A stretch of 64,000 nucleotides of DNA, taken from the NCBI RefSeq assembly GCF_023238445.1, contig NZ_CP096658.1:744001-808000 (forward strand), written 5' to 3'. Shown here piece after piece: positions 1 through 64,000 of the stretch. Both the position numbers and the translations under genes were made by a program. Below the pieces are notes generated by a model. The model had not been told where the DNA came from. It ran no database searches and saw nothing but the letters and a program-made list of their open reading frames with translations. This stretch comes from Halorussus gelatinilyticus. Lineage in GTDB: Archaea; Halobacteriota; Halobacteria; Halobacteriales; Haladaptataceae. The stretch's first letter is position 1. Each line of letters starts with the position of its first letter.

Positions 1-2
1 GA

Positions 3-386
3 AAGGGAATCAGGTGGCAGTTCGCCCGCGTGTTCCTCCCCTCGTCGGCCGTGGTGAACGTCGAAATCGGCGACCGACTGCTCGACCGCGAGGGGATGGA
101 GCGGGAGTTCAGCGAGGCCGCCATCGTGAGTATGCTCTGGCTACTGATTCTGTTCGCCAGTAGCCTCGTCATGGTGAACGTCGCGGATCCCTCGTTCACC
201 TACGCGGACGCGCTCTTCGAGGTCGCCAGCGCGCAGGGCAACGTCGGACTCTCGTCGGGCATCACCGGTCCGAGCATGCCAGCGGTCGCCGAAGGGATGT
301 TCCTCCTCAACATGTGGATCGGCCGCCTCGAAATCATCCCGGTGCTGGTGTTTCTGCGGTCCGCGCTGTACGGTCTCGACCCCTAA
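3..386 (+). CDS. trkH: TrkH-family potassium transporter, C-terminal part (5' end outside window)
   Basis: The reading frame is open from the window edge to the TAA at 384-386, so only about 127 C-terminal residues are seen. The segment has a membrane helix (residues LWLLILFASSLVMV), a re-entrant pore-like stretch with SAQGNVGLSSGI, and the closing MWIGRLEIIPVLVFLR, all typical of the last repeat of TrkH/KtrB K+ translocation subunits. These proteins form the membrane pore that imports K+, the main compatible cation of salt-in haloarchaea, usually with a cytosolic TrkA/RCK protein. The GTG at 30 is an internal codon, not a start. The family call is secure; substrate and partner are inferred. 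Confidence 0.9.
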   Translation, partial: KGIRWQFARVFLPSSAVVNVEIGDRLLDREGMEREFSEAAIVSMLWLLILFASSLVMVNVADPSFTYADALFEVASAQGNVGLSSGITGPSMPAVAEGMFLLNMWIGRLEIIPVLVFLRSALYGLDP

Positions 387-527
387 TCCCACTATATAAA
401 ATATTCGGCCGTTGCACGCCGTTTTTGTTTCATTACTCCACCTAACGAGTCTATAAACTGTTTCGGCCATTCTCGTTCGTCGTTAGGGGTAAATCACCGT
501 ACGGCGACGGAATGAACGGTTCGAACT

Positions 528-550
528 CCCCCCAACGGAAGGGGGTTTTT
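528..550 (+). terminator. C5/G5 hairpin followed by T5
   Basis: Cytosines at 529-533 can pair with guanines at 541-545 across a 7-base loop, followed by TTTTT. This looks like an intrinsic-type terminator about 140 bases after trkH. The T run is also about 45 bases before the next start codon, so the same bases may be a promoter element instead. Confidence 0.3.
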
Positions 551-592
551 ATGCACCTATCAGCGCAAGTAAAGACCGAGAGGAAGGTCACG

Positions 593-793
593 ATGGCTAC
601 ACAAAATCACAACTTCCAAGCGATAACGGAATCGTGCGACCAGTGCGGACGCGAGACCCCACACGAGGTCTCCGTGCAGATTCGGACCGAGAGCCAGAAG
701 CGCGAGAACGCCGAGTTCTCGCGGGAGCCCTACCGCGTCACCGAGTGCGAAATCTGTGGCGCGGAGTCCAGCCAGCGGATGAACAACGCGTAG
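593..793 (+). CDS. Small zinc-ribbon protein (resembles haloarchaeal DUF7835)
   Basis: A 66-residue protein with two CxxC knuckles, CDQCGRETPH near residue 14 and CEICGAES near residue 52, spaced like a zinc beta-ribbon. Between them is a charged segment (SQKRENAEFSREPYR). The ATG at 593 is preferred over an upstream in-frame ATG at 512 because GAGGAAGG just before it resembles a Shine-Dalgarno site and conserved-looking sequence begins here. Such mini zinc fingers are abundant in haloarchaea, mostly without known function; they may bind nucleic acid or protein. It stands alone between trkH and the convergent map gene. Confidence 0.75.
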   Translation: MATQNHNFQAITESCDQCGRETPHEVSVQIRTESQKRENAEFSREPYRVTECEICGAESSQRMNNA

Positions 794-975
794 CGGCATC
801 GATTTCTCCGTCGTTCTACCCGGCGAAGGAGGTCCGTCTCCGGAACAGGGTGTTCCGTACCGAAACAAAAACACGTCGGCACGAGAGGTATCGTCGCGCC
901 CGGTTTTGTCAACGAGGGTGAATCTCGGGGGGGTGCGCTCGACCCCGTCGAAGTTCTCGGAGGCGTCGCGGAGAT

Positions 976-1872
976 CTACTCGGTCGTGACTTCGCAGCCG
1001 TCTTCGGTCACGATGATGGTGTGTTCCTTCTGGCTGACCAGCTTCCCGTCGTCCTCCTTCAGCACCGGGTAGCCGTGGACGATGTCGTTCATCTTGAGTC
1101 GCCGCAGGGCCATCTCGGCGCGGGGAGCGTCGAGCCATCGCTTGGCGAACGGGAGCGTCCGGAACTCCTCGGTGATCTGTTCGAGCGCTTGGCGGGCCTG
1201 CCGGTCACGGACCGACCCCTCGCGTTCCAGCGCGAAAATCTCCTCGTCGTTGCCCTCGGTCACCTTGCCGGTGCCGTCGGTGGCGAACGGTTCGATGGCG
1301 ACCACGTCGCCGACCTCCAACTCGACGCCCTGCGCGACGGCGCGATTGGGGATGTTGGGCGAGACGTGTTGCTGGTACTGGTCGAGACCGTGCCCGGTGA
1401 GGTTGACCACGGGGTTGTAGCCGTAGCCGTCGATGACCGACTCGATTTCCGCGCCGATATCGCCGGTCTCGACGCCGGGTTCCACCATGTCGAGCGCCGC
1501 TTCGAGGGCCTCCTCGCTGGCCTCCTTCAACTCGGGGTTGCCCGACAGGTCCACCGTAATCGCGGTGTCGGCTATCCAGCCATCGACGTGGACGCCGATG
1601 TCGAGGTTGACCATCTCCTCGTCGAACTCGGTGTCGTCGTCGCCGCCCGGCGTCGCGTGGGCGGCCTCCTCGTCCACGCTGATGTTGACCGGGAACGCGG
1701 GTTCGCCACCGAGTTCGCGGATGCGCTCCTCGGCGTACTCGGCGACCTCCAACTGCTTCGCGCCGACCTCGACGCGGTCGGCGGCCTCCCCGCGGACCTG
1801 TGCGAGGATTTCGCCGGCCTCGCGGTGCTTCTCGTACTTCTCGGCTTCGAGGTCCACCTCGGTTTCGCTCAT
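976..1872 (-). CDS. map: Methionine aminopeptidase, type II
   Basis: A 298-residue cytosolic metallopeptidase that removes N-terminal methionine from nascent proteins. The five metal ligands of the pita-bread fold are present: D91 and D102 (NLDIGVHVDGWIADTA), H161 (LTGHGLD), E194 (AIEPFAT) and E283 (SQKEHT). The substrate-side histidine is in AHATPG (H72). The type II insert lies between E194 and E283, with conserved LPFAKRWL and a YPVL motif. Length matches archaeal type IIa enzymes, which lack the eukaryotic N-terminal extension. It is monocistronic as far as can be seen, with no close gene on the same strand. Confidence 0.96.
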   Translation of the reverse strand: MSETEVDLEAEKYEKHREAGEILAQVRGEAADRVEVGAKQLEVAEYAEERIRELGGEPAFPVNISVDEEAAHATPGGDDDTEFDEEMVNLDIGVHVDGWIADTAITVDLSGNPELKEASEEALEAALDMVEPGVETGDIGAEIESVIDGYGYNPVVNLTGHGLDQYQQHVSPNIPNRAVAQGVELEVGDVVAIEPFATDGTGKVTEGNDEEIFALEREGSVRDRQARQALEQITEEFRTLPFAKRWLDAPRAEMALRRLKMNDIVHGYPVLKEDDGKLVSQKEHTIIVTEDGCEVTTE

Positions 1873-2228
1873 GGGTTTCCTTTCGCCCGAGTCTCGGAAA
1901 GGGTTTCCGTCTCGCTACGGCGCGAACCGAAGTCGAGGCGGGCTACTGAGGGCGGAGATGGTGCGACCGACACGGGGCGACAGCGGCGGACCGACCGACA
2001 CGGGGCGACTAAAATGGGCCGACGGCGACGGACCGACCGGGACCGCATCGAGAGGCGTCGCGCGCCGACTCGTCGGCGCTCGCGTGTCCTCGCGTGGCAA
2101 AGCGGTTAGGGCCGTCGTACCCGCGAGATAATTCCGCTGTAACGGCAGTAATAGCCCGTCAAAACCCCAAACGGAACGAAACGGTTGGTCCCGTTTATTG
2201 GCGGTTCCGGCGATATGATTGCCTGCAT
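1873..2228. other. Intergenic region with probable promoter of the surface-protein gene
   Basis: There is no credible gene here. The first 240 bases are GC-rich with repeated GACCGAC-type strings. A TATA-like TTTATTG at 2194-2200 lies about 30 bases before the ATG at 2229, which suggests a leaderless transcript for the downstream gene. Confidence 0.5.
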
Positions 2229-3764
2229 ATGCAACGAGAAACCGGCGCAGTGCTGATGGTGATGGCCCTCGTTCTCGCCAGCGTCCCGCTGGCGGCCTTC
2301 GGAGGGACCGCATCGTCGCCTGCCGCACAGTCAGAGAACGTTACCCTGCAGGACGTGCAGGTCGAACAGTTACAGTTAGCGAACGCGACAGTCCGAAACG
2401 CGACGATAGAGACACTACAGGTAGACAGGGTCGAAGTCGTCGGCCAGAACAAGACGCTGGAGAACGCGACCCTCCAGAACGTCCGGCTTCAGAACCTCTC
2501 GGTCAGGAACATCTCGGTCCAGCAGCTCCAGACGCAGGACCAGACCCTCTCGCAGGCCCTGAGCGGGAACACGTCGGTCCAGTCGGTCACGGTGCAGGAC
2601 CTGACCATCGAGCAGATGAACGTCTCGCAGTTCAGCGTCCAGAACATCCGCGTCGAGAGCGGTCAGCAGACGGGCGGTCAGGCCACCGAGAGCGGCGAAA
2701 CGACCGCCGAGGCGGCCGCGCTCCAAGACGAGACGACCACCGCCGAGGGTCAGGAGACCACCACCGAAGCCGAGGAGACGACGATGGCCGCAGAGGAGAC
2801 GACCGCGGCTGAGGAAGAGACCACGATGGCAGCCGAAGAGACCACCACCGAGGTGGGCGGTCAGGCCCAAGTCGGTGGCGTCACGGTCGAGAGCGCGACC
2901 ATCGAGAACTTCCAAGTGGACCAGATGAGCGTCCAGACGCTGGTCCTCATGGACATCGGTGCCCAAGCGGGCCAGGTGACCACGCAAGAGACCACTGCCG
3001 CGGCCGAGGAGACCACTACGGAGGCCGAGGAGACCACCACGGAAGCTGAAGAGACCACGATGGCCGCCGAGGAGACCACGATGGCGGCCGAAGAAACCAC
3101 GATGGCGGCCGAAGAAACCACGATGGCCGCAGAGGAGACGACCACCGAGGCGGCCGCGCTCCAAGACGAGACGACCACCGCCGAGGGTCAGGAGACCACC
3201 ACCGAAGCCGAAGGCGACCAAGCGGGTGGCACGGTCATTAGCAGCCTCTCGGCCCAGAGCGTGAGCGTCCAGCGCGCTGTCGTCGGGTCGGTCGCCGCCA
3301 GCTCGGTCGACCTCGGCAGCGGCCAGATCGCGCTCATCTCCGTCCAGAACCTGAACGCTCCCAGCACGGTCCAGCAGGGCGAGTCCTACACCGTCGAGGC
3401 GGTCCTCGTCAACGTCGGTAACGACCGCGTGGCCAAGCAGGTCTCGTACCGCATCGGCGGCAACGTCATCGAGTCCGAACTCGTGCCGGTGCCCGCGGGC
3501 GGGTCCGCGACCGTCAGCTTCAACGCGAGCATCGGAACGTTCCCGACCGGCACGTACACGCACGGCGTCTACACCGACATGGCGCGCTCGACGGCGCAAC
3601 TCGACGTTACCGAGTCCAACCAAACTGACGGCGGCCAGATAAACGTGGACGAAGAGACGACGACCGAAGGCGGCGAGACCACCACGACGGGTGGTGAGAC
3701 GACGACCGAAGGCGGCGAGGAGACGACCGCCGCCGGCGAGGAGACGACCACCGCCGAGATGTAA
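2229..3764 (+). CDS. Secreted Thr/Glu-rich repeat surface protein with pentad N-terminal domain
   Basis: A 511-residue protein with an N-terminal signal sequence (hydrophobic GAVLMVMALVLASVPLAAF, then an Ala-rich cleavage region). Residues about 35-155 follow a five-residue rhythm of the form [N/Q]-hydrophobic-x-[L/V]-x (for example NVRLQ NLSVR NISVQ), with many NxS/T sequons. A long stretch of ETT(T/M)(E/A)AEE repeats (about 160-335) is interrupted by a second pentad segment. Residues about 360-455 resemble a CARDB/Ig-like beta-sandwich (YTVEAVLVNVGNDRVAKQ). The tail is again Thr/Gly/Glu repeats with no C-terminal membrane anchor or PGF motif. The ATG at 2229 is chosen because the signal peptide begins here. 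It is probably an exported, heavily glycosylated cell-surface protein of unknown function. Confidence 0.85.
   Translation: MQRETGAVLMVMALVLASVPLAAFGGTASSPAAQSENVTLQDVQVEQLQLANATVRNATIETLQVDRVEVVGQNKTLENATLQNVRLQNLSVRNISVQQLQTQDQTLSQALSGNTSVQSVTVQDLTIEQMNVSQFSVQNIRVESGQQTGGQATESGETTAEAAALQDETTTAEGQETTTEAEETTMAAEETTAAEEETTMAAEETTTEVGGQAQVGGVTVESATIENFQVDQMSVQTLVLMDIGAQAGQVTTQETTAAAEETTTEAEETTTEAEETTMAAEETTMAAEETTMAAEETTMAAEETTTEAAALQDETTTAEGQETTTEAEGDQAGGTVISSLSAQSVSVQRAVVGSVAASSVDLGSGQIALISVQNLNAPSTVQQGESYTVEAVLVNVGNDRVAKQVSYRIGGNVIESELVPVPAGGSATVSFNASIGTFPTGTYTHGVYTDMARSTAQLDVTESNQTDGGQINVDEETTTEGGETTTTGGETTTEGGEETTAAGEETTTAEM
2709..3222 (+). repeat. Intragenic direct repeats (Thr-rich stalk)
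   Basis: A 65-base stretch at 2709-2773 recurs exactly at 3147-3211. Between them the units encoding EETTMAA and EETTTEA recur in tandem, with four consecutive TMAAEE units at about 3057-3135. Such near-identical in-frame repeats can expand or contract by recombination or slippage without breaking the frame. Confidence 0.85.
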
Positions 3765-3800
3765 CGCCGTCCGGTTTCGATTCGATTCTTTTTCGCGGTC

Positions 3801-4718
3801 TCACTCGGTCGCCGAGCGACTGCTGACCGCGGTCTGCATCGCCTCGGAGTTGAACGCGCTTCCCGCGTTCCCGTCGCCGTCGAGGAGGATGACGCCGGCC
3901 GACGAGCCGGTGAGTTCCGCGAACTCCTCGATAGCGCGGTCGGCCGCGGCTTGGGCCTCGTAGCCGGATTCGAGGTGGCGGACCGCCCGCCGGGTGAGCG
4001 TCGCCTTGGCGATGTCCTCGCCCGCGCCCGTCGCGCTGGCCGCGCCCGCGGGGGCCGCGAAGAAGCCGCTCCCGATTTGGGGCACGTCGCCGACCCGACC
4101 CGCCAGCGCGAGCCACCGGCCGCCGGTCGAGGTCGCCGCCGCGAACTCGTCGGTCTCGGAGTCGTAGGCGACCGCACCCACGGTGTCGTGGTCCTTCGGA
4201 TTCTCGTCGGACTCCTCGCTCGCGCTCTCGGGACTCCCGCCGAACTTCTCGGTCAGCCAGTCGAGGTGTTCCCGCGGGGTGCCCGTCGGCTTCGAATCGA
4301 GATCGGCCCACCTCTCGCGGGTGTCCTCCGACCAGAGGTCCGCGCCGGTCTCGACGCCGAAGTCGGCCGCGAGTTCGACCGCGCGGTCGCCCGAGACGAG
4401 GACGTGGGGTGTCTCCTCCATGACGACGCGCGCGGCGCTGACGGCGTGTTCGACGCCGGGCATCGAGCAGGCCGCGCCCGCCTCGCGGTCGCCGGTCATC
4501 AGGCCCGCGTCGGTCCGAATCGCGCCGTCGCTCTGGACAGCGCCGCCGACCCCGGCGTTGAACCGGGGTGCGGATTCGAGGACGTGGACCGCGGCCTCGA
4601 CCGCGTCCACGACCGAGGACTCGGCCGCGCCGGTCTGGGCCGCCTCGTCCAACACTTCTTGTCTGGGTTCGGGTTCGTCGGGGGCGCTTCCCGCGCCACC
4701 GTGTACGATGACCTTCAT
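3801..4718 (-). CDS. Isoaspartyl peptidase / L-asparaginase (Ntn hydrolase)
   Basis: A 305-residue member of the plant-type asparaginase family (asparaginase_2). It opens with VIVHGGAG, carries FNAGVGGAVQSDG, and has the autocleavage and catalytic site HDTVGAVA with nucleophile Thr179; GRVGD and ATGAGEDI follow in the beta subunit. The precursor cleaves itself before the threonine to give alpha and beta chains. Known members hydrolyse isoaspartyl dipeptides or asparagine, repairing damaged proteins or recycling nitrogen. A Ser/Glu/Asp-rich linker before Thr179 is normal for the family. It converges with the surface-protein gene upstream and is divergent from the gene at 4884. Confidence 0.93.
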   Translation of the reverse strand: MKVIVHGGAGSAPDEPEPRQEVLDEAAQTGAAESSVVDAVEAAVHVLESAPRFNAGVGGAVQSDGAIRTDAGLMTGDREAGAACSMPGVEHAVSAARVVMEETPHVLVSGDRAVELAADFGVETGADLWSEDTRERWADLDSKPTGTPREHLDWLTEKFGGSPESASEESDENPKDHDTVGAVAYDSETDEFAAATSTGGRWLALAGRVGDVPQIGSGFFAAPAGAASATGAGEDIAKATLTRRAVRHLESGYEAQAAADRAIEEFAELTGSSAGVILLDGDGNAGSAFNSEAMQTAVSSRSATE

Positions 4719-4883
4719 GCGATGGGGTGGTTCGCCTTCGGCCTTAAATTCGGGTTACTCGGCAAGGGAAACCGTCGCGGTGCCACGCAGTCGCGGTCGA
4801 GTCGGCAGTAACTCCCTCACCTCCAACTCGCGCCTCCTTCAGAACCCAAGAACCTACGTTCCCGGATTAATCACGAACCGGAC

Positions 4884-5591
4884 ATGCCGACCTACGTCAG
4901 AGACGACGCCACGGACCTCCGAGTAATCGACCGCTGGGACGACGGTGTCGGCTGGCTCGTCGCCCCGGAAGAGGACGCGCAGCGCGCCAGCCACGCGGTT
5001 CTGGGCGACGACGGGGGAATCTGGCTGTTCGACCCCCTCGACGCGCCCGGCGTGGACGACCTCGTGGCCGACTTGGGCGAAGTGGCGGGGGTCGCGGTGC
5101 TGTCGAACTACCACGCCCGCGACGCCGGTGCGATTGCCCGTCGCCACGACGTTGCGGTCCATCTCCCGGCGTCGATGACCCGCGTCGAGGAGCGCGTCGA
5201 TGCGCCAATCGAGCGTTTCAGCGGGACGCTGGCCGACTCCGGCTTCCGGGTCCGGACGCGCGCGCCCCTGCCGGGGTGGCGCGAGTCGGTCGCCTACCGG
5301 CCGTCGGACGGGACCCTCTACGCGCCGGACGTGCTGGGGACCGCGCCGCCGTACCGCGTCGGCGACGAACGACTCGGCGTCTACCTCTTCCGGCGACCCG
5401 CGCCTCCTCGGGAGTCGTTCGAGGGACTCGACGTCGCTCGGATTCTGGTCGGGCACGGCACGGGCGTCTTCGAGCGGCCCGACGAGGCGCTGGAGGACGC
5501 GCTGGCGGGGGCGCGCGAGCGGTTTCCGCGGGCGCTGCTCGAAAACGGCGCGAGTCAGCTTCGGGCGCTGACCGGGGCGGTACGGGAGTGA
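4884..5591 (+). CDS. Haloarchaeal protein with degenerate metallo-beta-lactamase-like fold
   Basis: A 235-residue protein whose layout recalls metallo-beta-lactamase-fold proteins: GIWLFDPLDAPGVDDL (strand, loop, helix), then VLSNYHARDAGA where HxHxDH would be expected, a late YAPDVLGTAPPY segment, and a final ILVGHGTGVF. Most metal-binding histidines of the canonical motif are missing, so any activity is doubtful. The ATG at 4884 fits the first strand. No signal peptide or membrane segment is seen. The fold assignment is an inference from pattern, not from a clear family match. Confidence 0.7.
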   Translation: MPTYVRDDATDLRVIDRWDDGVGWLVAPEEDAQRASHAVLGDDGGIWLFDPLDAPGVDDLVADLGEVAGVAVLSNYHARDAGAIARRHDVAVHLPASMTRVEERVDAPIERFSGTLADSGFRVRTRAPLPGWRESVAYRPSDGTLYAPDVLGTAPPYRVGDERLGVYLFRRPAPPRESFEGLDVARILVGHGTGVFERPDEALEDALAGARERFPRALLENGASQLRALTGAVRE

Positions 5592-5719
5592 GCCGATCCC
5601 GCAGGAACGGCGCCTCGGGAATGGGTCACGTCCGCAAACTAGGAATATTAGGACGTATGGAGGTCTCGCAGGACTAAACGGTAGCCCTTTTATTCCTCTC
5701 TCACGCAGATTCGAGTGTC

Positions 5720-6997
<1,278 letters not shown>

Positions 6998-7153
6998 ACG
7001 CCGGTCGCTTCGACTCCGTTTCGATTCGGCTTCGATTCCGCTGCGGCTCCGCTTCGACCTCGCTTCGTCTTTCTTTTCGCGTGTCGAAATCTATCTTCCA
7101 GACGATACGTTAATCGAACAAGCCACGCCGTATTAAATTCATTGGGGGAGAGA

Positions 7154-7161
7154 TTTATAAA
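7154..7161 (+). promoter_or_regulatory. TATA box, leaderless promoter
   Basis: TTTATAAA lies in an AT-rich patch 23-30 bases before the ATG at 7184. This is the usual distance for a TATA box when transcription starts at or next to the start codon. Confidence 0.6.
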
Positions 7162-7183
7162 ATTCCGCGTGCGAGTCAATCGC

Positions 7184-8083
7184 ATGAGTACGACGGAGGC
7201 ACCGGGGACCCGGAGTCGACTCGACAGGTGGTTGGAATCGAACCTCTCGGGACTGCTCCCGTGGAAGCGCCGCGCCGAGGCGTTCTACCACGAGAAGCGC
7301 GCCAAACTCGCGGGAGACGACTACGAGACCGCCCGCGACCACTACGAGGAGGCGATCGGCGTCCGGGGTCGGCTCGGCGACCCCGAGCGAGCGATGGCGC
7401 TCGGGAAGGAACTGGCGGACCTCGCGCGCAAGCGGGGCGACGACGGCACGGCGCTCGACCACTACGAGCGCGTGGTCGAACTCCGCGCCCGCCGGGAGAA
7501 CGCGCGGGGCGCGCTCGACGCGCTCGAACCGATGCTCGACATCCTCGACGCGGACGGCGTGGACGACGAACTCGCCGACTGGTGGGGTCACGCGCTGATG
7601 ATTCTCGGGCGGGCCGAACCGGACGAAATCCCGAACGCGCGGCGCGACGAGTTGATTCGCCGGTACGCCGACCGGATTCGCAGCGAGGACAGCGCCGGAC
7701 GGCTCTACGGGTTCGCGCTCACCCGCCTGCTGGCGGGCGAGGACGAGACGGGCGCGGACCTGCTCGACGCGACGTGGGAGCGCCGCGACGTGGTGCGCGA
7801 GCAGGTCGGCCAGTTCCTCGTCGTCCTCGCGGCGGGCGTCGGCCGAGTCGCTCACGCCGAACTGACGGGCCGCGAGGTGGACCGCGAGGCGACCCTCGAC
7901 TTCGTGGCCGACCACCGCGAGAAGCTCTCGGAACCGGCGACGGCGCTCTTCGACCGACTCCGCGACGGCGAGACAGACGCGGACCCCGAGGGCCTGAAGA
8001 CCGGCGTCGGGCCGAACGACGGCGCGGAACTCCGCGAGGTCGAGGCCGAAGTGTTCGGACAGTTCCTCGAACGGTTGGAGTGA
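7184..8083 (+). CDS. TPR-like helical repeat protein of unknown function
   Basis: A 299-residue soluble protein rich in Asp, Glu, Arg and Ala. Residues 27-110 contain helix pairs of tetratricopeptide type (ETARDHYEEAIGVRGRLGDPERAMALGKELADLARKRGD cut into 34-residue units). The rest is also predicted helical, with no catalytic motif. The ATG at 7184 was chosen over an upstream TTG because a TATA box sits at the correct distance and the protein family style (MSTTEAPG) begins here. It stands alone between icd and the convergent cupin gene. It may be a scaffold, but no partner is visible. Confidence 0.75.
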   Translation: MSTTEAPGTRSRLDRWLESNLSGLLPWKRRAEAFYHEKRAKLAGDDYETARDHYEEAIGVRGRLGDPERAMALGKELADLARKRGDDGTALDHYERVVELRARRENARGALDALEPMLDILDADGVDDELADWWGHALMILGRAEPDEIPNARRDELIRRYADRIRSEDSAGRLYGFALTRLLAGEDETGADLLDATWERRDVVREQVGQFLVVLAAGVGRVAHAELTGREVDREATLDFVADHREKLSEPATALFDRLRDGETDADPEGLKTGVGPNDGAELREVEAEVFGQFLERLE

Positions 8084-8268
8084 CCCGGCGCGAGTGACGG
8101 TGAAACGTCACTCTCGGCGCGTGCTGGCACGGTGCTGTGCGGTACTGTGCGGTCATGGTGACTCCGATGCTCGAGCCTGACGCTAGCTTCTACTCGGCGC
8201 TGTCGGGACGGCGTGAGGACTTCCCGGCGACGAGAATTCGAGTTCCGCGAATCCCGACGGCTCGCTTC

Positions 8269-8607
8269 TCAGTCCTTCCAGTCCGGATTCTCGCGCGGTG
8301 GGCTGAAGATGTCCACGCCCTCGACGGGCACGTCGCCGCGGTTCTCGGCGGCGTGAGGTTCGTCGCCGGGGATGGCGTACGAGTCGCCCTCGCTCACGTC
8401 GATTTCCTCGCCGTCCACGAGGAAAGTCAGCGTTCCGTTCGTGATGAAGCCGGTCTGTTCGTTGGGATGGCTGTGTTCGGGCACCTCCGCGTCGGGTTCG
8501 ATGAAGAAGTGCTGGACGTTCATCTCGTCGGCACCCGCGAGCAGCGAGAGGTGGACGCCATCGACGGCTTCGGTGGACTCCTCGGCGTCTTTGGGTACGA
8601 CTTCCAT
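8269..8607 (-). CDS. Single-domain cupin protein
   Basis: A 112-residue small beta-barrel protein. The first cupin motif is EHSHPNEQTGFITNG, giving metal ligands H45, H47 and E50 or Q51; the second is PGDEPHAAEN with H85. The GTLTFLVDGEEIDVSEGDSYAIP segment between them is characteristic of the RmlC-like cupins with mainly storage, sensing or dioxygenase roles. No extra domain is present and no pathway neighbour helps. Substrate is unknown. The start at 8607 gives a normal N terminus (MEVVPKDA). Confidence 0.87.
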   Translation of the reverse strand: MEVVPKDAEESTEAVDGVHLSLLAGADEMNVQHFFIEPDAEVPEHSHPNEQTGFITNGTLTFLVDGEEIDVSEGDSYAIPGDEPHAAENRGDVPVEGVDIFSPPRENPDWKD

Positions 8608-8762
8608 AGTCGGCCGTACCGAGAACCGCGAGCGACGTAAAGGTTCGACTACGGGAAAACGAATCGAGGAGAGTGAGGGAGAGAATGAGGCCGATAGCGA
8701 AGGAGTGAGACCGGCAGAGAGGGAGCGAGGACGACAGCGAGAGAGCGAGACCGTCGGTCGTC

Positions 8763-10019
8763 TCAGCGCCCGAGGTCCTCGTGGGCGCTCGACAGGTGCC
8801 GAGAGGCGAGCGCCGCGAGCAGCGAGAGTTCCCCGGCGAGCGCGCCCACGGCGATGATTTCGGCGAGCGCGTCGGCGTTGCTCCCGGCGGGGTCGCCGCC
8901 GCCGCGCAGGCCCAGCACGTCGAGGGCCTCCGACTGAGTGGGGAGCTTGGTGCCGCCGCCGACCGTACCGACCTCCAGACTGGCGAGACTCACGCTGGCG
9001 TACAGCGCGTCCTCGCGGGCCTCGACGGTCGTGATGGCGTTGGCCCCTTCCACGACCTGCGCGGCGTCCTGTCCGGTGGCGAGGAACGCCGCGGCGACGA
9101 CGTTCGCGGCGTGGGCGTTGAAGCCGAGGGCTCCGGCCTTCGCGCTCCCGACGAGGTTCTTGCGGGTGTTGGCCTCCTCGATGGCCTCCGGCGTGGTGTG
9201 GAGGCGGTCTTCGACCGTCTCGCGCGGAATCGTCACGTCCGCCGTGACGCTCCGGCCCCGTCCCTCGACCGCGTTGATGGCGGCGGGCTTCTTGTCCGAG
9301 CAGAGGTTACCCGAGAGCGCGACCAGCGAGGCGGGCGTCTCCTCCTCCACGAGGTCGGCCGCTTCTCGGGTGGCGATGGTCGCCATGTTCATCCCCATCG
9401 CGTCTTTAGTGTCGTAGACGAACCGCAGGTAGACCGAATCGCCGACGACGTAGGTGTCCACGTCGACGAGTTCGCCGTGGCTGGTGGTCGATTCGGCGGC
9501 CTCCCGGAGCCGGTCGGTGTTCTCGCGGACCCACGAGACGACTTCCTCGGCCTCCGCGATGCCGCCGACGCGGAACACCGGCGCGCGGGTCATGCCCGAT
9601 TTGGTGACGCGCGCGTCCGAACCGCCGGCGGTCGCGATGACCGATAGCCCTCGGTTGACGCTCGCCAGCAGCGCGCCCTCGGTCGTGGCAAGCGGCAGGT
9701 AGAACTCGCCGTCGGCCGCGCCACCCGCGACCTGCACCGGCCCGGCGACTCCCATCGGAATCTGGGCCGCGCCCACCATGTTCTCGATGGCGGTGTCGGC
9801 GGCCTGCTCGGCGTCGAGCGCGTAGTCGCCGATGGTCTCGACGTCGGCGTCGGTCTCCAGTTCGAGGAGTCGCCTGCGGGCCGCCGCGGCCGTCTCGGCG
9901 TCGGTGCGGTCGTCGAGTTCGTGGAGGCGCAATTCGCCCTCGCGGACCAACTCTGCGAGCGCCTCGGGGTCGCTCGCGGCGCTGGCGTCCGAATCGCTCG
10001 CGGCGGAGTCGTCGGTCAT
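8763..10019 (-). CDS. hmgA: 3-hydroxy-3-methylglutaryl-CoA reductase (class I)
   Basis: A 418-residue enzyme reducing HMG-CoA with two NADPH to mevalonate, the committed step to archaeal isoprenoid lipids, carotenoids and dolichol. Signature motifs are ENMVGAAQIPMGVAGP, the catalytic glutamate in LATTEGAL, DAMGMNMAT for cofactor binding, the catalytic lysine in LCSDKKPAAIN, NAHAANVV, and GTVGGGT. The class I C-terminal histidine is in SSAHEDLGR (H413). The ATG at 10019 gives the expected short acidic leader; an upstream ATG would add a basic tail with no homology. In haloarchaea this gene is the target of mevinolin/simvastatin. Confidence 0.96.
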   Translation of the reverse strand: MTDDSAASDSDASAASDPEALAELVREGELRLHELDDRTDAETAAAARRRLLELETDADVETIGDYALDAEQAADTAIENMVGAAQIPMGVAGPVQVAGGAADGEFYLPLATTEGALLASVNRGLSVIATAGGSDARVTKSGMTRAPVFRVGGIAEAEEVVSWVRENTDRLREAAESTTSHGELVDVDTYVVGDSVYLRFVYDTKDAMGMNMATIATREAADLVEEETPASLVALSGNLCSDKKPAAINAVEGRGRSVTADVTIPRETVEDRLHTTPEAIEEANTRKNLVGSAKAGALGFNAHAANVVAAAFLATGQDAAQVVEGANAITTVEAREDALYASVSLASLEVGTVGGGTKLPTQSEALDVLGLRGGGDPAGSNADALAEIIAVGALAGELSLLAALASRHLSSAHEDLGR

Positions 10020-10368
10020 GTCCGGGGGATGGCGGGCGCGGCCCCTAACAGTTCTCATTCCGGTCGAGTGCGCGAGTCGCCTCCGCCGACTCGCGCCCGA
10101 CCGGACGCGACCGGACCGGTCCCGTGGTCTCGCTCGCGAGGACGCGACTACTTTTACTTTCACTGCGCGCGTGGCTGAGGTTTATGCGGGTCTCGGCCGT
10201 AGCCGTAATCGGTCCCGGCGCGGCCGACCGGAGCGAGCGAGTTCCTGCACGCAGCGCCTCCTCCGCCGGGGTGCGACCCCAGTCAGTTCGATTCGGTCTC
10301 CACCCGACTGCTGTCATCCCCTACCCCCAACGCCACGCACCCCGGCCGCCACCGCGGGACCGTTTGTC
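10020..10368. other. Intergenic region between hmgA and a small membrane ORF
   Basis: No gene was recognised. The sequence is GC-rich with clusters of GACCGGA. A short AT-rich patch (ACTTTTACTTTCA, about 10148-10160) is the only promoter-like stretch; on the minus strand it lies about 130 bases before hmgA, so an hmgA leader is possible. Confidence 0.4.
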
Positions 10369-10503
10369 ATGACCGCGACGAAATCCGAGGGGGAGCCGTC
10401 CCTCACCGATTCGCGGTTCGCACAGTTGCTCCGACTGGTGAAACTCGTGTTGACCGTCCTGACGCTCGCCGTCACGCTCTGGAGAGCGTCGGGAATCCCG
10501 TAA
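10369..10503 (+). CDS. Small single-helix membrane protein
   Basis: A 44-residue ORF: a polar N terminus with TKSEGEPSLTDSRFAQ, one hydrophobic helix (residues about 21-39, LLRLVKLVLTVLTLAVTLW), and a short tail. No family is recognised. The codon pattern agrees with surrounding genes (strong G/C in third position) and a single clean membrane helix in such a short frame favours a real micro-membrane protein. It faces the interrupted membrane-protein gene at 10532-10858. Confidence is limited because short GC-rich ORFs often arise by chance. Confidence 0.5.
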   Translation: MTATKSEGEPSLTDSRFAQLLRLVKLVLTVLTLAVTLWRASGIP

Positions 10504-10531
10504 CCGAGTCGTCTTTTGACTACCGGAAACG

Positions 10532-10858
10532 TCACTCCCGCTCGTCGTCCTCGTCGGGGAGACGACCGACCGCCTTCTCCCACCGGTCTCGGGCCGCCTG
10601 TCCGGGGTCCGCGAACGGGTCGTACGTGATGTCTTCGAGCGTTCCGAGGTGCGCGAACCCGTCGTCGTCGGTCCGCTTGCGCCACAGGCCGAACGCGGTC
10701 ACGGTCACCAGCGACCCGAACAGGACCGCCAACGCGACGCTTGCGGCACCGTCGAGGGGGAGCGCCACGAAGAGCAGGACCGCAACCAGTCAGACCAGTT
10801 GGAACGCGTAGAGGAGGAGACCCAACCGGCCGCCCGAAAGCTCGATACGCTTCCCCAT
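10532..10858 (-). pseudogene. Small two-helix membrane protein gene interrupted by in-frame TGA
   Basis: Reading from the ATG at 10858, 22 codons (MGKRIELSGGRLGLLLYAFQLV) are followed by TGA at 10792-10790 and then, with no frame change, by LVAVLLFVALPLDG and the rest to a natural stop at 10532. The whole frame would give 108 residues with two membrane helices and an acidic C-terminal tail (DDGFAHLGTLEDITYDPFADPG). The TGA sits in the middle of the first helix where Trp (TGG) would fit. A shorter protein could start at an internal codon for residue about 31 (MALPLDG), retaining one helix. It could be a pseudogene, a sequencing error, or readthrough. Confidence 0.7.
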
Positions 10859-10914
10859 CTCTTCCGGAGAGTCGAATCCCGGGCGAATAATCCTTTCACC
10901 GACGCTCCCGACGG

Positions 10915-11445
10915 TCAGAGCAACCGGTAGCGCCCGCGACTCTCGCTGACCTCGCCGCGGCGGGTCAGTTTGTCGAGCGCGTCGCGGACGTACTCGGCCG
11001 GGACGCCCTCCTCGCCGGCGTGCGCGACCACCTCGTCCTCGGTCGGCCGGTCGAGTTCCCGCAGGGCCGCCAGCACGGTGTCCTTCCGCGAGGACCCGCG
11101 CGTGCTGGCCGACCGGTTCTCGACGCGCTCGGCGGCCGCCTCGACCTCGTCGGTGTCGATGCCCGACGCTTCCAGATACTCGTCGTCCGAGACGCCAGCC
11201 TCCTCGACCTGCGACTCCATCTCGCTGAAGGAGTCCAATTCGGCGAACGTCTCGCCTTCGCCCTGCCGGTTGGCGAGTATCGACGACCGGACCTCGCGGG
11301 CGTGGTCCTCGTCGTCGGTCTCCACGAACTTCTTCAGCTTCTCGAACTTCCGGCGCTTGCCGCATCGGGGACACTGCGTGGTCTCCGGGCGACCCTCCAC
11401 GATTTTGAGCGCCTGACAGTCGCTACACCCCACGACGGCGTACAT
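10915..11445 (-). CDS. DUF5817-type protein: zinc ribbon plus winged-helix domain
   Basis: A 176-residue haloarchaeal protein. The N terminus is a zinc ribbon (CSDC near residue 7 and CPRCGKRRKF near 24). An acidic middle with EGETFAELDSF follows, and the last 60 residues (KDTVLAALRELDRPTEDEVVAHAGEEGVPAEYVRDALDKL in shorter pieces) look like a winged helix. This architecture suggests a nucleic-acid-binding regulator; targets are unknown. The ATG at 11445 was chosen because the zinc ribbon begins directly after it (MYAVVGCSDC). Downstream comes the interrupted membrane gene on the same strand, 56 bases away. Confidence 0.8.
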   Translation of the reverse strand: MYAVVGCSDCQALKIVEGRPETTQCPRCGKRRKFEKLKKFVETDDEDHAREVRSSILANRQGEGETFAELDSFSEMESQVEEAGVSDDEYLEASGIDTDEVEAAAERVENRSASTRGSSRKDTVLAALRELDRPTEDEVVAHAGEEGVPAEYVRDALDKLTRRGEVSESRGRYRLL

Positions 11446-11758
11446 ACGTCTCGGTCGGGCTTTTTCGTACGTGAATCTTCGGTCTCGAACCGGTTTGGAC
11501 GAGTTTAGCAATTTTATATATTTCTTTAAAGATTATTTTCCTTCTTCTGAGGTGTCTACAGTTGTCCGCCCGCGGTCGCCGGCCACGGTCGGCGGCGTAG
11601 CGGTGCGACGGCGCGGCGGTGCGTTTCGGCGGCGCGCTGAAACGCGCCGCCGCGCCATGTCGATTCCGGTCGGGAACGCCGAGGCCACTCCGACCCGACT
11701 CCGCTCCGGTGCGTATCCGGTAGCCACAAAAGCGAGCGGTCCCAAGACCGACGTAGCA
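11446..11758. other. Intergenic region with AT-rich patch and long hairpin
   Basis: An AT-rich stretch (about 11511-11535, with TTATATA) probably carries the promoter of the minus-strand DUF5817 gene or a divergent promoter. Further on, 11610-11627 pairs with 11639-11656 over 18 positions, one of them G-U, around an 11-base spacer. No gene was recognised. Confidence 0.6.
11610..11656. repeat. 18-bp inverted repeat
   Basis: The left arm begins GGCGCGGCGG and ends GCGTTTC; the right arm begins GAAACGCG and ends CCGCGCC. Seventeen of 18 positions pair in Watson-Crick fashion and the other is a G-T pair. The spacer is GGCGGCGCGCT. Confidence 0.75.
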
Positions 11759-12082
11759 ATGGTCTCGGCCGCCACAGTCATCGGGTTCCTGCTCATCATG
11801 GTCGTCAACACCGTCCTCGCGGCGGTCTCCATCCGCTTCTTCCGGCTTCGGCTCTCGACCCAGTGGGGTGCCGTGGTGTACTCGGCGGTGTTCATCCCGC
11901 TGATGTACTTCGTCACGACCATCCTCCTCTCGGGGTTCGTCGGCTTCGGCGGGACCGGCGTCGAGGACCGGGGCACCGCGCTCATCGTGGTCTGGGTGAT
12001 TCCGTTCACGCTGGCGGTGTCGCTCGAACTGTTCTGGATGCCCGCGCCCGACGAGGTCGAACTGCCCGAGCAGACTGGGTGA
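11759..12082 (+). CDS. Small three-helix membrane protein
   Basis: A 107-residue protein with three hydrophobic helices: about 5-27 (TVIGFLLIMVVNTVLAAVS), 38-60 (GAVVYSAVFIPLMYFVTTIL) and 75-95 (TALIVVWVIPFTLAVSLELF). The C terminus is a short acidic tail (PAPDEVELPEQ). It is recognisable as a haloarchaeal conserved membrane protein but has no assigned function. The frame stays open upstream, but the ATG at 11759 is the first start directly before the first helix and avoids a low-complexity Arg-rich extension. No operon partner is evident. Confidence 0.75.
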   Translation: MVSAATVIGFLLIMVVNTVLAAVSIRFFRLRLSTQWGAVVYSAVFIPLMYFVTTILLSGFVGFGGTGVEDRGTALIVVWVIPFTLAVSLELFWMPAPDEVELPEQTG

Positions 12083-12433
12083 GAGACGATTTACGAAGTC
12101 CCGCCCGCTCGCTACGAATCAGATACGACTTCGAAGTGACCGTGAGAACCGTAACGACGACCGCCTCGGAAGCCCCCGCCCGCTCGCGGTCGCTGGCCGA
12201 CATATCTTCGGCCCGGCACTCGCTTCGCTCGGGCCACGCCTCGATAGCGGGTCGGCCAGACGACCACGGTAAACGCGAGCGGTCGGCCCCTTCATCCCTC
12301 CACGGTGGACTGGTCGGCCGAGCTTTTCCGGTGGATTGGTCGGTTAAACGCGACGGTGAACCTGTCAGGTTGCGCGACGGGATTTCGAGGAGACCCCTAT
12401 CGCTTTTCCCGCCTTGGCCCGTACCTCGCGGAC
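12083..12433. other. Intergenic region before ribose-1,5-bisphosphate isomerase
   Basis: No credible gene was found. GGCCCG and CGGGCC flank a 14-base loop near 12210-12240, and two near-identical TGGA(C/T)TGGTCGG strings occur about 25 bases apart near 12307-12345. Neither can be given a role. Confidence 0.4.
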
Positions 12434-13405
12434 ATGGACGCCGAGCTTCACGAGAGCGTCGAGGAGGCCGCCAGCGACATCGCCAGCATGGAAATTCGCG
12501 GTGCGGCAACCATCGCCGACGCCGCGGCCGAGGCGCTCGCCGCGCAGGCCGAGGACAGCACGGCCGACGACCCCGCGGCGTTTCGCGCGGAGATGCGCGC
12601 CGCGGCGCGGCGACTCCGCGAGACCAGACCGACCGCGGTCAGCCTGCCGAACGCGCTCCGGTACGTCCTCCGCGGGATGGACGGCGAGACGGTGCCCGAC
12701 CTCCGCGAGTCGGTGGTCGAGAGCGCCCGCGAGTTCCGGCGCGAACTCGACCAAGCCCAGGAGAATCTGGGGCGCATCGGCGCGAACCGCCTGCGCGACG
12801 GCGACACCGTGATGACCCACTGCCACTCGACCGACGCGCTCTCCTGCGTCGAGGCGGCCTTGGATCAGGGCAAGGAAATCGAAGCCATCGTCAAGGAGAC
12901 CCGGCCGCGCAAGCAGGGCCACATCACCGCCAAGCAACTCCGCGAGTGGGACGTTCCCGTCACGCTGGTCGTGGACAACGCGGCCCGCCGATACCTCGAC
13001 GAGACCGACCACGTGCTGGTCGGCGCGGACTCCATCGCGGCTGACGGGTCGGTCATCAACAAGATCGGGACCTCCGGACTGGCGGTCAACGCCCGCGAAC
13101 GGGGCGTCCCCATCATGGTCGCGGCCCAGACGCTGAAGCTCCACCCCGATACGATGACGGGCCACACCGTCGAAATCGAGATGCGCGACGAGCGGGAGGT
13201 CCTGACCGAGGACGAGGAACTCGAAATCGACGGCGAGACCGACGGCGAGAGCTTCGCAATCGAGAACCCCGCGTTCGACGTGACGCCGCCGCGCTACGTG
13301 GACGCCATCGTGACCGAGCGCGGGCAGTTCCCCCCCGAGAGCATCGTGACGCTGATGCGCGAACTGTTCGGCGACCAGCAGGGCGGCGAGCCGTGGGAGG
13401 AGTAG
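12434..13405 (+). CDS. Ribose-1,5-bisphosphate isomerase
   Basis: A 323-residue member of the eIF2B/MTNA/R15P-isomerase family. It converts ribose 1,5-bisphosphate to ribulose 1,5-bisphosphate in the archaeal nucleoside monophosphate pathway, between AMP phosphorylase and form III RuBisCO. Key elements are the cysteine in MTHCHSTDALS, the ETRPRKQGHIT segment, the aspartate in VGADSIAADGSVINKIGT, and the C-terminal PPRYVDAIVTERG typical of this subgroup. It could in principle be an eIF2B-like regulatory protein, but the Cys/Asp pair and short N-terminal helical domain fit the isomerase. The ATG at 12434 gives the family length; neither partner enzyme is in this window. Confidence 0.92.
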   Translation: MDAELHESVEEAASDIASMEIRGAATIADAAAEALAAQAEDSTADDPAAFRAEMRAAARRLRETRPTAVSLPNALRYVLRGMDGETVPDLRESVVESAREFRRELDQAQENLGRIGANRLRDGDTVMTHCHSTDALSCVEAALDQGKEIEAIVKETRPRKQGHITAKQLREWDVPVTLVVDNAARRYLDETDHVLVGADSIAADGSVINKIGTSGLAVNARERGVPIMVAAQTLKLHPDTMTGHTVEIEMRDEREVLTEDEELEIDGETDGESFAIENPAFDVTPPRYVDAIVTERGQFPPESIVTLMRELFGDQQGGEPWEE

Positions 13406-13511
13406 CGAGCGTACCGCGCCTGTCCGCCGGAAACAGCGATTTTGCTCCGGAACCCGCCCGCCCGATTTCCGCCACCCACACCTTCTTGCCGACACCTGTC
13501 CATGGCCCGCT

Positions 13512-14879
13512 ATGTCACGACTACCCGAGGGCGTCGTCGGCGACGCCTACACCAGTCGATTCGCGTGGGAGACGCTCGAAGCGCTCGTCGAAGTCGGCAA
13601 CCGGATGGCCGGACAGGAGGGCGAGCGCGAGGGGGCGGAAGTAATCGCGGACGCCTTCGCCGAGGCCGGACTGCGCACGGTCGAGGTAGACGAGTTCGAG
13701 ATTCCCGGCTGGTGGCGCGGCTCCTCCGAGTTGACCCTCGACGACCCCCACGCCCGGACCTACGAGCGGTCCCACGAGGTCGTCGCGCTCCCCGGCACGC
13801 CCGCCGGAGAGGCCGCGGGCGAGGTCGTGGACGTCGGCTACGGTACCCCCGCGGAGTTCGAGGCGGCGGACCTCGACGGGAAGATAGCGATGGCGTCGAG
13901 CGAGACGCCCGACGACCACGGGCGCTGGATTCACCGGATGGAGAAGTACGTCGCGGCCGCCGAGGCCGGAGCGGTCGGGTTCGTCTTCCGGAACCACGTC
14001 GAGGGGTGTCTCCCGCCGACCGGCGAAGTCGGGTATCACAACCGACCCGGCCCGATTCCGGCGGTCGGGGTCTCCGCGGAGGTCGGCGAGCGACTCGCCC
14101 GCTACTGCGCGGACGACGAGGCCAGCGCGACCCTCTCGGTCGAGTGTCGCAACGAGGCGACGACCTCCCGGAACGTCGAGGCCGCGGTCGGGCCGGAGGG
14201 CGACGACGTGCCGGAGGTCCTGCTCACTGCCCACGTGGACGCCCACGACATCGCGGAGGGAGCCAACGACAACGGCGCGGGGTCGGCGCTCGTCGCCGAG
14301 GTCGGTCGCCTGCTCGCACAGGTCGAAGGCGACCTCGACGCGCGCGTCCGGTTCGTCACCTTCGGTTCGGAGGAGATCGGCCTCTGGGGCGCGTACCACT
14401 GGGCCGAGAGCCACGACCTCGACTCGGTGAAGGCGGTCGTCAACGTGGACGGCGCGGGCAACTCCCGGAACCTCGGCGTCGGCGCGAACCGGTTCGACGC
14501 GCTCGGCGAGGTCTTCGAGGAGGTGACCGACGACCTGGACGCGCCGCTCGCGCGCCACGACACCATCAGTCCTCACGGCGACCAGTGGGCCTTCGTGCAG
14601 GAGGGCGTCCCGGCCGTCATGGCCTACACCGAGTCGGAGGGGTCGGGCCGCGGGTGGGGCCACACCCACGCCGACACGCTCGACAAACTCGACGTGCGCG
14701 ACCTGCGCGCGACGGCGGTTCTCCTCGCCGAGTCGGTGCTGGCGGTGGCCGACGCGGACCGCGAGATTCCCCAGAAGTCCCGCGAGGCGATTCGAGACAG
14801 CATCGACGAGGGCTACGTCGAGGAACTGAAGCGCGGCGGCCGGTGGCCGTACGAGGAGGGCGCGCGGAACGCGGAGTAG
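13512..14879 (+). CDS. M28-family zinc aminopeptidase
   Basis: A 455-residue cytosolic-looking peptidase (no signal sequence). It has a PA-like insert early (about 75-180), then the M28 metal-site motifs: TAHVDAHDIAEGANDNGAGS (His and bridging Asp), the catalytic pair in FGSEEIGLWGA (EE), the aspartate in NVDGAGNSR, and the histidine in GWGHTHADTLDKLD. This is the layout of bacterial aminopeptidase S-like and haloarchaeal aminopeptidases, which trim N-terminal residues from peptides. Length is normal. It stands alone; specificity cannot be read from sequence. Confidence 0.9.
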   Translation: MSRLPEGVVGDAYTSRFAWETLEALVEVGNRMAGQEGEREGAEVIADAFAEAGLRTVEVDEFEIPGWWRGSSELTLDDPHARTYERSHEVVALPGTPAGEAAGEVVDVGYGTPAEFEAADLDGKIAMASSETPDDHGRWIHRMEKYVAAAEAGAVGFVFRNHVEGCLPPTGEVGYHNRPGPIPAVGVSAEVGERLARYCADDEASATLSVECRNEATTSRNVEAAVGPEGDDVPEVLLTAHVDAHDIAEGANDNGAGSALVAEVGRLLAQVEGDLDARVRFVTFGSEEIGLWGAYHWAESHDLDSVKAVVNVDGAGNSRNLGVGANRFDALGEVFEEVTDDLDAPLARHDTISPHGDQWAFVQEGVPAVMAYTESEGSGRGWGHTHADTLDKLDVRDLRATAVLLAESVLAVADADREIPQKSREAIRDSIDEGYVEELKRGGRWPYEEGARNAE

Positions 14880-15001
14880 CGGTTCGTCGGATCGTTGGCC
14901 GTCGGCGACTCCGTGAAATCACCCGAAAGGTCACCTAAGCTCGACTTATCCCGAATCCGAGGCGGGAAACGTCGGGTTTCCTCCGAGAGTGAGAGTCGCG
15001 G

Positions 15002-15793
15002 TCAGTCCGTCAGCCCGTAGCCGCGCTTGAACAGCGCCACGTCGAGCGCGAGGACGGCCGCGGTCAGCGCCGACAGCACCGCCAGCGACCAGTTGGGGTC
15101 CACCTCCGAGACGCCGAGGAAGCCGTACCGGACGCCGTTGACCATGTACACCATCGGGTTCAGCATCGAGAGTTCCTGATACGGCGAGGGGAGTTCCCGA
15201 ATCGCGTAGAACACCCCGCCGAAGAACACGAGCGGGCGCACGATGAACTGGTTCATCATGGTCAGGTTGTCCCAGTCGTCGGCCCAGAGACCGACCACGA
15301 CGCCGAAACTGGCGAACAGCAGGCTGACGACCAGTCCGAACGCCGCGAGGTAGAGCGGTCGGGCGACCCCGACCGAGGTGAAGAACGCGCCGATGACCGC
15401 GATGAGCGTCCCGACCAGCAGACCGCGGGTCGCGCCCGCCACGATGTAGGCGGCGACCATCCGCGAGTAGGACATCGGCGAGGTCAGGGTCTCCTCGATG
15501 TAGTCGTTCCAGCGCCCGTGGAAGACGGAGAACGACGCGTTCTCGAAGGCGTTCGAGATGGCTCCGAGGACCACGAGACCGGGCAGGATGAACAGGATGT
15601 ACGGAATCGGCTCACTGGCCCCGCCGATGCTGATTTCGCCCACGCGGTCGCCCAGAATGACGCCGAACACCGAGAAGTACAGCACGTTCGTCACGAACGG
15701 CGGGACGAAGGTGTTGCGCGGCCGCCGGAGGAAGCGCAGAATCTCGCGGCGCGCGAGCGTCTTGAACCCTGTTAGACCAGAGACGAGACTCAT
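15002..15793 (-). CDS. ABC-2 type transporter permease
   Basis: A 263-residue membrane protein with about six helices, starting with FKTLARREILRFLRRPRNTFVPPFVTNVLYFSVFG broken over the first amphipathic element and helix 1. The ABC-2 signature near residue 75-100 (FENASFSVFHGRWNDYIEETLTSPMS) contacts the ATPase. Its start overlaps the stop of the ATPase gene by four bases (ATGA, 15790-15793), so the pair is translationally coupled. Exported substrate is unknown; close families include daunorubicin-resistance and NodJ-type exporters. Confidence 0.92.
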   Translation of the reverse strand: MSLVSGLTGFKTLARREILRFLRRPRNTFVPPFVTNVLYFSVFGVILGDRVGEISIGGASEPIPYILFILPGLVVLGAISNAFENASFSVFHGRWNDYIEETLTSPMSYSRMVAAYIVAGATRGLLVGTLIAVIGAFFTSVGVARPLYLAAFGLVVSLLFASFGVVVGLWADDWDNLTMMNQFIVRPLVFFGGVFYAIRELPSPYQELSMLNPMVYMVNGVRYGFLGVSEVDPNWSLAVLSALTAAVLALDVALFKRGYGLTD

Positions 15794-16830
15794 CGGTTCT
15801 CACCTCCGGCGTCGGCCACCGTCCCGCCCACGCCGCCGTCGGCGGCGACGGTCTCGCCGTCGGTCTCGGCCTGCTGGTCGCTTCCGCCCTCGCGGGTCAT
15901 CTCCACGAACACCTCTTCGAGCGAGGTCCGGGAGATGTCGAAGTCCACGATTTCGAGGCCGGCGCGGTCGAGCGCCCGCACGAGGTCGGGCGCGACGAGT
16001 CCGCCCTGCGTCGCCGTGACGACCAGTCGGTCGCCGTCGAGTTCGACGCTCTCGACCCGGCCCTCGTCGGCGGGACCGCCGGCGTCCGCGAGCATCGGCA
16101 GGTCCGGCACGCTCGCGGGAGCGTCCCGGAGCGTCACCCGAATCTTGTCCGGGCCGCGGTCCATCAGTTCCTCGGGCGTCGCCACGGTCAGCAGGTTGCC
16201 CGAGTCGAGAATCGCCACCTCGTCGCAGAGCCGTTCGGCCTCCTCGATGTAGTGGGTCGTGAGCAGAATCGTGGTGCCCGACTCGTTGAGTTCGGTGATG
16301 AGGTCCCAGAGGTCGTGGCGCAGTTGAACGTCCACGCCCGCGGTCGGTTCGTCCAGAATCAGCAGGTCCGGGTCGGTGATGAGCGCCCGCGCCAGCATGA
16401 ACCGGCGCTTCATCCCGCCCGAGAGCCAGTTGAACCGGGTGTCGCGCTTGTCGTAGATGCCGACCTGCTTCAGCACCTCGTCGGCGCGCTCGCTCGCTTC
16501 GTCGGCCGGAATCCCGTGGTAGCCCGCCTTGTGTTCCAGCACCTCGCGGACGGGGAAGAAGTGGTCCACGTTGAACTCCTGTGGCGCGAGACCGATGGCG
16601 TCGCGGGCCTCGCGGTAGTCGTCCTCCACGTCGTGGCCGAACACCTCGGCCCGGCCGCCCGACCGGCGGACGAGTCCCACGAGGATGTTGATGAACGTGG
16701 TCTTGCCCGCGCCGTTCGGCCCGAGGAGACCGAAGAAACTCCCCTCCGGGACCGACAGCGAGACGCCGTCGAGCGCCCGTACCCCTTCGTACTGCTTTCG
16801 AAGGTTCTCGACTTCGATGGCGGCAGTCAT
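15790..16830 (-). CDS. ABC transporter ATP-binding protein (DrrA-like exporter family)
   Basis: A 346-residue ATPase. Walker A is GPNGAGKTT (about residues 38-46), signature motif LSGGMKRR, Walker B LLILDEPTAGVD, and switch histidine in LLTTHYIEEAE. After the nucleotide domain comes the about 80-residue DrrA-type C-terminal domain, then an acidic Gly-rich tail (DGGVGGTVADAGG). The ATG at 16830 is chosen because it begins MTAAIEVENLRKQY directly; a longer upstream frame is Arg-rich noise. It is the first gene of a two-gene operon with the permease. In other organisms such pairs export drugs or lipids, or act in polysaccharide export. Confidence 0.93.
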   Translation of the reverse strand: MTAAIEVENLRKQYEGVRALDGVSLSVPEGSFFGLLGPNGAGKTTFINILVGLVRRSGGRAEVFGHDVEDDYREARDAIGLAPQEFNVDHFFPVREVLEHKAGYHGIPADEASERADEVLKQVGIYDKRDTRFNWLSGGMKRRFMLARALITDPDLLILDEPTAGVDVQLRHDLWDLITELNESGTTILLTTHYIEEAERLCDEVAILDSGNLLTVATPEELMDRGPDKIRVTLRDAPASVPDLPMLADAGGPADEGRVESVELDGDRLVVTATQGGLVAPDLVRALDRAGLEIVDFDISRTSLEEVFVEMTREGGSDQQAETDGETVAADGGVGGTVADAGGENR

Positions 16831-16892
16831 TGACGACCCGTAGGCAAGTCGGCGCGAAAAGGTCGTTGGTACGCGCCCGAACCTGCCGGATT

Positions 16893-18560
16893 TCACGTAA
16901 ACTGGCGCTCGAACTCCCGAATCGTCGCGTCGGTCCCCGCGACGACGAGGCGGTCGCGGTCCGCGATGGTCGCGTCCCCGTCGGTGACGAGCGCGCCGTC
17001 GCGCTCCACGCCGACGAAGACGCACTCCGCGCTCGTCTCGGCGCTGGCCTCCGCGAGCGTCCGCCCGGCGAACGCTCCGGCGGCCGTCCGGACGATTCTG
17101 AGCTGTTCGAGCGGCGTGAGGACGTCCTCGCCGCGGATTTCCCGTGCGAGGAGACGGGCGCTCACGCGTTGCGTCGAGAGGACGTAATCCGCCCCGGCGT
17201 CGAACGCGGTCGGCGACTTCTCGGTGCCGTCCACCCGGACGAGAATCTCGATGTCGTCGGTCAGCGTGCGGGCGATGGCGACCGCGAGCATCGCCGTCGA
17301 GTCGTCACCGACCGTGACGACGAGCGCGCTGGCGTCCTCGATGCCCGCGAGTTCCAGCGTCTCGGGGTCGCGCACGTCGCCGACCACGTCGACGTGGCGG
17401 CCCTCCTCGCGGTCGATGGTCGTGGCAGTGACCTTCTCGGGGAGCGCGTCGTAGGCCGCCCGGCCGCCGACGCCCATCCCGGCGACGAGGACGTCGGCGT
17501 GGCGGCGCGGCGGTCGGAGTCCGGCCGCGAACTCCTGCACGTCGTCGATGGCGGCCTCGGTGCCGGCGACGATGAGAACCGAGTTAGGCGTGACGACCTC
17601 GCTCGGGTCCGCCGGGAGTCTGAGGTCGCCGTCTATCCACGCGCCGACCAGCGAGAGACCGGTCCGGCCCGCGAGTACGGTGTCCTCGATGGCGACGCCC
17701 GCCAGCGGACTGTTGCGCCGGACCAGCACCTCCCGAATCCGGACGTCGCCGACGGTGGCGTCGCCCGTCGCCTCGGGCGTGTCGGCCCACGCGGCGGTCT
17801 TCTGGCCGAGTCGTCGTCCGATGAGCGCGTCGGGCGACAGCACCGCGTCCGCGCCGACCTCCCGGAGCGCGGCCTCGTGGTCCGGCGCGTCGGTGAACGC
17901 GACGACCCCGAGGTCGTCGTTGTGCCGCAGGGCGGTCAGGACGACGCTCGCGTTGTGGTCGCCCGCGTCGGCGACGAGCGAACTGGCGTCGCGTATCATC
18001 GCGCGTTCGAGTTCCGCACCGTCCTCGGAGTCGCCGTGAATGACCTGATACCCGTCGTCGGAGAGGCGCTTGGCCTCCTCGGCGTCGGACTCGATGAGGA
18101 CGTAACCAACGTCCAGTCGTTCCAGTTCGTCCAGCAGAACGCCCGTGTCTCGCCGGTACTCGCAGACGATGACGTGGTCGTCCTTCGCGGTCAGGCGGTC
18201 GCTGAGGTCGAGCGGCGCGCGCTCGAACAGCGGGATGATGAGGACCCTGAGCGTGGCGAATCCGATGCCGATGCCCGTCAACTGCATGAAGACGACGAAC
18301 ACGTTCATCAGCGGTGACGACCACGGCGCGTCCGCGCCGTACCCGGTCGTCGTCATCGTCTCGACCACGGTCTGGAGCGACCGGAACAGCGAGTGGTCGT
18401 GGCCCTCCAGCGTCCGCATCCCGTAGTTGTAGAGGACCGAGTACAGCAGGATGAGTACCACGAGGGAAATCACGTAGACGGTGACGAGGCGCTGGCGGCG
18501 GGTCAGCCACGGGAACAGCGTGTCCCCGCCCTCGAACCACTTCGACCAGTTAGTGGGCAT
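16893..18560 (-). CDS. Potassium channel with two tandem RCK (TrkA-N/TrkA-C) modules
   Basis: A 555-residue protein. Two membrane helices (about 25-47 and 85-108) enclose a pore loop with selectivity sequence TMTTTGYGAD. A cytosolic half follows with two Rossmann-type RCK domains (VIVCEYRRDTG near 127 and VLVAGMGVGG near 340), each followed by a TrkA-C-like domain (RIREVLVRRNSPLAG and RTAAGAFAGRTL). The first RCK glycine motif is degenerate (CEYRRD), while the second retains GMGVGG. This is a ligand-gated K+ channel of the MthK/GsuK class, with both RCKs on one chain, likely a homotetramer. It probably tunes K+ efflux in a salt-in cell. Confidence 0.92.
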   Translation of the reverse strand: MPTNWSKWFEGGDTLFPWLTRRQRLVTVYVISLVVLILLYSVLYNYGMRTLEGHDHSLFRSLQTVVETMTTTGYGADAPWSSPLMNVFVVFMQLTGIGIGFATLRVLIIPLFERAPLDLSDRLTAKDDHVIVCEYRRDTGVLLDELERLDVGYVLIESDAEEAKRLSDDGYQVIHGDSEDGAELERAMIRDASSLVADAGDHNASVVLTALRHNDDLGVVAFTDAPDHEAALREVGADAVLSPDALIGRRLGQKTAAWADTPEATGDATVGDVRIREVLVRRNSPLAGVAIEDTVLAGRTGLSLVGAWIDGDLRLPADPSEVVTPNSVLIVAGTEAAIDDVQEFAAGLRPPRRHADVLVAGMGVGGRAAYDALPEKVTATTIDREEGRHVDVVGDVRDPETLELAGIEDASALVVTVGDDSTAMLAVAIARTLTDDIEILVRVDGTEKSPTAFDAGADYVLSTQRVSARLLAREIRGEDVLTPLEQLRIVRTAAGAFAGRTLAEASAETSAECVFVGVERDGALVTDGDATIADRDRLVVAGTDATIREFERQFT

Positions 18561-18783
18561 GGGCGGAGTGGGTCGCGCCGAGAGCGGTCGTCCGTCGAAC
18601 GGGTCTCATCTTCCGTCACCGTTCGCCTTCGAGCGCCATGAGTCGTGTGCCCGCGACAAGCCACCTCGCGCGCCTCACCGCCGCTTTCGGCAGTCGGGCG
18701 TCAGGCGTTCGTCGCAGACGTGCAACGTCCGCGGGCGGAGCGCGACCCCGACCGCGGGCAGTGGAGCAGTTTCTGTACGGTGG

Positions 18784-19569
18784 TCAGAAGTCGGTCAGTT
18801 TCGCCTCGGTCGCGCCCTTCGCGTCGGTGTCGAACTCCGCGAGTTCCGCGAACTCCAGTCCGTTGTCCCGGAGCGCGCGCCGGACGCGTTCGGACGCGTC
18901 CGGCGCGACCAGCATCCCGCGGACCGTTCCGTCGTCGGCGGTGACGCCGTCCTCGGGCGACTCCTCGCCGTCCTCGTACAGCGAGACGTAGCGCTGTAAC
19001 TGGTCGAAGTGGTTCAGCGTGGCCTGAATCCGCTTGACCTCCACGACGACCGGGGTGCCCGACTCGTCGCGCGCGAAGAAGTCGATAAAGCCGTACTTGC
19101 TCTCGCGCTCGTGTTCCACGATGCGGAGACCCTCCTCCAACACCTCGGGGTTCCGCTCGATGTACTCGTGCATCTCGGCCTCGGTGCCCGACTCCTCGTA
19201 GGTCGCACCGTCGGTCGCGTCGAAGCGCGTCAGGCCGTGCGCGTCGAAAATCCGCGCCTCGACGCGTTCGGTCGGGTTGGTTCGGCGCGCCAGCAAGACC
19301 GCCTCCCCGTCGCTCTCGCGCGCGGAGACGGTGCCCCCGCCGGGCATCCAGTTGACCGGCTTGTGGCCGGTCGGCTGGTGGACCAGGAAGGTTCCGTCGG
19401 GCTTGGCGACGAGGAGGCGGTCCCCCGGTCCCAAGTGTCCCGACGTTCGGCCGTCGTACTCGACTTCGCAGCGGGCCTGCACGGACAGCACGGCACCGTC
19501 CCGGAACGCGGCCTTCGCCTCGCTGACGAGGGTTTCCGGGTCCGGCGCGTCTATCTGCTCGGCGACCAT
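18784..19569 (-). CDS. nucS: Endonuclease NucS (mismatch-specific EndoMS)
   Basis: A 261-residue two-domain nuclease. The N-terminal half is the DNA-binding/dimer beta domain (DGRTSGHLGPGDRLLVAKPDGTFLVH in shorter pieces). The C-terminal RecB-like nuclease domain has EEGLRIVEHERESKYGFIDFFARDE with catalytic Glu and Asp, and VVVEVKRIQATLNHFDQLQRY with the E-x-K pair. Archaeal NucS cleaves both strands near mismatches or acts on flap DNA with PCNA; the C terminus (EAKLTDF) resembles a PIP-like tail. Haloarchaea mostly carry both MutS/MutL-like proteins and NucS. It is not in an operon. Confidence 0.95.
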   Translation of the reverse strand: MVAEQIDAPDPETLVSEAKAAFRDGAVLSVQARCEVEYDGRTSGHLGPGDRLLVAKPDGTFLVHQPTGHKPVNWMPGGGTVSARESDGEAVLLARRTNPTERVEARIFDAHGLTRFDATDGATYEESGTEAEMHEYIERNPEVLEEGLRIVEHERESKYGFIDFFARDESGTPVVVEVKRIQATLNHFDQLQRYVSLYEDGEESPEDGVTADDGTVRGMLVAPDASERVRRALRDNGLEFAELAEFDTDAKGATEAKLTDF

Positions 19570-19650
19570 TCTCGGTTCCCGGTGGTCAGCATCGGGGCAA
19601 AAAGGTAGCGGATTCGGGGTCGGAGACCAGTGCCGTCGAACGTCACCGAC

Positions 19651-20178
19651 TCAGAACTGCTCGGCGACCTGTCGGAGGGTCTCGGCCGCGCTCTCGGAGT
19701 TGTCCACCGTCACGTGGTCGGCGGAGATGGCGTCGAACCGCTCGCGATACATCGCGTGAACCTCGAAGTCGGCGTCGCTCTCGTCGTCCTCGCGGGCGGC
19801 GATTCGGTCTCGGACGACCGACTCGTCGCACTCGACTTTGACCAGTCGGAACGTCGCGTCCAGCGACTCGGCGAGTTCGACCGCGCGCTCGCGGTCGCCG
19901 GCGTCCTTGAAGGTACCGTCGAGGACGACGCTCCGGCCGCCCTCCACGACGTCGCTCGCGCGCTCGAACAGTTCGCGGTAGACCATCCGGGACTCCCCCT
20001 CGGTGTACTCGGGGTCGTCGAGGATGTCCTTGCGAACCACGTCGGTCCGGAGGAGTCGCCCGTCGAGTCGCTCGGCCACGTCCTCGGCGACGGTGGTCTT
20101 GCCGACCCCCGGCAGGCCGCAGACGACGACGAACTGGGGCGTCCCCTGTCTCGCGTCGAGCGATTCCGTCTCAGCCAT
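19651..20178 (-). CDS. P-loop kinase of the AAA_33/zeta-like group
   Basis: A 175-residue predicted kinase. Walker A is VVCGLPGVGKTTVAE (about residues 17-31), followed by LLRTDVVRKDIL, the DxxR substrate-binding pattern, VVLDGTF (strand with Asp), and a lid region RDRIAAREDDESDADFEVH. This arrangement is that of small-molecule or gluconate-kinase-like and chloramphenicol phosphotransferase-like kinases. The phosphorylated substrate is unknown. There is no cognate antitoxin gene next to it, so a zeta toxin role is not supported. Confidence 0.82.
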   Translation of the reverse strand: MAETESLDARQGTPQFVVVCGLPGVGKTTVAEDVAERLDGRLLRTDVVRKDILDDPEYTEGESRMVYRELFERASDVVEGGRSVVLDGTFKDAGDRERAVELAESLDATFRLVKVECDESVVRDRIAAREDDESDADFEVHAMYRERFDAISADHVTVDNSESAAETLRQVAEQF

Positions 20179-20347
20179 CGTCCCCGGCCCCCTGTCGATG
20201 CGTTTCCGCGCAGGTCCCGCTCATCTTCGGTACCGTATCCACGACACCAATCCCTTATGAAAATATGGAAACGCGCCGGCGACGCCCGACTCGCTCGTCG
20301 CCCGCCACCGCGACTTTCCCGGCCGAGGTCGTACGAGGTGGAGCGAC

Positions 20348-21277
20348 ATGACCGACACCGCCGACTCGCCGCGGTCCGACACCGACGGTCTCGTCTCCGT
20401 CGTCGTCCCGACCCACTACCGAAACGACCGCCTGCGCGGGGCGCTCGAGAGCGTCGCGGCACAGGAGTACGAGCCGATAGAGACCATCGTCGTGGACGGC
20501 GCCGAGGACGAACGCGCCCGACCGGTCGCCGAGGAGTTCGACGCGACCTACGTCGCCCAAGAGCGCGACGAGGGACCGCAGGCCGCCAGAAGCGAGGGAG
20601 CGGAGCGAGCGGACGGAGAGTACGTCCAGTTTCTGGACGACGACGACCGACTCGCCCCCTCGAAAATCCGAAAGCAGGTCCCCCGTCTCGGCCCGGAGGT
20701 CGGCGTCGTCTACTGCGGGATGGACGACGAGGAGCGCGGTCGAATCCGGCCGAATCCGGTCGTCCGGGGCGACGTCCTCGGCCGTGCGCTCGAAATGCGG
20801 ACGTTCCCCTGCATCAACTCCACGATGCTCATCGACCGCGAGACGATAGAGCGCGTCCTCCCGCTCCGCCACCGACACGGGGCCGACGACACGGGTCTCA
20901 AAATCGACCTCGCGCTCCAGACGACGTTCGACTTCGTGGCCGAACCGCTGGTCTTCCGCGGGCGGACCGGCGACTCGCTGTCGGAATCGTGGCGCTACCT
21001 CGACGGCCGGCTGTCGGTGATAGCGACTTACGACCGGCTCTATCGGCAGTTCCCCGACCGCATCCGCGAGCGCGCGCTCCGCGAGACCCACTATCAGGCC
21101 GGCCGGAAGTTGCTCGCCGAGGAGGGATGGTCGCCCCGCGCGACGGCGGCGTTCGCCCGCGCAGCGTGGGAGACGCCCGACGACTACGCCTACCACGTCG
21201 GGGCGACGCTCGGGTCCCTCGCGGGAAGTCCCGGACTGGCGGCGGTGGACCGGCTGTTCGACCGTTCGGGTTACTGA
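20348..21277 (+). CDS. Family 2 glycosyltransferase
   Basis: A 309-residue GT-A enzyme without membrane helices. It opens with SVVVPTHYRNDRLRGALESV, has VVDGAEDE, and the nucleotide-sugar/metal motif EYVQFLDDDDRLAP (DxD near residue 97). Midway FPCINSTMLIDRETIERV is the acceptor-side segment. It probably transfers a sugar from a nucleotide donor to a lipid- or protein-linked glycan. It is isolated from the main glycan locus (first member 13 kb away), so its pathway is uncertain. Confidence 0.88.
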   Translation: MTDTADSPRSDTDGLVSVVVPTHYRNDRLRGALESVAAQEYEPIETIVVDGAEDERARPVAEEFDATYVAQERDEGPQAARSEGAERADGEYVQFLDDDDRLAPSKIRKQVPRLGPEVGVVYCGMDDEERGRIRPNPVVRGDVLGRALEMRTFPCINSTMLIDRETIERVLPLRHRHGADDTGLKIDLALQTTFDFVAEPLVFRGRTGDSLSESWRYLDGRLSVIATYDRLYRQFPDRIRERALRETHYQAGRKLLAEEGWSPRATAAFARAAWETPDDYAYHVGATLGSLAGSPGLAAVDRLFDRSGY

Positions 21278-21386
21278 CTGTTCGACTGCACGAGTCGCTG
21301 ATCGTTCGACAGCACGGGCTACCGACGGGGAGACCGCCGCGACCCGAGAAATTAACGCGCTGGCGTCCGAACGACGAGTCACGACG

Positions 21387-22604
21387 ATGACCCGAGACGA
21401 CGAACTCGCCGACCTCGCGGCCGACCTCGTGGCCGTCCCGACCGAGAACCCGCCGGGCGACGAGCGACCCTGCGCCGAGTTCGTCGTGGACTGGTTCGAA
21501 TCGCGGGGCATCGAGGCGCGACTCGTGGAAAAGCCGAGCGCCGAGCGCGCGCAGGCGGTCGCGTGGGTCGGCGACGACCCGCGCGACGAGACCGGAGGCG
21601 GGGCCAGCGACGAGACCGCCGGCGAGTCGGCAGACGCGCCCACGCTCGTCCTGAACGGCCACCTCGACGTGGTGCCCGCGGGCGACCCCGACGAGTGGAC
21701 CCACGACCCCTTCGCTGGCGTCGTGGAGGACGGGCGACTCCACGGACGGGGGAGCGCCGACATGAAGACGAACCTCGCGGCCGCCATGCTGACCGTCCGG
21801 GACCTCGCGCCCGAAATCGAGAGCGGAGACCTCGACGGAACGCTGGTCTTCCACGGCGCGATGGGCGAAGAGACCGGCCACCCCGGCACCCGGACGCTCA
21901 TCGAAGCGGGCTACGGCGGGGACTGTGCGGTCGTGTTGGAACCCACCGACTTCCGGGTCGGCACGAGCGGGAAGGGCGTCGTGACCTACCGCGTCGGCGT
22001 CTCGGGGTCGGCCTCCCACGCGAGTCGCCCCGACCAGGGCACCAACGCCATCGACGCGGCCCGGCCCGTCCTCGACGCGGTAGACGAGTACGACGACCGC
22101 CTGCGCGAGCGCACGGACCCGCTCGTCGGCCGCGCGTACGCGACCGTCACCGAGTTCGAGGCCGGGACCGACTCGAACATGGCGGTCCTGCCCGGCCGCG
22201 CGGAGTTCCTGCTCGACCGGCGCATCCTGCCCGACGAACGCTTCGAGGCGGTCGAAGGCGAAATCGAGACCCTGCTCGCCGAGGTCGAGCGCGAGGCGGA
22301 CGTCGAGACGGACCTGTCGCTCGTGAAGCACTACGCGTCGGCCGGAATCGACCCCGACCATCCGCTCGCCGAGCGGTTCCGCCGCCTCTCGGCGGAGTCG
22401 GCCGACGCGCCCCGAGAGCCGTGGGGACTGGAGGCCGCGACCGACGCCCGCGAGTTCGTGGCGGCCGGGACGCCGGCGATTATCTGGGGGCCGGGGAACC
22501 TCGCGCAGGCGCACGCCGTGGACGAGTACATCGACCTCGCGGACGCCGCGACCGGACTGGATATTCTGACGGACGGCGTCCGCGGCGTTCTCTCGGACGA
22601 GTGA
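21387..22604 (+). CDS. M20-family metallopeptidase (ArgE/DapE-like)
   Basis: A 405-residue dizinc amidohydrolase. Motifs are LNGHLDVVPAG (first metal His and catalytic Asp), HGRGSADMKTNLAA (bridging Asp), MGEETGHPG (catalytic Glu and metal Glu), VLEPTDF, and the late histidine in QAHAVDEYI. The lid/dimerisation domain starts at about 190 (GKGVVTYRVGVSGSASHASRP). The overall look is closest to succinyl-diaminopimelate desuccinylase or acetylornithine deacetylase, but no lysine or arginine pathway gene is adjacent, so the substrate is open. An acidic insert (DETGGGASDETAGE) near residue 70 is halophile-specific. Confidence 0.9.
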   Translation: MTRDDELADLAADLVAVPTENPPGDERPCAEFVVDWFESRGIEARLVEKPSAERAQAVAWVGDDPRDETGGGASDETAGESADAPTLVLNGHLDVVPAGDPDEWTHDPFAGVVEDGRLHGRGSADMKTNLAAAMLTVRDLAPEIESGDLDGTLVFHGAMGEETGHPGTRTLIEAGYGGDCAVVLEPTDFRVGTSGKGVVTYRVGVSGSASHASRPDQGTNAIDAARPVLDAVDEYDDRLRERTDPLVGRAYATVTEFEAGTDSNMAVLPGRAEFLLDRRILPDERFEAVEGEIETLLAEVEREADVETDLSLVKHYASAGIDPDHPLAERFRRLSAESADAPREPWGLEAATDAREFVAAGTPAIIWGPGNLAQAHAVDEYIDLADAATGLDILTDGVRGVLSDE

Positions 22605-22690
22605 GCCGACTCCGGAGGCGACGTTCGGCGCGACCCAGATTTCAAAGATTTTAACAGTTAGTGCTGTTCACTACGACTACCACACGAATC

Positions 22691-23068
22691 ATGGCAGAAA
22701 ACGTACTGGGGACGGTGTTCCTCGTGTTTGCACTCGGACTCACCGTCCTGATGATAGCGAGCATGTGGAAGGTTTTCGACAAGGCCGACCAACCGGGTTG
22801 GGCCGCCATCGTCCCGATATTCAACACCTACATCATGTTGAAGATCGGCGACAACCCGGGCTGGTACCTCCTGTTGATGATGGTCCCGCTGGTCAACCTC
22901 TACGCCGGATGGAAGATGTACGTCGGACTGGCGAAGGCGTTCGGCAAAGACGTCGGCTGGGGACTCGGACTCTGGTTCCTCCCGATGATCTTCTTCCCGA
23001 TACTGGCGTTCGGCGACGCGACGTACCGCGGTCGCGGCGGTCGCTCGGGCGGCCAGCCCGCGATTTGA
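22691..23068 (+). CDS. DUF5684-like membrane protein
   Basis: A 125-residue protein with three to four helices: 4-24 (VLGTVFLVFALGLTVLMIA), about 60-78 (WYLLLMMVPLVNLYAGW) and 93-111 (WGLGLWFLPMIFFPILAFG). Conserved features are WKVFDKADQPGWAAIVPIFNTYIML, found in a family often fused to signal-peptidase or other domains in bacteria (residues given here in one short piece: ADQPGWAAIVP). Gly/Arg-rich C terminus. The ATG at 22691 directly precedes the first helix. Function is unknown. Confidence 0.85.
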   Translation: MAENVLGTVFLVFALGLTVLMIASMWKVFDKADQPGWAAIVPIFNTYIMLKIGDNPGWYLLLMMVPLVNLYAGWKMYVGLAKAFGKDVGWGLGLWFLPMIFFPILAFGDATYRGRGGRSGGQPAI

Positions 23069-23093
23069 ACGCCGGACCCCTGCGGTCGATTTT

Positions 23094-23813
23094 TCAGAGC
23101 GACACGCCGTCGAGACTCGCGTCGAGGTCCTCGACGTACTCGTTGAACGCCTCGACGAACGCGGGCACGTCCTCGGCGAGACGCCGCACGTCGTGGGCCG
23201 ACGGCGGTTGGTACTGCGAGAGGAGGTAGATGCCGCCCTCGCCGCCGACCCGGAGGTACGACGCGCCGCTCTCCTCCCACTTAAGTTCCCAGCGGTTGCC
23301 GGCGACGCGGGTCCCGTAAGTGCCGTACTCGCCGCCCTCGTAGCGCGCGAGTTGGTGGGCCATCCGGTCGGCGACCTCGCGGACGCGCCCGAGGACGAGC
23401 TCGCGCTCGGCGACGACCGACTCGGTGGAGGCCACGTCGGGGAACTCGGCGGCCACCTCGTCTAACACGCCTTCGAGCGACCGGACGTAGCGGTTGAACG
23501 ACGCGACGAAGTTCTCGTAGTCGGTCATCGCGTCGGCGAGGTCCTCGGGGTCGGGCGGCTGGTGGGTCGAGACGACGTAGGTCTCGGCCTTCCGGCCCTC
23601 GAACAGGAGGAACTGTAACTCGCCCGCCTCGTACTTGACGGTCCACTCGCCGTCGTCGGTCTCGAAGCTCCGCTTGCCGTAGTCGCCGCCCTGAAGCAGG
23701 GCGAGTTCGCGGGCGATGGTCCCGGCGTGGTCCCGGACCCGAGCGACCACTTCGTCGCGGCGCTCGGCGGCGTCATCGGTCGATTCGACGGGCGCGTCGA
23801 ACTGCTCTGTCAT
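23094..23813 (-). CDS. Haloarchaeal protein made of two tandem copies of one domain
   Basis: A 239-residue soluble protein. Residues about 20-125 and 130-235 align with each other: both have RVR(D/E)-A-x8-L, a GG(D/E)YG motif, a WxxK(Y/W)E strand, a YxxSxxQPP turn and a FN(R/E)YV helix near the end. This indicates an internal duplication. No catalytic motif is visible. The ATG at 23813 is preferred since the nine preceding residues (MSVPPRVRA) are basic and unlike the rest. Convergent with the DUF5684-like gene 25 bases away. Confidence 0.75.
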   Translation of the reverse strand: MTEQFDAPVESTDDAAERRDEVVARVRDHAGTIARELALLQGGDYGKRSFETDDGEWTVKYEAGELQFLLFEGRKAETYVVSTHQPPDPEDLADAMTDYENFVASFNRYVRSLEGVLDEVAAEFPDVASTESVVAERELVLGRVREVADRMAHQLARYEGGEYGTYGTRVAGNRWELKWEESGASYLRVGGEGGIYLLSQYQPPSAHDVRRLAEDVPAFVEAFNEYVEDLDASLDGVSL

Positions 23814-23900
23814 CGCTCTCACTCGGGGCGGCACGGACAAAAGGGTCGTGTCCCGCGGGGCGAACGCGGCGGCGAGGGTCGTCTCCGTTCGCGGTCGCGC

Positions 23901-24539
23901 TCACTTCTCGTTCAGCGGGTCCGCCAACGCCGACTCTATCGGCTCGTCGCCGGACAGCACCTCGAAGGTGCGTCCGTGGGTACTCTCCATCGGAAGCGCA
24001 GTGACGAGCGTCTCGGCCACGTCCTCGCGGGGAATCTCGTCGCCCTCGCGGTCGAGGTCCGCGCCGGTCCGAATCCGGCCGGTCCCCGCCTCGTTCGTCA
24101 GCGCGCCCGGACGGACGATGGTGTACGTCAGGTCGCTCTCGCGGAGGTGTTCGTCGGCCTCCGCCTTCGCTTCGAGGTACTCCCGGAGTTCCTCGGGGCT
24201 CTCGTCGGGCGAGTCGGCGTTGATGGAACTCAGCATGACGAACCGGTCGGCACCCTCGGCTTCGGCGGCCTCGACGAGGTTCACCGCGCCGTCGCGGTCC
24301 ACGCCCCACACGTCGTCGCCGCCCGAGCCAGCGGCGAAGATAACGGCGTCGCATCCCTCCACCGCGTGAGTCACATCCTCGGTCAAGTCAGCGAGGACCG
24401 GTTCGGCACCGAGGTCGGCGATATCGGACCGCTGTGCCTCGTCGCGGACCATCCCCCGCACTCGGTGGTCGCTCTCGGCGAGTCGTTCGGTGACGTGCTG
24501 TCCGACCTGTCCGTGCGAACCTGCGACGAGTACTTCCAT
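23901..24539 (-). CDS. Atypical SDR / NmrA-like NAD(P)-binding protein
   Basis: A 212-residue Rossmann protein. The nucleotide motif is VAGSHGQVGQHV (GxxGxxG), followed by ADLTED, VIFAAGSGG and VMLSSINADSP, then YLEAKAEADEHLRESDLTYTIVRPG as short conserved pieces of the YwnB/HSCARG-like atypical short-chain dehydrogenase group. The Tyr-x3-Lys pair reads YLEAK. Many such proteins are NAD(P)H sensors or epimerase-like reductases. The start at 24539 begins MEVLVAGSHG; the longer upstream frame is not used. No operon partner is seen. Confidence 0.88.
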   Translation of the reverse strand: MEVLVAGSHGQVGQHVTERLAESDHRVRGMVRDEAQRSDIADLGAEPVLADLTEDVTHAVEGCDAVIFAAGSGGDDVWGVDRDGAVNLVEAAEAEGADRFVMLSSINADSPDESPEELREYLEAKAEADEHLRESDLTYTIVRPGALTNEAGTGRIRTGADLDREGDEIPREDVAETLVTALPMESTHGRTFEVLSGDEPIESALADPLNEK

Positions 24540-24622
24540 GAGGTATGAAGGAAACGCCCGCGTTCGCAAGAGACTTGCGACCGGTCGGCCGCCGCCGGTC
24601 CCGGTCCCGGTCCGCGGCCGGG

Positions 24623-25087
24623 CTACCGGAACTCGCGGTGAAGTGCCATCCCCTCGTCGGCCAGCACGTCGCCGACGACCGGAATCTCCCGGCCGCGGCG
24701 CTCGAAGATTTCCCCGCAGGGAACGCCGTTTGGGCCACCGAACTCCTCGCCGAGTCGCTTCGCCGAGACGCTGTAGACGACGCCGCCGAGGCCCGCGATG
24801 GCGATGCCGCCCGCACACATCGGACACGGTTCCGTGCTGGTGTACATCACGGTCTCGGCGCGCTCGGCCGGGGAGAACTCGCGGGCCGCGCGGCGGGCGA
24901 GCGTGAGTTCCGGGTGGAGCGCGATGTCGTCGTCCGTGTTCTCGCGGTTGGTCTCCTCCATCACGACTTCGCCGTCGCGGACCAGCAGCGACCCGTACGG
25001 GCCGTCGCCGCGGTCGCCCGCCTCGCGGGCGAGGTCGATCGCGCGCCGGACGTGGGACGAGTGGTCGAGTGCGTCGAGGTCGGACAC
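24623..25087 (-). CDS. Nucleoside/guanine deaminase (CMP/dCMP deaminase family)
   Basis: A 154-residue zinc hydrolase of the cytidine-deaminase-like fold. The zinc site is HPELTLARRA (His plus proton-shuttling Glu, here HPE rather than the common HAE) and STEPCPMCAGG (two Cys). Architecture YGSLLVRDGEVV and FGGPNGVPCGEIF match the guanine deaminase/TadA-like subgroup acting on free bases or nucleosides. With length near 155 and no tRNA-binding C-terminal helix, a guanine or nucleoside deaminase is favoured over tRNA A34 deaminase. It may act in purine salvage. Confidence 0.88.
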   Translation of the reverse strand: MSDLDALDHSSHVRRAIDLAREAGDRGDGPYGSLLVRDGEVVMEETNRENTDDDIALHPELTLARRAAREFSPAERAETVMYTSTEPCPMCAGGIAIAGLGGVVYSVSAKRLGEEFGGPNGVPCGEIFERRGREIPVVGDVLADEGMALHREFR

Positions 25088-25162
25088 AGTGGAGCGTCTC
25101 GCGCCGCAGACAGAAACGTTGCGGTCCGAGCGGTCGAGGACCGGTTCGAGGGTCGCCGGAAC

Positions 25163-26020
25163 TCAGCGGTCGATGACGTCGAGGTCGAGTTTCGAGAGTT
25201 CGCGCACGAACGCCTCGTCGCCGGGGAAGACGAAGACGCTCGCCTCCACGTCGTGTTCCGGAATCCGGAGGCGCGCCGCGAGATACAGCCCCACGTCGGC
25301 GACCGAGGCGATGCGCTGGACGAGCGTCAACTCGGGGTTCTGGACCGCGACGGGCGGGCCGGTGTCGATGGGCGTGTCGAACAGTTCGGCCCACTCGTCC
25401 ACGAAGCCGTTCGCCATCGCGTTGCAGAGTTCGGTCAGCGCGTCCCGGCCCATCGGCGTCGAGACGACCGACTCCACGTCTTCGACCGCGCTCTGGAGCA
25501 TGAGCGACGCCGCGCGGTTCGCGCTCTTGACCGGGAAGAGGACGAGGACGGTACCCGCGAACGGCTCGCGGAGGTGGACTCGCGCCCCGGCGCGGTCGGC
25601 GACGCCGAACTGGTCGCCGACGGTCTCGGCACCGGCGTAGCCGATTTTGACGTGTTCGGTCCGAGCCGAGAGGTCGCCGACCGGGACCTTGTTCAGCCGC
25701 GACTCGACGCCGTCCACGCCGATGTCGCCGAGCCAGTTCAGCACCGCGATGGTCTCGACGGGGATGGCGAGGCGGTCGTCGCTGGCGGCGTCTTCGGCGG
25801 ACGGCGCGGACGCTTCCGCGTGCGACCCCGATGATTCGGTGTGGGACCCGGACGTTTCGACGTGCGACCCGGACGCTTCGGCACGTGAGCCCGACGGCTC
25901 GGCGTCGATGGGGTTCGCGCGTTCGAACTCGTCGCTAGGGTCGCGGTCGGTCGCGTCGTCTCGGTCCGCGTCGTCTCGGTCCGCGGCGGTTCGGTCCGGC
26001 GCGTCGTCGCTGACCGTCAT
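25163..26020 (-). CDS. CheC-like phosphatase protein with long acidic N-terminal repeat linker
   Basis: A 285-residue protein. The first about 95 residues are disordered and acidic (runs of DRDDADRDD), then units of the form GS-[RH]-x-E-[AT]-S repeated about five times. From about residue 95 the CheC/CheX/FliY fold begins: VLNWLGDIGVDGVES, then DALTELCNAMANGFVDEWAEL, whose E-x2-N resembles the CheC catalytic pair; the first half lacks an obvious E-x2-N. Such proteins dephosphorylate CheY-P or bind archaellum adaptor proteins. No che or arl genes are near. The ATG at 26020 avoids an implausible basic extension. Confidence 0.78.
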   Translation of the reverse strand: MTVSDDAPDRTAADRDDADRDDATDRDPSDEFERANPIDAEPSGSRAEASGSHVETSGSHTESSGSHAEASAPSAEDAASDDRLAIPVETIAVLNWLGDIGVDGVESRLNKVPVGDLSARTEHVKIGYAGAETVGDQFGVADRAGARVHLREPFAGTVLVLFPVKSANRAASLMLQSAVEDVESVVSTPMGRDALTELCNAMANGFVDEWAELFDTPIDTGPPVAVQNPELTLVQRIASVADVGLYLAARLRIPEHDVEASVFVFPGDEAFVRELSKLDLDVIDR

Positions 26021-26466
26021 GCCTCGGGAGCGATGCGAACTGTATCGGTCGGGAGTGTACGCCGGGTCCGGCGCTTCTCGCGGTCGAGCGGACTCCGAGG
26101 GCGGTGGGGCGTGACGCCTGTGGCAGTCGCCATTGTCGTTGTTCACCGATTCTACGGCAGGTATAAAACGTTGTTCGCCGCGCCTCACCCGTCGGTTCTG
26201 ACACGTCGAACGCACTGCGAACGCTCGGGTCATTCGAGGAACACGTCGAAGTCGGAGTCGAGAACGCGAGAGGGTCACCGTCGCTCAGGAACGAAACGTT
26301 GCGGGAGAAGTGGGCCGGCGCGAATTCGAATCGCGGTTACGGCCACCCGAAGGCCGAAGGATACCAAGCTACCCCACCGGCCCGCAGGTGGACAGAAGGC
26401 GGTCGGAAGTTTAATCCTTCCGGATTCGCCCGACCGGTCGGGCGGGACTCCTCTCGCGGCGCTCGA
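26021..26466. other. Intergenic region containing tRNA-Pro
   Basis: Besides the tRNA no gene was recognised. The stretch 26120-26300 is somewhat AT-richer (ATTGTCGTTGTTCACCG, GGTATAAAACG) and has a TATA-like TATAAAA at 26162-26168. Confidence 0.5.
26311..26383 (-). tRNA. tRNA-Pro (anticodon CGG)
   Basis: The minus strand folds as a full tRNA. The acceptor stem is GGGCCGG (26383-26377) with CCGGCCC (26318-26312), with discriminator A at 26311. The D arm has loop AGCTTGGTA. The anticodon stem is CGGCC/GGCCG with loop TTCGGGT, giving anticodon CGG at 26349-26347. A 4-base variable loop follows, then the T arm CGCGA/TCGCG with loop TTCGAAT. It has 73 bases, no encoded CCA and no intron. It reads CCG codons, common in this high-GC genome. 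GGATTAAACTT, 25-35 bases upstream, may be its TATA region. Confidence 0.95.
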
Positions 26467-26772
26467 TTACGTCGCGCGGTAGAACTCGACTCGCTCGCCG
26501 TCGTCCATCGCGGTTCGCTTCTCCAGTTCGCCGGCGTGGACGAGGTACTCGAACGCCCACCGGTACTGGTCTTCGGCCGACTGCTCGCCGAGGAGCGCCC
26601 CCACGTCCTCCCACGTCGAGTCGGAGTCCCGCTGGACGTTCGCCTCCGCCTGCGTGAATATCTCCTCGATGGAGTAGGCGGTCGGCTTCTCGGATTCGAG
26701 GAAGCCGTAGACGAGTTCGACGACGTTCTGGTCCGGTTCGGCCTGCTCCCACTGCTCTTCGGAGAGTGGCAT
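26467..26772 (-). CDS. Haloarchaeal winged-helix-like small protein
   Basis: A 101-residue soluble acidic protein. VVELVYGFLESEKPTAYSIEEIF (read in pieces) and ALLGEQSAEDQYRWAFEYLVHAGELEKR have the helix-turn-helix then beta-wing look of small transcription-associated wHTH proteins. The ending MDDGERVEFYRA would form the wing. The ATG at 26772 is preferred; an upstream in-frame extension would be hydrophobic and unlike the family. It is a plausible regulator with unknown target. Confidence 0.7.
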   Translation of the reverse strand: MPLSEEQWEQAEPDQNVVELVYGFLESEKPTAYSIEEIFTQAEANVQRDSDSTWEDVGALLGEQSAEDQYRWAFEYLVHAGELEKRTAMDDGERVEFYRAT

Positions 26773-26962
26773 TGCTTGCTGTACCGGTCGGACGGGCTTG
26801 AGGATTGTTGCAGGTTCGGGGCGGTCGTCGGAACCGCCGGGACGGTCGTCGGCGTCACGTCCGTCGGAAGCGAAGCAGAGATACAAATAGAATGTCGAAG
26901 ACCACCTACACACGTCTGAGAGAAATACACACCCACTTCAAGAACTCCGCTAGCTATCTCTG

Positions 26963-27412
26963 TCACGGAGCGTCCACGGCGTCCTCGACGTAGGCCACCG
27001 CGTCGGCGGCCGACTCGACCGCTTCGACGCCGGGCGCGTCGTGGGTGTCGATGCCCGCTATCGGGCGGTCGAACACGCCCGCGAACCCGACCTCCGAGAG
27101 CGTACCGACGCCGCCGTCCACCGCGATGACGGCGTCGCCGTTCATCACGACTAGCGCGTTCCGAGCGTGGCCCAGTCCCGTGGCTATCGCCACGTCCACG
27201 TAGGGGTTCGCGGCGGTGCGGTCCTCGCCGGGGAGGACGCCGATGGTCCGGCCGCCCGTCTCGCTCGCACCGCGACAGGCCGCTTCCATGACGCCGCCCA
27301 AGCCGCCGCAGACGACGGTGTGACCGCGCTGGGCGAGGCGACGTCCGACGTTCTCGGCGGTTCGGGCCTCCGATTCGGTGACGGTACTCCCGCCGATAAC
27401 GCTGACTCGCAT
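26963..27412 (-). CDS. TIGR00725/LOG-like Rossmann protein
   Basis: A 149-residue protein with MRVSVIGGSTVT, VVCGGLGGVMEAACRGASE and VMNGDAVIAVDGGVGTLSE, the signature of the lysine-decarboxylase-like/TIGR00725 family. The GG-x-GT motif is the phosphate-binding part of the LOG fold. Canonical LOG enzymes (cytokinin-type nucleotide hydrolases) have PGGxGTxxE; here it is DGGVGTLSE, so the nucleotide monophosphate hydrolase activity is uncertain. Molybdenum-cofactor carrier proteins share this variant. Confidence 0.87.
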   Translation of the reverse strand: MRVSVIGGSTVTESEARTAENVGRRLAQRGHTVVCGGLGGVMEAACRGASETGGRTIGVLPGEDRTAANPYVDVAIATGLGHARNALVVMNGDAVIAVDGGVGTLSEVGFAGVFDRPIAGIDTHDAPGVEAVESAADAVAYVEDAVDAP

Positions 27413-27561
27413 ACTCGGTGGTGTGACTCGGCGACCGTGAGGGTGTCGTTCTCGCGGTGGAGTCGGGTCGGGGTTCGGTGGACTGGTCTTCGCCGTGTCG
27501 GAGGTGGGAGTTTGGTTTTGGGGTCAACGTCGGAGGTATTCAGAAAAGAGCTAGCTTCAGG

Positions 27562-27757
27562 CTTGAACATAGGAGTCTACCGCACCTCACGGCACCGCGA
27601 GGGCCTCACGCCTTCCCAACCTCGCGCCGCACGAGGCGGCCGCCGTCCACCGTCGGAAGCGAGTTCCGACGAGCCGTGCGCTCACGTCCGTTCGCACGGA
27701 CCTCGCGCGATGGGCGCGACCGCAAGCGGTCGCGCCCGCACGCGCCGGTGAGAAAAC
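27562..27757. repeat. Dispersed intergenic element, copy A
   Basis: It shares with the element at 63029-63219, in the same order: CTTGA-CA--GGAGTCT at the left, GGCCTCAC-CCT-CCCA-CCTCGCG in the middle, CTCGCGCG before a hairpin, and CGCGCCGG with GAAA after it. The hairpin in this copy is a perfect 12-bp stem (27712-27723 with 27726-27737) around AA. It lies in the gap after the 3' end of trmY. Confidence 0.75.
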
Positions 27758-27832
27758 TTCGGAACGCGCCGGGCGGTCGGTGTCGATTCGCGCACCCTCT
27801 CCGCGGTATCGCCGCGGAACCCGAAACCGGCG

Positions 27833-28429
27833 TCAGTACCGCTCGAAACCGTCGGTGTCGAGGTAGTTGTGCGCGACCGTAATCGCGTGGTCGGCGTGGA
27901 GCAGTTCCGGGCCGAGGCGCACGCGCCGGTCGGCCGCCTCCGCGAGCAGGGACGCTTCCTCGTCGCCGAAGTCGTGGTGGTCCGAGAGGACGAACACCGG
28001 GTTCTCGGGCGGTTCGACCGCCACGACCGGGTCGCCCTCCTCGTGGAGTTGGACGACCGTCCCGCCGCGCGCGGCCTCCGCTAACACCGGTTCGAAGCCG
28101 CGCTTCGAGACGTGGACGCCCGGCGAACTCTCCGCTTCCATGTGGCCGATGGCCTCGCCCTTCTCTTCGAGCGCGCCGCGAATCAGGGCCGCCGTGCTTC
28201 GCTCGTCCGGGTTGAGTCGCCGAAGCTCCGACCCCTCGAACCGGACAGTCACCGAGTCGCTCAGGACGAGGAAGACGCGCACGTCCTCCCGAATCGCGTG
28301 CGAGAGGAAGAACGCGGAGTTGACGCACCGACACAGCACGTCGAGGCGGCCCGCGCCGCCCGCGAGGTCGTCCAACGAGAAGTCGGGGGTCGTCGGGGCG
28401 TCGTGACCGAGGACGATGAACTGGCGCAT
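27833..28429 (-). CDS. trmY: tRNA (pseudouridine54-N1)-methyltransferase
   Basis: A 198-residue SPOUT-class methyltransferase. It begins [30 protein letters not shown] (given as conserved [10 protein letters not shown] and [11 protein letters not shown]), has [15 protein letters not shown], and ends in the trefoil-knot SAM site [13 protein letters not shown] with [11 protein letters not shown]. It makes m1-pseudouridine at position 54 of archaeal tRNAs, using the pseudouridine made by Pus10, whose gene starts at the end of this window. Length is as usual for the family. Confidence 0.95.
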
Positions 28430-28746
28430 GCGAGTTGGTTTTCCGGCGGGCGTAATACGCGCGTCGAAGCCCGCCGGACCGGAGGTGTCGTCCGAGTCAT
28501 CGAAGTTGCGTCCGCTCGCGTGCGACTGAATGCCGGGAGCCGCAGTTTCAGGCGGTGCTTACGGGAGTCGAGCGAGCGGTTCGGGTCGTCTCTCGAACTC
28601 GTGTGGCCTCACCTGAACCCTCGTGTGCCGCTGTATAACTATGGGTAAGAGAGCCGACTCGGAGAAGTACAGCCGATAAGCCCGGCACGACTCGCGGTCA
28701 GTGGCTGGGTAACTCGCAGACATCGGCGTTAGGGAGGCACCAAACT
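28430..28746. other. Intergenic region before cetZ
   Basis: No gene was recognised. A TATA-like TGTATAACTATG lies at about 28632-28643, roughly 105 bases before the cetZ start, which would give a leader of about 80 bases. GGGAGGCACC just before the ATG includes a GGAGG-type ribosome binding site, unusual here where most genes look leaderless. Confidence 0.5.
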
Positions 28747-29910
28747 ATGAAGCTCGCAATGATTGGCTTTGGGCAGGCTGGCGGTAAGATCGTGGACAAG
28801 TTCGTCGAGTACGACCGGGGGACGGGCGCGAACGTCGTCCGGTCGGCCATCGCGGTCAACACCGCGAAAGCGGACCTCGCGGGGCTGGAGAACATTCCCG
28901 AGCGCAACCGCGTCCTCATCGGACAGGCGCGGGTGAAGGGTCACGGCGTCGGCGCGGACAACGAGTTGGGCGCGGACATCGCCGAAGCGGACATCGACGA
29001 GATTCAGGGCGCGTTAGACGACGTACCGGTCCACGAGATAGACGCGTTCCTCGTGGTCGCGGGCATGGGCGGCGGCACGGGGTCGGGCGGCGCGCCCGTC
29101 CTCGCGAGTCACCTCAAGCGCATCTACACCGAACCCGTCTACGGACTGGGCATCCTGCCCGCCGAGGACGAGGGCGGCATCTACACGCTGAACGCCGCGC
29201 GGTCGTTCAAGACCTTCGTGGACGAGGTGGACAACCTGCTGGTCTTCGACAACGACGCGTGGCGCGAGACCGGCGAGTCGGTTCGGGGCGGCTACGACCG
29301 CATCAACGAGGAGATAGTCAGGCGGTTCGGCATCCTCTTCTCGGCGGGCGAGGTCCGGGAGGGCGAGGCGGTCGCCGAGAGCGTCGTGGATTCGAGCGAG
29401 ATAATAAACACCCTGTCGTGCGGCGGCGTCTCGACCATCGGCTACGCCACCGAACAGGTCGAGACGGCGGGCGGCGGCCTTCTCGGGCGCTTCTCCGAGG
29501 ACGAACTCGACGCGACCGAGACGACCAACCGCATCACCAGCCTCGTCAGGAAGGCGGCGCTCGGCCGACTCACGCTCCCCTGCGAGGTCCGCAGCACCGA
29601 CCGCTCGCTCGTGGTCGTCAGCGGCCCGCAGGACCACCTCAACCGGAAGGGGATAGAGCGCGGGCGGAAGTGGCTGGAGAACGAGACCGCCAGCATGGAG
29701 GTCCGGGGCGGCGACTACCCCCTCGGCGACACCGACCACGTCGCGGCGGTCACGCTCCTCTCGGGCGTCACCGACGTCCCGCGCGTGAAGGCGCTTCAGG
29801 AGGTGGCAGTCGAGGCCCAAGACAACATCGACGACATCGAGGAAGAGAGCGAGGAGAACCTGGAGAGCCTGATTCGAGACGACGGCGACGAACTGGAGGC
29901 GCTGTTCTGA
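28747..29910 (+). CDS. cetZ: CetZ tubulin-superfamily cytoskeletal GTPase
   Basis: A 387-residue protein. The nucleotide-binding features are IGFGQAGGKIVDKFVEY (G-box 1), the tubulin signature GGGTGSGG (108-115), then GLGILPAEDEGGIYTLNAARS and DNLLVFDNDAW. The T7-like region near SCGGVSTIGYATE replaces the FtsZ NxDxxD pattern. CetZ proteins are distinct from FtsZ and control cell shape and motility in haloarchaea. The C-terminal tail is acidic (DIEEESEENLESLIRDD). The gene has a GGAGG element 8 bases before ATG, so start choice is firm. Confidence 0.95.
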   Translation: MKLAMIGFGQAGGKIVDKFVEYDRGTGANVVRSAIAVNTAKADLAGLENIPERNRVLIGQARVKGHGVGADNELGADIAEADIDEIQGALDDVPVHEIDAFLVVAGMGGGTGSGGAPVLASHLKRIYTEPVYGLGILPAEDEGGIYTLNAARSFKTFVDEVDNLLVFDNDAWRETGESVRGGYDRINEEIVRRFGILFSAGEVREGEAVAESVVDSSEIINTLSCGGVSTIGYATEQVETAGGGLLGRFSEDELDATETTNRITSLVRKAALGRLTLPCEVRSTDRSLVVVSGPQDHLNRKGIERGRKWLENETASMEVRGGDYPLGDTDHVAAVTLLSGVTDVPRVKALQEVAVEAQDNIDDIEEESEENLESLIRDDGDELEALF

Positions 29911-30127
29911 GGCCTCGGTGAAGCGGAGACTCGGTCGAGCGGTTTGGGTTGGAGATTCGGTCTAACGGTTGGGTTGGAAGACCGAATTCGTCGGAAGCGA
30001 TCTCGTTTTTCTGCGGACCGTTCGTCGTGAACGACAGCCGTAGCTGTGAAGCAGTAAGCCACCGGCGAAAATCGGCGGAATCGCAGTAATCGGTGTCTGC
30101 GAAATCTGCGTGGAGGGCAGAACGGTC

Positions 30128-30292
30128 CTACCAGACGCGAGCGGCGGGCGTGCCGCACTCTTCGCAGACGACCGCGGCGTCGCCCTTGAACTCCTCGCGG
30201 GCCAGAGAACCCGTCGCACACCAACTGCAGTCGTCGCCGACGAGCGCACCGAGAACCGCGTCCGACGCGTCTTGCGAGGTTACCTGTTGCAT
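30128..30292 (-). CDS. HVO_A0556-type small zinc-finger protein
   Basis: A 54-residue protein with CSWC near residue 22 and CEECGTPAARVW at the C terminus; the VVCEECGTP-x-RVW ending is the hallmark of this haloarchaeal micro-protein family. It would bind one zinc in a treble or ribbon knuckle. The ATG at 30292 is chosen since the family starts 20 residues before the first CxxC; a longer frame would add a hydrophobic stretch. Role unknown. Confidence 0.82.
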   Translation of the reverse strand: MQQVTSQDASDAVLGALVGDDCSWCATGSLAREEFKGDAAVVCEECGTPAARVW

Positions 30293-30399
30293 CGTTCGGA
30301 ACAGAACGGCACCGCTATTTGAAAGTACCGGAATTGTCACGATGATTGACACGGTGGCGACGGGACCGAGCGGCATTGTCGGACGCTCCGACGCGTTTG

Positions 30400-31131
30400 T
30401 CAGTCGCGCTCGCCGACGAGTCTCGCCGCGGCGTCGCGGTCGGCGGGCGCGTTGACGTTCACGAACTCGGCGTCCGTCCGCATCGCCTCGACCCGCGCGC
30501 CCGCTCGAATCAGGACGCCGAGCGCGTCGGCGAGTTCGTACTCGCCGCGCGCGGACGGCCGGAGAAGCGAGATCGCGTCGAAGACTTCGGCGGGCAGGAC
30601 GTACGCGCCCGTCGTCGCCAGCGTCGATGGCGGGTCGGCCGGTTTCTCCACGATGTCGGTGACCCGCCGGGGAGCTCCCTCGTTCCCGTCCTCGACCGCG
30701 ACGACGCCGGTCTCGCGCGCCGTCTCGGGGTCCACTTCCTCGACGGCGACCACCGCGTCCACGTCGGGGTCTCGCTGGCGGGCGATTTGCGCGCGCAAAT
30801 CGCCCGCGACCACGTTGTCACCGTTCAACACGACGAACGGACCATCGACGTGCGACTCGGCTTGGAGGACGGCGTGGCCGAGTCCCGACTGCTGGTCCTG
30901 TTCGACGTACGAGAGCGGGAGACCTGCGGCGCTGTCGCCGAAGTACTCCCGAATCGCGTCGCCCTCGTAACCCACCACGACGACTATCTCCTCGACGCCG
31001 CTGTCCGCGAGCGTCTCGAAGACGTGCGCGAGGAGGGGCCTCCCGGCGACCTCGACCAGTCCCTTGGGCGTGTCGTCGGTCAGCGGCCGGAGGCGGGTCC
31101 CCTCGCCCGCGGCCGGAACGACTCCGAGCAT
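30400..31131 (-). CDS. Sugar-1-phosphate nucleotidyltransferase
   Basis: A 243-residue GT-A-like nucleotidyltransferase. The activation loop is VPAAGEGTRLRPLT (residues 4-17), then PKGLVEVAGRPLL, YVEQDQQSGLGHAVL, the metal-binding Asp in VLNGDNVV, and VEKPADPPS. It makes UDP-, dTDP- or GDP-sugars from sugar 1-phosphates and NTP. It resembles AglF/RmlA-type enzymes of haloarchaeal glycosylation and has a relative at 42030 and a larger one at 58565. The ATG at 31131 begins MLGVVPAAG, as expected. Confidence 0.92.
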   Translation of the reverse strand: MLGVVPAAGEGTRLRPLTDDTPKGLVEVAGRPLLAHVFETLADSGVEEIVVVVGYEGDAIREYFGDSAAGLPLSYVEQDQQSGLGHAVLQAESHVDGPFVVLNGDNVVAGDLRAQIARQRDPDVDAVVAVEEVDPETARETGVVAVEDGNEGAPRRVTDIVEKPADPPSTLATTGAYVLPAEVFDAISLLRPSARGEYELADALGVLIRAGARVEAMRTDAEFVNVNAPADRDAAARLVGERD

Positions 31132-31271
31132 ACCTTCGGCTTGGAGTCGAAGCGACCTGTACCTGCCGACCGTCCGAGACCGCCTCGGGCCGACCGAGAC
31201 AGCGCGCCGGACCGCGCGTTCCTGCGGGTCGTTCTCCCGGTCGGCCGGTGGCGCTCGCCGCACCTACGGGC

Positions 31272-31715
31272 CTACGCTTCGAGAATCTCCACGAGGTTGC
31301 CCTCCGGGTCGCGAACGAACAGGATTTTCGTCCCGCTCGCGGTCGTCTGCGGTTCGCTCACCGTCTCGACCGCGGGCGGTAGCTCGTCGTAGAAGCCATC
31401 GAGGTCCGCGACCGCGAGACCGAGGTGTTTCGCTCCCGGCTGGTTGACGCGCTCGGCGGCCGCTTCGTCGCCTTCGGGGTCGTACGCGACGAGTTCGACG
31501 CGGGCGGACCCGGCGTCGAGGTGCGCGAACTCGCCGGTCGCGCCCGGCACGCCGACGCCCTCGGCGAACGCCTCGCCCGAGACCGAGAATCGGTCGAGTA
31601 CGTCGAGACCCAGCGCGTCACGGTAGAACGCGACCGCACGGTCGAGGTCCGTCACCGTCACGCCGACGTGGTGTGCAGTTGGGTCGGAGCGGTTTTCGGT
31701 TTGTTCTGTGGTCAT
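31272..31715 (-). CDS. VOC-family (glyoxalase-fold) protein
   Basis: A 147-residue protein with two beta-alpha-beta3 modules: THHVGV-like start (HHVGVTVTDLDRAVAFYRDALGL in pieces, metal His16), ARVELVAYDP (metal Glu), then HLGLAVADLD and ILFVRDPEGNLVEILE (final Glu). All four usual metal ligands (His, Glu, His, Glu) are present. It could be lactoylglutathione lyase-like or methylmalonyl-CoA epimerase-like; no neighbour supports one. It is the last normal high-GC gene before the mosaic region. Confidence 0.9.
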   Translation of the reverse strand: MTTEQTENRSDPTAHHVGVTVTDLDRAVAFYRDALGLDVLDRFSVSGEAFAEGVGVPGATGEFAHLDAGSARVELVAYDPEGDEAAAERVNQPGAKHLGLAVADLDGFYDELPPAVETVSEPQTTASGTKILFVRDPEGNLVEILEA

Positions 31716-32599
31716 GTAAGGGAGACCGAGAAGGATGCGGAAAGCCCTGTCCGTTTGACGCTGTGCTAGTGATTCACGAAGCGGTTCTACACCCCTCTGG
31801 CACGTGCGTTCGGCGCGAAGATGGCCGTGAGGACTTCCAAATGCTACTCTACAAATCGACTCTCTTCCGGAAGTTACGGCGTCTAGAGGGGGTGTAAACC
31901 AGAGTATGGATAGTGAATGAGGTTCGGTCGCGCGAGAGAGTGCGCTTTCGCTAGTAATCTGCTTATAGTGTTCCAATACGACGTTCTCCGAGAGATGTGG
32001 TCGTCGGTTCCGACGCCGTGAGACCGGTTCTGGTAGCGGCAGAGTAGCGTCGTCAGGCGTAAAATCAGAATTCACCGGTACACCTCCTGTTTTACCGGCG
32101 AATTCAGGTGATTCGGGATTCGTACCGCTAAGCACCTTAAATCAGGCTGCTACAGGAAGAACAGCATTCTGTGGGCCTCTACCCCTCATTTCCGTCAGGG
32201 TAGTATGAGAGTGATAAAGATACATTCTAAGCGCGTAGTGGCGTGGTTTGAGAAAACAGCAGCCTACACCCATCTAGTCGCTCGAAAAATCCATTTGAAT
32301 CATGGGCCACTCTAGCGCCTCATATTCTACATCCGGTACTTAGCGCTTCGTTCTGCCGTCTGAAGAACCACGTAGTTCCCCTCCCTTTCTCTAAACGGGT
32401 CAGAAGACACCACCCATTTGCTACACCCCTCCTCGACACCGCTTCTTTCGGCTTATCTACGGGGTGTAGAGGAGGGCAGCAGACGCTATTGGGTCTTTCC
32501 GGGCAACTGGTCCAGTGGCGTCTTGTAGAAGCGAGTGTACGCACGGGTCTTTCGGCCACCTCAATCAGCGGATCCAAGGAGACTGTTGATTTGATGTTC
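31716..32599. other. Gene-poor AT-richer region with inverted repeats
   Basis: No convincing gene was found in 880 bases. The stretch contains inverted pairs of the same core: TACACCCCTCT (31788-31798) with AGAGGGGGTGTA (31885-31896), and CTACACCCC (32421-32429) with GGGGTGTAG (32461-32469). The sequence may be the outer part of the replication-origin region or debris from the duplicated glycan module. Confidence 0.5.
32068..32105. repeat. 13-bp imperfect inverted repeat
   Basis: GAATTCACCGGTA (32068-32080) faces TACCGGCGAATTC (32093-32105) with one mismatch and a 12-base spacer. Possible hairpin or protein site; no gene ends here to need a terminator. Confidence 0.6.
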
Positions 32600-32722
32600 T
32601 GGTCGAAAGCAAAGGAACTCACCAGCTACGAGCCGACGACCATCCGAAAAGGCGTCGGAGCGTTCACTGAATGGTACCGAGGGAATGGAGGATGGTACGA
32701 GCCGCTTGTCCAGAATTGTTGA
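32600..32722 (+). pseudogene. 3' remnant of a sugar-nucleotide epimerase gene
   Basis: About 40 codons read SKAKELTSYEPTTIRKGV and FTEWYRGNGGWYEPLVQNC, which match the last residues of the two full epimerases at 37268 and 42833 (SKANELIGYEPTTTIREGV and WYRANREWYEPLVRNS), with one residue missing. Nothing upstream continues the match, so only the tail survives. It is a third, mostly lost copy of the module that follows. Confidence 0.85.
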
Positions 32723-32901
32723 CTGACTGCTCTTACTTTCGGGGAGTTAAGCTCGCTATCGGACCAGAGTAACGGCATTTGAGGGCCGTTCGTAGTCTCT
32801 CAGTCGGTGTTTCCTTCATCTATCTTCGTATCGAAGGTGTTCAGAGTTCCCCCAATAAAAGACGCTTTCCGGTTGACGGACGACGGTGCAGCCAAAAAGT
32901 G

Positions 32902-33220
32902 AGACACACCCCACAACGAGTGAATATTTAAGAACGGAATTCTTGACCGAGGCCAACTCGTAGCGATACACCCAGTAACGAGTAAAACCCTCAAAGTTAG
33001 CTTCGAATGTTCGTTTACAGCGTCTACAACGAATGAAGAGTAGGCTGGAGAAACACTACAAATGAGAGATCGTCTTCGTAGAGAGACACTCATTCATTGC
33101 TACCCCTATGGTTTCACTCGTTCCAAGGTGTGTCTATTACGTGTGTTACACATATAAACAAATATTTCTCCACATCTTAGTCTCGATCGTGGGGTTTTGA
33201 AGTGATTCACTCGTTAGGTG
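32902..33220. other. Candidate replication origin: ORB-like repeats around AT-rich core
   Basis: Four boxes share the core CACTCGTT, 2-5 bases, then GGTG(TGTCT). Two are inverted (32902-32923 and 32966-32983) and two direct (33115-33135 and 33208-33220). They flank AT-rich sequence at about 32984-33114 directly upstream of orc1/cdc6. Inverted origin recognition boxes around an unwinding element next to the initiator gene are the standard archaeal origin layout. No replication data are available. Confidence 0.75.
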
Positions 33221-33228
33221 GCATCGCT

Positions 33229-33238
33229 ATATTTAATA
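33229..33238 (+). promoter_or_regulatory. TATA box of orc1/cdc6
   Basis: ATATTTAATA lies 24-33 bases before the ATG at 33262, consistent with a leaderless transcript. The last origin box ends 8 bases upstream of it, so initiator binding could repress its own gene. Confidence 0.65.
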
Positions 33239-33261
33239 CATAGTAGTGGGAACGGCCTGTA

Positions 33262-34464
33262 ATGGAAGACTCGTCTAAGTCGGATTTTGACGATATATTC
33301 GAGACAGGAGATATCTTTGCAGATCGTGAACTACTTCGTGTCGGCCACGTTCCGAAACTAAACCGAGTTGTCGGCCGTGATGAAGAGGTGCGAGAAGTCG
33401 GTAGTGCACTCGGACCGGCGACTCAAGGTGGACCACCAGAGACGATAATTATATACGGAAAAACTGGGACTGGAAAGTCCCTCGTGACGAGGTGTACGAC
33501 CCGGGAAGCTCATCGGAAAGCTCTTGAGAACAGTAGCTCGTTCCAATATTCCTACATCGACTGTTCGGACTATCAGACCGAAGCCAAAGCCAGTCGAGAA
33601 ATGGCGCAGGAGTTATGTGAGAATCTTGGTGCAGATGTCAATGTTCCCCGTGTCGGAATAGCGTCATCAGATTATCGTGATATCGTTTGGGAGTTGCTTG
33701 ACGAACACGGGATCGAGTCCTACGTGGTCATCCTCGACGAAATCGATAAGCTCGAAAACAACGAGATTCTCCGTAGTCTCTCACGTGCACGCGAAAGCGG
33801 AAAATCTGATGCTCACGTCGGCGTGATTTGTATCAGTAACAAAATCGGATATCGGGATCGATTGAACGAGCGTATCGACTCTAGTCTTCAAGATAACGAA
33901 CTCTTCTTCCATCCGTACGACGCAAATCAGCTTCGCAACATCCTCGAAAACCGACGAGATGCGTTTACGGAAGGCGTCCTCGAAAGCGATGTGATACCCA
34001 AGGCTGCCGCTCTTGCTGCACAGGAACACGGTGACGCTCGAAAAGCAGTCGATATCCTCTATGAAGCGGGACGACTCGTGGAGAAGGCTGGCGATGAAAT
34101 GGTTACGGTCGAACACGTCGATGACGCGCAGACGAAGGCCGAAGTCAACCGCTTTCGAGAACTCATCAGCGGGACGACGCCCCACGTGAAACACGCACTT
34201 CGAGCATTAGCGTTACTTACAGAAAATACGACGCAGGATACGTTTCGGACGCACAAAATCTACGAAACGTACAAGCGATTAGTTCAACAAGAAGGCGGGG
34301 ATGTCCTCTCTGAAGACCGAATCTATCGGTTGCTCAAAGAACAGTCCTTCCTCGGAATCATCGAGAGCAACCATACTGGTGGCGGGTTAGGTGAGGGAAG
34401 CTACCTCGAACATCGACTCCTCGGTGATTCCCAAGTCGTCACCCAAGCCCTAACTGAAGAATAA
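33262..34464 (+). CDS. orc: Orc1/Cdc6 replication initiator
   Basis: A 400-residue AAA+ ATPase. Walker A is YGKTGTGKS (about 65-73), Walker B VVILDEIDKLE (about 155-165), sensor 1 near GVICISNKIGYRDRL, sensor 2 in the EHGDARKAVDILYEAGR segment, and a winged-helix domain from about 290 (FRTHKIYETYKRLVQQ). It binds origin repeats, which surround the gene on both sides. Codon use is AT-richer than neighbours, suggesting a plasmid or recently acquired origin. It is separated from aglB by 285 bases carrying more boxes. Haloarchaea usually have several Orc paralogues; which one this is cannot be told. Confidence 0.96.
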   Translation: MEDSSKSDFDDIFETGDIFADRELLRVGHVPKLNRVVGRDEEVREVGSALGPATQGGPPETIIIYGKTGTGKSLVTRCTTREAHRKALENSSSFQYSYIDCSDYQTEAKASREMAQELCENLGADVNVPRVGIASSDYRDIVWELLDEHGIESYVVILDEIDKLENNEILRSLSRARESGKSDAHVGVICISNKIGYRDRLNERIDSSLQDNELFFHPYDANQLRNILENRRDAFTEGVLESDVIPKAAALAAQEHGDARKAVDILYEAGRLVEKAGDEMVTVEHVDDAQTKAEVNRFRELISGTTPHVKHALRALALLTENTTQDTFRTHKIYETYKRLVQQEGGDVLSEDRIYRLLKEQSFLGIIESNHTGGGLGEGSYLEHRLLGDSQVVTQALTEE

Positions 34465-34472
34465 GCAACGCT

Positions 34473-34605
34473 CACTCGGTATGGGGTGTGTCCCCCCTAA
34501 ACGCTATTACACTCGTTGTGAGGTGTGCCTCGGGATGGTTCGCTCAATACACGGTGTACTAGTAAAACTCACCGTCTAGCACTACACTCGTTATCGGGTG
34601 TGTCT
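34473..34605. other. ORB-like boxes downstream of orc1/cdc6
   Basis: Three direct boxes: 34473-34492, 34510-34530 and 34585-34605, each CACTCG(T/G)T, 4-5 bases, GGTGTG(T/C)C. A weaker one lies at 34541-34558. All are in the same orientation as the boxes just before the gene. The block is copied, diverged, at 39998-40090. Confidence 0.75.
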
Positions 34606-34719
34606 GAGAAGCTTGATTCTCCACCAGTTCAGCGTAAAACCCACATACAATCGAATTTGTAAATAGACATAGTAGCGATAGTGCGCCAGAAAGAGTTGTC
34701 GTAAACGAGTGTCGTAGGG

Positions 34720-34727
34720 TTTATACA
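34720..34727 (+). promoter_or_regulatory. TATA box before aglB-like gene
   Basis: TTTATACA lies 23-30 bases before the ATG at 34750. A related TTTATCTG with similar flanks (CACGTTA, CAACCACCATGA) precedes the aglB remnant at 41738, showing that the promoter was duplicated with the gene. Confidence 0.65.
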
Positions 34728-34749
34728 CTATTCACGTTACGCAACCACC

Positions 34750-37134
34750 ATGAGTAGTGTACGCGAGGCGACCGAGGACCTCCTCGGGGAGAAACCCGAC
34801 CTCGAATCGGACCTCCGCGAGGTCCTCGCGGTAGACGAGCGCGCCGACGGCTGGGCATTCGACGACGTGCCCGTGGACTCCGGCGCCTTCGGCGAACTCG
34901 TCTCCCGCGACATCGTCGCCGAGAACGGGGACGGCTACGAAGTCGCCGACCCCGACGCGGTTCGGGCGAGCCTCGACGGAGACGCCGAAACCGTGGCCGA
35001 CGCGGACGCGAGCGGCCCGACCCTCCCGTCGCTCTCGCTCGAATCGCTCCCCTCGCTGTCGCGGCTCGAAGCGGGCGGACTCGCCGCCGCGCTGGCGTTC
35101 GTTCTCCTGATGCGAACGTACATCTTCCCGACCGTGTTCCGCGGCGAGTACGTCGTCCTCCCTTCGAACGACCCCTACTACTACCGCTACTGGGTCGAAC
35201 AGCTCTCGGCGGAGGCGGCCGGCGTCTTCGACTTCAGCGTCCTCTCGGGCCTGCCCGGTGCCGTGGCGAAGAGCGAACCGCTGATGGTCGGGACGCTCTG
35301 GTGGTTCACGAACCTTTTCGGCGGGGCCGACGCCGCCGGGCGGGTGCTGGCGTGGTACCCCGTCGTCTCGGCGCTCGTCGTCGCCGCGCTCGTCTACGCG
35401 CTCGCGGTCCGGGTCACCGACGACCGCCGGGTCGGTCTCGCCTCGGTCACCTTCCTCGCGGTAATCCCCGCGTTCGCCTACCGGACCGGTCTCGGGTTCG
35501 CCGACCACCACGCCTTCGACTACCTGTGGCTCGCGCTAACCGCGCTCGGACTGGTCTGGCTCTCGGACGTCGAGCGCGAGGACCTCTCCTCTCCTAAATC
35601 GTGGCTGGCCGCGACCGCGCTCGGCGTCGCGGTCGCCGGACAAGTGATGGCGTGGGAGGCCGGACCGCTCCTCGTCGGCGCAGTCGGCGTCTTCGCCGCT
35701 GTCCGGGCCGCCGCGGACGTGCGCGCCGACCGGTCGCCGCTCGCCGCGAGCGCGTCGCTCCTCGCCGGACTCGCGGTCGCCACCCTACTCTCGCACCTCG
35801 CGCACACCGGCTTCGGATGGCACACCGACGTAGTGGCCTACTCCCCGGCGCTGTTGCTCGTCGGAGTTCTCGCCGTCTCGCTTGCCGGCGAGGCGGTTCG
35901 GCGGGCGGGGATGCCCGCGTTCGTCCTCGGCGGAGCGGAGGTCGCGGGCGCACTGAGCGCGCTAGCGCTCCTCCAGTTCGTCCTGCCGACGTACGCGAAT
36001 CGGTTGTACCGTCAACTCGACTTCCTCCTGTTCAAATCCGGCGCGGCCGAGACTCAGTCTCTCTTCGCGGGCGGTCCGGCCGGATTCTTCATCGGCCCCA
36101 TTCTCGAACTCGGCTTCGCGTGGCTGCTCGCGGTGCCGACGCTCGCGCTGCTCTCGTGGCGAGCGTACCGACGCGACCACGTCCCGTGGCTGGTCGTCTG
36201 CACGTACGGCTGGTACTTCCTCGTGCTTGCGGCGTTCCAGCGCCGATTCGTCGGCGAACTCGCACCGTTCGCGGCGGTGTTGGCCGGTTACGGCTTCCTC
36301 GTGTTCGCCGCGAAGGTCGATTTGCTCTCGCAGTTCGGCTTCGGCGAGGACGACCCGCGAGCCGAGAACGATGCGGACGGTTCCACTCGACGCACGCTCG
36401 GACTCCCCGACAGAGGGACGGCCGCGACGCTCGCGGTTCTGCTGCTGTTTCTCGTCAGCGCGGGCGGCGTCCAGACCGCGGTCCGTCACCAACAGGTGAA
36501 GATTGTGGACGACAAATTCGAGGCCGCGACGTGGATAGACGGCTACGCAGAGCGACAGGGCTTGGAGTACCCGAACAACTACGTCTTGAGCAAGTGGGGC
36601 CGCAACCGGATGTACAACTACTTCGTCAATGGCGAGTCAAGGTCGTACGGCTTCGCGTATCGACGGTACGCACCGTTCCTCAGGTCATCGGACCCCGCGG
36701 CACAATATCAAAAGTTGCACGAAAAGGTCGGCTTCGTCGTGACGAAGAACGTCAATTTGAACGGGCGGGCCGCACCGAAGATCAACTACGCGAGATTCCA
36801 CAAGCGGTTCGGAAGCGCCGGACCGAACGGTGCCAGCGGTGCCGGCCACTACAAGGCGCTCTACGCGAGCGACGACGGGTCGGTGAAGGTGTTCTCGCTG
36901 GTGCCGGGCGCGAACGTCACCGGAACCGTCGGGGAAAACGAGACGGTAACCCTCTCGAAGAAAGTCGAAATCGAGGGCGCGTCGTTCACGTATCGACGAA
37001 GCATTACGGCGGGTCCCGACGGCGACTTCTCGGTGACGGTTCCCTACGCGGGGACGTACTCCGTCGGCAACCGGACCGTCGAAGTTCCCGAGAGCGCCGT
37101 CGAGAACGGCGGTAACGTCACCGTCGGCGCGTAG
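34750..37134 (+). CDS. aglB: STT3/AglB-like oligosaccharyltransferase lacking WWDYG
   Basis: A 794-residue GT-C enzyme. Residues 1-95 form a soluble N-terminal domain with a winged-helix look, followed by about 12-13 membrane helices (about 105-520) and a C-terminal extracellular domain ending in beta-rich sequence with NVT/NET sequons. STT3 features: SNDPYYYRYW (first acidic motif, D about 140), GFADHHAFD (second acidic motif) and SGAAETQS (flexible-loop Glu). The sequon-binding WWDYG is absent; the equivalent place has SKWGRNRMYNYFVNGES. It probably transfers lipid-linked glycan to Asn of surface proteins, or is a related transferase. Just downstream, 133 bases away, is the epimerase. It lies next to orc1/cdc6. 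Confidence 0.85.
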   Translation: MSSVREATEDLLGEKPDLESDLREVLAVDERADGWAFDDVPVDSGAFGELVSRDIVAENGDGYEVADPDAVRASLDGDAETVADADASGPTLPSLSLESLPSLSRLEAGGLAAALAFVLLMRTYIFPTVFRGEYVVLPSNDPYYYRYWVEQLSAEAAGVFDFSVLSGLPGAVAKSEPLMVGTLWWFTNLFGGADAAGRVLAWYPVVSALVVAALVYALAVRVTDDRRVGLASVTFLAVIPAFAYRTGLGFADHHAFDYLWLALTALGLVWLSDVEREDLSSPKSWLAATALGVAVAGQVMAWEAGPLLVGAVGVFAAVRAAADVRADRSPLAASASLLAGLAVATLLSHLAHTGFGWHTDVVAYSPALLLVGVLAVSLAGEAVRRAGMPAFVLGGAEVAGALSALALLQFVLPTYANRLYRQLDFLLFKSGAAETQSLFAGGPAGFFIGPILELGFAWLLAVPTLALLSWRAYRRDHVPWLVVCTYGWYFLVLAAFQRRFVGELAPFAAVLAGYGFLVFAAKVDLLSQFGFGEDDPRAENDADGSTRRTLGLPDRGTAATLAVLLLFLVSAGGVQTAVRHQQVKIVDDKFEAATWIDGYAERQGLEYPNNYVLSKWGRNRMYNYFVNGESRSYGFAYRRYAPFLRSSDPAAQYQKLHEKVGFVVTKNVNLNGRAAPKINYARFHKRFGSAGPNGASGAGHYKALYASDDGSVKVFSLVPGANVTGTVGENETVTLSKKVEIEGASFTYRRSITAGPDGDFSVTVPYAGTYSVGNRTVEVPESAVENGGNVTVGA

Positions 37135-37267
37135 CAGTCGGTAGACTGTTCCGTAGTCGACGTAACGTGTACGACCGGGTAACCGACTAGTAAACACCGG
37201 ATTCCGAAGATTCGGCCTGTAAGCTACCCAGTGGCTTTTTGCTATTCGCGGTTGCGAACAGTAGGTG

Positions 37268-38254
37268 ATGCGAATACTCGTTACCGGCGGTGCCGGGTTC
37301 ATCGGCGGCCACCTCGCGGAAGGGTTCGCCAGCGACGGCCACGACGTGGTCGCGCTCGACAACTTCGAGCCGTTCTACGACACGGGAATCAAGGAGCACA
37401 ACGTCGAGGCGGCGCGCGAAGCGGCCGCGGAAGGCGACGGCAGTTACGAACTGGTCGAAGGCGACGTGCGCGACGAGGAAGTCGTCGGCGAGCAGGTCGC
37501 CGACGCCGACGTAATCTTCCATCAGGCCGCCCAAGCCGGCGTCCGGACCAGCGTCGAGGAGCCCCAGAAGGTCAACGACATCAACGTCTCGGGCACGCTC
37601 AACGTGCTGGAGGCCGCCCGAAGTTCGGACACCGAGCGCGTCGTCGTCGCGTCGTCGTCGTCGGTGTACGGTAAACCCGAATACCTGCCCTACGACGAGG
37701 ACCACCCGAACACGCCGGTCAGCCCCTACGGCGCCTCGAAGGTGGCTCAGGAGCAGTACGCGCGCGTCTACAACGAGGTCTACGGCCTGCCGACCGTCTC
37801 GTTGCGGTACTTTACGGTGTACGGCCCGCGGATGCGCCCGAACATGGCCATTAGCAACTTCGTCTCGCGGTGCATGAACGGCGAGCCGCCGGTCATCTAC
37901 GGTGACGGCACCCAGACGCGGGACTTCACCTTCGTCGGCGACGTGGTGGAAGCGAACCGGACGCTTCTTGACACCGACGCGGCTGACGGCGAGGCGATGA
38001 ACGTCGGGAGTACCGACAACATCGAGATTCGGGTCTTGGCTGAGGAGATACGCGACCAACTCGCGCCCGACCTCGAACTGGAGTTCGGCGAGCGCAACGA
38101 CGCCGACGCCGAGCATACGCACGCCGACATCTCGAAGGCCAACGAACTCATCGGCTACGAACCGACAACGACCATCCGAGAGGGCGTCAAGCAGTTCACC
38201 GACTGGTACCGGGCAAATCGGGAGTGGTACGAACCGCTCGTCCGGAACTCCTGA
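37268..38254 (+). CDS. NAD-dependent sugar-nucleotide epimerase (extended SDR), copy 1
   Basis: A 328-residue extended SDR. NAD motif GGAGFIGG (7-14), DNFEPFYD, HQAAQAGVR, catalytic SSSVYG with Y154-x3-K158 (SPYGASK), and RYFTVYGPRMRPN, YGDGTQTRDFTFV. The pattern is that of UDP-glucuronate 4-epimerase/UDP-glucose 4-epimerase enzymes. The ATG at 37268 is chosen over the GTG just before it; the second copy starts at the equivalent codon. By hand alignment about 47 of 328 residues differ from copy 2. It is the last gene of an aglB-epimerase unit and supplies a UDP-sugar. Confidence 0.93.
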   Translation: MRILVTGGAGFIGGHLAEGFASDGHDVVALDNFEPFYDTGIKEHNVEAAREAAAEGDGSYELVEGDVRDEEVVGEQVADADVIFHQAAQAGVRTSVEEPQKVNDINVSGTLNVLEAARSSDTERVVVASSSSVYGKPEYLPYDEDHPNTPVSPYGASKVAQEQYARVYNEVYGLPTVSLRYFTVYGPRMRPNMAISNFVSRCMNGEPPVIYGDGTQTRDFTFVGDVVEANRTLLDTDAADGEAMNVGSTDNIEIRVLAEEIRDQLAPDLELEFGERNDADAEHTHADISKANELIGYEPTTTIREGVKQFTDWYRANREWYEPLVRNS

Positions 38255-38258
38255 CTGG

Positions 38259-38820
38259 TTACTTAGATTTCCTGAAGATGTCGAGGGCAAGTTCAGTTCT
38301 AGTGCCAAGGACGACCTTGTCTGGGTCCCGGAAGTCCGCTACCGCGCTCCCCTTCCGGAGGAACTTGGGGTTCATCGCCATGTGGAAGTCTTCGTCGAGC
38401 GTCTTCCCAGAGGTATCGGCGGGTATCGGGGCGACGGTCTCCTCGGTGGTGCCGGGAACGACCGTGGACTTGACCACGACTAGATGCGAGTCGTCGGAGG
38501 ATAGCGCCTCACCGAGCGACTGCGCGCCCGCTTCCATGATGTCGAGATCGATGTCCTCGCGGGACGGTGTCGGTAGTGTGAGGAACGTGACGTCTGTTTC
38601 CCGAACTGCAGCATAGTCGGTGGTCGCCCGCAGTCGGCCCCCCACCGTATTCGGCGACGAGGTCGTCGAGGCCGAGTTCGTGAATCCGAGCGTCGGCCGC
38701 GTTGATGGAGTCGACAAGTTGCTCGTCGATATCGATGTTCGTCACCTCGTGACCATAGTCGGCGAAGCAGGCGGCGACAGTGGTGCCGACGTAGCCGCTC
38801 CCGACGATGCTGACGTTCAT
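38259..38820 (-). pseudogene. aglM: Truncated, frameshifted UDP-glucose/UDP-sugar 6-dehydrogenase (AglM-like)
   Basis: From the ATG at 38820 the protein reads MNVSIVGSGYVGTTVAACFAD and LGLDDLVAEYGGG, then leaves frame in a run of six G (plus strand C, about 38637-38642); the +1 frame continues GRLRATTDYAAVRETDVTFL, VVKSTVVPGTT and MNPKFLRKGSAV to a stop at 38259. Removing one G restores an unbroken frame. The product ends after about 187 residues, while family members have about 430, so the catalytic-Cys domain is missing. The start matches aglM/UDP-glucose dehydrogenases. It is a dead copy, or the frameshift could be a sequencing error in a gene that is truncated anyway. Confidence 0.88.
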
Positions 38821-39032
38821 TACCGGATGTGTTTGCGGGAGTTTTCTTTAGGCTTCAGGTCTTGGAGGGTGAAAGCCAGCGTGCAGTTGGTGAGATACTC
38901 GCGTTGGTTGCGCTCTATCTCGGTCACAGACGACCCTACTTAGACGCGTAGGGGGAGTGGTAAATCCGAGACCCATGTCAAGGTCATCTGTATTAGCAAC
39001 AAAATCGAATACCGTGACCGATTGAAGGAACG

Positions 39033-39040
39033 CGTCGACT
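39033..39040. repeat. IS target-site duplication, left copy
   Basis: CGTCGACT precedes the IS and recurs at 39773-39780 after it. The 8-base length is usual for IS6-family transposition. Joining the flanks at one copy restores cdc6 homology. Confidence 0.9.
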
Positions 39041-39772
39041 GGCACTGTCTAGTTAAGGAGCGAGCAGGTCAAAGAGCTAGTTGTTCATGCTACTCTCAAA
39101 CCTGCTCAGAGAGACGTTAGATACCGCGACTCTTGAATGTTGGCAGCGGGAGCGGACGGCGACGCCCGTCAGGGCGTTCGCCGTCCGGCTCCACGCTGCT
39201 GGCTGTTCGCTCAGAGAAACAGCAGCGATTCTTGAGCTCCTCGGCGTTGAACGGACGCATGGAGCGGTTTGGAACTGGGTGCATCGGCTGGCTGACAGCG
39301 TCGGCGACCCGCCGTCGGCGACGCCGACGCGGGTCGCGGTCGACGAGACCGCTGTCCGGATTAACGGCGAGTGGTCTTGGGTGTACGCTGCAATTGACCT
39401 CGAAACGAAGGTGCTACTTGATGTCGCCGTGTTTGGTCGGCGTGGCACCGATCCAGCGGCCGCGTTCCTCCACGGTCTCACCCAGAAACACGATTGTTCA
39501 GAAACCGTGTTTCTGGTCGATGGTGCAGGCTATCTGACTGCCCTCTCTCGATTAGGATTGAGCGGTCACCTTGAATATGTTGACCGAAACCACATCGAAA
39601 AGTGGTTTCACACCCTCAAAATGAGAATTGACCGCTTCCATTCGTCGTGGGTGGGCAGTCGGCCGAGCGTCCGCCAGTGGCTTGCATCGTTTGTTCATTA
39701 CTATAACTTCCAGCGACCGCACCAAGCACTCGATGAACGCACGCCAGTCGAGGAGGAAAACTAGACAGTGCC
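39041..39772 (+). mobile_element. IS6-family insertion sequence, 732 bp, complete
   Basis: Perfect 14-bp inverted ends: GGCACTGTCTAGTT at 39041-39054 and AACTAGACAGTGCC at 39759-39772. An 8-bp target duplication flanks it and one intact transposase fills it. Both its size and its ends match the haloarchaeal IS6 elements. The intact ends, TSD and ORF suggest a recent insertion into an already decaying cdc6 copy. Confidence 0.95.
39087..39764 (+). CDS. tnpA: IS6-family transposase
   Basis: A 225-residue DDE transposase. N-terminal HTH (AAGCSLRETAAILELLGVERTH in pieces), then the catalytic triad: Asp in RVAVDETAVRI, Asp in FLVDGAGYL, and Glu in DRNHIEKWFHTLKMR, with HYYNFQRPHQAL at the end typical of IS6. 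The ATG at 39087 is preferred over a TTG two codons earlier. The frame is complete, so the element may still be able to move. Confidence 0.95.
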   Translation: MLLSNLLRETLDTATLECWQRERTATPVRAFAVRLHAAGCSLRETAAILELLGVERTHGAVWNWVHRLADSVGDPPSATPTRVAVDETAVRINGEWSWVYAAIDLETKVLLDVAVFGRRGTDPAAAFLHGLTQKHDCSETVFLVDGAGYLTALSRLGLSGHLEYVDRNHIEKWFHTLKMRIDRFHSSWVGSRPSVRQWLASFVHYYNFQRPHQALDERTPVEEEN

Positions 39773-39997
39773 CGTCGACTTTAGTCTACAGGACAATGAA
39801 CTGTTCCTCCTCCGAAACATGGCGGAGATGCCGTCTTTGAAGATTGAGTCTATCGACTTCTCAAAGAACAGTCTTTCCTCGGGATAATCTAGAGCAATCA
39901 CACCGGTGGTCAACTCGGGGAAGGGGTTACTTGGAACACCGACTTCTCGGTAATCCTCCAGTCCCACCCTAGCCTTAGTTGAAGAACAAGCAACGTT

Positions 39998-40090
39998 CAC
40001 TCTGTACGAGGTATGCCTCGGAACGGTTCACTCGATACGAGGTGAATAGTGGACTGACCGTCCAACAGTACCTCGTTGTTGGGTGTGTCT
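39998..40090. other. Decayed second set of ORB-like boxes
   Basis: CACTCTGTACGAGGTATGCCT (39998-40018), CACTCGATACGAGGTG (40029-40044) and CCTCGTTGTTGGGTGTGTCT (40071-40090) correspond in order and spacing to the boxes after the intact orc1/cdc6 (34473-34605). The last box keeps the core; the first two have changes. Confidence 0.75.
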
Positions 40091-40171
40091 GAGAATTCCA
40101 ATAGTCTAAATAATTGCCACGGTGCTGTTAAATGAGGGAGTATCGACGGAAAGCCGTATAGAGATAACAGG

Positions 40172-40179
40172 TTTTAAGC
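40172..40179 (+). promoter_or_regulatory. TATA-like element before the sugar transferase
   Basis: TTTTAAGC is 25-32 bases before the ATG at 40204. It is just after the second box array. Confidence 0.45.
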
Positions 40180-40203
40180 TATAGCAATATCCCAAATCGG
40201 GTG

Positions 40204-41604
40204 ATGGTCTCCGGGTTCCGGTATCGAGTGGTAAGCGTCGTCGGCGCGGCGTTCATCGCGGCTATCGCCGTCTTGATGGCGAATGCCTCCTCTTTACAGA
40301 CTCTGTTTACGACTGCGGTCCCGGTGTTCCGGCGACTGCCACCAACCGTGTTGACCGGGAACAAACTCACTTTAGTCGTCGTGACGACGACGCTCGTGGT
40401 CGTCGGCAGTTTGATGCCGCTGTTCAAACCCAGGCCCCGACGGATACTCGACACAATCCTCCTCGCCCAGCGGCGCACGGTCACCGCCTGCCTCGCGCTC
40501 GCCACTATCGGGTACTTCGACTATACATATCGGCTTCCCCGATCTACGCTCGTACTGGCGACAATCGGCCTTCTTATCGGCCTTCCGGCGTGGTTTGTCG
40601 CAATTCGCCGACGGCCGGTCGAAAAAGAGCGAGCGGTCATCGTCGGTGACGACTCCGAAGAGATTGCCGACGTGCTGGACGAAATCGACGTACCGGTTGT
40701 CGGCTACGTTTCACCGCCGAGTCCGTACTACACCGGCCACAATGGAGTTTCGAGCGAGCGTGCCGTCACCGACGGCAGCGGTGAGGCGTTGCTGGAGGAC
40801 TTGGACTGTCTCAGCGGTCTTTCGCGTCTCGAGGAAGTGCTTGTCGATTATAATGTGGATACGGTGGTGCTGGCATTCGCCCAGCCCGATCGGGCGGAGT
40901 TCTTCGGCGCGCTCGATACCTGTTACGAGCACGGCGTCGACGCGAAGGTCCACCGGGAGCACGCGGACGACGTGCTGACGACGACTACGCGCGGGGACGA
41001 GGTGCTCGTCGACGTCGAACTCGAACCGTGGGACTGGCAGGATTACGTGTTCAAGCGGGGGTTCGACGGGGCGTTCGCTTCGGTTGGGTTGCTGGCGTTT
41101 GCGCCGTTCCTAGTGGTGATTGCAGTCGCAATCAAAATCGACAGTCCTGGTCCGATTCTATACAGTCAGGAGCGGACGGCGGAGTTCGGGGACACGTTTA
41201 CCGTCTACAAATTCCGGACGATGATTCCCGAGGATGAGTCGGTGATGCCCATCGAAGACGAGGCGAACGACCGCATCACCCGCGTCGGGCGCTTCCTCCG
41301 TAAGACGCATCTTGACGAAGTGCCCCAACTCTGGTCGATTCTCGTCGGCGAGATGAGCGTCGTCGGACCTCGGGCTGTCTGGACCGACGAAGAGCAACTG
41401 CTGGAGGAGACGACCGACATGTGGCGCAAGCGCTGGTTCGTCAAGCCAGGACTGACGGGGTTAGCGCAGATCAACGACGCCAAGAGCACGGACCCAGCCG
41501 CGAAACTCCGATACGATCTCGAATACATCCGCCGCCAGTCGTTCTGGCTCGACGTGAAAATCGTGGTTCGGCAAATTTGGAAGGTATTTGCCGACGCCTT
41601 GTAG
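40204..41604 (+). CDS. Polyprenyl glycosylphosphotransferase (WbaP/WcaJ-like)
   Basis: A 466-residue initiating enzyme for a lipid-linked glycan. About four to five helices lie in the first 140 residues, followed by a CoA-binding-like soluble segment (ERAVIVGDDSEEIADVL), and then the phosphoglycosyltransferase module from about 275: KRGFDGAFASVGLL, a re-entrant membrane helix, KIDSPGPILYSQERT, VYKFRTM and RKTHLDEVPQLWSILVGEMSVVGPR with KPGLTGLAQIN. It moves a sugar 1-phosphate from UDP-sugar to dolichyl phosphate. The ATG at 40204 is chosen over the adjacent GTG. A glycan pathway begins here, after the second cdc6 remnant. Confidence 0.93.
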   Translation: MVSGFRYRVVSVVGAAFIAAIAVLMANASSLQTLFTTAVPVFRRLPPTVLTGNKLTLVVVTTTLVVVGSLMPLFKPRPRRILDTILLAQRRTVTACLALATIGYFDYTYRLPRSTLVLATIGLLIGLPAWFVAIRRRPVEKERAVIVGDDSEEIADVLDEIDVPVVGYVSPPSPYYTGHNGVSSERAVTDGSGEALLEDLDCLSGLSRLEEVLVDYNVDTVVLAFAQPDRAEFFGALDTCYEHGVDAKVHREHADDVLTTTTRGDEVLVDVELEPWDWQDYVFKRGFDGAFASVGLLAFAPFLVVIAVAIKIDSPGPILYSQERTAEFGDTFTVYKFRTMIPEDESVMPIEDEANDRITRVGRFLRKTHLDEVPQLWSILVGEMSVVGPRAVWTDEEQLLEETTDMWRKRWFVKPGLTGLAQINDAKSTDPAAKLRYDLEYIRRQSFWLDVKIVVRQIWKVFADAL

Positions 41605-41737
41605 TAACTGGTCGAGTCCTACTACAACGAATCCGTCTACACCCTCGAAGTGTCATCGTTGATTCCGTTGTCGGACATCTCGCTCCACCGTGTCGCAGGC
41701 TTTATCTGGGCATCACGTTATTCAGCCACCATCCACC

Positions 41738-41947
41738 ATGACTGACGTACGCGAGGCGACAGACGGAGTCCTCGCGGAGAAACAAAACCTCAAATCAGAC
41801 TTGCGTGAAGTTCTCTCTGTCGACGAGCGCACCGACGGATGGTCCTTCGACGACGTGCTACTCGACTCGGGGACGTTGGGCGAGTTTCCTTGTAGAAGCT
41901 ATTCTAATTTCTTAGCCTCTATTGACAATTTTTTCTCTGAACAGTGA
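41738..41947 (+). pseudogene. 5' remnant of aglB
   Basis: The first 49 codons match the N terminus of the full gene at 34750: VREATDGVLAEKQNLKSD and VLSVDERTDGWSFDDVLLDSG, with several substitutions. After GTLGEF the frame leaves homology and ends with 20 unrelated residues. The missing 740 residues include all membrane helices. The promoter is also duplicated. It marks the right part of the duplicated unit. Confidence 0.88.
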
Positions 41948-41998
41948 GCAACGCGGCCGCTGCCGTTCGACGTGTGATAGTTACTCGGAGTCTAAAAC

Positions 41999-42006
41999 TA
42001 TTTAAC
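41999..42006 (+). promoter_or_regulatory. TATA box for nucleotidyltransferase gene
   Basis: TATTTAAC lies 24-31 bases before the ATG at 42030, indicating a leaderless transcript. Confidence 0.55.
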
Positions 42007-42029
42007 ACTCGGTGAGTGTCCACGTGTAT

Positions 42030-42779
42030 ATGAAAGCCGTCGTGCTAGCTGCCGGAGAAGGAACCCGACTTCGACCCCTAACTGAGGACAAGCCGAAGGG
42101 AATGGTCGAAGTGGACGGAAAGCCGATCCTCAACCACTGCTTCGATCAACTGGCCGAACTGGGGGCCGACGAGTTCGTGGTTGTAGTGGGATACCGCAAG
42201 CAGGATATCATCGAATACTACGGTGACGAGTATGACGGTATCCCCATCACGTACGCTCACCAGCGTGAGCAGAAGGGACTTGCTCATGCATTGCTCACGG
42301 TTGAGGAACACATCGACGACGACTTCATGCTCATCTTGGGCGACAACATCTTTGACGCGAATCTAGGTGACGTGGTCAAACGCCAACGGGAGGACCGCGC
42401 GGACGCGGCCTTCCTCACGGAGGAAGTTCCGTACGAGGAGGCGAGTCGATACGGGGTGTGTGATACCAACGACTACGGTGAGATTACCAACGTGGTTGAG
42501 AAACCCGAGAACCCGCCGTCGAACCTCGTGATGACTGGCTTCTACACCTTCACGCCCGCAATCTTCCATGCATGTCATCTGGTCCAACCGTCGAACCGCG
42601 GCGAGTACGAGATCAGCGAGGCCATCGACCTGCTCATCCAGAGCGGCCGGACGATAGATGCAATTCGGATGGACGGTTGGCGAGTAGACGTCGGATATCC
42701 CGAAGACCGGGACCGGGCAGAAAGCCTCCTTCAGGGTGAGGAGCCAGAGCCAGAGGTAGCGGAAGTGTCGTCCGACTGA
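42030..42779 (+). CDS. Sugar-1-phosphate nucleotidyltransferase (AglF/RmlA-like)
   Basis: A 249-residue enzyme: VLAAGEGTRLRPLTEDKPKGM (motif in two parts), ILNHCFDQL, YAHQREQKGLAHAL, the metal-binding LGDNIFD, and VEKPENPPS. Active form likely makes UDP-glucose, dTDP-glucose or similar. The ATG at 42030 starts MKAVVLAAGEG; the GTG six codons upstream is not needed. The gene is 53 bases before epimerase copy 2, so the two likely share a transcript and pathway. Confidence 0.93.
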   Translation: MKAVVLAAGEGTRLRPLTEDKPKGMVEVDGKPILNHCFDQLAELGADEFVVVVGYRKQDIIEYYGDEYDGIPITYAHQREQKGLAHALLTVEEHIDDDFMLILGDNIFDANLGDVVKRQREDRADAAFLTEEVPYEEASRYGVCDTNDYGEITNVVEKPENPPSNLVMTGFYTFTPAIFHACHLVQPSNRGEYEISEAIDLLIQSGRTIDAIRMDGWRVDVGYPEDRDRAESLLQGEEPEPEVAEVSSD

Positions 42780-42832
42780 CTTCCGGTTCGAACTCGGTGG
42801 TTTTTTCTTGACTCGATTCCCGGCCGGTAGTA

Positions 42833-43819
42833 ATGAGAATACTCGTCACCGGTGGCGCGGGATTCATCGGCGGCCATCTCGCCGAAAAGTTCAGCCGCGA
42901 CGGCCACGACGTAGTTGCGTTTGATAACTTCGAGCCGTTCTACGACGTAGGTATCAAAGAACACAACGTCGAGACGGCGCAGAGAGCTGCCGCGGAAGGC
43001 GATGGAAGCTACGAACTGATAGAGGGCGACCTCCGCGATGAGGAGGTAATTAGCCAGTACGTCGCCGAAGCTGACGTTATCTTCCATCAAGCGGCTCAGG
43101 CCGGCGTCCGTGCCAGCGTCAAGGAACCTCAGAAGGTCAACGATATCAACGTCTCGGGCACGCTGAACGTGCTGGAAGCAGCCCGGGATTCGGAGACCGA
43201 ACGAGTGGTAGTGGCAAGCTCTTCATCGGTGTACGGCAAACCCGAGTATCTGCCCTACGACGAGAATCACTCGACGACGCCCGTGAGTCCCTACGGTGCC
43301 TCAAAACTTGCCCAGGAGCAGTACGCGCGAGTCTACAACGAGGTCTACGGCCTGCCAACCGTCTCGCTGCGGTACTTCACGGTGTACGGCCCGCGGATGC
43401 GCCCCAACATGGCCATCAGCAACTTCGTCTCGCGATGTCTTAACGGCGAGCCACCGGTCATCTACGGCGACGGGACTCAGACGCGAGACTTCACCTACAT
43501 CGACGACGTGGTTGAGGCTAATCGAACACTCCTCACAACCGACACCGCCGACGGTGAGGTCCTGAACATCGGTAGTACTGATAACATCGAGATTCGGACG
43601 CTGGCCAAGGAGATACGTGACCAACTCTCCCCGGACCTTGAATTGGAGTACGACGAGCGCAACGACGCCGACGCCGAACACACCCACGCCGACATCTCGA
43701 AAGCCAACGACCTGCTTGGATACGAACCCACGATGACCATCCGCAAGGGCGTCGAAGAGTTCGCCGACTGGTACCGGGAGAACCGAGATTGGTACGAACC
43801 GCTTGTTCGTAGCTCGTGA
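42833..43819 (+). CDS. NAD-dependent sugar-nucleotide epimerase, copy 2
   Basis: A 328-residue extended SDR almost the same as copy 1 at 37268 (about 86% identical by hand count). The same features are present: GGAGFIGG, Y154-x3-K158 in SPYGASK, and YGDGTQTRDFTYID. Differences lie mainly in residues 19-82 and 270-326. Both copies are complete and codon-clean, so both probably work. It follows the nucleotidyltransferase and precedes a GT4, giving a compact glycan operon. Confidence 0.93.
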   Translation: MRILVTGGAGFIGGHLAEKFSRDGHDVVAFDNFEPFYDVGIKEHNVETAQRAAAEGDGSYELIEGDLRDEEVISQYVAEADVIFHQAAQAGVRASVKEPQKVNDINVSGTLNVLEAARDSETERVVVASSSSVYGKPEYLPYDENHSTTPVSPYGASKLAQEQYARVYNEVYGLPTVSLRYFTVYGPRMRPNMAISNFVSRCLNGEPPVIYGDGTQTRDFTYIDDVVEANRTLLTTDTADGEVLNIGSTDNIEIRTLAKEIRDQLSPDLELEYDERNDADAEHTHADISKANDLLGYEPTMTIRKGVEEFADWYRENRDWYEPLVRSS

Positions 43820-43902
43820 ATGCAAGTACAGTGACTCAAAACCGACGGAAAACGCTTCGAGACCAATAGAGTATTAACGACGGGACAGGAGGAACGAACC
43901 GA

Positions 43903-45027
43903 ATGCGGATTCTCCGAGTCGCACAGAAAGTGTATCCGGACGTAAAGGGTGGCGGACCGTACCACGTCCACGCAATGAGTCGGGATCAAGCCGATCGGGG
44001 CCACGATGTGACTGTACTGACTGTCTCTGACGACGACTCGAAACCCCGTCGAGAGGAGCGTGACGGGTACACCGTGGTTCGTCGGAAGCCGACAGCCGAA
44101 CTGCTCGGAAACGACATCTCGAGTGGAGTTGCCAAGTTCTTGGCCAGTGCGGGCGACTATGACGTAATCCACGCCCATTCACATCTATACTTCTCGACGA
44201 ATCTCGCAGCCCTGAAGCGGCGACTCGGAGACATCCCGCTGGCAATCACGAACCACGGCCTCTACTCACAGAACGCCCCCGAGTGGGTGTTCGACGCTTA
44301 CCTTAAAACCGCAGGCCGTTGGACGTTCGATAGTGCAGATGTCGTGTTGTGTTACACTGAGGAAGACCGAGAGCGGGTGCAGGGGTTTGGCGTCAACACC
44401 GATATTGAAGTCGTGTCGAATGGTATCGACCAGACACGATTTACACCAGAGGGGCCAAGAAGCGATCTCGTGGATTCCGACGGGCCGGTCGTACTCTTTG
44501 TCGGGCGGTTGGTTGATGGCAAGCGGCCGCAGGACGCAGTTAGGGCGTTCGCAGGTGTCCACCGAGAGCATACCGACACCGAACTATACCTTTGTGGCGA
44601 CGGCCCGCTACACGACAAACTACAGACGCAAGCGGCCGAGCTCGGCGTCTCGGAGGCAGTCACGTTCCTCGGTCACGTCTCCTACGACGAGATGCCGAAA
44701 GTGTACCGATCGGCGGACATTCTGGTACTTCCGAGTCGGGCAGAGGGACTTCCCCGGACCGTGTTGGAGGCGTTCGCGGCCGAGACCCCGGCCGTAACAA
44801 GTGACCTCGAACATGTCGCGCCGGTCGTTCGCCACGCCGGGAAAACGTATCCCACCGGAAACACCGATGCGTTTGAGGACGCGCTCAGCGAACTACTCTC
44901 GAACCCTAAGCGTGCGAAGTCACTCGGTGAGGATGGACGCAAACTGGTCAACTGCAGGTTCAGATGGGAGGAGACTGTCACTAAGACAACTGCCGCGCTC
45001 GGTCGCATCTCGAAGGTAAAGAACTAA
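43903..45027 (+). CDS. Family 4 glycosyltransferase
   Basis: A 374-residue GT-B enzyme. The N-terminal domain has GGPYHVHAMSRDQADRGHDVTV and the HAHSHLYFS segment. The C-terminal nucleotide-sugar domain has LFVGRLVDGKRPQDAV, LGHVSYDEMPKVY and the E-x7-E motif PSRAEGLPRTVLEAF. No membrane helices. Likely adds a sugar to the lipid-linked oligosaccharide begun by the phosphoglycosyltransferase at 40204. The start codon at 43903 begins MRILRVAQKVYP. Confidence 0.93.
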   Translation: MRILRVAQKVYPDVKGGGPYHVHAMSRDQADRGHDVTVLTVSDDDSKPRREERDGYTVVRRKPTAELLGNDISSGVAKFLASAGDYDVIHAHSHLYFSTNLAALKRRLGDIPLAITNHGLYSQNAPEWVFDAYLKTAGRWTFDSADVVLCYTEEDRERVQGFGVNTDIEVVSNGIDQTRFTPEGPRSDLVDSDGPVVLFVGRLVDGKRPQDAVRAFAGVHREHTDTELYLCGDGPLHDKLQTQAAELGVSEAVTFLGHVSYDEMPKVYRSADILVLPSRAEGLPRTVLEAFAAETPAVTSDLEHVAPVVRHAGKTYPTGNTDAFEDALSELLSNPKRAKSLGEDGRKLVNCRFRWEETVTKTTAALGRISKVKN

Positions 45028-45052
45028 CAAGTACAGGGGTCCGATACGAGGT

Positions 45053-45316
45053 ATGGACGTAGTACGTACCGTCCGCGAATCGAACATCTATGCGGTCGTA
45101 TCGACGTTGCGCCGGTGGGCACGGGGAAGCACAGTACTATCGATGCTTACTCGGGAGGAGGTCCTTCAGGGCCTTCTCGCCATCGTATTGATCGTCAGTA
45201 CCACCCGTGTCGCTCTCACCAACCTCAACGCGGCAGTGAAATTTCTGAGTTTCGTCGTCCTCTTTCTATTAGTGGTCGTCATCGCGTTGCCGTTCACCGA
45301 ACCATCGTCGGAGTGA
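45053..45316 (+). CDS. Small two-helix membrane protein
   Basis: An 87-residue protein with a polar N terminus, then two hydrophobic helices, about 37-52 (VLQGLLAIVLIVSTT) and 63-82 (VKFLSFVVLFLLVVVIALPF). No family is recognised. It is 25 bases after the GT4 stop on the same strand, so it is probably co-transcribed. Its last 48 bases overlap the end of the convergent membrane-protein gene. Confidence 0.6.
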   Translation: MDVVRTVRESNIYAVVSTLRRWARGSTVLSMLTREEVLQGLLAIVLIVSTTRVALTNLNAAVKFLSFVVLFLLVVVIALPFTEPSSE

Positions 45317-46441
45317 CCGACGCCGCCGTTCGAGTACTGGCGAGGCGAACACGACCAGCAGGAACATGAACGGAATTCGGTGTCTGACGGTGGTTCCGAA
45401 GTTGGAGTCGATAAGTCCGTATCCCACGATTCCGCCGAGATAGACGGTCAGTAGGAGGGCCAAGACGCTCTCATTGGTCTCACACGCGGCCAGAGACCGA
45501 TACGCGGCGACAGTTAGGACAACCAATAACGGTAGTTCGAGTATAGCCAACAAGTCGAACGGAGAGTTTACGTGTAATGGAAACGGAGCGAACTGGAAAA
45601 ACAGGGCGCGAACCGGTGCGAGGAGTAGAACATCGGTCCACGAATCGTAGGTCACACCGTCAAGATACACTGCACTTCCCGACGCCCGAGACGTGAGAAT
45701 ATCGTTGAGGGAAGCCAACGGGAATTCGTGAGTGAAGAGCAGGAAACCGACCACTCCCGTCGGGAGGACGGCCAGCATCAACGTCACAAACGAAATTTTG
45801 TGTCGGGCGACAGTGTCAAGGACCGACACGATTCCAGCGGCAATACTACCGACGAGGAGGAGGAGTGCCAACTCGGTGCGAAGAAGCAAGAGGCAACCGA
45901 CTAGTGGAATTACAGCCAACCCGTGCCAGTATCGAGCGCGGGTGACGACGTTAGTGACGAGGACGAGAGTGACAAACAGCAGTAGTACCGAGAGAGTGTC
46001 TCGCATCGGTAACGTCAGAAAAAGAAACGGAAGAGGTGCGAACAACGCGAGTGCGGCGACGCCATCCGTCGAGTCGATGGCAGAGAGATACAACCTCCGA
46101 GATAGTGAAAACATCGGAATCGGGATTAAGACAGCCAGCAGGCCGTTGATTAGCGAGAGAGTCGTCGGACCGTCTCCGAAAATTACATACAGGAATCCCT
46201 GAAAGGCACCGAACGCATTCACGCTGACCGAATTCGACGGTAGCGAACCGGATGCTACCTGACTTGCAGCAGTGTGGAATGTCGTGATATCCCACTGATA
46301 TGGAAGGGCCGGGATGACGAAAAGTGCTAGAAGGACGTGGCCGACAAGTGCGGCCCCACTTAGATGTCGGTACGTGCGACTCTGCGACCGGGTGGCAAAC
46401 GCGAAAAGTAACAGAATGCTTAGTACCGTAACGAGTACCAT
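45269..46441 (-). CDS. Polytopic membrane protein (Wzy-like or GT-C-like glycan enzyme)
   Basis: A 390-residue protein with about ten to eleven membrane helices, beginning with VLVTVLSILLLFAFAT. Between helix 2 and 3 lies a soluble loop WDITTFHTAASQVASGSL where acidic Asp is placed like the first loop of GT-C enzymes. A late loop holds YDSWTDVLLLAPVRALFF. No exact family is visible; location in a glycan locus and the topology suggest a polymerase (Wzy) or lipid-sugar-dependent transferase. Ends in an Arg-rich tail. It is convergent with the preceding small gene. Confidence 0.75.
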   Translation of the reverse strand: MVLVTVLSILLLFAFATRSQSRTYRHLSGAALVGHVLLALFVIPALPYQWDITTFHTAASQVASGSLPSNSVSVNAFGAFQGFLYVIFGDGPTTLSLINGLLAVLIPIPMFSLSRRLYLSAIDSTDGVAALALFAPLPFLFLTLPMRDTLSVLLLFVTLVLVTNVVTRARYWHGLAVIPLVGCLLLLRTELALLLLVGSIAAGIVSVLDTVARHKISFVTLMLAVLPTGVVGFLLFTHEFPLASLNDILTSRASGSAVYLDGVTYDSWTDVLLLAPVRALFFQFAPFPLHVNSPFDLLAILELPLLVVLTVAAYRSLAACETNESVLALLLTVYLGGIVGYGLIDSNFGTTVRHRIPFMFLLVVFASPVLERRRRSLRRWFGERQRDDDH

Positions 46442-46491
46442 CTAAAATGGGGGAGTTGACAGGAGGTTATATACTCACCGCTTTCGGGTGG

Positions 46492-48393
46492 TCACTCGGC
46501 CAACAGACCTCGACTTCTCATCCGTTGCAGCCACCGAGCGAACACGTAGACGCTCCAGAGGAAACGAGTGTGATCGCGTGAACCTTGGGCATGCTCCTCA
46601 AAGATGTCGAGAACCGCAGGTACGTCAAGGAGGTCGGTTTCGGTCGTTTCGACCGTTCGACGGAAATCCGAGGCGAACTCGTGTTTCAACCACTCCCCTA
46701 TAGGAACGTCGAAGCCTTGTTTCGGTCGGTCAAGTATCGCATCTGGGAGCATATCGTTGAAGGCTCGCTTCAGGACGCGCTTGCGGTCACGGGAGGTGAT
46801 TTTGTAACTGGTCGGCAAACTCATCGCGTATTCGACGACATTCGTGTCAAGGAAGGGAACTCGGACTTCCAACGAGTTGTACATACTCGCGCGGTCTACC
46901 TTTCGGAGCATCTGATTAGGCAGTGAGTGAAAGGTGTCGACAGCCTGGATTCGGCTGAGTGAGTCACGCCTCGTTCGTGGGAGGAACGATTCCTTGTCGT
47001 CATGATGGTGTAAGAGACTCTCCCGGCCCGCTACGACGGGAGACGCTTCGTCGAAGGCAGCCGTAGTTTCTTCGTCTGGGAGTCGAATCCACTCGAAATG
47101 TCGGTCAGAGACCGACTCAATTCCACCACGAGTGAACTTCTGGGCTTTCCTTGCGACCTCTCCGAGTTTACTCCCGCGCGAAGCAGGGAGTCGTCTAACC
47201 AACGGCTCAACCAATCGATGTCGGACAGGACCAGGAACTGCCCGGTAGTAGCGTGAGTAGTACTCACCGCGATACTTGTTGTATCCGGCAAACAGTTCGT
47301 CCGCGCCGTCGCCCGAAAGAGCAACTTTCACCTCGTTGCTCGTCTTGCGGGAGACGATATAGGTCGGTAGGAGTGATGGATCGGCGAACGGCTCCCCCAT
47401 CGCGTCGACTACCTCCGGGATGACCTCCCGAACGTCCGTCGGAGACACCGTGAACTCGTGATGGGCCGTGTCGTGGTAGTCAGCGACTCTTCGGGCGGCC
47501 CACGCCTCATCGAATAGTGATTCGTCGAATCCGACAGTAAAAGTCCGAATGGATGAGTCGGATAGTTCTGACATCGTTCCGACCACAATACTGGAGTCGA
47601 TACCGCCACTCAGAAAGGCACCTAGTGGTACGTCGCTCTGTAACCTGCGTTCGACGGCCCGTTCGACGTTCGAACGTAACTTCGTCGCTGCTGCCTCTAT
47701 CGATGATGGTGATGACGGCGAAACCGAGGGCGTGTAGAATTGTTCGTGACGGATCCCTTCTGCAGATATCACCGCCATGGTTCCTGGTTGAAGCTTCGTG
47801 ACATTCTCGAACGGGGTATGTGGTGCAGGAACGAATCCAAATGCGAAGTATCGAGCGACGGCAGCTCGGTCGAGGCCGCCAGCGTCCACATCGCTTTCAA
47901 GCACCGTCGAGAGCTCGGAACCGAACGCGACTCGACTGTCATCGTTCGAAGCGACGACAAGAGGTTTGATGCCCATTCGGTCGCGTGCGACGACGACTCG
48001 CCGCCGGTCGGCGTCCCAGAGGGCGAACGCGAACATGCCGTCGAGGCGTTTGACGAACTCGGGGCCTTCCTCCTCGTAGAGGTGGACGAGTACCTCCGTG
48101 TCGGTGTCGGACTCGAAGCGATGGCCAGCGCGCTGGAGCGTCTCTCGAAGTGAGCGGTAGTTGTATATCTCCCCATTGAAGACGACGGCGACCGACCCGT
48201 CCTCGTTGAATATCGGCTGTCGCCCGCCGTCGAGGTCGATAATACTGAGACGGCGGTGAGCCAACCCGACTGGACCGTCACGGTAAATACCGCTGTCGTC
48301 GGGTCCTCGATGGGTCTGACAGTCGTTCATCCGACGGAGAGTCTCCTCGTCGGGCTTGTCGTTCGGATCGAAGACGCCTGCAATGCCACACAT
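46492..48393 (-). CDS. asnB: Asparagine-synthetase-type amidotransferase, copy 1
   Basis: A 633-residue class II glutamine amidotransferase. N-terminal nucleophile MCGIAGVFD (Cys2), NGEIYNYRSLR and DTEVLVHLYEEEG form the glutaminase; LSGGIDSSIV is the ATP pyrophosphatase P-loop, followed by FTVGFDESLFDE and ALSGDGADELFAGY. Either it makes asparagine from aspartate, or, as often in polysaccharide loci, amidates a uronic acid residue. The presence of two copies in one glycan locus favours the second for at least one. Spacing of 50 bases to the preceding membrane protein on the same strand suggests an operon. Confidence 0.92.
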   Translation of the reverse strand: MCGIAGVFDPNDKPDEETLRRMNDCQTHRGPDDSGIYRDGPVGLAHRRLSIIDLDGGRQPIFNEDGSVAVVFNGEIYNYRSLRETLQRAGHRFESDTDTEVLVHLYEEEGPEFVKRLDGMFAFALWDADRRRVVVARDRMGIKPLVVASNDDSRVAFGSELSTVLESDVDAGGLDRAAVARYFAFGFVPAPHTPFENVTKLQPGTMAVISAEGIRHEQFYTPSVSPSSPSSIEAAATKLRSNVERAVERRLQSDVPLGAFLSGGIDSSIVVGTMSELSDSSIRTFTVGFDESLFDEAWAARRVADYHDTAHHEFTVSPTDVREVIPEVVDAMGEPFADPSLLPTYIVSRKTSNEVKVALSGDGADELFAGYNKYRGEYYSRYYRAVPGPVRHRLVEPLVRRLPASRGSKLGEVARKAQKFTRGGIESVSDRHFEWIRLPDEETTAAFDEASPVVAGRESLLHHHDDKESFLPRTRRDSLSRIQAVDTFHSLPNQMLRKVDRASMYNSLEVRVPFLDTNVVEYAMSLPTSYKITSRDRKRVLKRAFNDMLPDAILDRPKQGFDVPIGEWLKHEFASDFRRTVETTETDLLDVPAVLDIFEEHAQGSRDHTRFLWSVYVFARWLQRMRSRGLLAE

Positions 48394-48542
48394 AATTGAT
48401 GTCCAGACGAGGACCGAGACGACGGTCCGAATCTAAGTTCGGCTGGTCGCCGCCCCGAAATAGCTGTTTCGTTTTAATCCGTCAATCGAGTCGAAGGGGA
48501 GTCGTTATACGGGTCGAATCATTTCTCTCGAACGAGATTCAT

Positions 48543-49640
48543 ATGTCGAAAACCGAGGTTTGGTACCTCATCGGCACCTTGGCGGTTGGTGGGACCGAGC
48601 GGACGCTCGTCGATCTGGTCAACAACCTGAACCGGACGCGCTTCGAGCCGACCGTGTGGACGATAACGGAACCCGGACCGCTCGCGTCCGAACTCAGCGA
48701 TGTACCGGTTCGCTCGCTCGGTGCTACTGGTAAGCACGACGCTCGCGCTCCAGTTCGCTTCTTCCGCGCACTTCGCTCCGAACGCCCTGACGTACTCCAG
48801 TCATTCCTGTTCTTCGACAACACGCTGGCTCGACTGGCGTCACTGTTCGCTCAGGACGTGACCGTCGTTACGGGCGTGCGAGAGGTGCCTGACGACCCAA
48901 GTCTCGTCCGGAGTGCGGTTCGACGCGTCACGCTCCCGCTCTCGGACAGGGTCGTGTCGAACTCGGCCGCAGGAGCAACGTTCGTCATCGAACGCGGTGC
49001 CGACGAACGCGACGTGTCCGTGGTCCGAAACGGCCGGGACTTGAGCGTATATGAATCCGCAACCGCTTCCGAGGACGTGCGAGCTGGCATCGGCGTCCCG
49101 GAAGATGCACCGCTCGTCGGGACGGTCGGTCGGTTGGTCGAGCGGAAGGGCCATCACGACCTGCTCGACGCGTGGCCGACGGTACTTGACCACCACCCGG
49201 ACGCACACCTCGTCATCGTCGGCGATGGGCCCGAGAGAGAGGCCCTCGAACGACACATTCGTCGAATCTCCAGCAAGAACACCGTCCACCTGACGGGGAC
49301 GCGAGACGACGTGCCGGAGCTACTCGACGCGTTCGACGTGTTCGCGTTCCCTTCTCACTACGAGGGGCTTCCGGGAGCACTCCTTGAAGCGATGGCGGCC
49401 GGACTCCCCATCGTCACGACCCCGGTAGATGGAAACGCGGAACTGGTTCACGACGGTCGAAGTGGACGCCACGTCCCGGTCCGAGACCCTAACGCGCTCG
49501 CCGAGGAGTTAATCGACTTGCTGTCGAATCCCGACGACGCTGAAGCGCTCAGAACACGGGCCAAACAGCGTGCTAACGCCAACTTCAGCCTCGACACAAT
49601 GGTCTCGGAGTTCGAGGCCCTGTACGACGCACTCGACTAA
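48543..49640 (+). CDS. Family 4 glycosyltransferase
   Basis: A 365-residue GT-B enzyme starting MSKTEVWYLIGTLAVGGTERTL (glycine-rich acceptor loop LAVGGTERTL). The donor domain has VGTVGRLVERKGHHDLLDA, LTGTRDDVPELLDAF and the E-x7-E motif PSHYEGLPGALLEAMA. The ATG at 48543 is used, since an upstream extension is basic and not conserved-looking. It is divergent from asnB copy 1 and overlaps the end of asnB copy 2 by four bases convergently. Confidence 0.93.
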   Translation: MSKTEVWYLIGTLAVGGTERTLVDLVNNLNRTRFEPTVWTITEPGPLASELSDVPVRSLGATGKHDARAPVRFFRALRSERPDVLQSFLFFDNTLARLASLFAQDVTVVTGVREVPDDPSLVRSAVRRVTLPLSDRVVSNSAAGATFVIERGADERDVSVVRNGRDLSVYESATASEDVRAGIGVPEDAPLVGTVGRLVERKGHHDLLDAWPTVLDHHPDAHLVIVGDGPEREALERHIRRISSKNTVHLTGTRDDVPELLDAFDVFAFPSHYEGLPGALLEAMAAGLPIVTTPVDGNAELVHDGRSGRHVPVRDPNALAEELIDLLSNPDDAEALRTRAKQRANANFSLDTMVSEFEALYDALD

Positions 49641-51490
49641 CCGTCGACGAACCGCTCGTACCACTGTTCGAGCAGAACGAGGTCCCAGAGTCGGTAGCCG
49701 TGGTCAACTCGCCCGTCGACGTGTTCGTCGAACGTCTGCCGGAGTCCGCCCGCGTCGAAGGCTGTGCGCTCCCCGAGACGATCGAGGTTCTCGCGTGCAA
49801 ACTCCCGTAGTTCGCCCCGAAACCACTCGTTTATCGGCACGCCGAAGCCCTGTTTCGACCGGGTGATGACCTTCTCCGGGAGAACGTCCTCGAACGCCCG
49901 CTTGAGAATCCACTTTCCGTTCCCGCGTCGCCACTTGTACTTGGCCGGGATGCGGGCCGCAAACTCCACGACCTCGTGATCGAGGAACGGCGATCGGACT
50001 TCGAGCGAATGAGCCATGCTAGCTCTGTCGACTTTCACCAGCAAGTTGTCGGGCATATATGTCTGTAAATCTACATGCATGATGCGGTCGAGACGCGTCG
50101 GGCCGTCCGAGTGCGCGAACGCCTCGCGGAACTGCGCGAGTTCGTCGTCCGGCACCGGTCCGCTCCATACCCGTTCGGCCTGTTCGCCGGTTGCGTGACA
50201 GATAAATAGCGCATATCTGTCGGCCGGGTCCCGGTCGGCGATTTCGAGCGCCCGCTTGGCGTAGTGGATGTGCTTCTGATTCCCGACGCCGTCTGGGAGG
50301 GCGTCGAGGGCGGTTGCAACGGGAGTGCGAACGAACTGTGGAATGCTATTTGCGGCCGAGACGACTCGGTCGTACGTGTATCGGTCGTACCCGGCGAAGT
50401 TCTCGTCACCAGCATCGCCCGTGAGCGCGACCGTGATGTCCTCCGACGCGACCTGTGAAACGTAATAGGTCGGAAGTGCGGACGGGTCGCCGAACGGCAT
50501 CTCGTACTGCTCGACGATCTCGGGGAGCACTTCCATCGAGTTCGGAGTCACGGTGTATTCGTGGTGGTCGGTCCCGTACACGTCGGCAACCTCACGCGCG
50601 AACTCCAGTTCGTCGTACGCCTCCTCGTCGAAGCCGATGGAGTACGTTCCGATAGGGTCGTCGGCAACATCGTCCATGAGCGCAGCGACGACCGACGAGT
50701 CGATGCCACCGGAGAGGAAGACGCCCACCGGAACGTCACTTCGCATTCGGAGGCGCGTGGCTTCGTAGAGGCGGTCTCGGAGCTCCGACATAATCCACGA
50801 CGGAGATTTCGAGAACTGGTCTCGATACGAGAGGTCCCAGTATCGGTCTCTGGTCGTGCCACTCTCGGAGACTATCATGTATTCGCCGGGCGAGAGCTGT
50901 TCGATTCCCTGAAACCCCGTCTTCGGCGTCGGGACGTACTGGTAGTTGAGATACGACCGGATAGCCGGGAGGTCGGGGCGTGCAGTAACCTCATCGTCGG
51001 CGAGTATCGCCTTGATACTCGAGGCGAACCAGAAACCGTCCTCGCCGTCGCGGTAGAAGAGGGGCTTCTGACCGAGGCGGTCCCGAGCGAGAAACAGTCG
51101 TTCGTCCGACTCGTCCCAAATGGCGAACGCGAACATCCCACGGAGATACTGGAGACAGTCGGTCCCGTACTCCTCGTAGAGGTGTAACAGGACCTCCGTG
51201 TCCGTTTCGGAGCGGAACGAATACTGGTCCACCCGTTCTCGGAGTTCTCTGTAGTTGTAGATTTCCCCGTTGAAGACGACATGGACGGTCCCATCGTCGT
51301 TGGCCATCGGTTGACGACCGGCTTCACTTAGGTCGAGGATGCTCAATCTGCGATGAGCGAGCAACGCCGGACCGGAGGCGTAGACGCCCTCGGCGTCCGG
51401 ACCGCGATCTTCCATACACTCGTTCATCTCGTCCGCAAGTCTGGGGTCAGGGCGACCGTTGAACGAAATTTTTCCGCCTATACCACACAT
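49637..51490 (-). CDS. asnB: Asparagine-synthetase-type amidotransferase, copy 2
   Basis: A 617-residue relative of copy 1. It has MCGIGGKISFNG (Cys2), FNGEIYNYRELR, the DTEVLLHLYEEYG segment, LSGGIDSSVVAAL as PP-loop, FDEEAYDELEFAR and ALTGDAGDENFAGY. It is less than half identical to copy 1 by eye, so the two are not a recent duplication. Like copy 1 it may amidate a sugar acid in the surface glycan, though true asparagine synthesis cannot be excluded. Confidence 0.92.
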   Translation of the reverse strand: MCGIGGKISFNGRPDPRLADEMNECMEDRGPDAEGVYASGPALLAHRRLSILDLSEAGRQPMANDDGTVHVVFNGEIYNYRELRERVDQYSFRSETDTEVLLHLYEEYGTDCLQYLRGMFAFAIWDESDERLFLARDRLGQKPLFYRDGEDGFWFASSIKAILADDEVTARPDLPAIRSYLNYQYVPTPKTGFQGIEQLSPGEYMIVSESGTTRDRYWDLSYRDQFSKSPSWIMSELRDRLYEATRLRMRSDVPVGVFLSGGIDSSVVAALMDDVADDPIGTYSIGFDEEAYDELEFAREVADVYGTDHHEYTVTPNSMEVLPEIVEQYEMPFGDPSALPTYYVSQVASEDITVALTGDAGDENFAGYDRYTYDRVVSAANSIPQFVRTPVATALDALPDGVGNQKHIHYAKRALEIADRDPADRYALFICHATGEQAERVWSGPVPDDELAQFREAFAHSDGPTRLDRIMHVDLQTYMPDNLLVKVDRASMAHSLEVRSPFLDHEVVEFAARIPAKYKWRRGNGKWILKRAFEDVLPEKVITRSKQGFGVPINEWFRGELREFARENLDRLGERTAFDAGGLRQTFDEHVDGRVDHGYRLWDLVLLEQWYERFVDG

Positions 51491-51698
51491 TAGTCTCTCT
51501 TAGACTGGCTTACTGACCACCTACTTGTGAGCGTGTCGGTTTGGGTTTAGACGGTAGCACTCACCCAACGACGTACCCGAGATTGTCGAGTGTATCTCCT
51601 CTGACAGAGAGTTGTAAACGAAACACGGATTTTATTTATGTGAAAGAAAAATTGTACGAGCGATTATAATCGCTATGATACAAAGTACAAAAGAGTTT

Positions 51699-52607
51699 CT
51701 AGATCTGGTCGTGAATATTTGAAATTAAATATCCAATTGGGTAGCCTGCAAAAACCAAGGCTTTAGATGGATATGGAATAACATCTCGGAGTAACTCTTG
51801 AACCGAGCGGCCTGAGTAGATGCCAAAACGGGTATAATGGACTGCACTTTTGAAGAACGTAAATGGGGCTTGGGGAATCCAGTTTGACTGTTCGTTTAAC
51901 CGCATTTTGTGCCATTCATAATGACCCTCAGCGATTCCATCAAGTGATAATTTTGTGAGCTGGTCATCGTTTTCGTCCGGATAATAAATCCGGAACGCCT
52001 TGTTGACGTACCGGCGGGAGTACTGCTGGGCAACCCGATCCCAGACGAGATCCTCTGGAACGAATCGTTCATCAATATCCGGAAAGGTAAATTGCCGGAG
52101 AATGTCGGTTTTATGCATTCCCCATAACTCCTCTGAAATTCCGTATCTGTACCGGAGTTCAATCAGGTTTGTGTCCATTGGGCTATCAGGAAGTCGTTGA
52201 CCAACGATTTCTCCGTCCGGTGTCTTGCAGTATCCCGCAACGCCAGCGAACTTGTTTCGTTGATCTTTTGGAATCTGCTCCCATTCATCAAGCATTAACT
52301 CAATAGCGTCTGACGGCATCGAATCGTCCGAATCGAGTGGGCTGAAGAATTGTCCATCTGCAAGTTGTACTCCGATATTGAATGCGCGGTGTTTCCCAGT
52401 TTTATCCTGAGGTTGCTCTACAAATCGGATTGGGAACTCTGCATTTTGCCGCCAAGTAGTGACCCTCTCTTTTGTTCCATCGTCAGATCTATCATCAACG
52501 ATGAGCCATTCAAAGTCCTTACATGTTTGCTCTACTAGGGCGTTATAGGGGCGTTTCAAGGCCTCTCTGCGGTTATAGGTAGGGGTCCAGACTGTGACTG
52601 CTGGCAT
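51699..52607 (-). CDS. Family 2 glycosyltransferase
   Basis: A 302-residue GT-A enzyme with low-GC codons. Signals: VWTPTYNRREALKRPYNALV, LIVDDRSDDGT (nucleotide binding), FFSPLDSDDSMPSDAIEL (DxD-like), and a late DLVWDRVAQQYSRRY (catalytic-base region). Such GT2 enzymes with the PTYNR start often attach sugars in O-antigen-like loci. It is the last gene of the minus-strand run after the FkbM gene (gap 12 bases). Its AT richness suggests recent transfer. Confidence 0.9.
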   Translation of the reverse strand: MPAVTVWTPTYNRREALKRPYNALVEQTCKDFEWLIVDDRSDDGTKERVTTWRQNAEFPIRFVEQPQDKTGKHRAFNIGVQLADGQFFSPLDSDDSMPSDAIELMLDEWEQIPKDQRNKFAGVAGYCKTPDGEIVGQRLPDSPMDTNLIELRYRYGISEELWGMHKTDILRQFTFPDIDERFVPEDLVWDRVAQQYSRRYVNKAFRIYYPDENDDQLTKLSLDGIAEGHYEWHKMRLNEQSNWIPQAPFTFFKSAVHYTRFGIYSGRSVQELLRDVIPYPSKALVFAGYPIGYLISNIHDQI

Positions 52608-52619
52608 AGTCTCAATACC

Positions 52620-53276
52620 TTACTTTGAAGCCGCTGTTAGAATATCAATCCCACATTTCGGGTTATCCTCAAGTTCATTTATAACGGTAAACTCGTTCTG
52701 TTCAAGTGTTTCTCGAACTGCTTGGGTGGGTGCGTCAAAGCAGCCATGCGACTCGACGACGATCTCTCGGGGAGTCGGCCCTAGCCTCTCGATGATGTCG
52801 AGTTCTGCGCCCTCGCAGTCTAATGCCAAGACATCACAATCAGGGAGATTAGACGGGGTGACAGCCGACGCGCCTCCGAGATCGCCCTTCACAGCGATGT
52901 CAGGGCCGACAAGTGCGTGCTTAAGCGTCACCCTCCCTGAGACACCGTTCAATTCAATTGTTTCCTGTGCGCACTTATATCGCGATTTGCTGGCTTCATA
53001 TGAGATTACACGTCCGTCCGGACCGGATTTAGTAGCGGCCGCGACAGTGGAGATTCCAAACCCGCCACCGACTACTACAACGGTGTCCCCCTCGGCTACC
53101 ACATCCTGAATCGATTCGATGAATGGAGCCTCCCAGTCTGGGTCAACGTCAACGCGGTCGAAGAGTTTCGGTTTCCGGGCGGGATACCCATTATAGACAC
53201 CAATCTTTCGAGGAAGACGCGGTCGAAGATGCCGATAGTATGTTTGTCGAATGGCGGTGTACAGCGTGTCTTTCAT
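52620..53276 (-). CDS. FkbM-family methyltransferase
   Basis: A 218-residue SAM-dependent methyltransferase. SAM motif TVVVVGGGFGISTVAAAT, then VISYEASKSRY, and the FkbM signature VLALDCEGAELDIIERLGPTPRE. It probably O-methylates a sugar hydroxyl; methylated hexuronic acids and sugars occur in haloarchaeal glycans. The ATG at 53276 is preferred to one four codons earlier because it forms an ATGA overlap with the stop of the 62-codon ORF. The codons are AT-rich. Confidence 0.88.
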   Translation of the reverse strand: MKDTLYTAIRQTYYRHLRPRLPRKIGVYNGYPARKPKLFDRVDVDPDWEAPFIESIQDVVAEGDTVVVVGGGFGISTVAAATKSGPDGRVISYEASKSRYKCAQETIELNGVSGRVTLKHALVGPDIAVKGDLGGASAVTPSNLPDCDVLALDCEGAELDIIERLGPTPREIVVESHGCFDAPTQAVRETLEQNEFTVINELEDNPKCGIDILTAASK

Positions 53277-53461
53277 CTTATTCTGCATTGAGATGCCGCC
53301 TTCTTAAGCGTGCCTTTCAAGGTACAGTCAGGAGATTCGACGATACTACAGTTTGTTCCGTTGTTGGTGATGCTTCCAGCTTTGCAGAACTCCCATTTAG
53401 GCACTTTCTCCTCGAGTTCTTCGCCATGAATGCTTAGTTCGTCACGGAAGACTTGCGTCAC
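53273..53461 (-). CDS. Unknown 62-residue protein, translationally coupled
   Basis: The GTG at 53461 overlaps the GT4 stop in GTGA (53458-53461), and the TGA at 53275-53273 overlaps the FkbM start in ATGA. Such overlaps on both sides argue for a real gene. The 62-residue product is polar with four Cys (FCKAG, NCSIV, DCTLK and QCRIR) and no membrane segment or known motif. It might be a small metal-binding partner or a fragment of a larger protein. The function is not recognised. Confidence 0.5.
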   Translation of the reverse strand: MTQVFRDELSIHGEELEEKVPKWEFCKAGSITNNGTNCSIVESPDCTLKGTLKKAASQCRIR

Positions 53462-54594
53462 TTTCTACCCTTTCCAGTTAAAATCCCCTCGTATTTTGAA
53501 GCGATATGGTCGATACTATGATTCTCGCGGAAGTACTCAAACGCCGCGTCCGAGTAATCTGCTCGCCATTCGGCATCGGTGATGAGCGAGTTGAGTATCT
53601 CAACCAGAACGTCGAACTCGTCGTCAGCGCAGAACCCCGCCTCAGAGTCGGCGAGGATTCCGCTCGGATCGACGTTTAGACTCGCAACGGGCGTTCGATG
53701 CGCCCACGCTTGGAGGAACGTGTTCGGGAACCCTTCGTCAGTGGACGTGTTGAGGAATACGTCGGCCGCCGCGAAGTACGAATCCACCTCGGCGTAGGGG
53801 ACGAATCCCTCGAAGCGGACGTTGTCGCGCTCGCCCGCCTCGCGTTCGATCTCGTCGTAGAGGTCCGGGTTTTCGTCCGCGCGACCGCCGACGATTACGA
53901 AGTCAGCGTCCGGAATCTCGTCGGCGAGGTCGAGTACGAGGCCGGGGCGCTTCCAGTCCCGAAGGGTCGCGACCCAGAGGACGACTGGTCGGTCGGCACG
54001 ACGGATGTCGGCATGCGGCGTCTCGTCGGGAATCGGGTATCCGTTCGGGACGAGCGATACGTCCGGTCCGAAGCGACGCACTGCGGCCGAGCGCTGTCGC
54101 TCGTTCTGGGCGATCAGCGCGTCTGCTCTAGAGAGCGCCCGCCAGACGAGGCGTTTGTACGTCTCGTAATTCGCCCACTGACCGAGCGTCACCGGGTCGT
54201 CGGTGACTTCGCTGTCGTGTGCGAACCCGTACACGAGTCGGGTGCCCGTCACCGAACAGTAGACGGTGAGCGGGAGGAGGTCGAAGTTGAGGACTCGAAG
54301 ATAGCAAACGTCGGGACCGACGCGCCTGAGCGCTTGAATCGTCTCTACGGCTCGAACGGTCGTCCGAACGGCGACGTTCGAGTCGCCGAAATCACGCTTG
54401 AGTACGACTCGGATTCCATCGACCGTCTGCTCGGTCTTCTCCGGCGCGTCGTTCTCGACGAAAACCACGTCGTGACCGCGCTCGACGAGTTCCTTCGCGA
54501 TGAGAATCTGCTGGAGTTGCGCCCCACCGACGTTCCCCTCGTCACCGTTGACGAGCATATCGTAGGCGTTGAGTGTTAGAAACGCGATTCGCAT
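53458..54594 (-). CDS. Family 4 glycosyltransferase
   Basis: A 378-residue GT-B enzyme. It begins MRIAFLTLNAYDMLVNGDEGNVGGAQLQQILIA (glycine-rich loop NVGGAQLQQ), with LVYGFAHDSEV, ALIAQNERQR, and VLWVATLRDWKRPGLVLDLAD. The E-x7-E site reads DEGFPNTFLQAWA, thus E-x7-Q. It is high-GC like the chromosome, unlike the two genes after it. It overlaps the next ORF by four bases and lies 71 bases after the flippase. Confidence 0.92.
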   Translation of the reverse strand: MRIAFLTLNAYDMLVNGDEGNVGGAQLQQILIAKELVERGHDVVFVENDAPEKTEQTVDGIRVVLKRDFGDSNVAVRTTVRAVETIQALRRVGPDVCYLRVLNFDLLPLTVYCSVTGTRLVYGFAHDSEVTDDPVTLGQWANYETYKRLVWRALSRADALIAQNERQRSAAVRRFGPDVSLVPNGYPIPDETPHADIRRADRPVVLWVATLRDWKRPGLVLDLADEIPDADFVIVGGRADENPDLYDEIEREAGERDNVRFEGFVPYAEVDSYFAAADVFLNTSTDEGFPNTFLQAWAHRTPVASLNVDPSGILADSEAGFCADDEFDVLVEILNSLITDAEWRADYSDAAFEYFRENHSIDHIASKYEGILTGKGRK

Positions 54595-54665
54595 CCTTGA
54601 CCCGGTATCGCTACTCGACGGTGTTAGTTGTGACGGAACCGACCACTCCGACGGTTCGCGTCAGC

Positions 54666-56126
54666 TCACCAGCGGTTCGCCGCCAGTGCCTTCGATTTGG
54701 CGATCTCCTGATCTCGAAGTTCTCCGAGGAGATAGATCGTCGCGACGTAGACGAGACCGCTCGGTATTGCCGTGCTTAGCGCAGTGAGCCACGTGTACTC
54801 GCCGAGGAGAACGAGTACTGCCGACGGAGCACTCATCAGCGTTCCACCGACGACGACGTTTGCCGTGGTTCGTCTCGGAAACCGCCACTCGATGTATCGT
54901 CTGGAGATGAGAAGGACGAAAACGAGGTAGAAGGTAAAGCTCGTGAACGTGGCAAACGCCGCCCCAACGTATCCGTATGGCGGGATGAAGAGGAGATTGA
55001 GGAGCAGGTTCAGAACGACGGCCGCCGTCACTCCGGCGAAAAGCGTCAGGGTTCGGTTCTTCACTTCGAGCGTCTTGCTCCCGAGTGACGCCAGATTCCA
55101 TAGCAGTACGCCCCATGCAACCAATGGGATTACGACGTACCCCTGATGGTAAGAATCTCCGAGGAAAAGAACGCTCAGCGGCCTCGAAAGCACCGTCGCG
55201 TACACGGTGGCGGGGACACCTAGCAGGAGGAAGTACCGCGTGTACGTTTCGAGAAGTTCTCCGAGTTCCTCCTCGTTGTCGCCGGTCCACGTGTTCATGA
55301 TGAGCGGATGTGCAGCCTGTATAATCGGAGCTAGCACGAGTGGAAGGCCACGATTGACGATAGAGTAGTTCGACGAGTAGATCCCAACCGCCCGACTGCT
55401 CTTCAGTAGTTCAAGGAGGATCCGGTCTGCGAAGTTGAGGAGGACGTAGCCGAGCGTCATTCCGATAAGTGGATAGCCGTACCGAAACATCTTGCCGACG
55501 AGTTCGCGGTCGATTTCGATCGAGGCACGAGTGAGCTCGGTCCGATACAGGAGGAGTGCCGTAGCGATCGACGTTCCGACCACGGTCCCCCACAGCCATC
55601 CGACGATGTCGCCGAGAACGAAGAGCGCGAGCAGGAGTGCGGCTCCGAGTTTCGTCCCTGCCTGGACGACGTTGTAGATAGCGACCCGACGAGATTCGAG
55701 TCGGCTCCGCAGGAACGTCCGAAGCGTGGTGAAAACCCCTTGCAGGAGTATCAACGAGAGACCGCCGAGGTAAAACCGGCTGTACGCGCTTGACCTTGGA
55801 AAAAACGAGACGTAACCGAGTCCGCCCACGAGCGCCGCAACCGTGGTGAGAGACAGTAGTATCGTCGCCGTCGTATCTCGGAACGTCGTGTCATCTGCTT
55901 GTGGTTCGAATCGAAGAATCGCCTGTTCTAACCATCCCGTGTTTAGGAGCGTGAAGATGCTTACGAAGGCCATCGTAAGCGAGTACTTCCCGTAGGCGGA
56001 GGGGGAGAAAGCCCGGGTGAAAACGACCAGCGCTACTACGCCGAGAACCGCTGGTACGATGCGAGCGACCGAATAGAAACCAAAATCGTGAAAAAACCGG
56101 GCGGACTCCTGACTGTCGTCGCTCAC
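54666..56126 (-). CDS. Oligosaccharide flippase (Wzx/MATE-like)
   Basis: A 486-residue protein with about 12-14 membrane helices. Begins FFHDFGFYSVARIVPAVLGVVALVVFTRAFSPSAYGKYSLTM (read in pieces: FSPSAYGKYSL is the polysaccharide-biosynthesis signature). The middle contains GYPLIGMTLGYVLLNFADRILLE. It flips dolichyl-linked glycan across the membrane. As first gene of the minus-strand run flippase-GT4-ORF62-FkbM-GT2, it defines an operon. Confidence 0.93.
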   Translation of the reverse strand: MSDDSQESARFFHDFGFYSVARIVPAVLGVVALVVFTRAFSPSAYGKYSLTMAFVSIFTLLNTGWLEQAILRFEPQADDTTFRDTTATILLSLTTVAALVGGLGYVSFFPRSSAYSRFYLGGLSLILLQGVFTTLRTFLRSRLESRRVAIYNVVQAGTKLGAALLLALFVLGDIVGWLWGTVVGTSIATALLLYRTELTRASIEIDRELVGKMFRYGYPLIGMTLGYVLLNFADRILLELLKSSRAVGIYSSNYSIVNRGLPLVLAPIIQAAHPLIMNTWTGDNEEELGELLETYTRYFLLLGVPATVYATVLSRPLSVLFLGDSYHQGYVVIPLVAWGVLLWNLASLGSKTLEVKNRTLTLFAGVTAAVVLNLLLNLLFIPPYGYVGAAFATFTSFTFYLVFVLLISRRYIEWRFPRRTTANVVVGGTLMSAPSAVLVLLGEYTWLTALSTAIPSGLVYVATIYLLGELRDQEIAKSKALAANRW

Positions 56127-56219
56127 AGCGGGCAGTTATCCCACTACGGAAAAAGGATTCCGAAACGAATACGAAACGCTTTACCGGGTCTTGCCGTTCG
56201 ACTATCAAACGAGACAGAT

Positions 56220-56702
56220 ATGCCTATCATCGACGACAGGGGTCGCCTCTTCGGCACTGTCAACATCATCGATTTATTCGTCGTCCTCATGGTCCTCGCC
56301 ACCGTCGCAGCAGGCGCGACGTTCGTTCTCGACACTAACGACAAGCCGGTGGATACCGATAGGCGGACACAAACCACCGTCATGTACGAGATACCCGGCG
56401 TTCAGCCCTACGTCGCCGACGCCATCCCTGAGGGCTCCATTCAGTCCGACGCTATCGCCTCGATTCAGAGCAAATCCGTCCGACCGACCGAAGTCGTCGT
56501 GACGGGCCAAAACGGGACGCTCCACGAGCGAACGCATCCGACGAAGAAGACGGTCACACTTCGACTCACACTCAACACTACAACGACGGAGAACGACATC
56601 CTCTTCCAGAACAAACCGCTCGAAGTCGGGCGACAGCTCACTCTCGACTTCGGTCCCGTCACAACGAAGGGGGCCATCACGAAGATTACAGACGAAAGCT
56701 AA
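56220..56702 (+). CDS. DUF4330-type protein, one membrane helix and outside domain
   Basis: A 160-residue protein. MPIIDDRGRLFGTVNIIDLFVVLMVLA marks the family (short polar start then one helix at about 14-36). The rest is outside, with PGVQPYVADAIPEGSIQ, NGTLHERTHPTKK and a final QLTLDFGPVTTKGAI beta-strand. The ATG at 56220 begins the family motif. Its function is unknown; genes of this family recur beside polysaccharide genes. It converges with glmS. Confidence 0.85.
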   Translation: MPIIDDRGRLFGTVNIIDLFVVLMVLATVAAGATFVLDTNDKPVDTDRRTQTTVMYEIPGVQPYVADAIPEGSIQSDAIASIQSKSVRPTEVVVTGQNGTLHERTHPTKKTVTLRLTLNTTTTENDILFQNKPLEVGRQLTLDFGPVTTKGAITKITDES

Positions 56703-56714
56703 GAGGTGTGTCAA

Positions 56715-58502
56715 CTACTCCACCGTCACGCTCTTGGCCAGATTCCGCGGCTTGTCGATGGACCGCCCCAACTGCTTCGCGATGTAGTACGCCACCAACT
56801 GCAACTGAACGTTGGCCAACACCGGAGCTACCCGCGGATGGGTCTCCGGAATCTCCAGCACTGCATCAGCATAACGCCCCACATCTGAAGCCCCGTCCGT
56901 CACCGCGACCACCGGAGCGTCCCGAGCCTCCACTTCCTTCACGTTCCCCACCGTCTTCGTCGCCTTCCCACCGTTCCCGGTCACCAGCGCGAACACGGGC
57001 GTTTCGTCGGTCACCAACGCCAGCGGACCGTGTTTCAACTCCCCCGCCGGGAACCCCTCGGCGTGCTTGTACGAAATCTCCTTCAACTTGAGCGCGCCCT
57101 CCAACGCGACCGCGTGGTGGTAGCCCCGACCGACGAAGAAGTAGCCCGAACTGTCCACGAACCGGTCGGCGACCTGCGCGGCCCGCGAGTCGTCCAGAAT
57201 CGTCTGGACCTGCGAGGGCAGGTCCCGGAGCGCCTCCACGATTTCGCGGGCGTCGTGGCGCTCGGTCAGTGCGGCCGCCAGCAGGTTGCAGGCGACCACC
57301 TGCGAGGAGAACGTCTTGGTCGCGGCGACGCCGATTTCGGGGCCGGCCCGGATGAACAGCGTCCGGTCGCACTCGCGGGCCGCGGTCGAACCGACGACGT
57401 TCGTCATCGCCAGCGTCTCGACGTTCCGGCGCTCGGCCTCCCGGAGCGCCGAGAGAGTGTCTGCGGTCTCGCCGCTCTGGGTGATGCCGACGACGAGCGT
57501 GTCGTCTCCCACCGGTGCGGGCGACGTGGCGTACTCGCTGGCGAGGAAGGCTTGGGCGTGGACCCCGGCCTCGCGGAGCGCCTGCGCGCCGTAGAGCGCA
57601 GCGTGGTAGGAGGTTCCGCAAGCGACGAACTGGACGGACTCTGGGTCGAGTCCCTTCAGCGCCTCGACGTCTACGGAGCCGGTCAGTTCGTCCACGCGGC
57701 CCCGCAGACACTTCCGGAGCGCGCGTGGTTGCTCGTGAATCTCCTTGAGCATGTAGTGGTCGTAGCCGCTCTTAGCGGTCTCCTCGGCGTCCCACTCGAC
57801 GCGCGAGACCGACTTCTCTAACAGGTGGCCCTCGGCGTCCGAGACGGTCCACGATCCGGATTCGAGACGGGCGAACTCGCCGTCCTCCAGATACACCACG
57901 CGGTCGGTGTAGTCGAGGAACGCGGGCACGTCGCTGGCGAGGTAGGCCGCGTCGTCGCCGACGCCGACGACCAGCGGCGAGTCCCGCCGCGTGGCGAGGA
58001 TGGCCTCCGAGTCGGCCGAGACGGCGGCCAGCGCGTAACTGCCCTCCAGTCGGGCGACCGCCGCGCGGAACGCCTCCTCGAAGGTCGCGCCCTCTGCGAG
58101 GTTGGCCTCTATCAGGTGCGGGACGACCTCGCTGTCGGTGTCGCTGTCGAACTCGTGGCCGTCCTCTCGGAGTTCCGCCCGGAGGTCGGCGTAGTTCTCC
58201 ACGATGCCGTTGTGGACGACCGCGACCTCGCCGGTGCAGTCGGTGTGGGGGTGGGCGTTCGCGTCGCTCGGCGGACCGTGGGTACTCCAGCGCGTGTGGC
58301 CGATGCCGACCCGACCGTCGAGGTCGGACGTGACCGCCTGCTGGAGGCGCTGAATCTCGCCCTCGCGCTTGCAGACCGAGAGGTCACCGTTCGAGAGCGC
58401 GACCCCCGCCGAGTCGTAGCCTCGGTATTCGAGGCCTTCGAGACCGGTAAGGAGTACGTCGAGCGTTTCGCTCTCTCCCGCACAGCCGATGATGCCGCAC
58501 AT
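56715..58502 (-). CDS. glmS: Glutamine--fructose-6-phosphate aminotransferase (isomerizing)
   Basis: A 595-residue enzyme making glucosamine 6-phosphate for UDP-GlcNAc. N terminus MCGIIGCAGESETLD (Cys2 nucleophile), LEYRGYDSAGVAL, GIGHTRWSTHGPPSDANAHP. Two SIS domains follow: ACGTSYHAALYGAQAL, GITQSGETADTLSALREA, and FVGRGYHHAVALEGALKLKEISYKHAEGFPAGELKHGPLAL in family-typical pieces. The C-terminal LAKSVTVE is the sequence seen in all GlmS (lysine forms a Schiff base with fructose 6-phosphate). It is followed in the same direction by no gene, preceded by the GlmU-like gene 62 bases upstream, so likely an operon. Confidence 0.96.
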   Translation of the reverse strand: MCGIIGCAGESETLDVLLTGLEGLEYRGYDSAGVALSNGDLSVCKREGEIQRLQQAVTSDLDGRVGIGHTRWSTHGPPSDANAHPHTDCTGEVAVVHNGIVENYADLRAELREDGHEFDSDTDSEVVPHLIEANLAEGATFEEAFRAAVARLEGSYALAAVSADSEAILATRRDSPLVVGVGDDAAYLASDVPAFLDYTDRVVYLEDGEFARLESGSWTVSDAEGHLLEKSVSRVEWDAEETAKSGYDHYMLKEIHEQPRALRKCLRGRVDELTGSVDVEALKGLDPESVQFVACGTSYHAALYGAQALREAGVHAQAFLASEYATSPAPVGDDTLVVGITQSGETADTLSALREAERRNVETLAMTNVVGSTAARECDRTLFIRAGPEIGVAATKTFSSQVVACNLLAAALTERHDAREIVEALRDLPSQVQTILDDSRAAQVADRFVDSSGYFFVGRGYHHAVALEGALKLKEISYKHAEGFPAGELKHGPLALVTDETPVFALVTGNGGKATKTVGNVKEVEARDAPVVAVTDGASDVGRYADAVLEIPETHPRVAPVLANVQLQLVAYYIAKQLGRSIDKPRNLAKSVTVE

Positions 58503-58564
58503 CAGCGAGTCACCTCGGTCGTCCGGGTCGGAACCCCGAATTGGTCAGCAGTTGTCACAGTTAC

Positions 58565-59767
58565 TCACCGATACACGTCGGCGTGTTCGCTTATATTTTC
58601 GGAAACGGTCACGCCCGTCCGGAGATGGGCGCTCGGACCGACCAACGTGCCGGGCGCGAAACTCGCGTCGCCCTCGGCGCGCACGCGGTCGGCCAGCACC
58701 GCGCCGAGTCGCTGGTCCTCGAAGACTGTGTCGCCGACCCGCACGTCGCCCGGTCCGCCCGGAACCGTCGCGTCGGCACCCAACACGACGCCCTGTCCGG
58801 TCACGCAGTCCAGCAGGGTGGCGTTCGGGCCGACGCGCGTGTCGGTGTCCAGCACCGACCGGGCGACCACCGCGTTCGCGCCGACGGTGGCGTTCCGGCC
58901 GAGGGCGGTGTAGGGACCGACGACCGCGCCGGGCCGGACCTCGGTGTCGGGACCGACGACGACCGGGGCTTGCAGGGTGGCGTCGTCGTGGACCGTCGCG
59001 CTGTCGGCGACCCAGACCGACTCCTCGCGCTCGGGTTCGGTGACCCGGCCGTGGAGCAGGAGGTCCTGCGAGACGTCCAGCAGGTCCCACGGGTAGGTCG
59101 CGTCCTCCCACAGTTCCTCGGTGACGACCCCGCGGACGAGCGCGTCGGCGTCGATGAGGTCCACGAGCGTGTCGGTCAACGCGAGTTCCCCCTGCACGCG
59201 CGGGGTCTCCTCGATGGCGTCGAAGATGGTCGGGTCGAACGCGTACACCCCGGCGTTGAGCAGGCGGTAGTCGTCGGTCTCGGGCTTCTCGGCCAACTCG
59301 ACCACTCGGTCGCCGTCCATCACGACCGCGCCGTAGTGGGAGACGTCGGCCTGTTCCGTGACCGCGAGCGTGGCGTTGCCGTCGTCCTCCTCGAAGGCGT
59401 CCAGCACGTCGGCGACCATCTGGCGCTCGATGACCTGGTCGCCGTTGACCACGAGGAAACCGTCCTCGCCCGAGACGGCTTCGCGGGCCCGAAGCAGGGC
59501 GTGACCGCTCCCCAACTGCTTGTCCTGCGCGACGTAGTTGACGGGGACGTTCCGGTAGGTCGGCCCGAAGTGGTCCTGCACCCGGTCGCGCTTGTAGCCG
59601 ACGACGACGTGCAGGCGCTCGATTCCGGCCCCGATGAGCGCGTCGAAGACGTGTTCGAGAATCGGCCTGTCTGCGGCAGGCAGCATCGGTTTCGGACGGT
59701 TGCGAGTCAGCGGTCGCAAGCGGGTCCCCTCCCCCGCGGCCAGCACGACGGCGGCGCGAACTGTCAT
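58565..59767 (-). CDS. glmU: Bifunctional sugar-1-phosphate nucleotidyltransferase/acetyltransferase (GlmU-like)
   Basis: A 400-residue protein. Residues 1-240 are nucleotidyltransferase: VVLAAGEGTRLRPLTRNRPKPM, YVAQDKQLGSGHAL, VVNGDQVIE and AEKPETDDYRL. Residues about 250-390 are hexapeptide left-handed beta-helix repeats (VVVGPDTEVRPGAVVGPYTALGRNATVGANAVV and so on in turns). The archaeal GlmU-type enzyme makes UDP-GlcNAc from glucosamine 1-phosphate with acetyl-CoA and UTP. The ATG at 59767 gives MTVRAAVVLAAGEG; a longer start adds 10 residues. It lies directly upstream of glmS on the same strand. Confidence 0.92.
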   Translation of the reverse strand: MTVRAAVVLAAGEGTRLRPLTRNRPKPMLPAADRPILEHVFDALIGAGIERLHVVVGYKRDRVQDHFGPTYRNVPVNYVAQDKQLGSGHALLRAREAVSGEDGFLVVNGDQVIERQMVADVLDAFEEDDGNATLAVTEQADVSHYGAVVMDGDRVVELAEKPETDDYRLLNAGVYAFDPTIFDAIEETPRVQGELALTDTLVDLIDADALVRGVVTEELWEDATYPWDLLDVSQDLLLHGRVTEPEREESVWVADSATVHDDATLQAPVVVGPDTEVRPGAVVGPYTALGRNATVGANAVVARSVLDTDTRVGPNATLLDCVTGQGVVLGADATVPGGPGDVRVGDTVFEDQRLGAVLADRVRAEGDASFAPGTLVGPSAHLRTGVTVSENISEHADVYR

Positions 59768-59848
59768 GAGTAACGCATCGGTCAGCGGCCGTATCAATTT
59801 TCGGCTTTTCGGGGGCGATTCGTCGGCCTAGTCGCCGATTGAAACCGA

Positions 59849-60313
59849 TTAGTCCGAGGAATGTAACGATTCGACGCGCTCGCTAATCCAGTCGAGGACG
59901 GTAAAGAGGACGTCGAGGTGATGCGTTCCGAGCGGCGACTCCATCGCGGTCCCGGCGTCCGGCGGCGGGTGAAAGTGCGCCCGCGGCGCGTCGGTCTTCG
60001 GGTGGCGGTCCCAGCGACACTGATACCGCTCGTCGCCGCGCGTCTCGACGTAGTGGAAGTAGTAGTCGTCGGTCGTGAACCAGTGGACGTCGAGTCGAAC
60101 GTCGTCCACGTCGCGGGGATAGCCGTTCGCGTCGATTCGTAGCTCCAGTTCGCGCGGCGAGGTACTGGTCGGGCGAAACTCCCACGACGCGACCAGCGGG
60201 TGGCTGGCGGCGCGTCGGCCGACGGTCCGGAGCGTGGGCACGTCGAGTTCGCCCGTCGAAGTCGAATCGTCGTCTCCGGAGGTCGCGTCGTCGTCTCGGG
60301 GAGGTCCAGTCAT
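59849..60313 (-). CDS. Putative TumE-like (DUF6516-like) toxin
   Basis: A 154-residue soluble protein with an acidic, disordered N terminus (about 1-30), then a compact domain with LELRIDANGYPRDVDDVRL, YYFHYVETRGDERYQCRWDRHPK and RAHFHPPPDAGT-HHLDVLFTVLDWI. The RYxCRWDxHPK...HFHPP layout recalls the TumE family, where such a His-rich core is found. The start at 60313 gives a sensible N terminus. It follows the HTH gene by 23 bases on the same strand, as toxin-antitoxin pairs do. The toxin call is tentative. Confidence 0.6.
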   Translation of the reverse strand: MTGPPRDDDATSGDDDSTSTGELDVPTLRTVGRRAASHPLVASWEFRPTSTSPRELELRIDANGYPRDVDDVRLDVHWFTTDDYYFHYVETRGDERYQCRWDRHPKTDAPRAHFHPPPDAGTAMESPLGTHHLDVLFTVLDWISERVESLHSSD

Positions 60314-60336
60314 CTCGTTCCGACACCTCCGCGAGG

Positions 60337-60894
60337 TTACGCCGACGCCACGTCGTCGGCGTCGCCGCCGCGTCGCTCCGCGCGATGGGCGGCGCGTTGG
60401 AACAGTTCCAAGTCCCGCCGGAGGGTCCGCCACCGCGCGAGCGCGTCCCAGCGGTCGTGAATCTCGTCGTGGTCGCTCGTCTCGAACGTCGCTGGCGAGA
60501 CGGCGTCCGGACCGGGCGCGTCGAATCGCTCGCCGAGACGCTCGTCCTCGGCGACGAGTTCGTCTATCTTCGCCCGGAGGTCGGCGACCGAGTTGTTCGT
60601 GGCGAGGGCCTCGACGCGCTTCCAGCGGAAGTACGAGTCGTTGCGTCGATAAGTCGCCGGACGACCGTCTCGGCGCTCGGCGATGCCCATCTCGACCAGT
60701 TGGGCGAGCGCGTCGCGCGCGCCGTCGTCGGAACAGTCAGCTTCCTCGGCGACCTCGCTGGCCGTCGCGTAGTCGGTCGTCCCCGTGATAACGTCGTAGA
60801 CGCGCTGAAACGTCGTTCGCTCCTCGCACCACCGTCGCTCGCTCTCTCCGGCGTGTGAGTCCGAGGGCGTCGGTCCACTCGGTCCGTCGGTCAT
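60337..60894 (-). CDS. DUF7342-like winged-helix protein (possible antitoxin)
   Basis: A 185-residue protein with a wHTH at about 25-95 (FQRVYDVITGTTDYATASEVAEEADCSDDGARDALAQLVEMGIAERRDGRPATYRRN in short units: ASEVAEEADCSDDGARDAL recognition part), and a helical C-terminal half. Haloarchaeal regulators of this form often lie next to small proteins. With the gene at 59849 it forms a two-gene unit, so it may repress its own promoter and neutralise the toxin-like product. It could also be an ordinary regulator. Confidence 0.7.
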   Translation of the reverse strand: MTDGPSGPTPSDSHAGESERRWCEERTTFQRVYDVITGTTDYATASEVAEEADCSDDGARDALAQLVEMGIAERRDGRPATYRRNDSYFRWKRVEALATNNSVADLRAKIDELVAEDERLGERFDAPGPDAVSPATFETSDHDEIHDRWDALARWRTLRRDLELFQRAAHRAERRGGDADDVASA

Positions 60895-60963
60895 GCCTCT
60901 CCGTTCGCACTCGAAGACGATATATCTTTTCCGGGGCAGATATATCCCGTTTTCGACGCCGAA

Positions 60964-61806
60964 TCAAATAGTCAGTGCCGCACCGCCCGCCACGGCCAGC
61001 GCGCCCAACCCGACGCAGACGCCCCAGAAGGGTACGCGCTCGACCACCCGCATCAGCGCGTCGATGGTCAGATAGCCCACGACCGCGGCGGTGACGAGCG
61101 CGAGGACCGCCTCGACGGGCGCGACCGAGGGAATCCCGGTGTCGAGCAGGACGAGGACGCCCGCGCCCAGCGCGGCCGGAATCGACAGCAGGAACGAGAG
61201 ACGGAACGACGAGGGGCCGTCGTGGCCCCGAAAGAGGAGCGCCGAGGCCGTGGTGCCCGAGCGCGAGACGCCCGGCAGGATGGCCAGTCCCTGTAGCGCG
61301 CCGACCAGCACGGCGTCCGCGAGGTCGGGCGACGCTCGGCCGCCGAACTCGAAGCCGTCGGCGACGCGCTGGAGGACGCCCGTCAGCACCAGCAGGACGC
61401 CGACCAGCGCGACGAACGCGCCGCCGGTGAGCGCCGAGACGACCGTTTCGAGGGTGAGGTAGGCCGCGATGCCGACCACGCCCGAGGCCAGCGTGGCGAC
61501 CGCGAGAAAGGAGAGGGTCGCGGTCTCGTCGCAGTTGGCGTCTCTGCGGTCGGCGTCCGGGAAGGCGTTTCCGGGCCGCCAGTCGGGGAGCGCGCCCAGC
61601 ACGTCGGCCAGTTCGTCGCGGTAGTAGACCGTCGCCGAGAGCGCGGTCCCGGCGTGGAGGAACAGCGAGAACTGGACCGCGGCCTCGGGCGACGACCCGA
61701 GCGCGGTCAGGAAGACGGTGATGTTTCCCTCGCTCGAAATCGGTAACCACTCGAAGATGCCCTGTAACGCTCCGGCGACGACGGCGATCAGCACGGACCG
61801 GTCCAT
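60964..61806 (-). CDS. uppP: Undecaprenyl/dolichyl-diphosphate phosphatase, UppP/BacA family
   Basis: A 280-residue protein with eight or so membrane helices. The family motifs LQGIFEWLPISSEGN (E-x3-P-x-SS) and LPGVSRSGTTASALL (PGxSRSG) are both complete. It removes one phosphate from polyprenyl diphosphate, so lipid carriers return for another round. In archaea the carrier is dolichyl phosphate, so the phosphatase would recycle dolichyl pyrophosphate left by AglB. It lies next to glycan genes, giving a reason to read it as part of N-glycosylation. Confidence 0.92.
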   Translation of the reverse strand: MDRSVLIAVVAGALQGIFEWLPISSEGNITVFLTALGSSPEAAVQFSLFLHAGTALSATVYYRDELADVLGALPDWRPGNAFPDADRRDANCDETATLSFLAVATLASGVVGIAAYLTLETVVSALTGGAFVALVGVLLVLTGVLQRVADGFEFGGRASPDLADAVLVGALQGLAILPGVSRSGTTASALLFRGHDGPSSFRLSFLLSIPAALGAGVLVLLDTGIPSVAPVEAVLALVTAAVVGYLTIDALMRVVERVPFWGVCVGLGALAVAGGAALTI

Positions 61807-62042
61807 ACTCGGTGGGCGAACGTCGGGGGTAAAAACTGCTCGGAAGTCCCTCGGCGACGCGCCGAGAGCGAGGACCGACGGCCGACCAGACCACGGCGCT
61901 GGGGCTTTTGAAACGTTCTTCGCATTAGTCTCGGTGGTCGCTCTCGACGCAACTACGCTACCGAGTACACGACCGAGAGCAATCGTCGGAGAGCGGCCGC
62001 GGCTCCCGAAATCGAACCGGCGAGAATCGGACCGTACGATGC

Positions 62043-62318
62043 CTACGCGTCTTCCAGACTTCCGGCGTCGAACTCGCCGTCGAGGTACTCCTCGCCGAGG
62101 TCGGTGATGGCGTAAGTGCCGCCGCCGACGTTCTCCAGCAGGCCGTGGTCGTCGAGCGCGCGACAGCGCATCCCGAGGTGGTTGGTGGAGTACCCGAGGT
62201 CGTCGCCGGTTTCGGCCAGTCGGTCGCGGATGGCCGACGGCGGGTAGTTGCCGTTCTCGCGGAGGAATTCGAGGATTCGCTCGTCGGCTTGAGTGAGCCA
62301 GTCAGCGTGTTTACGCAT
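62043..62318 (-). CDS. Winged-helix regulator (PhiH1-repressor-like)
   Basis: A 91-residue wHTH protein: DWLTQADERILEFLRENGNYPPSAIRDRLAE as helix-turn part, YSTNHLGMRCRALDDHGLLENVGGGTYAITDLGEEYLDGEFD as recognition helix and wing (in fragments: STNHLGMRCRAL and GGGTYAITDLG). This is the common haloarchaeal repressor-like family. Single gene; its target is unknown. About 235 bases upstream lies uppP in the same orientation. Confidence 0.85.
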   Translation of the reverse strand: MRKHADWLTQADERILEFLRENGNYPPSAIRDRLAETGDDLGYSTNHLGMRCRALDDHGLLENVGGGTYAITDLGEEYLDGEFDAGSLEDA

Positions 62319-62479
62319 GGTCGGACGGATTTTCGGTGCCGAGCCGGATATATCTATTCGTTTGAGAAATGTAGAGGTTGCTCTCCGGTGGGCAGAGGCG
62401 GGGTATCTGAGCGTCGAGATAGGTCTTCAGATTCCGGGCGCGAGTCGAGCGAGACCGACGACGGAGGAGGCGACAGTCG

Positions 62480-62875
62480 CTACTCGACGGGTTCGCGCCA
62501 GTGAACGGTGACGTTGTTCACCGCGAACGCGTCGTCGTCGTCGTTCGTCCGGTCGCGGACGATTTGCAGGGTGTTCGCGCCCTCGACCAGTTCGACTTCG
62601 GTGATGGCGTCCTCCCAGTACTGCCACCCGCTGGCCGGCGGGACGTCGAACCCGCCCAGCGACTCGCCGTTTATCCTGAGTTCGTGGCCGTACTCGCCCA
62701 CGCGGAACGCCTGCAAGCCGACGTACGGGTCGGTGGCGCGGTCGGTCGGCACCGTGAACTCGAACTCCGGGGTCGCGTCGCCGACGAACTCCGCCCACGG
62801 CACGTCTAACTCGTCTCGCTCCGGGCCGAGGAAGGCGCTGACGTTCACCAGCGCGTAGTTGGCGCGGTAGGTCAT
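62480..62875 (-). CDS. DUF7383-like beta-sandwich protein
   Basis: A 131-residue protein, mostly beta. YALVNVSAFLGPERDELDVPWAEFVGD and the repeating FTVPTDRATDPYVGLQAFRVGEYGHELRING, WQYWEDAITEVELVEGANTLQIVRD (in pieces) match a conserved haloarchaeal family with jelly-roll, galactose-binding-like appearance. No signal peptide. ATG at 62875 begins MTYRANYALV. Function unknown; carbohydrate or protein binding is a guess. Confidence 0.8.
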   Translation of the reverse strand: MTYRANYALVNVSAFLGPERDELDVPWAEFVGDATPEFEFTVPTDRATDPYVGLQAFRVGEYGHELRINGESLGGFDVPPASGWQYWEDAITEVELVEGANTLQIVRDRTNDDDDAFAVNNVTVHWREPVE

Positions 62876-63028
62876 ACGTTCGCTCACGACGGCCGTCGTC
62901 AAAGTCGTAGTGGGAGCGGGGGAGTGGAGGAGCGTGGAATCCGTTGGTAGCACGATGGACTCGCGTGACGAAATCGACCCTGACAGCATCGTGACTACAC
63001 CGCGAATCGCAGGAGAGTTAGCGTCAGA

Positions 63029-63219
63029 CTTGAGCAAAGGAGTCTCCGCCACCGCTCCGCACCGCCACCGCTCTGCACCGCGACTGCACGGCACCGCACC
63101 GCCACCGCGACGGCCTCACACCTCCCCAGCCTCGCGGTCGCTTCGCTCCCGCGTCCCTCGCGCGCTGATGGCGCGGCCTCGAACCGCGAGGCCGCGCCAG
63201 CGCGCGCCGGGTCGAAACC
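63029..63219. repeat. Dispersed intergenic element, copy B
   Basis: It has the same ordered landmarks as copy A at 27562-27757. The hairpin here is 12 bp, GGCGCGGCCTCG (63170-63181) pairing with CGAGGCCGCGCC (63187-63198) around AACCG, a different sequence from copy A's stem. A local CCACCGC direct repeat is additional to this copy. It occupies most of the 400-base gap between the DUF7383-like gene and pus10. Confidence 0.75.
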
Positions 63220-63278
63220 GCCGTAGCCTCCCGTGCGAATGAGAAACCGGTAAACCGCCGCGTCGCCACGCTTCCAAC

Positions 63279-64000
63279 ATGACCATCCTCGAAGACGCCC
63301 GCCGCGTCGCCGCGAACGGCCCGGTCTGCGACTCGTGTCTGGGCCGGTGTTTCGCCGACCGGAGTTTCGGGCTGACCAACGCCGAGCGCGGTCGCTCGCT
63401 CCGGGTCGCGGCCGCCCTCGAAGACGACGACCCCTTCGAACCCGCCGACGCCGACGACTGCTGGGTCTGCGAGGGCGAGAGCCAGCGCTTCGACGAGTAC
63501 GCCGAGCAGGCCGCCGAATCGCTCGCGGACTGGAAGTTCGCCACCTACCAAGTCGGGACGCGGACCCCGCCGCTGCTCGAAGAGAACGAGAAGTTGCTCC
63601 GCGAGTCCGCGGACCTCCCCGAGGACGCGGGCGAGTCGTTCAAGTCGGAGTTCAACCGCGAGGTCGGCAAGCGCGTCGGCCGGTTGACCGACACGGAGGT
63701 CGATTTCGAGCGCCCCGACGTGCTGGCCCTGCTCAACGTGGACCCCGAGCGCGAGGAACTCTCGGACCACGCCGTCGAAGTGCAGATCAACTCGGCGTTC
63801 GTCTACGGCCGCTACCGGAAGCTCGAACGCGACATCCCGCAGACCGAGTGGCCCTGCCGGGAGTGCGGCGGCACGGGCAAGCAACTCGCCGAGGGCGGCG
63901 GCGAGGAATCGTGCGACCACTGCGGCGGGTCGGGCTACCTCTACGACGAGAGCGTCGAGCAGTTGACCACGCCCCCTGTCCTCGACGCGATGGACGGCGA
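63279..64000 (+). CDS. pus10: tRNA pseudouridine synthase Pus10, N-terminal part (3' end outside window)
   Basis: Open from the ATG at 63279 to the window edge (about 240 residues). The N-terminal zinc site is CDSCLGRCF (C17, C20, C24) with CWVCEGE later, typical of the THUMP-containing Pus10 accessory domain; SLADWKFATYQVGTR and ESFKSEFNREVGKRV follow. A second CxxC pair set CRECGGTG and CDHCGGSG (DnaJ-like zinc knuckles) is in the seen part. Pus10 makes pseudouridine 54 and 55 in archaeal tRNA. The catalytic domain would be past the window end. Confidence 0.93.
   Translation, partial: MTILEDARRVAANGPVCDSCLGRCFADRSFGLTNAERGRSLRVAAALEDDDPFEPADADDCWVCEGESQRFDEYAEQAAESLADWKFATYQVGTRTPPLLEENEKLLRESADLPEDAGESFKSEFNREVGKRVGRLTDTEVDFERPDVLALLNVDPEREELSDHAVEVQINSAFVYGRYRKLERDIPQTEWPCRECGGTGKQLAEGGGEESCDHCGGSGYLYDESVEQLTTPPVLDAMDG

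Follow-up and report, generated by a model that had tools for sequence, protein, structure and literature searches.

The window analysed here, a 64-kb stretch of Halorussus gelatinilyticus DNA (NZ_CP096658.1 of assembly GCF_023238445.1, positions 744,001–808,000, forward strand), probably contains an island of surface-glycan genes in a recombination hotspot of the Halorussus chromosome, where glycan gene sets of different lineages were stacked and later thinned out (we put this joint account at roughly 75%). We favour it because of matches to the closest relative compared (G008) and to Halorussus limi (G013), trees, dS values, shifts in GC content, the target duplication around an insertion sequence, and parallel decay in two other genomes (G007 and G004). 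The source species is represented in the comparison by one strain.

The comparative evidence shows the native aglB-like/epi1 block still in place and, downstream of it, a second set of the H. limi type, ordered sugTr–aglB–UGD–aglF–epi. A single internal deletion has removed the duplicate aglB and UGD of this second set, leaving one intact aglB-like gene. Each set is preceded by a Cdc6 gene and ORB boxes of one clade; one of the two cdc6 copies is intact, and the second is truncated and carries an IS6-family insertion. We infer that the sets entered by homologous recombination, with shared genes (epimerase, aglB and cdc6/ORB) as the points of exchange, possibly on a replicating circle with this Cdc6/ORB unit as its origin, and that the gain would have been an altered cell-surface glycan.

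Borders of the island

28747–29910, + strand, CetZ gene (Pfam CetZ_C/Tubulin), the conserved left border of the hotspot
31272–31716, − strand, glyoxalase-family gene (Pfam), the final native gene ahead of the insert
31717–34711, low-GC (0.50) insert of 3.0 kb relative to G008, upstream of the aglB-like gene
43903–56126, remaining glycan island: GT4, asparagine-synthase-like, GT2, methyltransferase and flippase genes (profile matches)

In most Halorussus, gene-order comparison shows CetZ adjoining the glycan cluster, and the first genes of the remaining island are in the same order in G002 and G016. The glyoxalase-gene region (31269–31680) is 89% identical to G008, and a continuous match to that genome extends over 34712–38254, the aglB–epi1 block; G008 has a near-empty site of about 93 nt at the position of the 3-kb insert. 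GC content is 0.66 in the block, 0.50 in the insert and 0.58 in unit 2. From its GC of 66% and its contiguity with G008, the aglB–epi1 block is native. Rfam and tRNA scans found no integration site at the island, and the sole tRNA in the window is at 26310–26383.

Two units with different relatives

34750–37134, + strand, AglB/STT3-like membrane protein of 794 aa lacking WWDYG (PF02516 and PF18079 above cutoff)
37265–38254, + strand, epi1, NAD-dependent sugar epimerase/dehydratase (Pfam)
38259–38820, − strand, frame-broken remnant of a UDP-glucose/GDP-mannose dehydrogenase-like gene (UGD; translation, 82% to G014)
40201–41604, + strand, sugTr, polyprenyl glycosylphosphotransferase (Bac_transf, PF02397; 86% to G013)
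41730–41883, + strand, aglB-like 5′ stub and promoter region, with a 4.2-kb deletion junction at 41882/41883
42012–42779, + strand, aglF, UTP-glucose-1-phosphate uridylyltransferase (NF041313, 442.3 bits against a cutoff of 400)
42833–43819, + strand, epi2, second epimerase (82% DNA identity to epi1)
32603–32725, + strand, third epimerase piece, 3′ end only (77% to the epi1 3′ end)

The first-pass annotation had described this locus as three copies of one orc–aglB–epimerase segment in different states of decay, and every piece that it named in the two units, as well as the epimerase tail, is present where it had been placed. Self-BLASTN finds collinear matches (74–82%) for cdc6 with its ORB boxes, the aglB-like 5′ ends and the three epimerase pieces: 37265–38257 against 42830–43822 (epi1 and epi2, 82%), 32603–32725 against 38132–38257 (epimerase tail, 77%), 33796–33880 against 38956–39040 and 34294–34490 against 39821–40015 (cdc6, 74% and 76%), 34526–34610 against 40014–40095 (box region, 79%) and 34742–34895 against 41730–41883 (aglB 5′ end, 76%). 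With E-values from 0 to 6e-9, chance is excluded. The UGD remnant and an IS6-family element (39041–39772) had been missed.

Contrary to what had been proposed, the units do not descend from one duplicated segment. The unit-1 aglB groups with G008 (100/98), the stub in unit 2 with H. limi (92/88, resting on 154 nt) and sugTr with H. limi and G015 (98/98); epi1 is the sister of the G008 epimerase (97/96) and epi2 stands apart. Gene content differs as well, with sugTr and aglF in unit 2 only and a full aglB in unit 1 only. The supposed third copy shrinks to an epimerase piece of about 120 nt from the 3′ end; in G005, a complete epimerase gene lies upstream of aglB. What does hold is the difference in decay: one cdc6 is intact and the other truncated and interrupted, and the aglB body and UGD have been deleted in unit 2.

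Unit 2 (sugTr, aglB stub, aglF and epi2) matches H. limi continuously over 40127–41883 and 41882–42931, on both sides of a missing 4.2 kb. This one clean deletion, which took out a sugar-nucleotide dehydrogenase gene together with the body of aglB, is the exception to collinearity; in G014, UGD is located between aglB and aglF. Judged from sequence comparison, unit 2 is a foreign cassette. The dS between epi1 and epi2 (0.84) exceeds that between epi1 and the G008 epimerase (0.44; CetZ, 0.31), and the units are therefore probably xenologues and not copies made in this lineage. Decay of a similar kind is seen in G007, in which nothing but the 3′ end of cdc6 and its ORBs is left in the cluster, and in G004, in which the aglB-like gene is broken. 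Separately, a second aglB in G004 that resembled a large duplication was rejected as most likely an untrimmed contig-end overlap (18.7 kb, 99.8%).

Local tandem duplication of one orc–aglB–epimerase module followed by decay is quite improbable. It would account for the collinear order of the matched genes and for the cdc6 remnant being sister to the intact cdc6, and an AU test of epi1 and epi2 as sisters is borderline (p=0.0505). Some points count against stacked sets: mutual nearest kinship of the cdc6 pair is also expected from local duplication, sister epimerases are not clearly rejected by the AU test, and the stub tree is short. Against duplication are the separate grouping of the stub, epi2 and sugTr, the synteny of unit 2 with H. 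limi, an epi1–epi2 dS above that to another species, and the GC difference between the units; in its strict form, as the main account, it is rejected on synteny, dS and trees.

The product of the unit-1 aglB-like gene scores 171.7 bits against TIGR04154 (cutoff 450), below the level for archaeo_STT3 AglB, and has S-K/R/Q-W-G-x-N-R in place of WWDYG, as do nearly all aligned members of its family. It retains the STT3 domain and the conserved acidic motifs NDPYYYRYW and GFADHHAFD, placing it in the STT3 superfamily, and matches the solved AglB 3waj (E 2e-6). The ‘aglB’ of the island is a member of an STT3 family without the WWDYG motif, which the canonical AglB of the same genome does have.

Cdc6 genes, ORB boxes and an insertion sequence

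32904–32923 (−), 32966–32985 (−) and 33114–33133 (+), ORB-like boxes upstream of cdc6 (box search)
33101–33250, AT-rich stretch (60–62% AT) upstream of the intact cdc6
33262–34464, + strand, intact orc1/cdc6 gene, 400 aa (TIGR02928, Cdc6_lid, Cdc6_C)
34472–34491, 34509–34528 and 34584–34603, + strand, ORB-like boxes downstream of cdc6 (box search)
38956–40015, + strand, cdc6 remnant in pieces (38956–39040, 39781–~39817 and 39821–40015; DNA match to the intact cdc6)
39041–39772, + strand, IS6-family element within the remnant (transposase 39081–39764; NF033587)
39997–40088, + strand, decayed ORB-like boxes of unit 2 (box search)

The 3-kb insert carries an intact Cdc6 with ORBs on both sides. 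The protein scores 371.9 bits against TIGR02928 (cutoff 181.3), as expected of an Orc1/Cdc6 initiator, and has Walker A (GKTGTGKS) and Walker B (DEID) motifs and a C-terminal winged helix (PF09079, PF22703). Its boxes match the ORB sequence typical of this Cdc6 clade, TTCACTCGGTNNGAGGGGTGT; of the 11 loose box matches in the window, 10 are located at one or other of the cdc6 copies. Six boxes across both flanks together with the AT-rich element form the layout of a haloarchaeal cdc6-adjacent origin, so an origin-like unit does sit in a glycan island, as had been claimed. At present this unit may serve as a minor origin of the chromosome, lie dormant as one, or be no more than a passenger.

The second cdc6 was broken by deletions, which removed about 530 nt of its 5′ end and about 375 nt internally, and by an element with a transposase (NF033587, 194.6 bits; cutoff 125), 14-bp terminal repeats and an 8-bp target duplication, CGTCGACT, at 39033–39040 and 39773–39780, features that identify the IS6 family. 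Among the repeated pairs, only the cdc6 copies are nearest kin of one another in the sampled set (99/87); the aglB pieces and the epimerases do not pair.

Saccharolobus Orc1-2 has a regulatory role in the response to DNA damage, and ORB arrays lie about 100–300 nt upstream, on the same strand, of the aglB-like gene in unit 1, sugTr in unit 2 and aglF in G007. That the Cdc6 of this clade is at least partly a transcription regulator of adjacent glycan genes is nevertheless highly improbable, given that ORBs also flank the AT-rich stretch upstream of cdc6, as at ordinary origins, and that the ORB-adjacent gene varies from case to case. The cdc6D* of Haloarcula hispanica, in a polysaccharide region, is described as lacking ARS activity (PMC3528665), which would suit a regulator.

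A Cdc6 clade enriched beside glycan genes

Glycan neighbours occur at 22 of 52 loci of this Cdc6 clade and at 8 of 72 loci of other Cdc6 genes (p=1e-4, relatedness ignored); the figure for random windows is 2 of 20. Grouping at an identity of at least 60%, a cut picked after seeing the data, gives 21/37 against 8/86; the clade-based count is the weaker but the more trustworthy of the two. Such adjacency was known before, and what is new here is the enrichment figures for one clade. They tell against a plain hotspot, an unlikely reading in which islands gather any inserted DNA and cdc6 is one common passenger, although other Cdc6 families also occur in such clusters (G004, G006 and g9, from another genus).

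In 10 of the 13 genomes with a measurable distance, no more than 60 kb separate one epimerase gene from the clade’s cdc6. It is distinctly doubtful, if conceivable, that this distinct Orc1/Cdc6–ORB clade is specialised for surface-glycan cassettes, each of which would bring its own initiator and origin, loop out and in as a replicating circle via direct repeats of its nucleotide-sugar genes, and so pass glycan types among strains.

Repeated acquisition at one locus, as first proposed, is borne out; plasmid integration, one of the routes suggested, is possible. Single-crossover integration of a circular replicon that brought a glycan cassette along with a Cdc6/ORB origin of its own would leave direct repeats of shared genes, and the cdc6 remnant does lie between the direct copies epi1 and epi2. 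In G280, too, epimerase (91%) and aglF (90%) occur as direct repeats on either side of cdc6. On a Haloplanus plasmid, two orc1/cdc6 genes enclose the aglB-like gene; on plasmid pHTUR04, a member of the clade is found close to a glycosyltransferase gene; and in Haloferax volcanii, repeat recombination is known to split a chromosome into origin-bearing circles (PMC6063281). Yet examination of island proteins yielded no integrase, att site or plasmid partition gene, a search inside the epimerases revealed no breakpoint or chimeric structure, and plain recombination of linear DNA from one strain to another would produce a very similar pattern, which makes this route somewhat unlikely. In H. volcanii, HVO_2042 was rejected as the oriC3-linked orc2; it is orc4 by the primer names in PMC6063281.

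Relation to known systems and implications

The link between origin and surface glycans, thought undescribed in the first-pass annotation, is already on record for Haloarcula (PMC3528665) and Haloferax (PMC5867893). Passages of Wu et al. (2012, PMC3528665) describe species-specific cdc6 origins of H. hispanica and H. marismortui in polysaccharide-biosynthesis regions, interpreted there as newly acquired content; as here, orc/cdc6 and ORBs lie in divergent, GC-shifted chromosomal regions with many polysaccharide genes and transposases. Those passages report neither tandem stacked cassettes nor a decaying second cdc6, and enrichment is measured only here. In the alternative glycosylation clusters of Haloferax, for which the authors proposed a plasmid origin, an Orc1/CDC6 gene similarly adjoins variable N-glycosylation genes, but the genes and their order are different (agl5–15 type; PMC5867893). 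Haloquadratum walsbyi also swaps cell-surface genes at fixed chromosomal positions and has chromosomal cdc6 pseudogenes; there, deletion-coupled insertions lead to replacement (PMC3119063), whereas in H. gelatinilyticus the older set persists beside the newer one.

The stacked sets would offer a sequence-level view of how an archaeal surface gene set changes, a second set being added beside the first and the surplus then deleted. The STT3-family protein without the sequon-binding motif poses a separate, testable question about its acceptor. With the enrichment, an anecdotal link between cdc6 and polysaccharide genes becomes measurable; it attaches to a single Cdc6 clade with an ORB type of its own and can be tested in haloarchaea with genetic tools.

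Two tandem units in a low-GC island

The window (G000:C1:744001-808000), part of a 3.67-Mb haloarchaeal chromosome, has a low-GC island at 32-57 kb (mostly 0.47-0.61; flanks 0.65-0.70), the aglB-epi1 block excepted. The following features belong to or lie between its two cdc6-containing units.

31717-34711, 3.0-kb insert with an epimerase tail and an intact cdc6 with origin recognition (ORB) boxes
34750-37134, aglB-like gene
37265-38254, epi1, NAD-dependent sugar epimerase/dehydratase gene
38259-38820, remnant of UGD (UDP-glucose/GDP-mannose dehydrogenase-like)
39041-39772, IS6-family element in the cdc6 remnant, with 14-bp terminal repeats, an 8-bp target duplication and an intact transposase frame
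42833-43819, epi2, second epimerase gene

The UGD remnant and the IS6-family element were missed by the first-pass annotation, which had proposed a duplicated, decaying orc-aglB-epimerase module. Self-comparison of the window recovered every collinear repeat that it listed: epi1 and epi2 (82% identity), the third epimerase piece (77%), two pieces of the cdc6 pair (74-76%), the box regions of the two cdc6 copies (79%) and the 5' ends of the aglB-like gene and its stub (76%). The cdc6 remnant lacks the first ~530 nt of the gene and ~375 nt inside it. Elsewhere in the window, self-comparison found imperfect direct repeats (77-131 nt, 73-97%) in one reading frame region at 2697-3758.

Probable distinct ancestries of the units

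The aglB-like gene and epi1 lie in an unbroken match (34712-38254) to the closest relative, G008, which extends through the glyoxalase gene and is interrupted solely by the 3.0-kb insert. Unit 2 matches Halorussus limi (G013) without a break at 40127-41883 (sugTr, a polyprenyl glycosylphosphotransferase gene, and the aglB 5' end) and again at 41882-42931 (aglF and the start of epi2); 4.2 kb of H. limi, comprising the aglB body and UGD, is absent from the window at the 41882/41883 junction. In trees, the unit-1 aglB (support 100/98) and epi1 (97/96) group with G008, the aglB stub groups with H. limi (92/88), sugTr groups with H. limi and G015 (98/98), and epi2 is placed apart, with a borderline AU test of epi1 and epi2 as sisters (p=0.0505). 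Synonymous distances to G008 are 0.31 for CetZ, 0.46 for aglB and 0.44 for epi1, and that between epi1 and epi2 is 0.84. GC is 0.66 in the native aglB-epi1 block, 0.50 in the insert and 0.58 in unit 2. Because of these matches, trees, distances and GC values, the units are best read as xenologues in tandem. The cdc6 genes are the sole pair between units that are each other's nearest kin among the sampled genes (99/87).

Comparison with the relatives shows a foreign cassette added beside the native one, with loss of surplus genes and decay of one cdc6. We hypothesize that it entered by homologous recombination, carried perhaps by a circle replicated through the cassette's own Cdc6/ORB unit, a putative origin. 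A circular replicon of such make-up exists: Haloplanus plasmid NZ_CP098515.1 (L283) has an aglB-like gene that lies between two orc1/cdc6 genes, of this or another clade, and adjoins an S-layer glycoprotein gene. On plasmid pHTUR04, a member of the window's Cdc6 clade (66%) and a glycosyltransferase gene are about 6 kb apart. Direct-repeat recombination has split a Haloferax volcanii chromosome into two origin-bearing circles (PMC6063281).

A haloarchaeal STT3 family

The product of the aglB-like gene falls in an STT3 family of haloarchaea (about 40-84% identity) that retains the acidic motifs NDPYYYRYW and GFADHHAFD and in which S-K/R/Q-WG-x-NR mostly replaces WWDYG; the canonical AglB of the same genome has WWDYG. 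The aglB-like protein itself has no WWDYG, and its acceptor may be other than the N-X-S/T sequon. Its ~80 N-terminal residues (34750-35079) show similarity to the N-terminus of an EMC3/TMCO1-like membrane protein that the genome also encodes (L004:1393-2313; 37% over 59 aa). A literature search, itself weak evidence, found no description of a WWDYG-less aglB-like STT3 family.

The locus in other genomes

Across the compared Halorussus genomes the aglB-like gene lies in a glycan cluster, often adjoined by CetZ and glyoxalase genes, that also holds sugTr, aglF (UTP-glucose-1-phosphate uridylyltransferase), epi, GT4 and asparagine-synthase-like genes in variable order. A 390-aa protein without a Pfam or NCBIfam match (45269-46441) adjoins the asparagine-synthase-like gene in the window and likewise in G002, G016 and G092. 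The last 16 codons of cdc6 and three ORB boxes remain between UGD and aglF in G007; an 81% cdc6 lies 8.7 kb from the aglB-like gene in G012, with ordinary metabolic genes in between; and the clusters of G004 and G006 hold cdc6 genes of other families, with a broken aglB-like gene too in G004. The 18.7 kb shared at 99.8% by the two ends of G004 contig C1 (L053, L085) probably reflects an untrimmed circular contig. The window has an independent parallel in G280 (L142:5418-17888), where direct repeats of epimerase (91%) and aglF (90%) flank cdc6.

Association of cdc6 with glycan genes

We surveyed 123 distinct Cdc6 loci for Halorussus-type glycan genes within 9 kb. At least one such neighbour occurred in 22/52 rows of the window's Cdc6 clade (window included; FastTree support 99) versus 8/72 other Cdc6 (Fisher p=1e-4), or 21/37 versus 8/86 at a tighter, post hoc cut of at least 60% identity; 2/20 random 20-kb windows from the same genomes held glycan genes. 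A second test measured the distance from the epimerase gene to the clade cdc6: among 13 genomes with both on one contig, ten had the two within 60 kb of each other (0.4-50 kb), and the remaining three distances were 95, 181 and 1450 kb. With different-contig genomes scored as unlinked, about 10/28 were linked versus ~1 expected (p about 2e-8, a value that ignores kinship).

The Cdc6-glycan link, initially thought undescribed, is already known from Haloarcula (PMC3528665) and Haloferax (PMC5867893). Wu et al. 2012 (PMC3528665) place species-specific cdc6 origins of Haloarcula in polysaccharide-biosynthesis regions, conclude that new genes bring origins with them and report H. hispanica cdc6D* as without ARS activity. 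In Haloferax, most alternative glycosylation clusters contain Orc1/CDC6 genes, for which a plasmid origin was suggested (PMC5867893, 2018). What is new here is the tandem arrangement of xenologous cassettes, together with the clade-specific numbers.

Follow-up and report, generated by a model that had tools for sequence, protein, structure and literature searches.

The window analysed here, a stretch of 64,000 nucleotides from the haloarchaeon Halorussus gelatinilyticus, encodes a homologue of the STT3/AglB oligosaccharyltransferases that combines the AglB fold and retained catalytic residues with an altered acceptor motif. We use the label STT3b for the conserved family of this protein, which has 794 amino acids from ATG to stop (34750..37134, forward strand). 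Sequence and model evidence together make it fairly probable that STT3b is a second oligosaccharyltransferase, one that would move dolichol-pyrophosphate (DolPP)-linked glycans to an N-terminal Asn without a Ser/Thr sequon. It is a candidate gene for the sequon-tolerant, DolPP-dependent glycosylation of Asn-2 in the Halobacterium S-layer, for which a route to the donor and a rule for the acceptor can be proposed as well. If this is true, the sequon would be dispensable for some Asn glycosylation by STT3-type enzymes, and a puzzle of Halobacterium glycosylation standing since 1998 could be explained. The family has, in our view, been overlooked because it has no WWDYG motif and a weak profile score; searches of open-licence PMC papers turned up none that names it.

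Membership in the STT3/AglB superfamily, as proposed in an earlier note on this DNA, is borne out by curated profiles: the protein passes the Pfam cut-offs both for the STT3 N-terminal domain (PF02516; 31.8 bits against 24.5) and for the AglB_L1 peripheral domain (PF18079; 40.2 bits against 23.6), the latter at residues 720-787 (36907..37110, forward strand). With NCBIfam archaeo_STT3 (TIGR04154) it reaches 171.7 bits, far under the cut-off of 450 for haloarchaeal AglB. An AlphaFold model (pLDDT 93.0, pTM 0.86) displays an AglB fold spanning residues 109-794, and its closest solved structure is Archaeoglobus fulgidus AglB (Foldseek E 9.3e-23 for 7e9s). The comparison with archaeal AglB that the note had called for gave a Z of 38.6 for 3waj (3.8 A, 597 residues aligned), and the C-terminal domain structure 3wai matches with a Z of 13 (2.2 A, 153 residues). 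The model also resembles the folds of ArnT, PMT and C-mannosyltransferase, at lower Z (25.5 for ArnT). These matches would fit a GT-C glycosyltransferase whose donor is a single DolP-linked sugar, or an enzyme that transfers to Ser/Thr; the lead of AglB over ArnT and the coupling to a DolPP-type donor enzyme (see below) speak against such a role, which we hold to be very unlikely. A separate GT-C ligase, structurally different from AglB, had also been envisaged; it was weighed and ranked lower, since the AglB Z stands above those of other GT-C folds and the AglB-type C-terminal domain is also there.

The catalytic elements were compared in an alignment of 86 STT3b sequences, and the earlier statement that the acidic motifs and the flexible-loop Glu are kept proved sound. 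The first acidic motif N140-D141 (35167..35172) is present in 86/86 and the loop glutamate E434, at the place of the TIxE Glu (36049..36051), in 85/86, while R499-F500, at the place of QVRF (36244..36249), is found in all 86. In the second acidic motif D252-H253-H254 (35503..35511; all these motifs lie on the forward strand), H253 is invariant (86/86), position 252 is D in 70, E in 15 and H in 1, and position 254 is H in 61 and R in 16. In one sub-clade E/R replaces D/H in this motif, which might mean changed catalysis. STT3b resembles AglB (A. fulgidus 3waj, 5gmy and 7e9s, and the haloarchaeal enzymes) in its GT-C fold, acidic motifs, loop Glu, RF and AglB_L1 domain; it differs in having no WWDYG, in an extra winged-helix-like N-terminus, in falling far under the NCBIfam haloarchaeal-AglB cut-off and in its genomic linkages. 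A canonical AglB, which the note had suggested looking for elsewhere in the genome, does exist in the 3.67 Mb host genome (C1:3449486-3450772, reverse strand) and reads SWWDYGHWI.

WWDYG is absent from the window protein, as the note had observed, and residues 615-625 read KWGRNRMYNYF. The note had taken this only as the nearest element, and in that respect its account needs changing, as the stretch S-K-W-G-R-N-R-M-Y-N (residues 614-623; 36589..36618, forward strand) occupies the very place of WWDYG. When STT3b is profile-aligned to 14 haloarchaeal AglB proteins of the canonical type (prob 100, E 3e-46), VLSxWGxN falls on VMSWWDYG, and in the model residues 612-613 form a strand here, with a helix beginning at W616. 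Of the canonical motif STT3b has therefore kept the second Trp but neither the first Trp nor the Asp, and behind it comes an invariant R..N. The note would have counted its reading as refuted if the element shared both place and contacts with WWDYG; the place is indeed shared. Across the 86-member alignment the place reads S-x-W-G-x-N-R-x-Y-N, with W616 kept in 84/86 and R620 and N623 each in 86/86. A scan of named genomes yielded 139 relatives, of which 80 were kept; in 76 of these the reading frame is open throughout the match, and the other four, holding one stop each, were excluded from the alignments. None of the 76 open relatives has WWD, which together with the retention of W616, R620 and N623 shows that the loss of WWDYG is no sequencing accident. 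The strict form of the motif fits 69 of the 76; the remaining seven all keep the motif Arg, and the terminal N of R-x-[YH]-N is plain in six of them; in the seventh, L129, the start of the motif is altered and R-M-Y-N comes behind it. WWDYG is present in 14/14 other canonical AglB loci. At the DK/MI-type place canonical haloarchaeal proteins have DWKMA or alike and STT3b approximately GYVVT by eye, in a region that aligns poorly. An ordinary N-x-S/T oligosaccharyltransferase for a DolPP glycan, whose motif has drifted in sequence only, would account for the shared place in profile and model, the kept second Trp and the AglB fold. The nature of the changes argues against it, with the Asp of WWD turned to Gly in 64/86 sequences and the first Trp mostly to Q, E, R or K, as do the acceptor data given below, and we regard it as unlikely.

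To find the company that STT3b keeps, 146 genomes of the host's order were searched with the STT3b protein. A long match, covering all or much of the protein, was found in 69 (in two pieces in G104, G117 and G060, and with only a 351-aa frame in G099). These genomes were then scored for a polyprenyl-phosphate sugar-1-phosphate transferase (PGT) of the Bac_transf family, PF02397. Enzymes of this family make pyrophosphate-linked carriers. PGT occurs in 67 of the 69 STT3b genomes (the exceptions being G043 and G095) versus 28 of the 77 others, leaving 49 with neither (Fisher 2.5e-16, on genome counts that are inflated by relatedness). Counted by genus, 31 have both, 1 has STT3b only, 11 have PGT only and 14 have neither (p 6.6e-6). 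Within the 12 genera where STT3b varies, STT3b and PGT agree in 40 of 45 genomes; permutation within these genera gives a mean agreement of 24.9, and 0 of 20000 permutations reach 40. The two genes are also physically close, at a gap of no more than 500 bp in 12/67 genomes and no more than 20 kb in 44/67, unlike canonical AglB, which lies within 20 kb of PGT in 0 of the 34 genomes where its position is known (in 16 of these PGT is on another contig).

This gain and loss in step with PGT bears on whether the protein is active at all. An inactive relative retained for a structural role could be reconciled with the variation of the second acidic motif in a sub-clade; the kept catalytic residues, the tight coupling to PGT and the purifying selection evident from a dN of 0.092 against a dS of 0.464 relative to the nearest relative make this most improbable. 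A degenerate gene was likewise rejected on the same rates and on the catalytic positions kept in the alignment. A scan for promoters at 34450-34800, by a tool not meant for archaea, was empty.

The neighborhoods tell a similar story. Comparing loci with long flanks, 66 for STT3b from the named set and 21 for aglB from the sampled genomes, which are hence two sets not matched by species, we found within 10 kb a PGT in 37/66 versus 0/21, a nucleotidyltransferase in 32/66 versus 0/21 and an epimerase in 40/66 versus 1/21; uppP and glmS, each in 11/66 versus 0/21 (p 0.059 in both cases), are suggestively linked. PGF-CTERM proteins lie near 6 of the 66 STT3b loci and 0 of the 21, too few to weigh. 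In the window, downstream of STT3b on the forward strand, are an NAD-dependent nucleotide-sugar epimerase identified by Pfam (37265..38254), of the kind with relatives in the 40 loci, the PGT (40201..41604; PF02397 at 197.6 bits), a sugar nucleotidyltransferase (42012..42779; Pfam NTP_transferase), a second nucleotide-sugar epimerase recognized by its likeness to the first (42833..43819) and a GT4 glycosyltransferase assigned by Pfam (43903..45027). Further along, on the reverse strand, are a Wzx-type flippase (54666..56126; Pfam Polysacc_synt), glmS for amino-sugar synthesis, named from sequence (56715..58502), and a BacA/UppP polyprenyl-diphosphatase (60964..61806; PF02673 at 168.8 bits). 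A glmS homologue also adjoins STT3b in the Halobacterium genome G064. Taken together, the linkage to PGT, glmS and UppP suggests a DolPP-linked glycan as the donor of STT3b.

The window locus itself bears signs of rearrangement. A remnant of a second STT3b copy, comprising its first 53 residues at 64% identity (41738..41896, forward strand), lies 133 bp behind the PGT, at the spot where an intact STT3b stands in the related species G136 and G130. The window's intact STT3b is 3 kb upstream of the PGT; a transposase and a broken UDP-glucose dehydrogenase separate the two genes. From the remnant and the intact copy, local duplication with recombination likely shaped this locus.

Loci of this polysaccharide type, with PGT, flippase and nucleotide-sugar genes, would also suit an O-antigen-ligase-like enzyme that hands the DolPP glycan to a non-protein acceptor such as a glycolipid or exopolysaccharide, and at least one STT3b member has a lectin-like LamG domain. 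We consider this quite unlikely given the AglB-type fold with its C-terminal domain, the linkage to S-layer genes and the association with N-terminal Asn. The S-layer linkage was assessed in 16 STT3b genomes having an S-layer match over the TIGR04216 cut-off: in 4 of these, from 3 of 6 genera, no more than 25 kb separates the S-layer gene from STT3b (by genus, binomial p 6.7e-5).

As the Halobacterium S-layer is glycosylated at Asn-2, the mature N-termini of large surface glycoproteins were compared in genomes with and without STT3b. The proteins were TIGR04216-listed with long frames, the rows being hand-picked at about 600 aa or more; from 104 loci 77 proteins were parsed, with 23 loci unparsed. 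An N-terminal Asn was called where Asn followed the signal peptide's last AxA, either immediately or with a single Val in between. By this rule it is associated with STT3b presence, being found in 24/46 surface proteins of STT3b genomes versus 0/31 of those without (Fisher 1.4e-7), in 22/36 versus 0/23 by genome (Fisher 4.2e-7) and in 10/16 versus 0/14 by genus (Fisher 2.7e-4), p-values that are descriptive because the rows were hand-picked and the parser was modified once the data had been viewed. With an earlier, stricter parser the counts were 16/44 versus 0/29. Only 6 of the 24 cases conform to N-x-S/T, about the background (0.09-0.29 by position), and the other 18 count against an ordinary sequon-reading enzyme. 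A different acceptor, one of the options raised in the earlier note, is now the best-supported reading.

The association does not extend to every S-layer protein beside STT3b, an idea that was rejected: 22 of the 46 surface proteins in STT3b genomes are without N-terminal Asn, the main S-layer proteins of the host's genus start ADVQRGG or DVQRGG, the S-layer protein beside STT3b in Halobacterium sp. CBA1126 starts QAGNIDD, and of the surface proteins encoded within the 80 named STT3b loci 3/8 follow the rule. Another surface protein of the host reads AAANHSTSAD, which the parser missed. Within Halobacterium, G064 and G095 have the N-terminal Asn and CBA1126 is without it, and it occurs in 0/9 surface proteins of STT3b-free species of the genus.

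The remaining distinctive part of the protein is its N-terminus, where the winged-helix-like domain described in the earlier note is supported and can be delimited to residues 1-78 (34750..34983, forward strand). Modeled alone (pLDDT 91), it consists of two helices, a bridge residue, a helix, two strands and a helix; its top structural matches are mostly winged-helix domains, at a Z of 7.1 or less, and a Foldseek search with just this domain found nothing under E 0.3. These 78 residues match proteins of about 300 residues in other genomes. The six that were examined are 32-50% identical over this part, and the two scanned with Pfam were both haloarchaeal EMC3/TMCO1 (EMC3_TMCO1) insertases of the archaeal Oxa1 superfamily; hhalign relates the STT3b N-terminus to them with prob 98.9, E 1e-17 and 35% identity over 78 columns. 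The likeness is confined to this domain, as the EMC3_TMCO1 insertase domain itself is absent from STT3b by Pfam.

Homology, fold, retained catalytic residues, the altered motif, the PGT linkage and the association with N-terminal Asn have been established computationally; the donor, acceptor, recognition and docking of STT3b we infer along the following lines. PGT would put a sugar-1-phosphate on dolichol phosphate to give a pyrophosphate-linked glycan, which would then be extended and flipped. STT3b would transfer this DolPP glycan to exported surface glycoproteins, onto an Asn at their extreme N-terminus (mature (A/V)-Asn-...), irrespective of the residue two positions on. The W-x-x-N-R-x-Y-N element would replace the WWD pocket that reads Ser/Thr, perhaps gripping the new N-terminus, and the winged-helix-like domain may hold STT3b at the export site, where the N-terminus emerges first. 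In Halobacterium, STT3b would be the enzyme still sought for Asn-2 of the S-layer. The most far-reaching version, a class of oligosaccharyltransferases in about half of haloarchaea that reads a freshly cut (A/V)-Asn N-terminus rather than an internal sequon, is kept at the place of export by a domain that insertases also have and adds a pyrophosphate-borne glycan to the first residues of surface glycoproteins, is advanced only tentatively and on balance with some doubt.

This picture parallels what has been described for Halobacterium. According to a 2010 review (PMC2952790), which cites Zeitler 1998, the glycan at Asn-2 of the Hbt. salinarum S-layer consists of repeating units and is built on dolichol pyrophosphate, and bacitracin blocks it; Asn-2 glycosylation persists when Ser-4 is replaced by Val, Leu or Asn, which further disfavors an ordinary sequon-dependent STT3b. 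More than one oligosaccharyltransferase was suspected there, with one gene only found. PMC6591318 (2019) still leaves it undecided whether the DolPP glycan at Asn-2 is transferred by AglB, and according to PMC3871713 (2013) Hfx. volcanii, and perhaps Hbt. salinarum as well, may employ a novel oligosaccharyltransferase. STT3b matches this enzyme in the DolPP donor type suggested by PGT and UppP, in a proposed acceptor at mature position 2 for which Ser/Thr would be dispensable, and in the nearness of its gene to the S-layer gene; the difference is that these passages of PMC2952790, PMC6591318 and PMC3871713 assign no gene, for which STT3b is a candidate.

We take G064 to be Hbt. salinarum or a very close relative, since its bacteriorhodopsin is identical to PDB 1m0k at every one of 260 aligned residues except the first and it encodes four rhodopsins. 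STT3b is thus present in Hbt. salinarum as far as this genome represents it, besides a canonical AglB with WWDYG. The STT3b gene spans C1:932302-934623 at a distance of 3.3 kb from the S-layer gene; glmS, two nucleotidyltransferases and PGT come after it. STT3b occurs in 4/13 genomes of the genus to which G064 belongs; G113 of the same genus has a partial 97-bit match, at the level of canonical AglB. Given cleavage as published for Halobacterium, the G064 S-layer protein would mature to A-N-A-D. In a laboratory Halobacterium strain the S-layer protein presumably matures to A-N-A-S; an Asn-Ala-Ser sequon is named in a title that PMC2952790 cites.

The Agl15 pathway of Haloferax volcanii likewise features AglB-independent transfer, by an enzyme left unassigned (PMC8241124). 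STT3b was rejected as that enzyme because it is found in 0/15 genomes of the genus taken as Haloferax, the assignment being by an S-layer protein matching PDB 7ptp; a plasmid replication protein failed to distinguish the genus. This agrees with AglB being the sole STT3 homologue of Hfx. volcanii, as stated in PMC3871713. Searching open-licence papers by locus tag returned nothing. As for Halobacterium NRC-1, the STT3b locus tag was not found in the gene table of PMC2880973. The same table lists VNG0001H, VNG0002G (yvrO, an ABC ATPase) and VNG0003C consecutively, and the kinds of genes beside STT3b in G064 fit this order.

Two variants occur among the relatives of STT3b, the AglB-like oligosaccharyltransferase without WWDYG (34750-37134, plus strand). 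Long frames of 959-999 residues, versus the usual ~790, are found at loci L066 (10001-12943), L055, L059, L065, L070, L079, L089 and L119, and that of L066, the only one scanned, carries a lectin-like Laminin_G_3 domain at its C-terminus. A sub-clade comprising L041, L046, L048 and their relatives has E-H-R in place of D-H-H as the second acidic motif, and its metal site may differ.

The polyprenyl-phosphate sugar-1-phosphate transferase (PGT; 40201-41604, plus strand) is present in 10/10 genomes of genus g8 in the 146-genome haloarchaeal sample and STT3b in none of the ten; another transferase may serve PGT there. Between the two genes in the window lie a UDP-glucose dehydrogenase reduced to an N-terminal fragment (38259-38820, minus strand; two overlapping ORFs) and an adjoining IS transposase (39081-39764).

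The polysaccharide locus further encodes, on the minus strand, two divergent glutamine-hydrolysing asparagine synthases (46492-48393 and 49637-51490), perhaps sugar-modifying amidotransferases. A hydrophobic 390-aa protein without a Pfam match (45269-46441, minus strand) is Wzy-polymerase-like by position and has relatives in only 2 of the 66 STT3b loci. Elsewhere in the window, a 556-aa protein (2094-3764, plus strand) contains many repeated ETT/MAAEE stretches.

In the Halobacterium genome G095, an STT3b N-terminal fragment (G095:C1:214004-214499) sits between two S-layer genes, with the intact copy ~48 kb away; hence STT3b may formerly have adjoined S-layer genes in this genome. In G064, probably Halobacterium salinarum or a very close relative, the differences in bacteriorhodopsin (L138:71-110) are confined to the very first residues, near a contig end, as if there were an insertion at the gene start.
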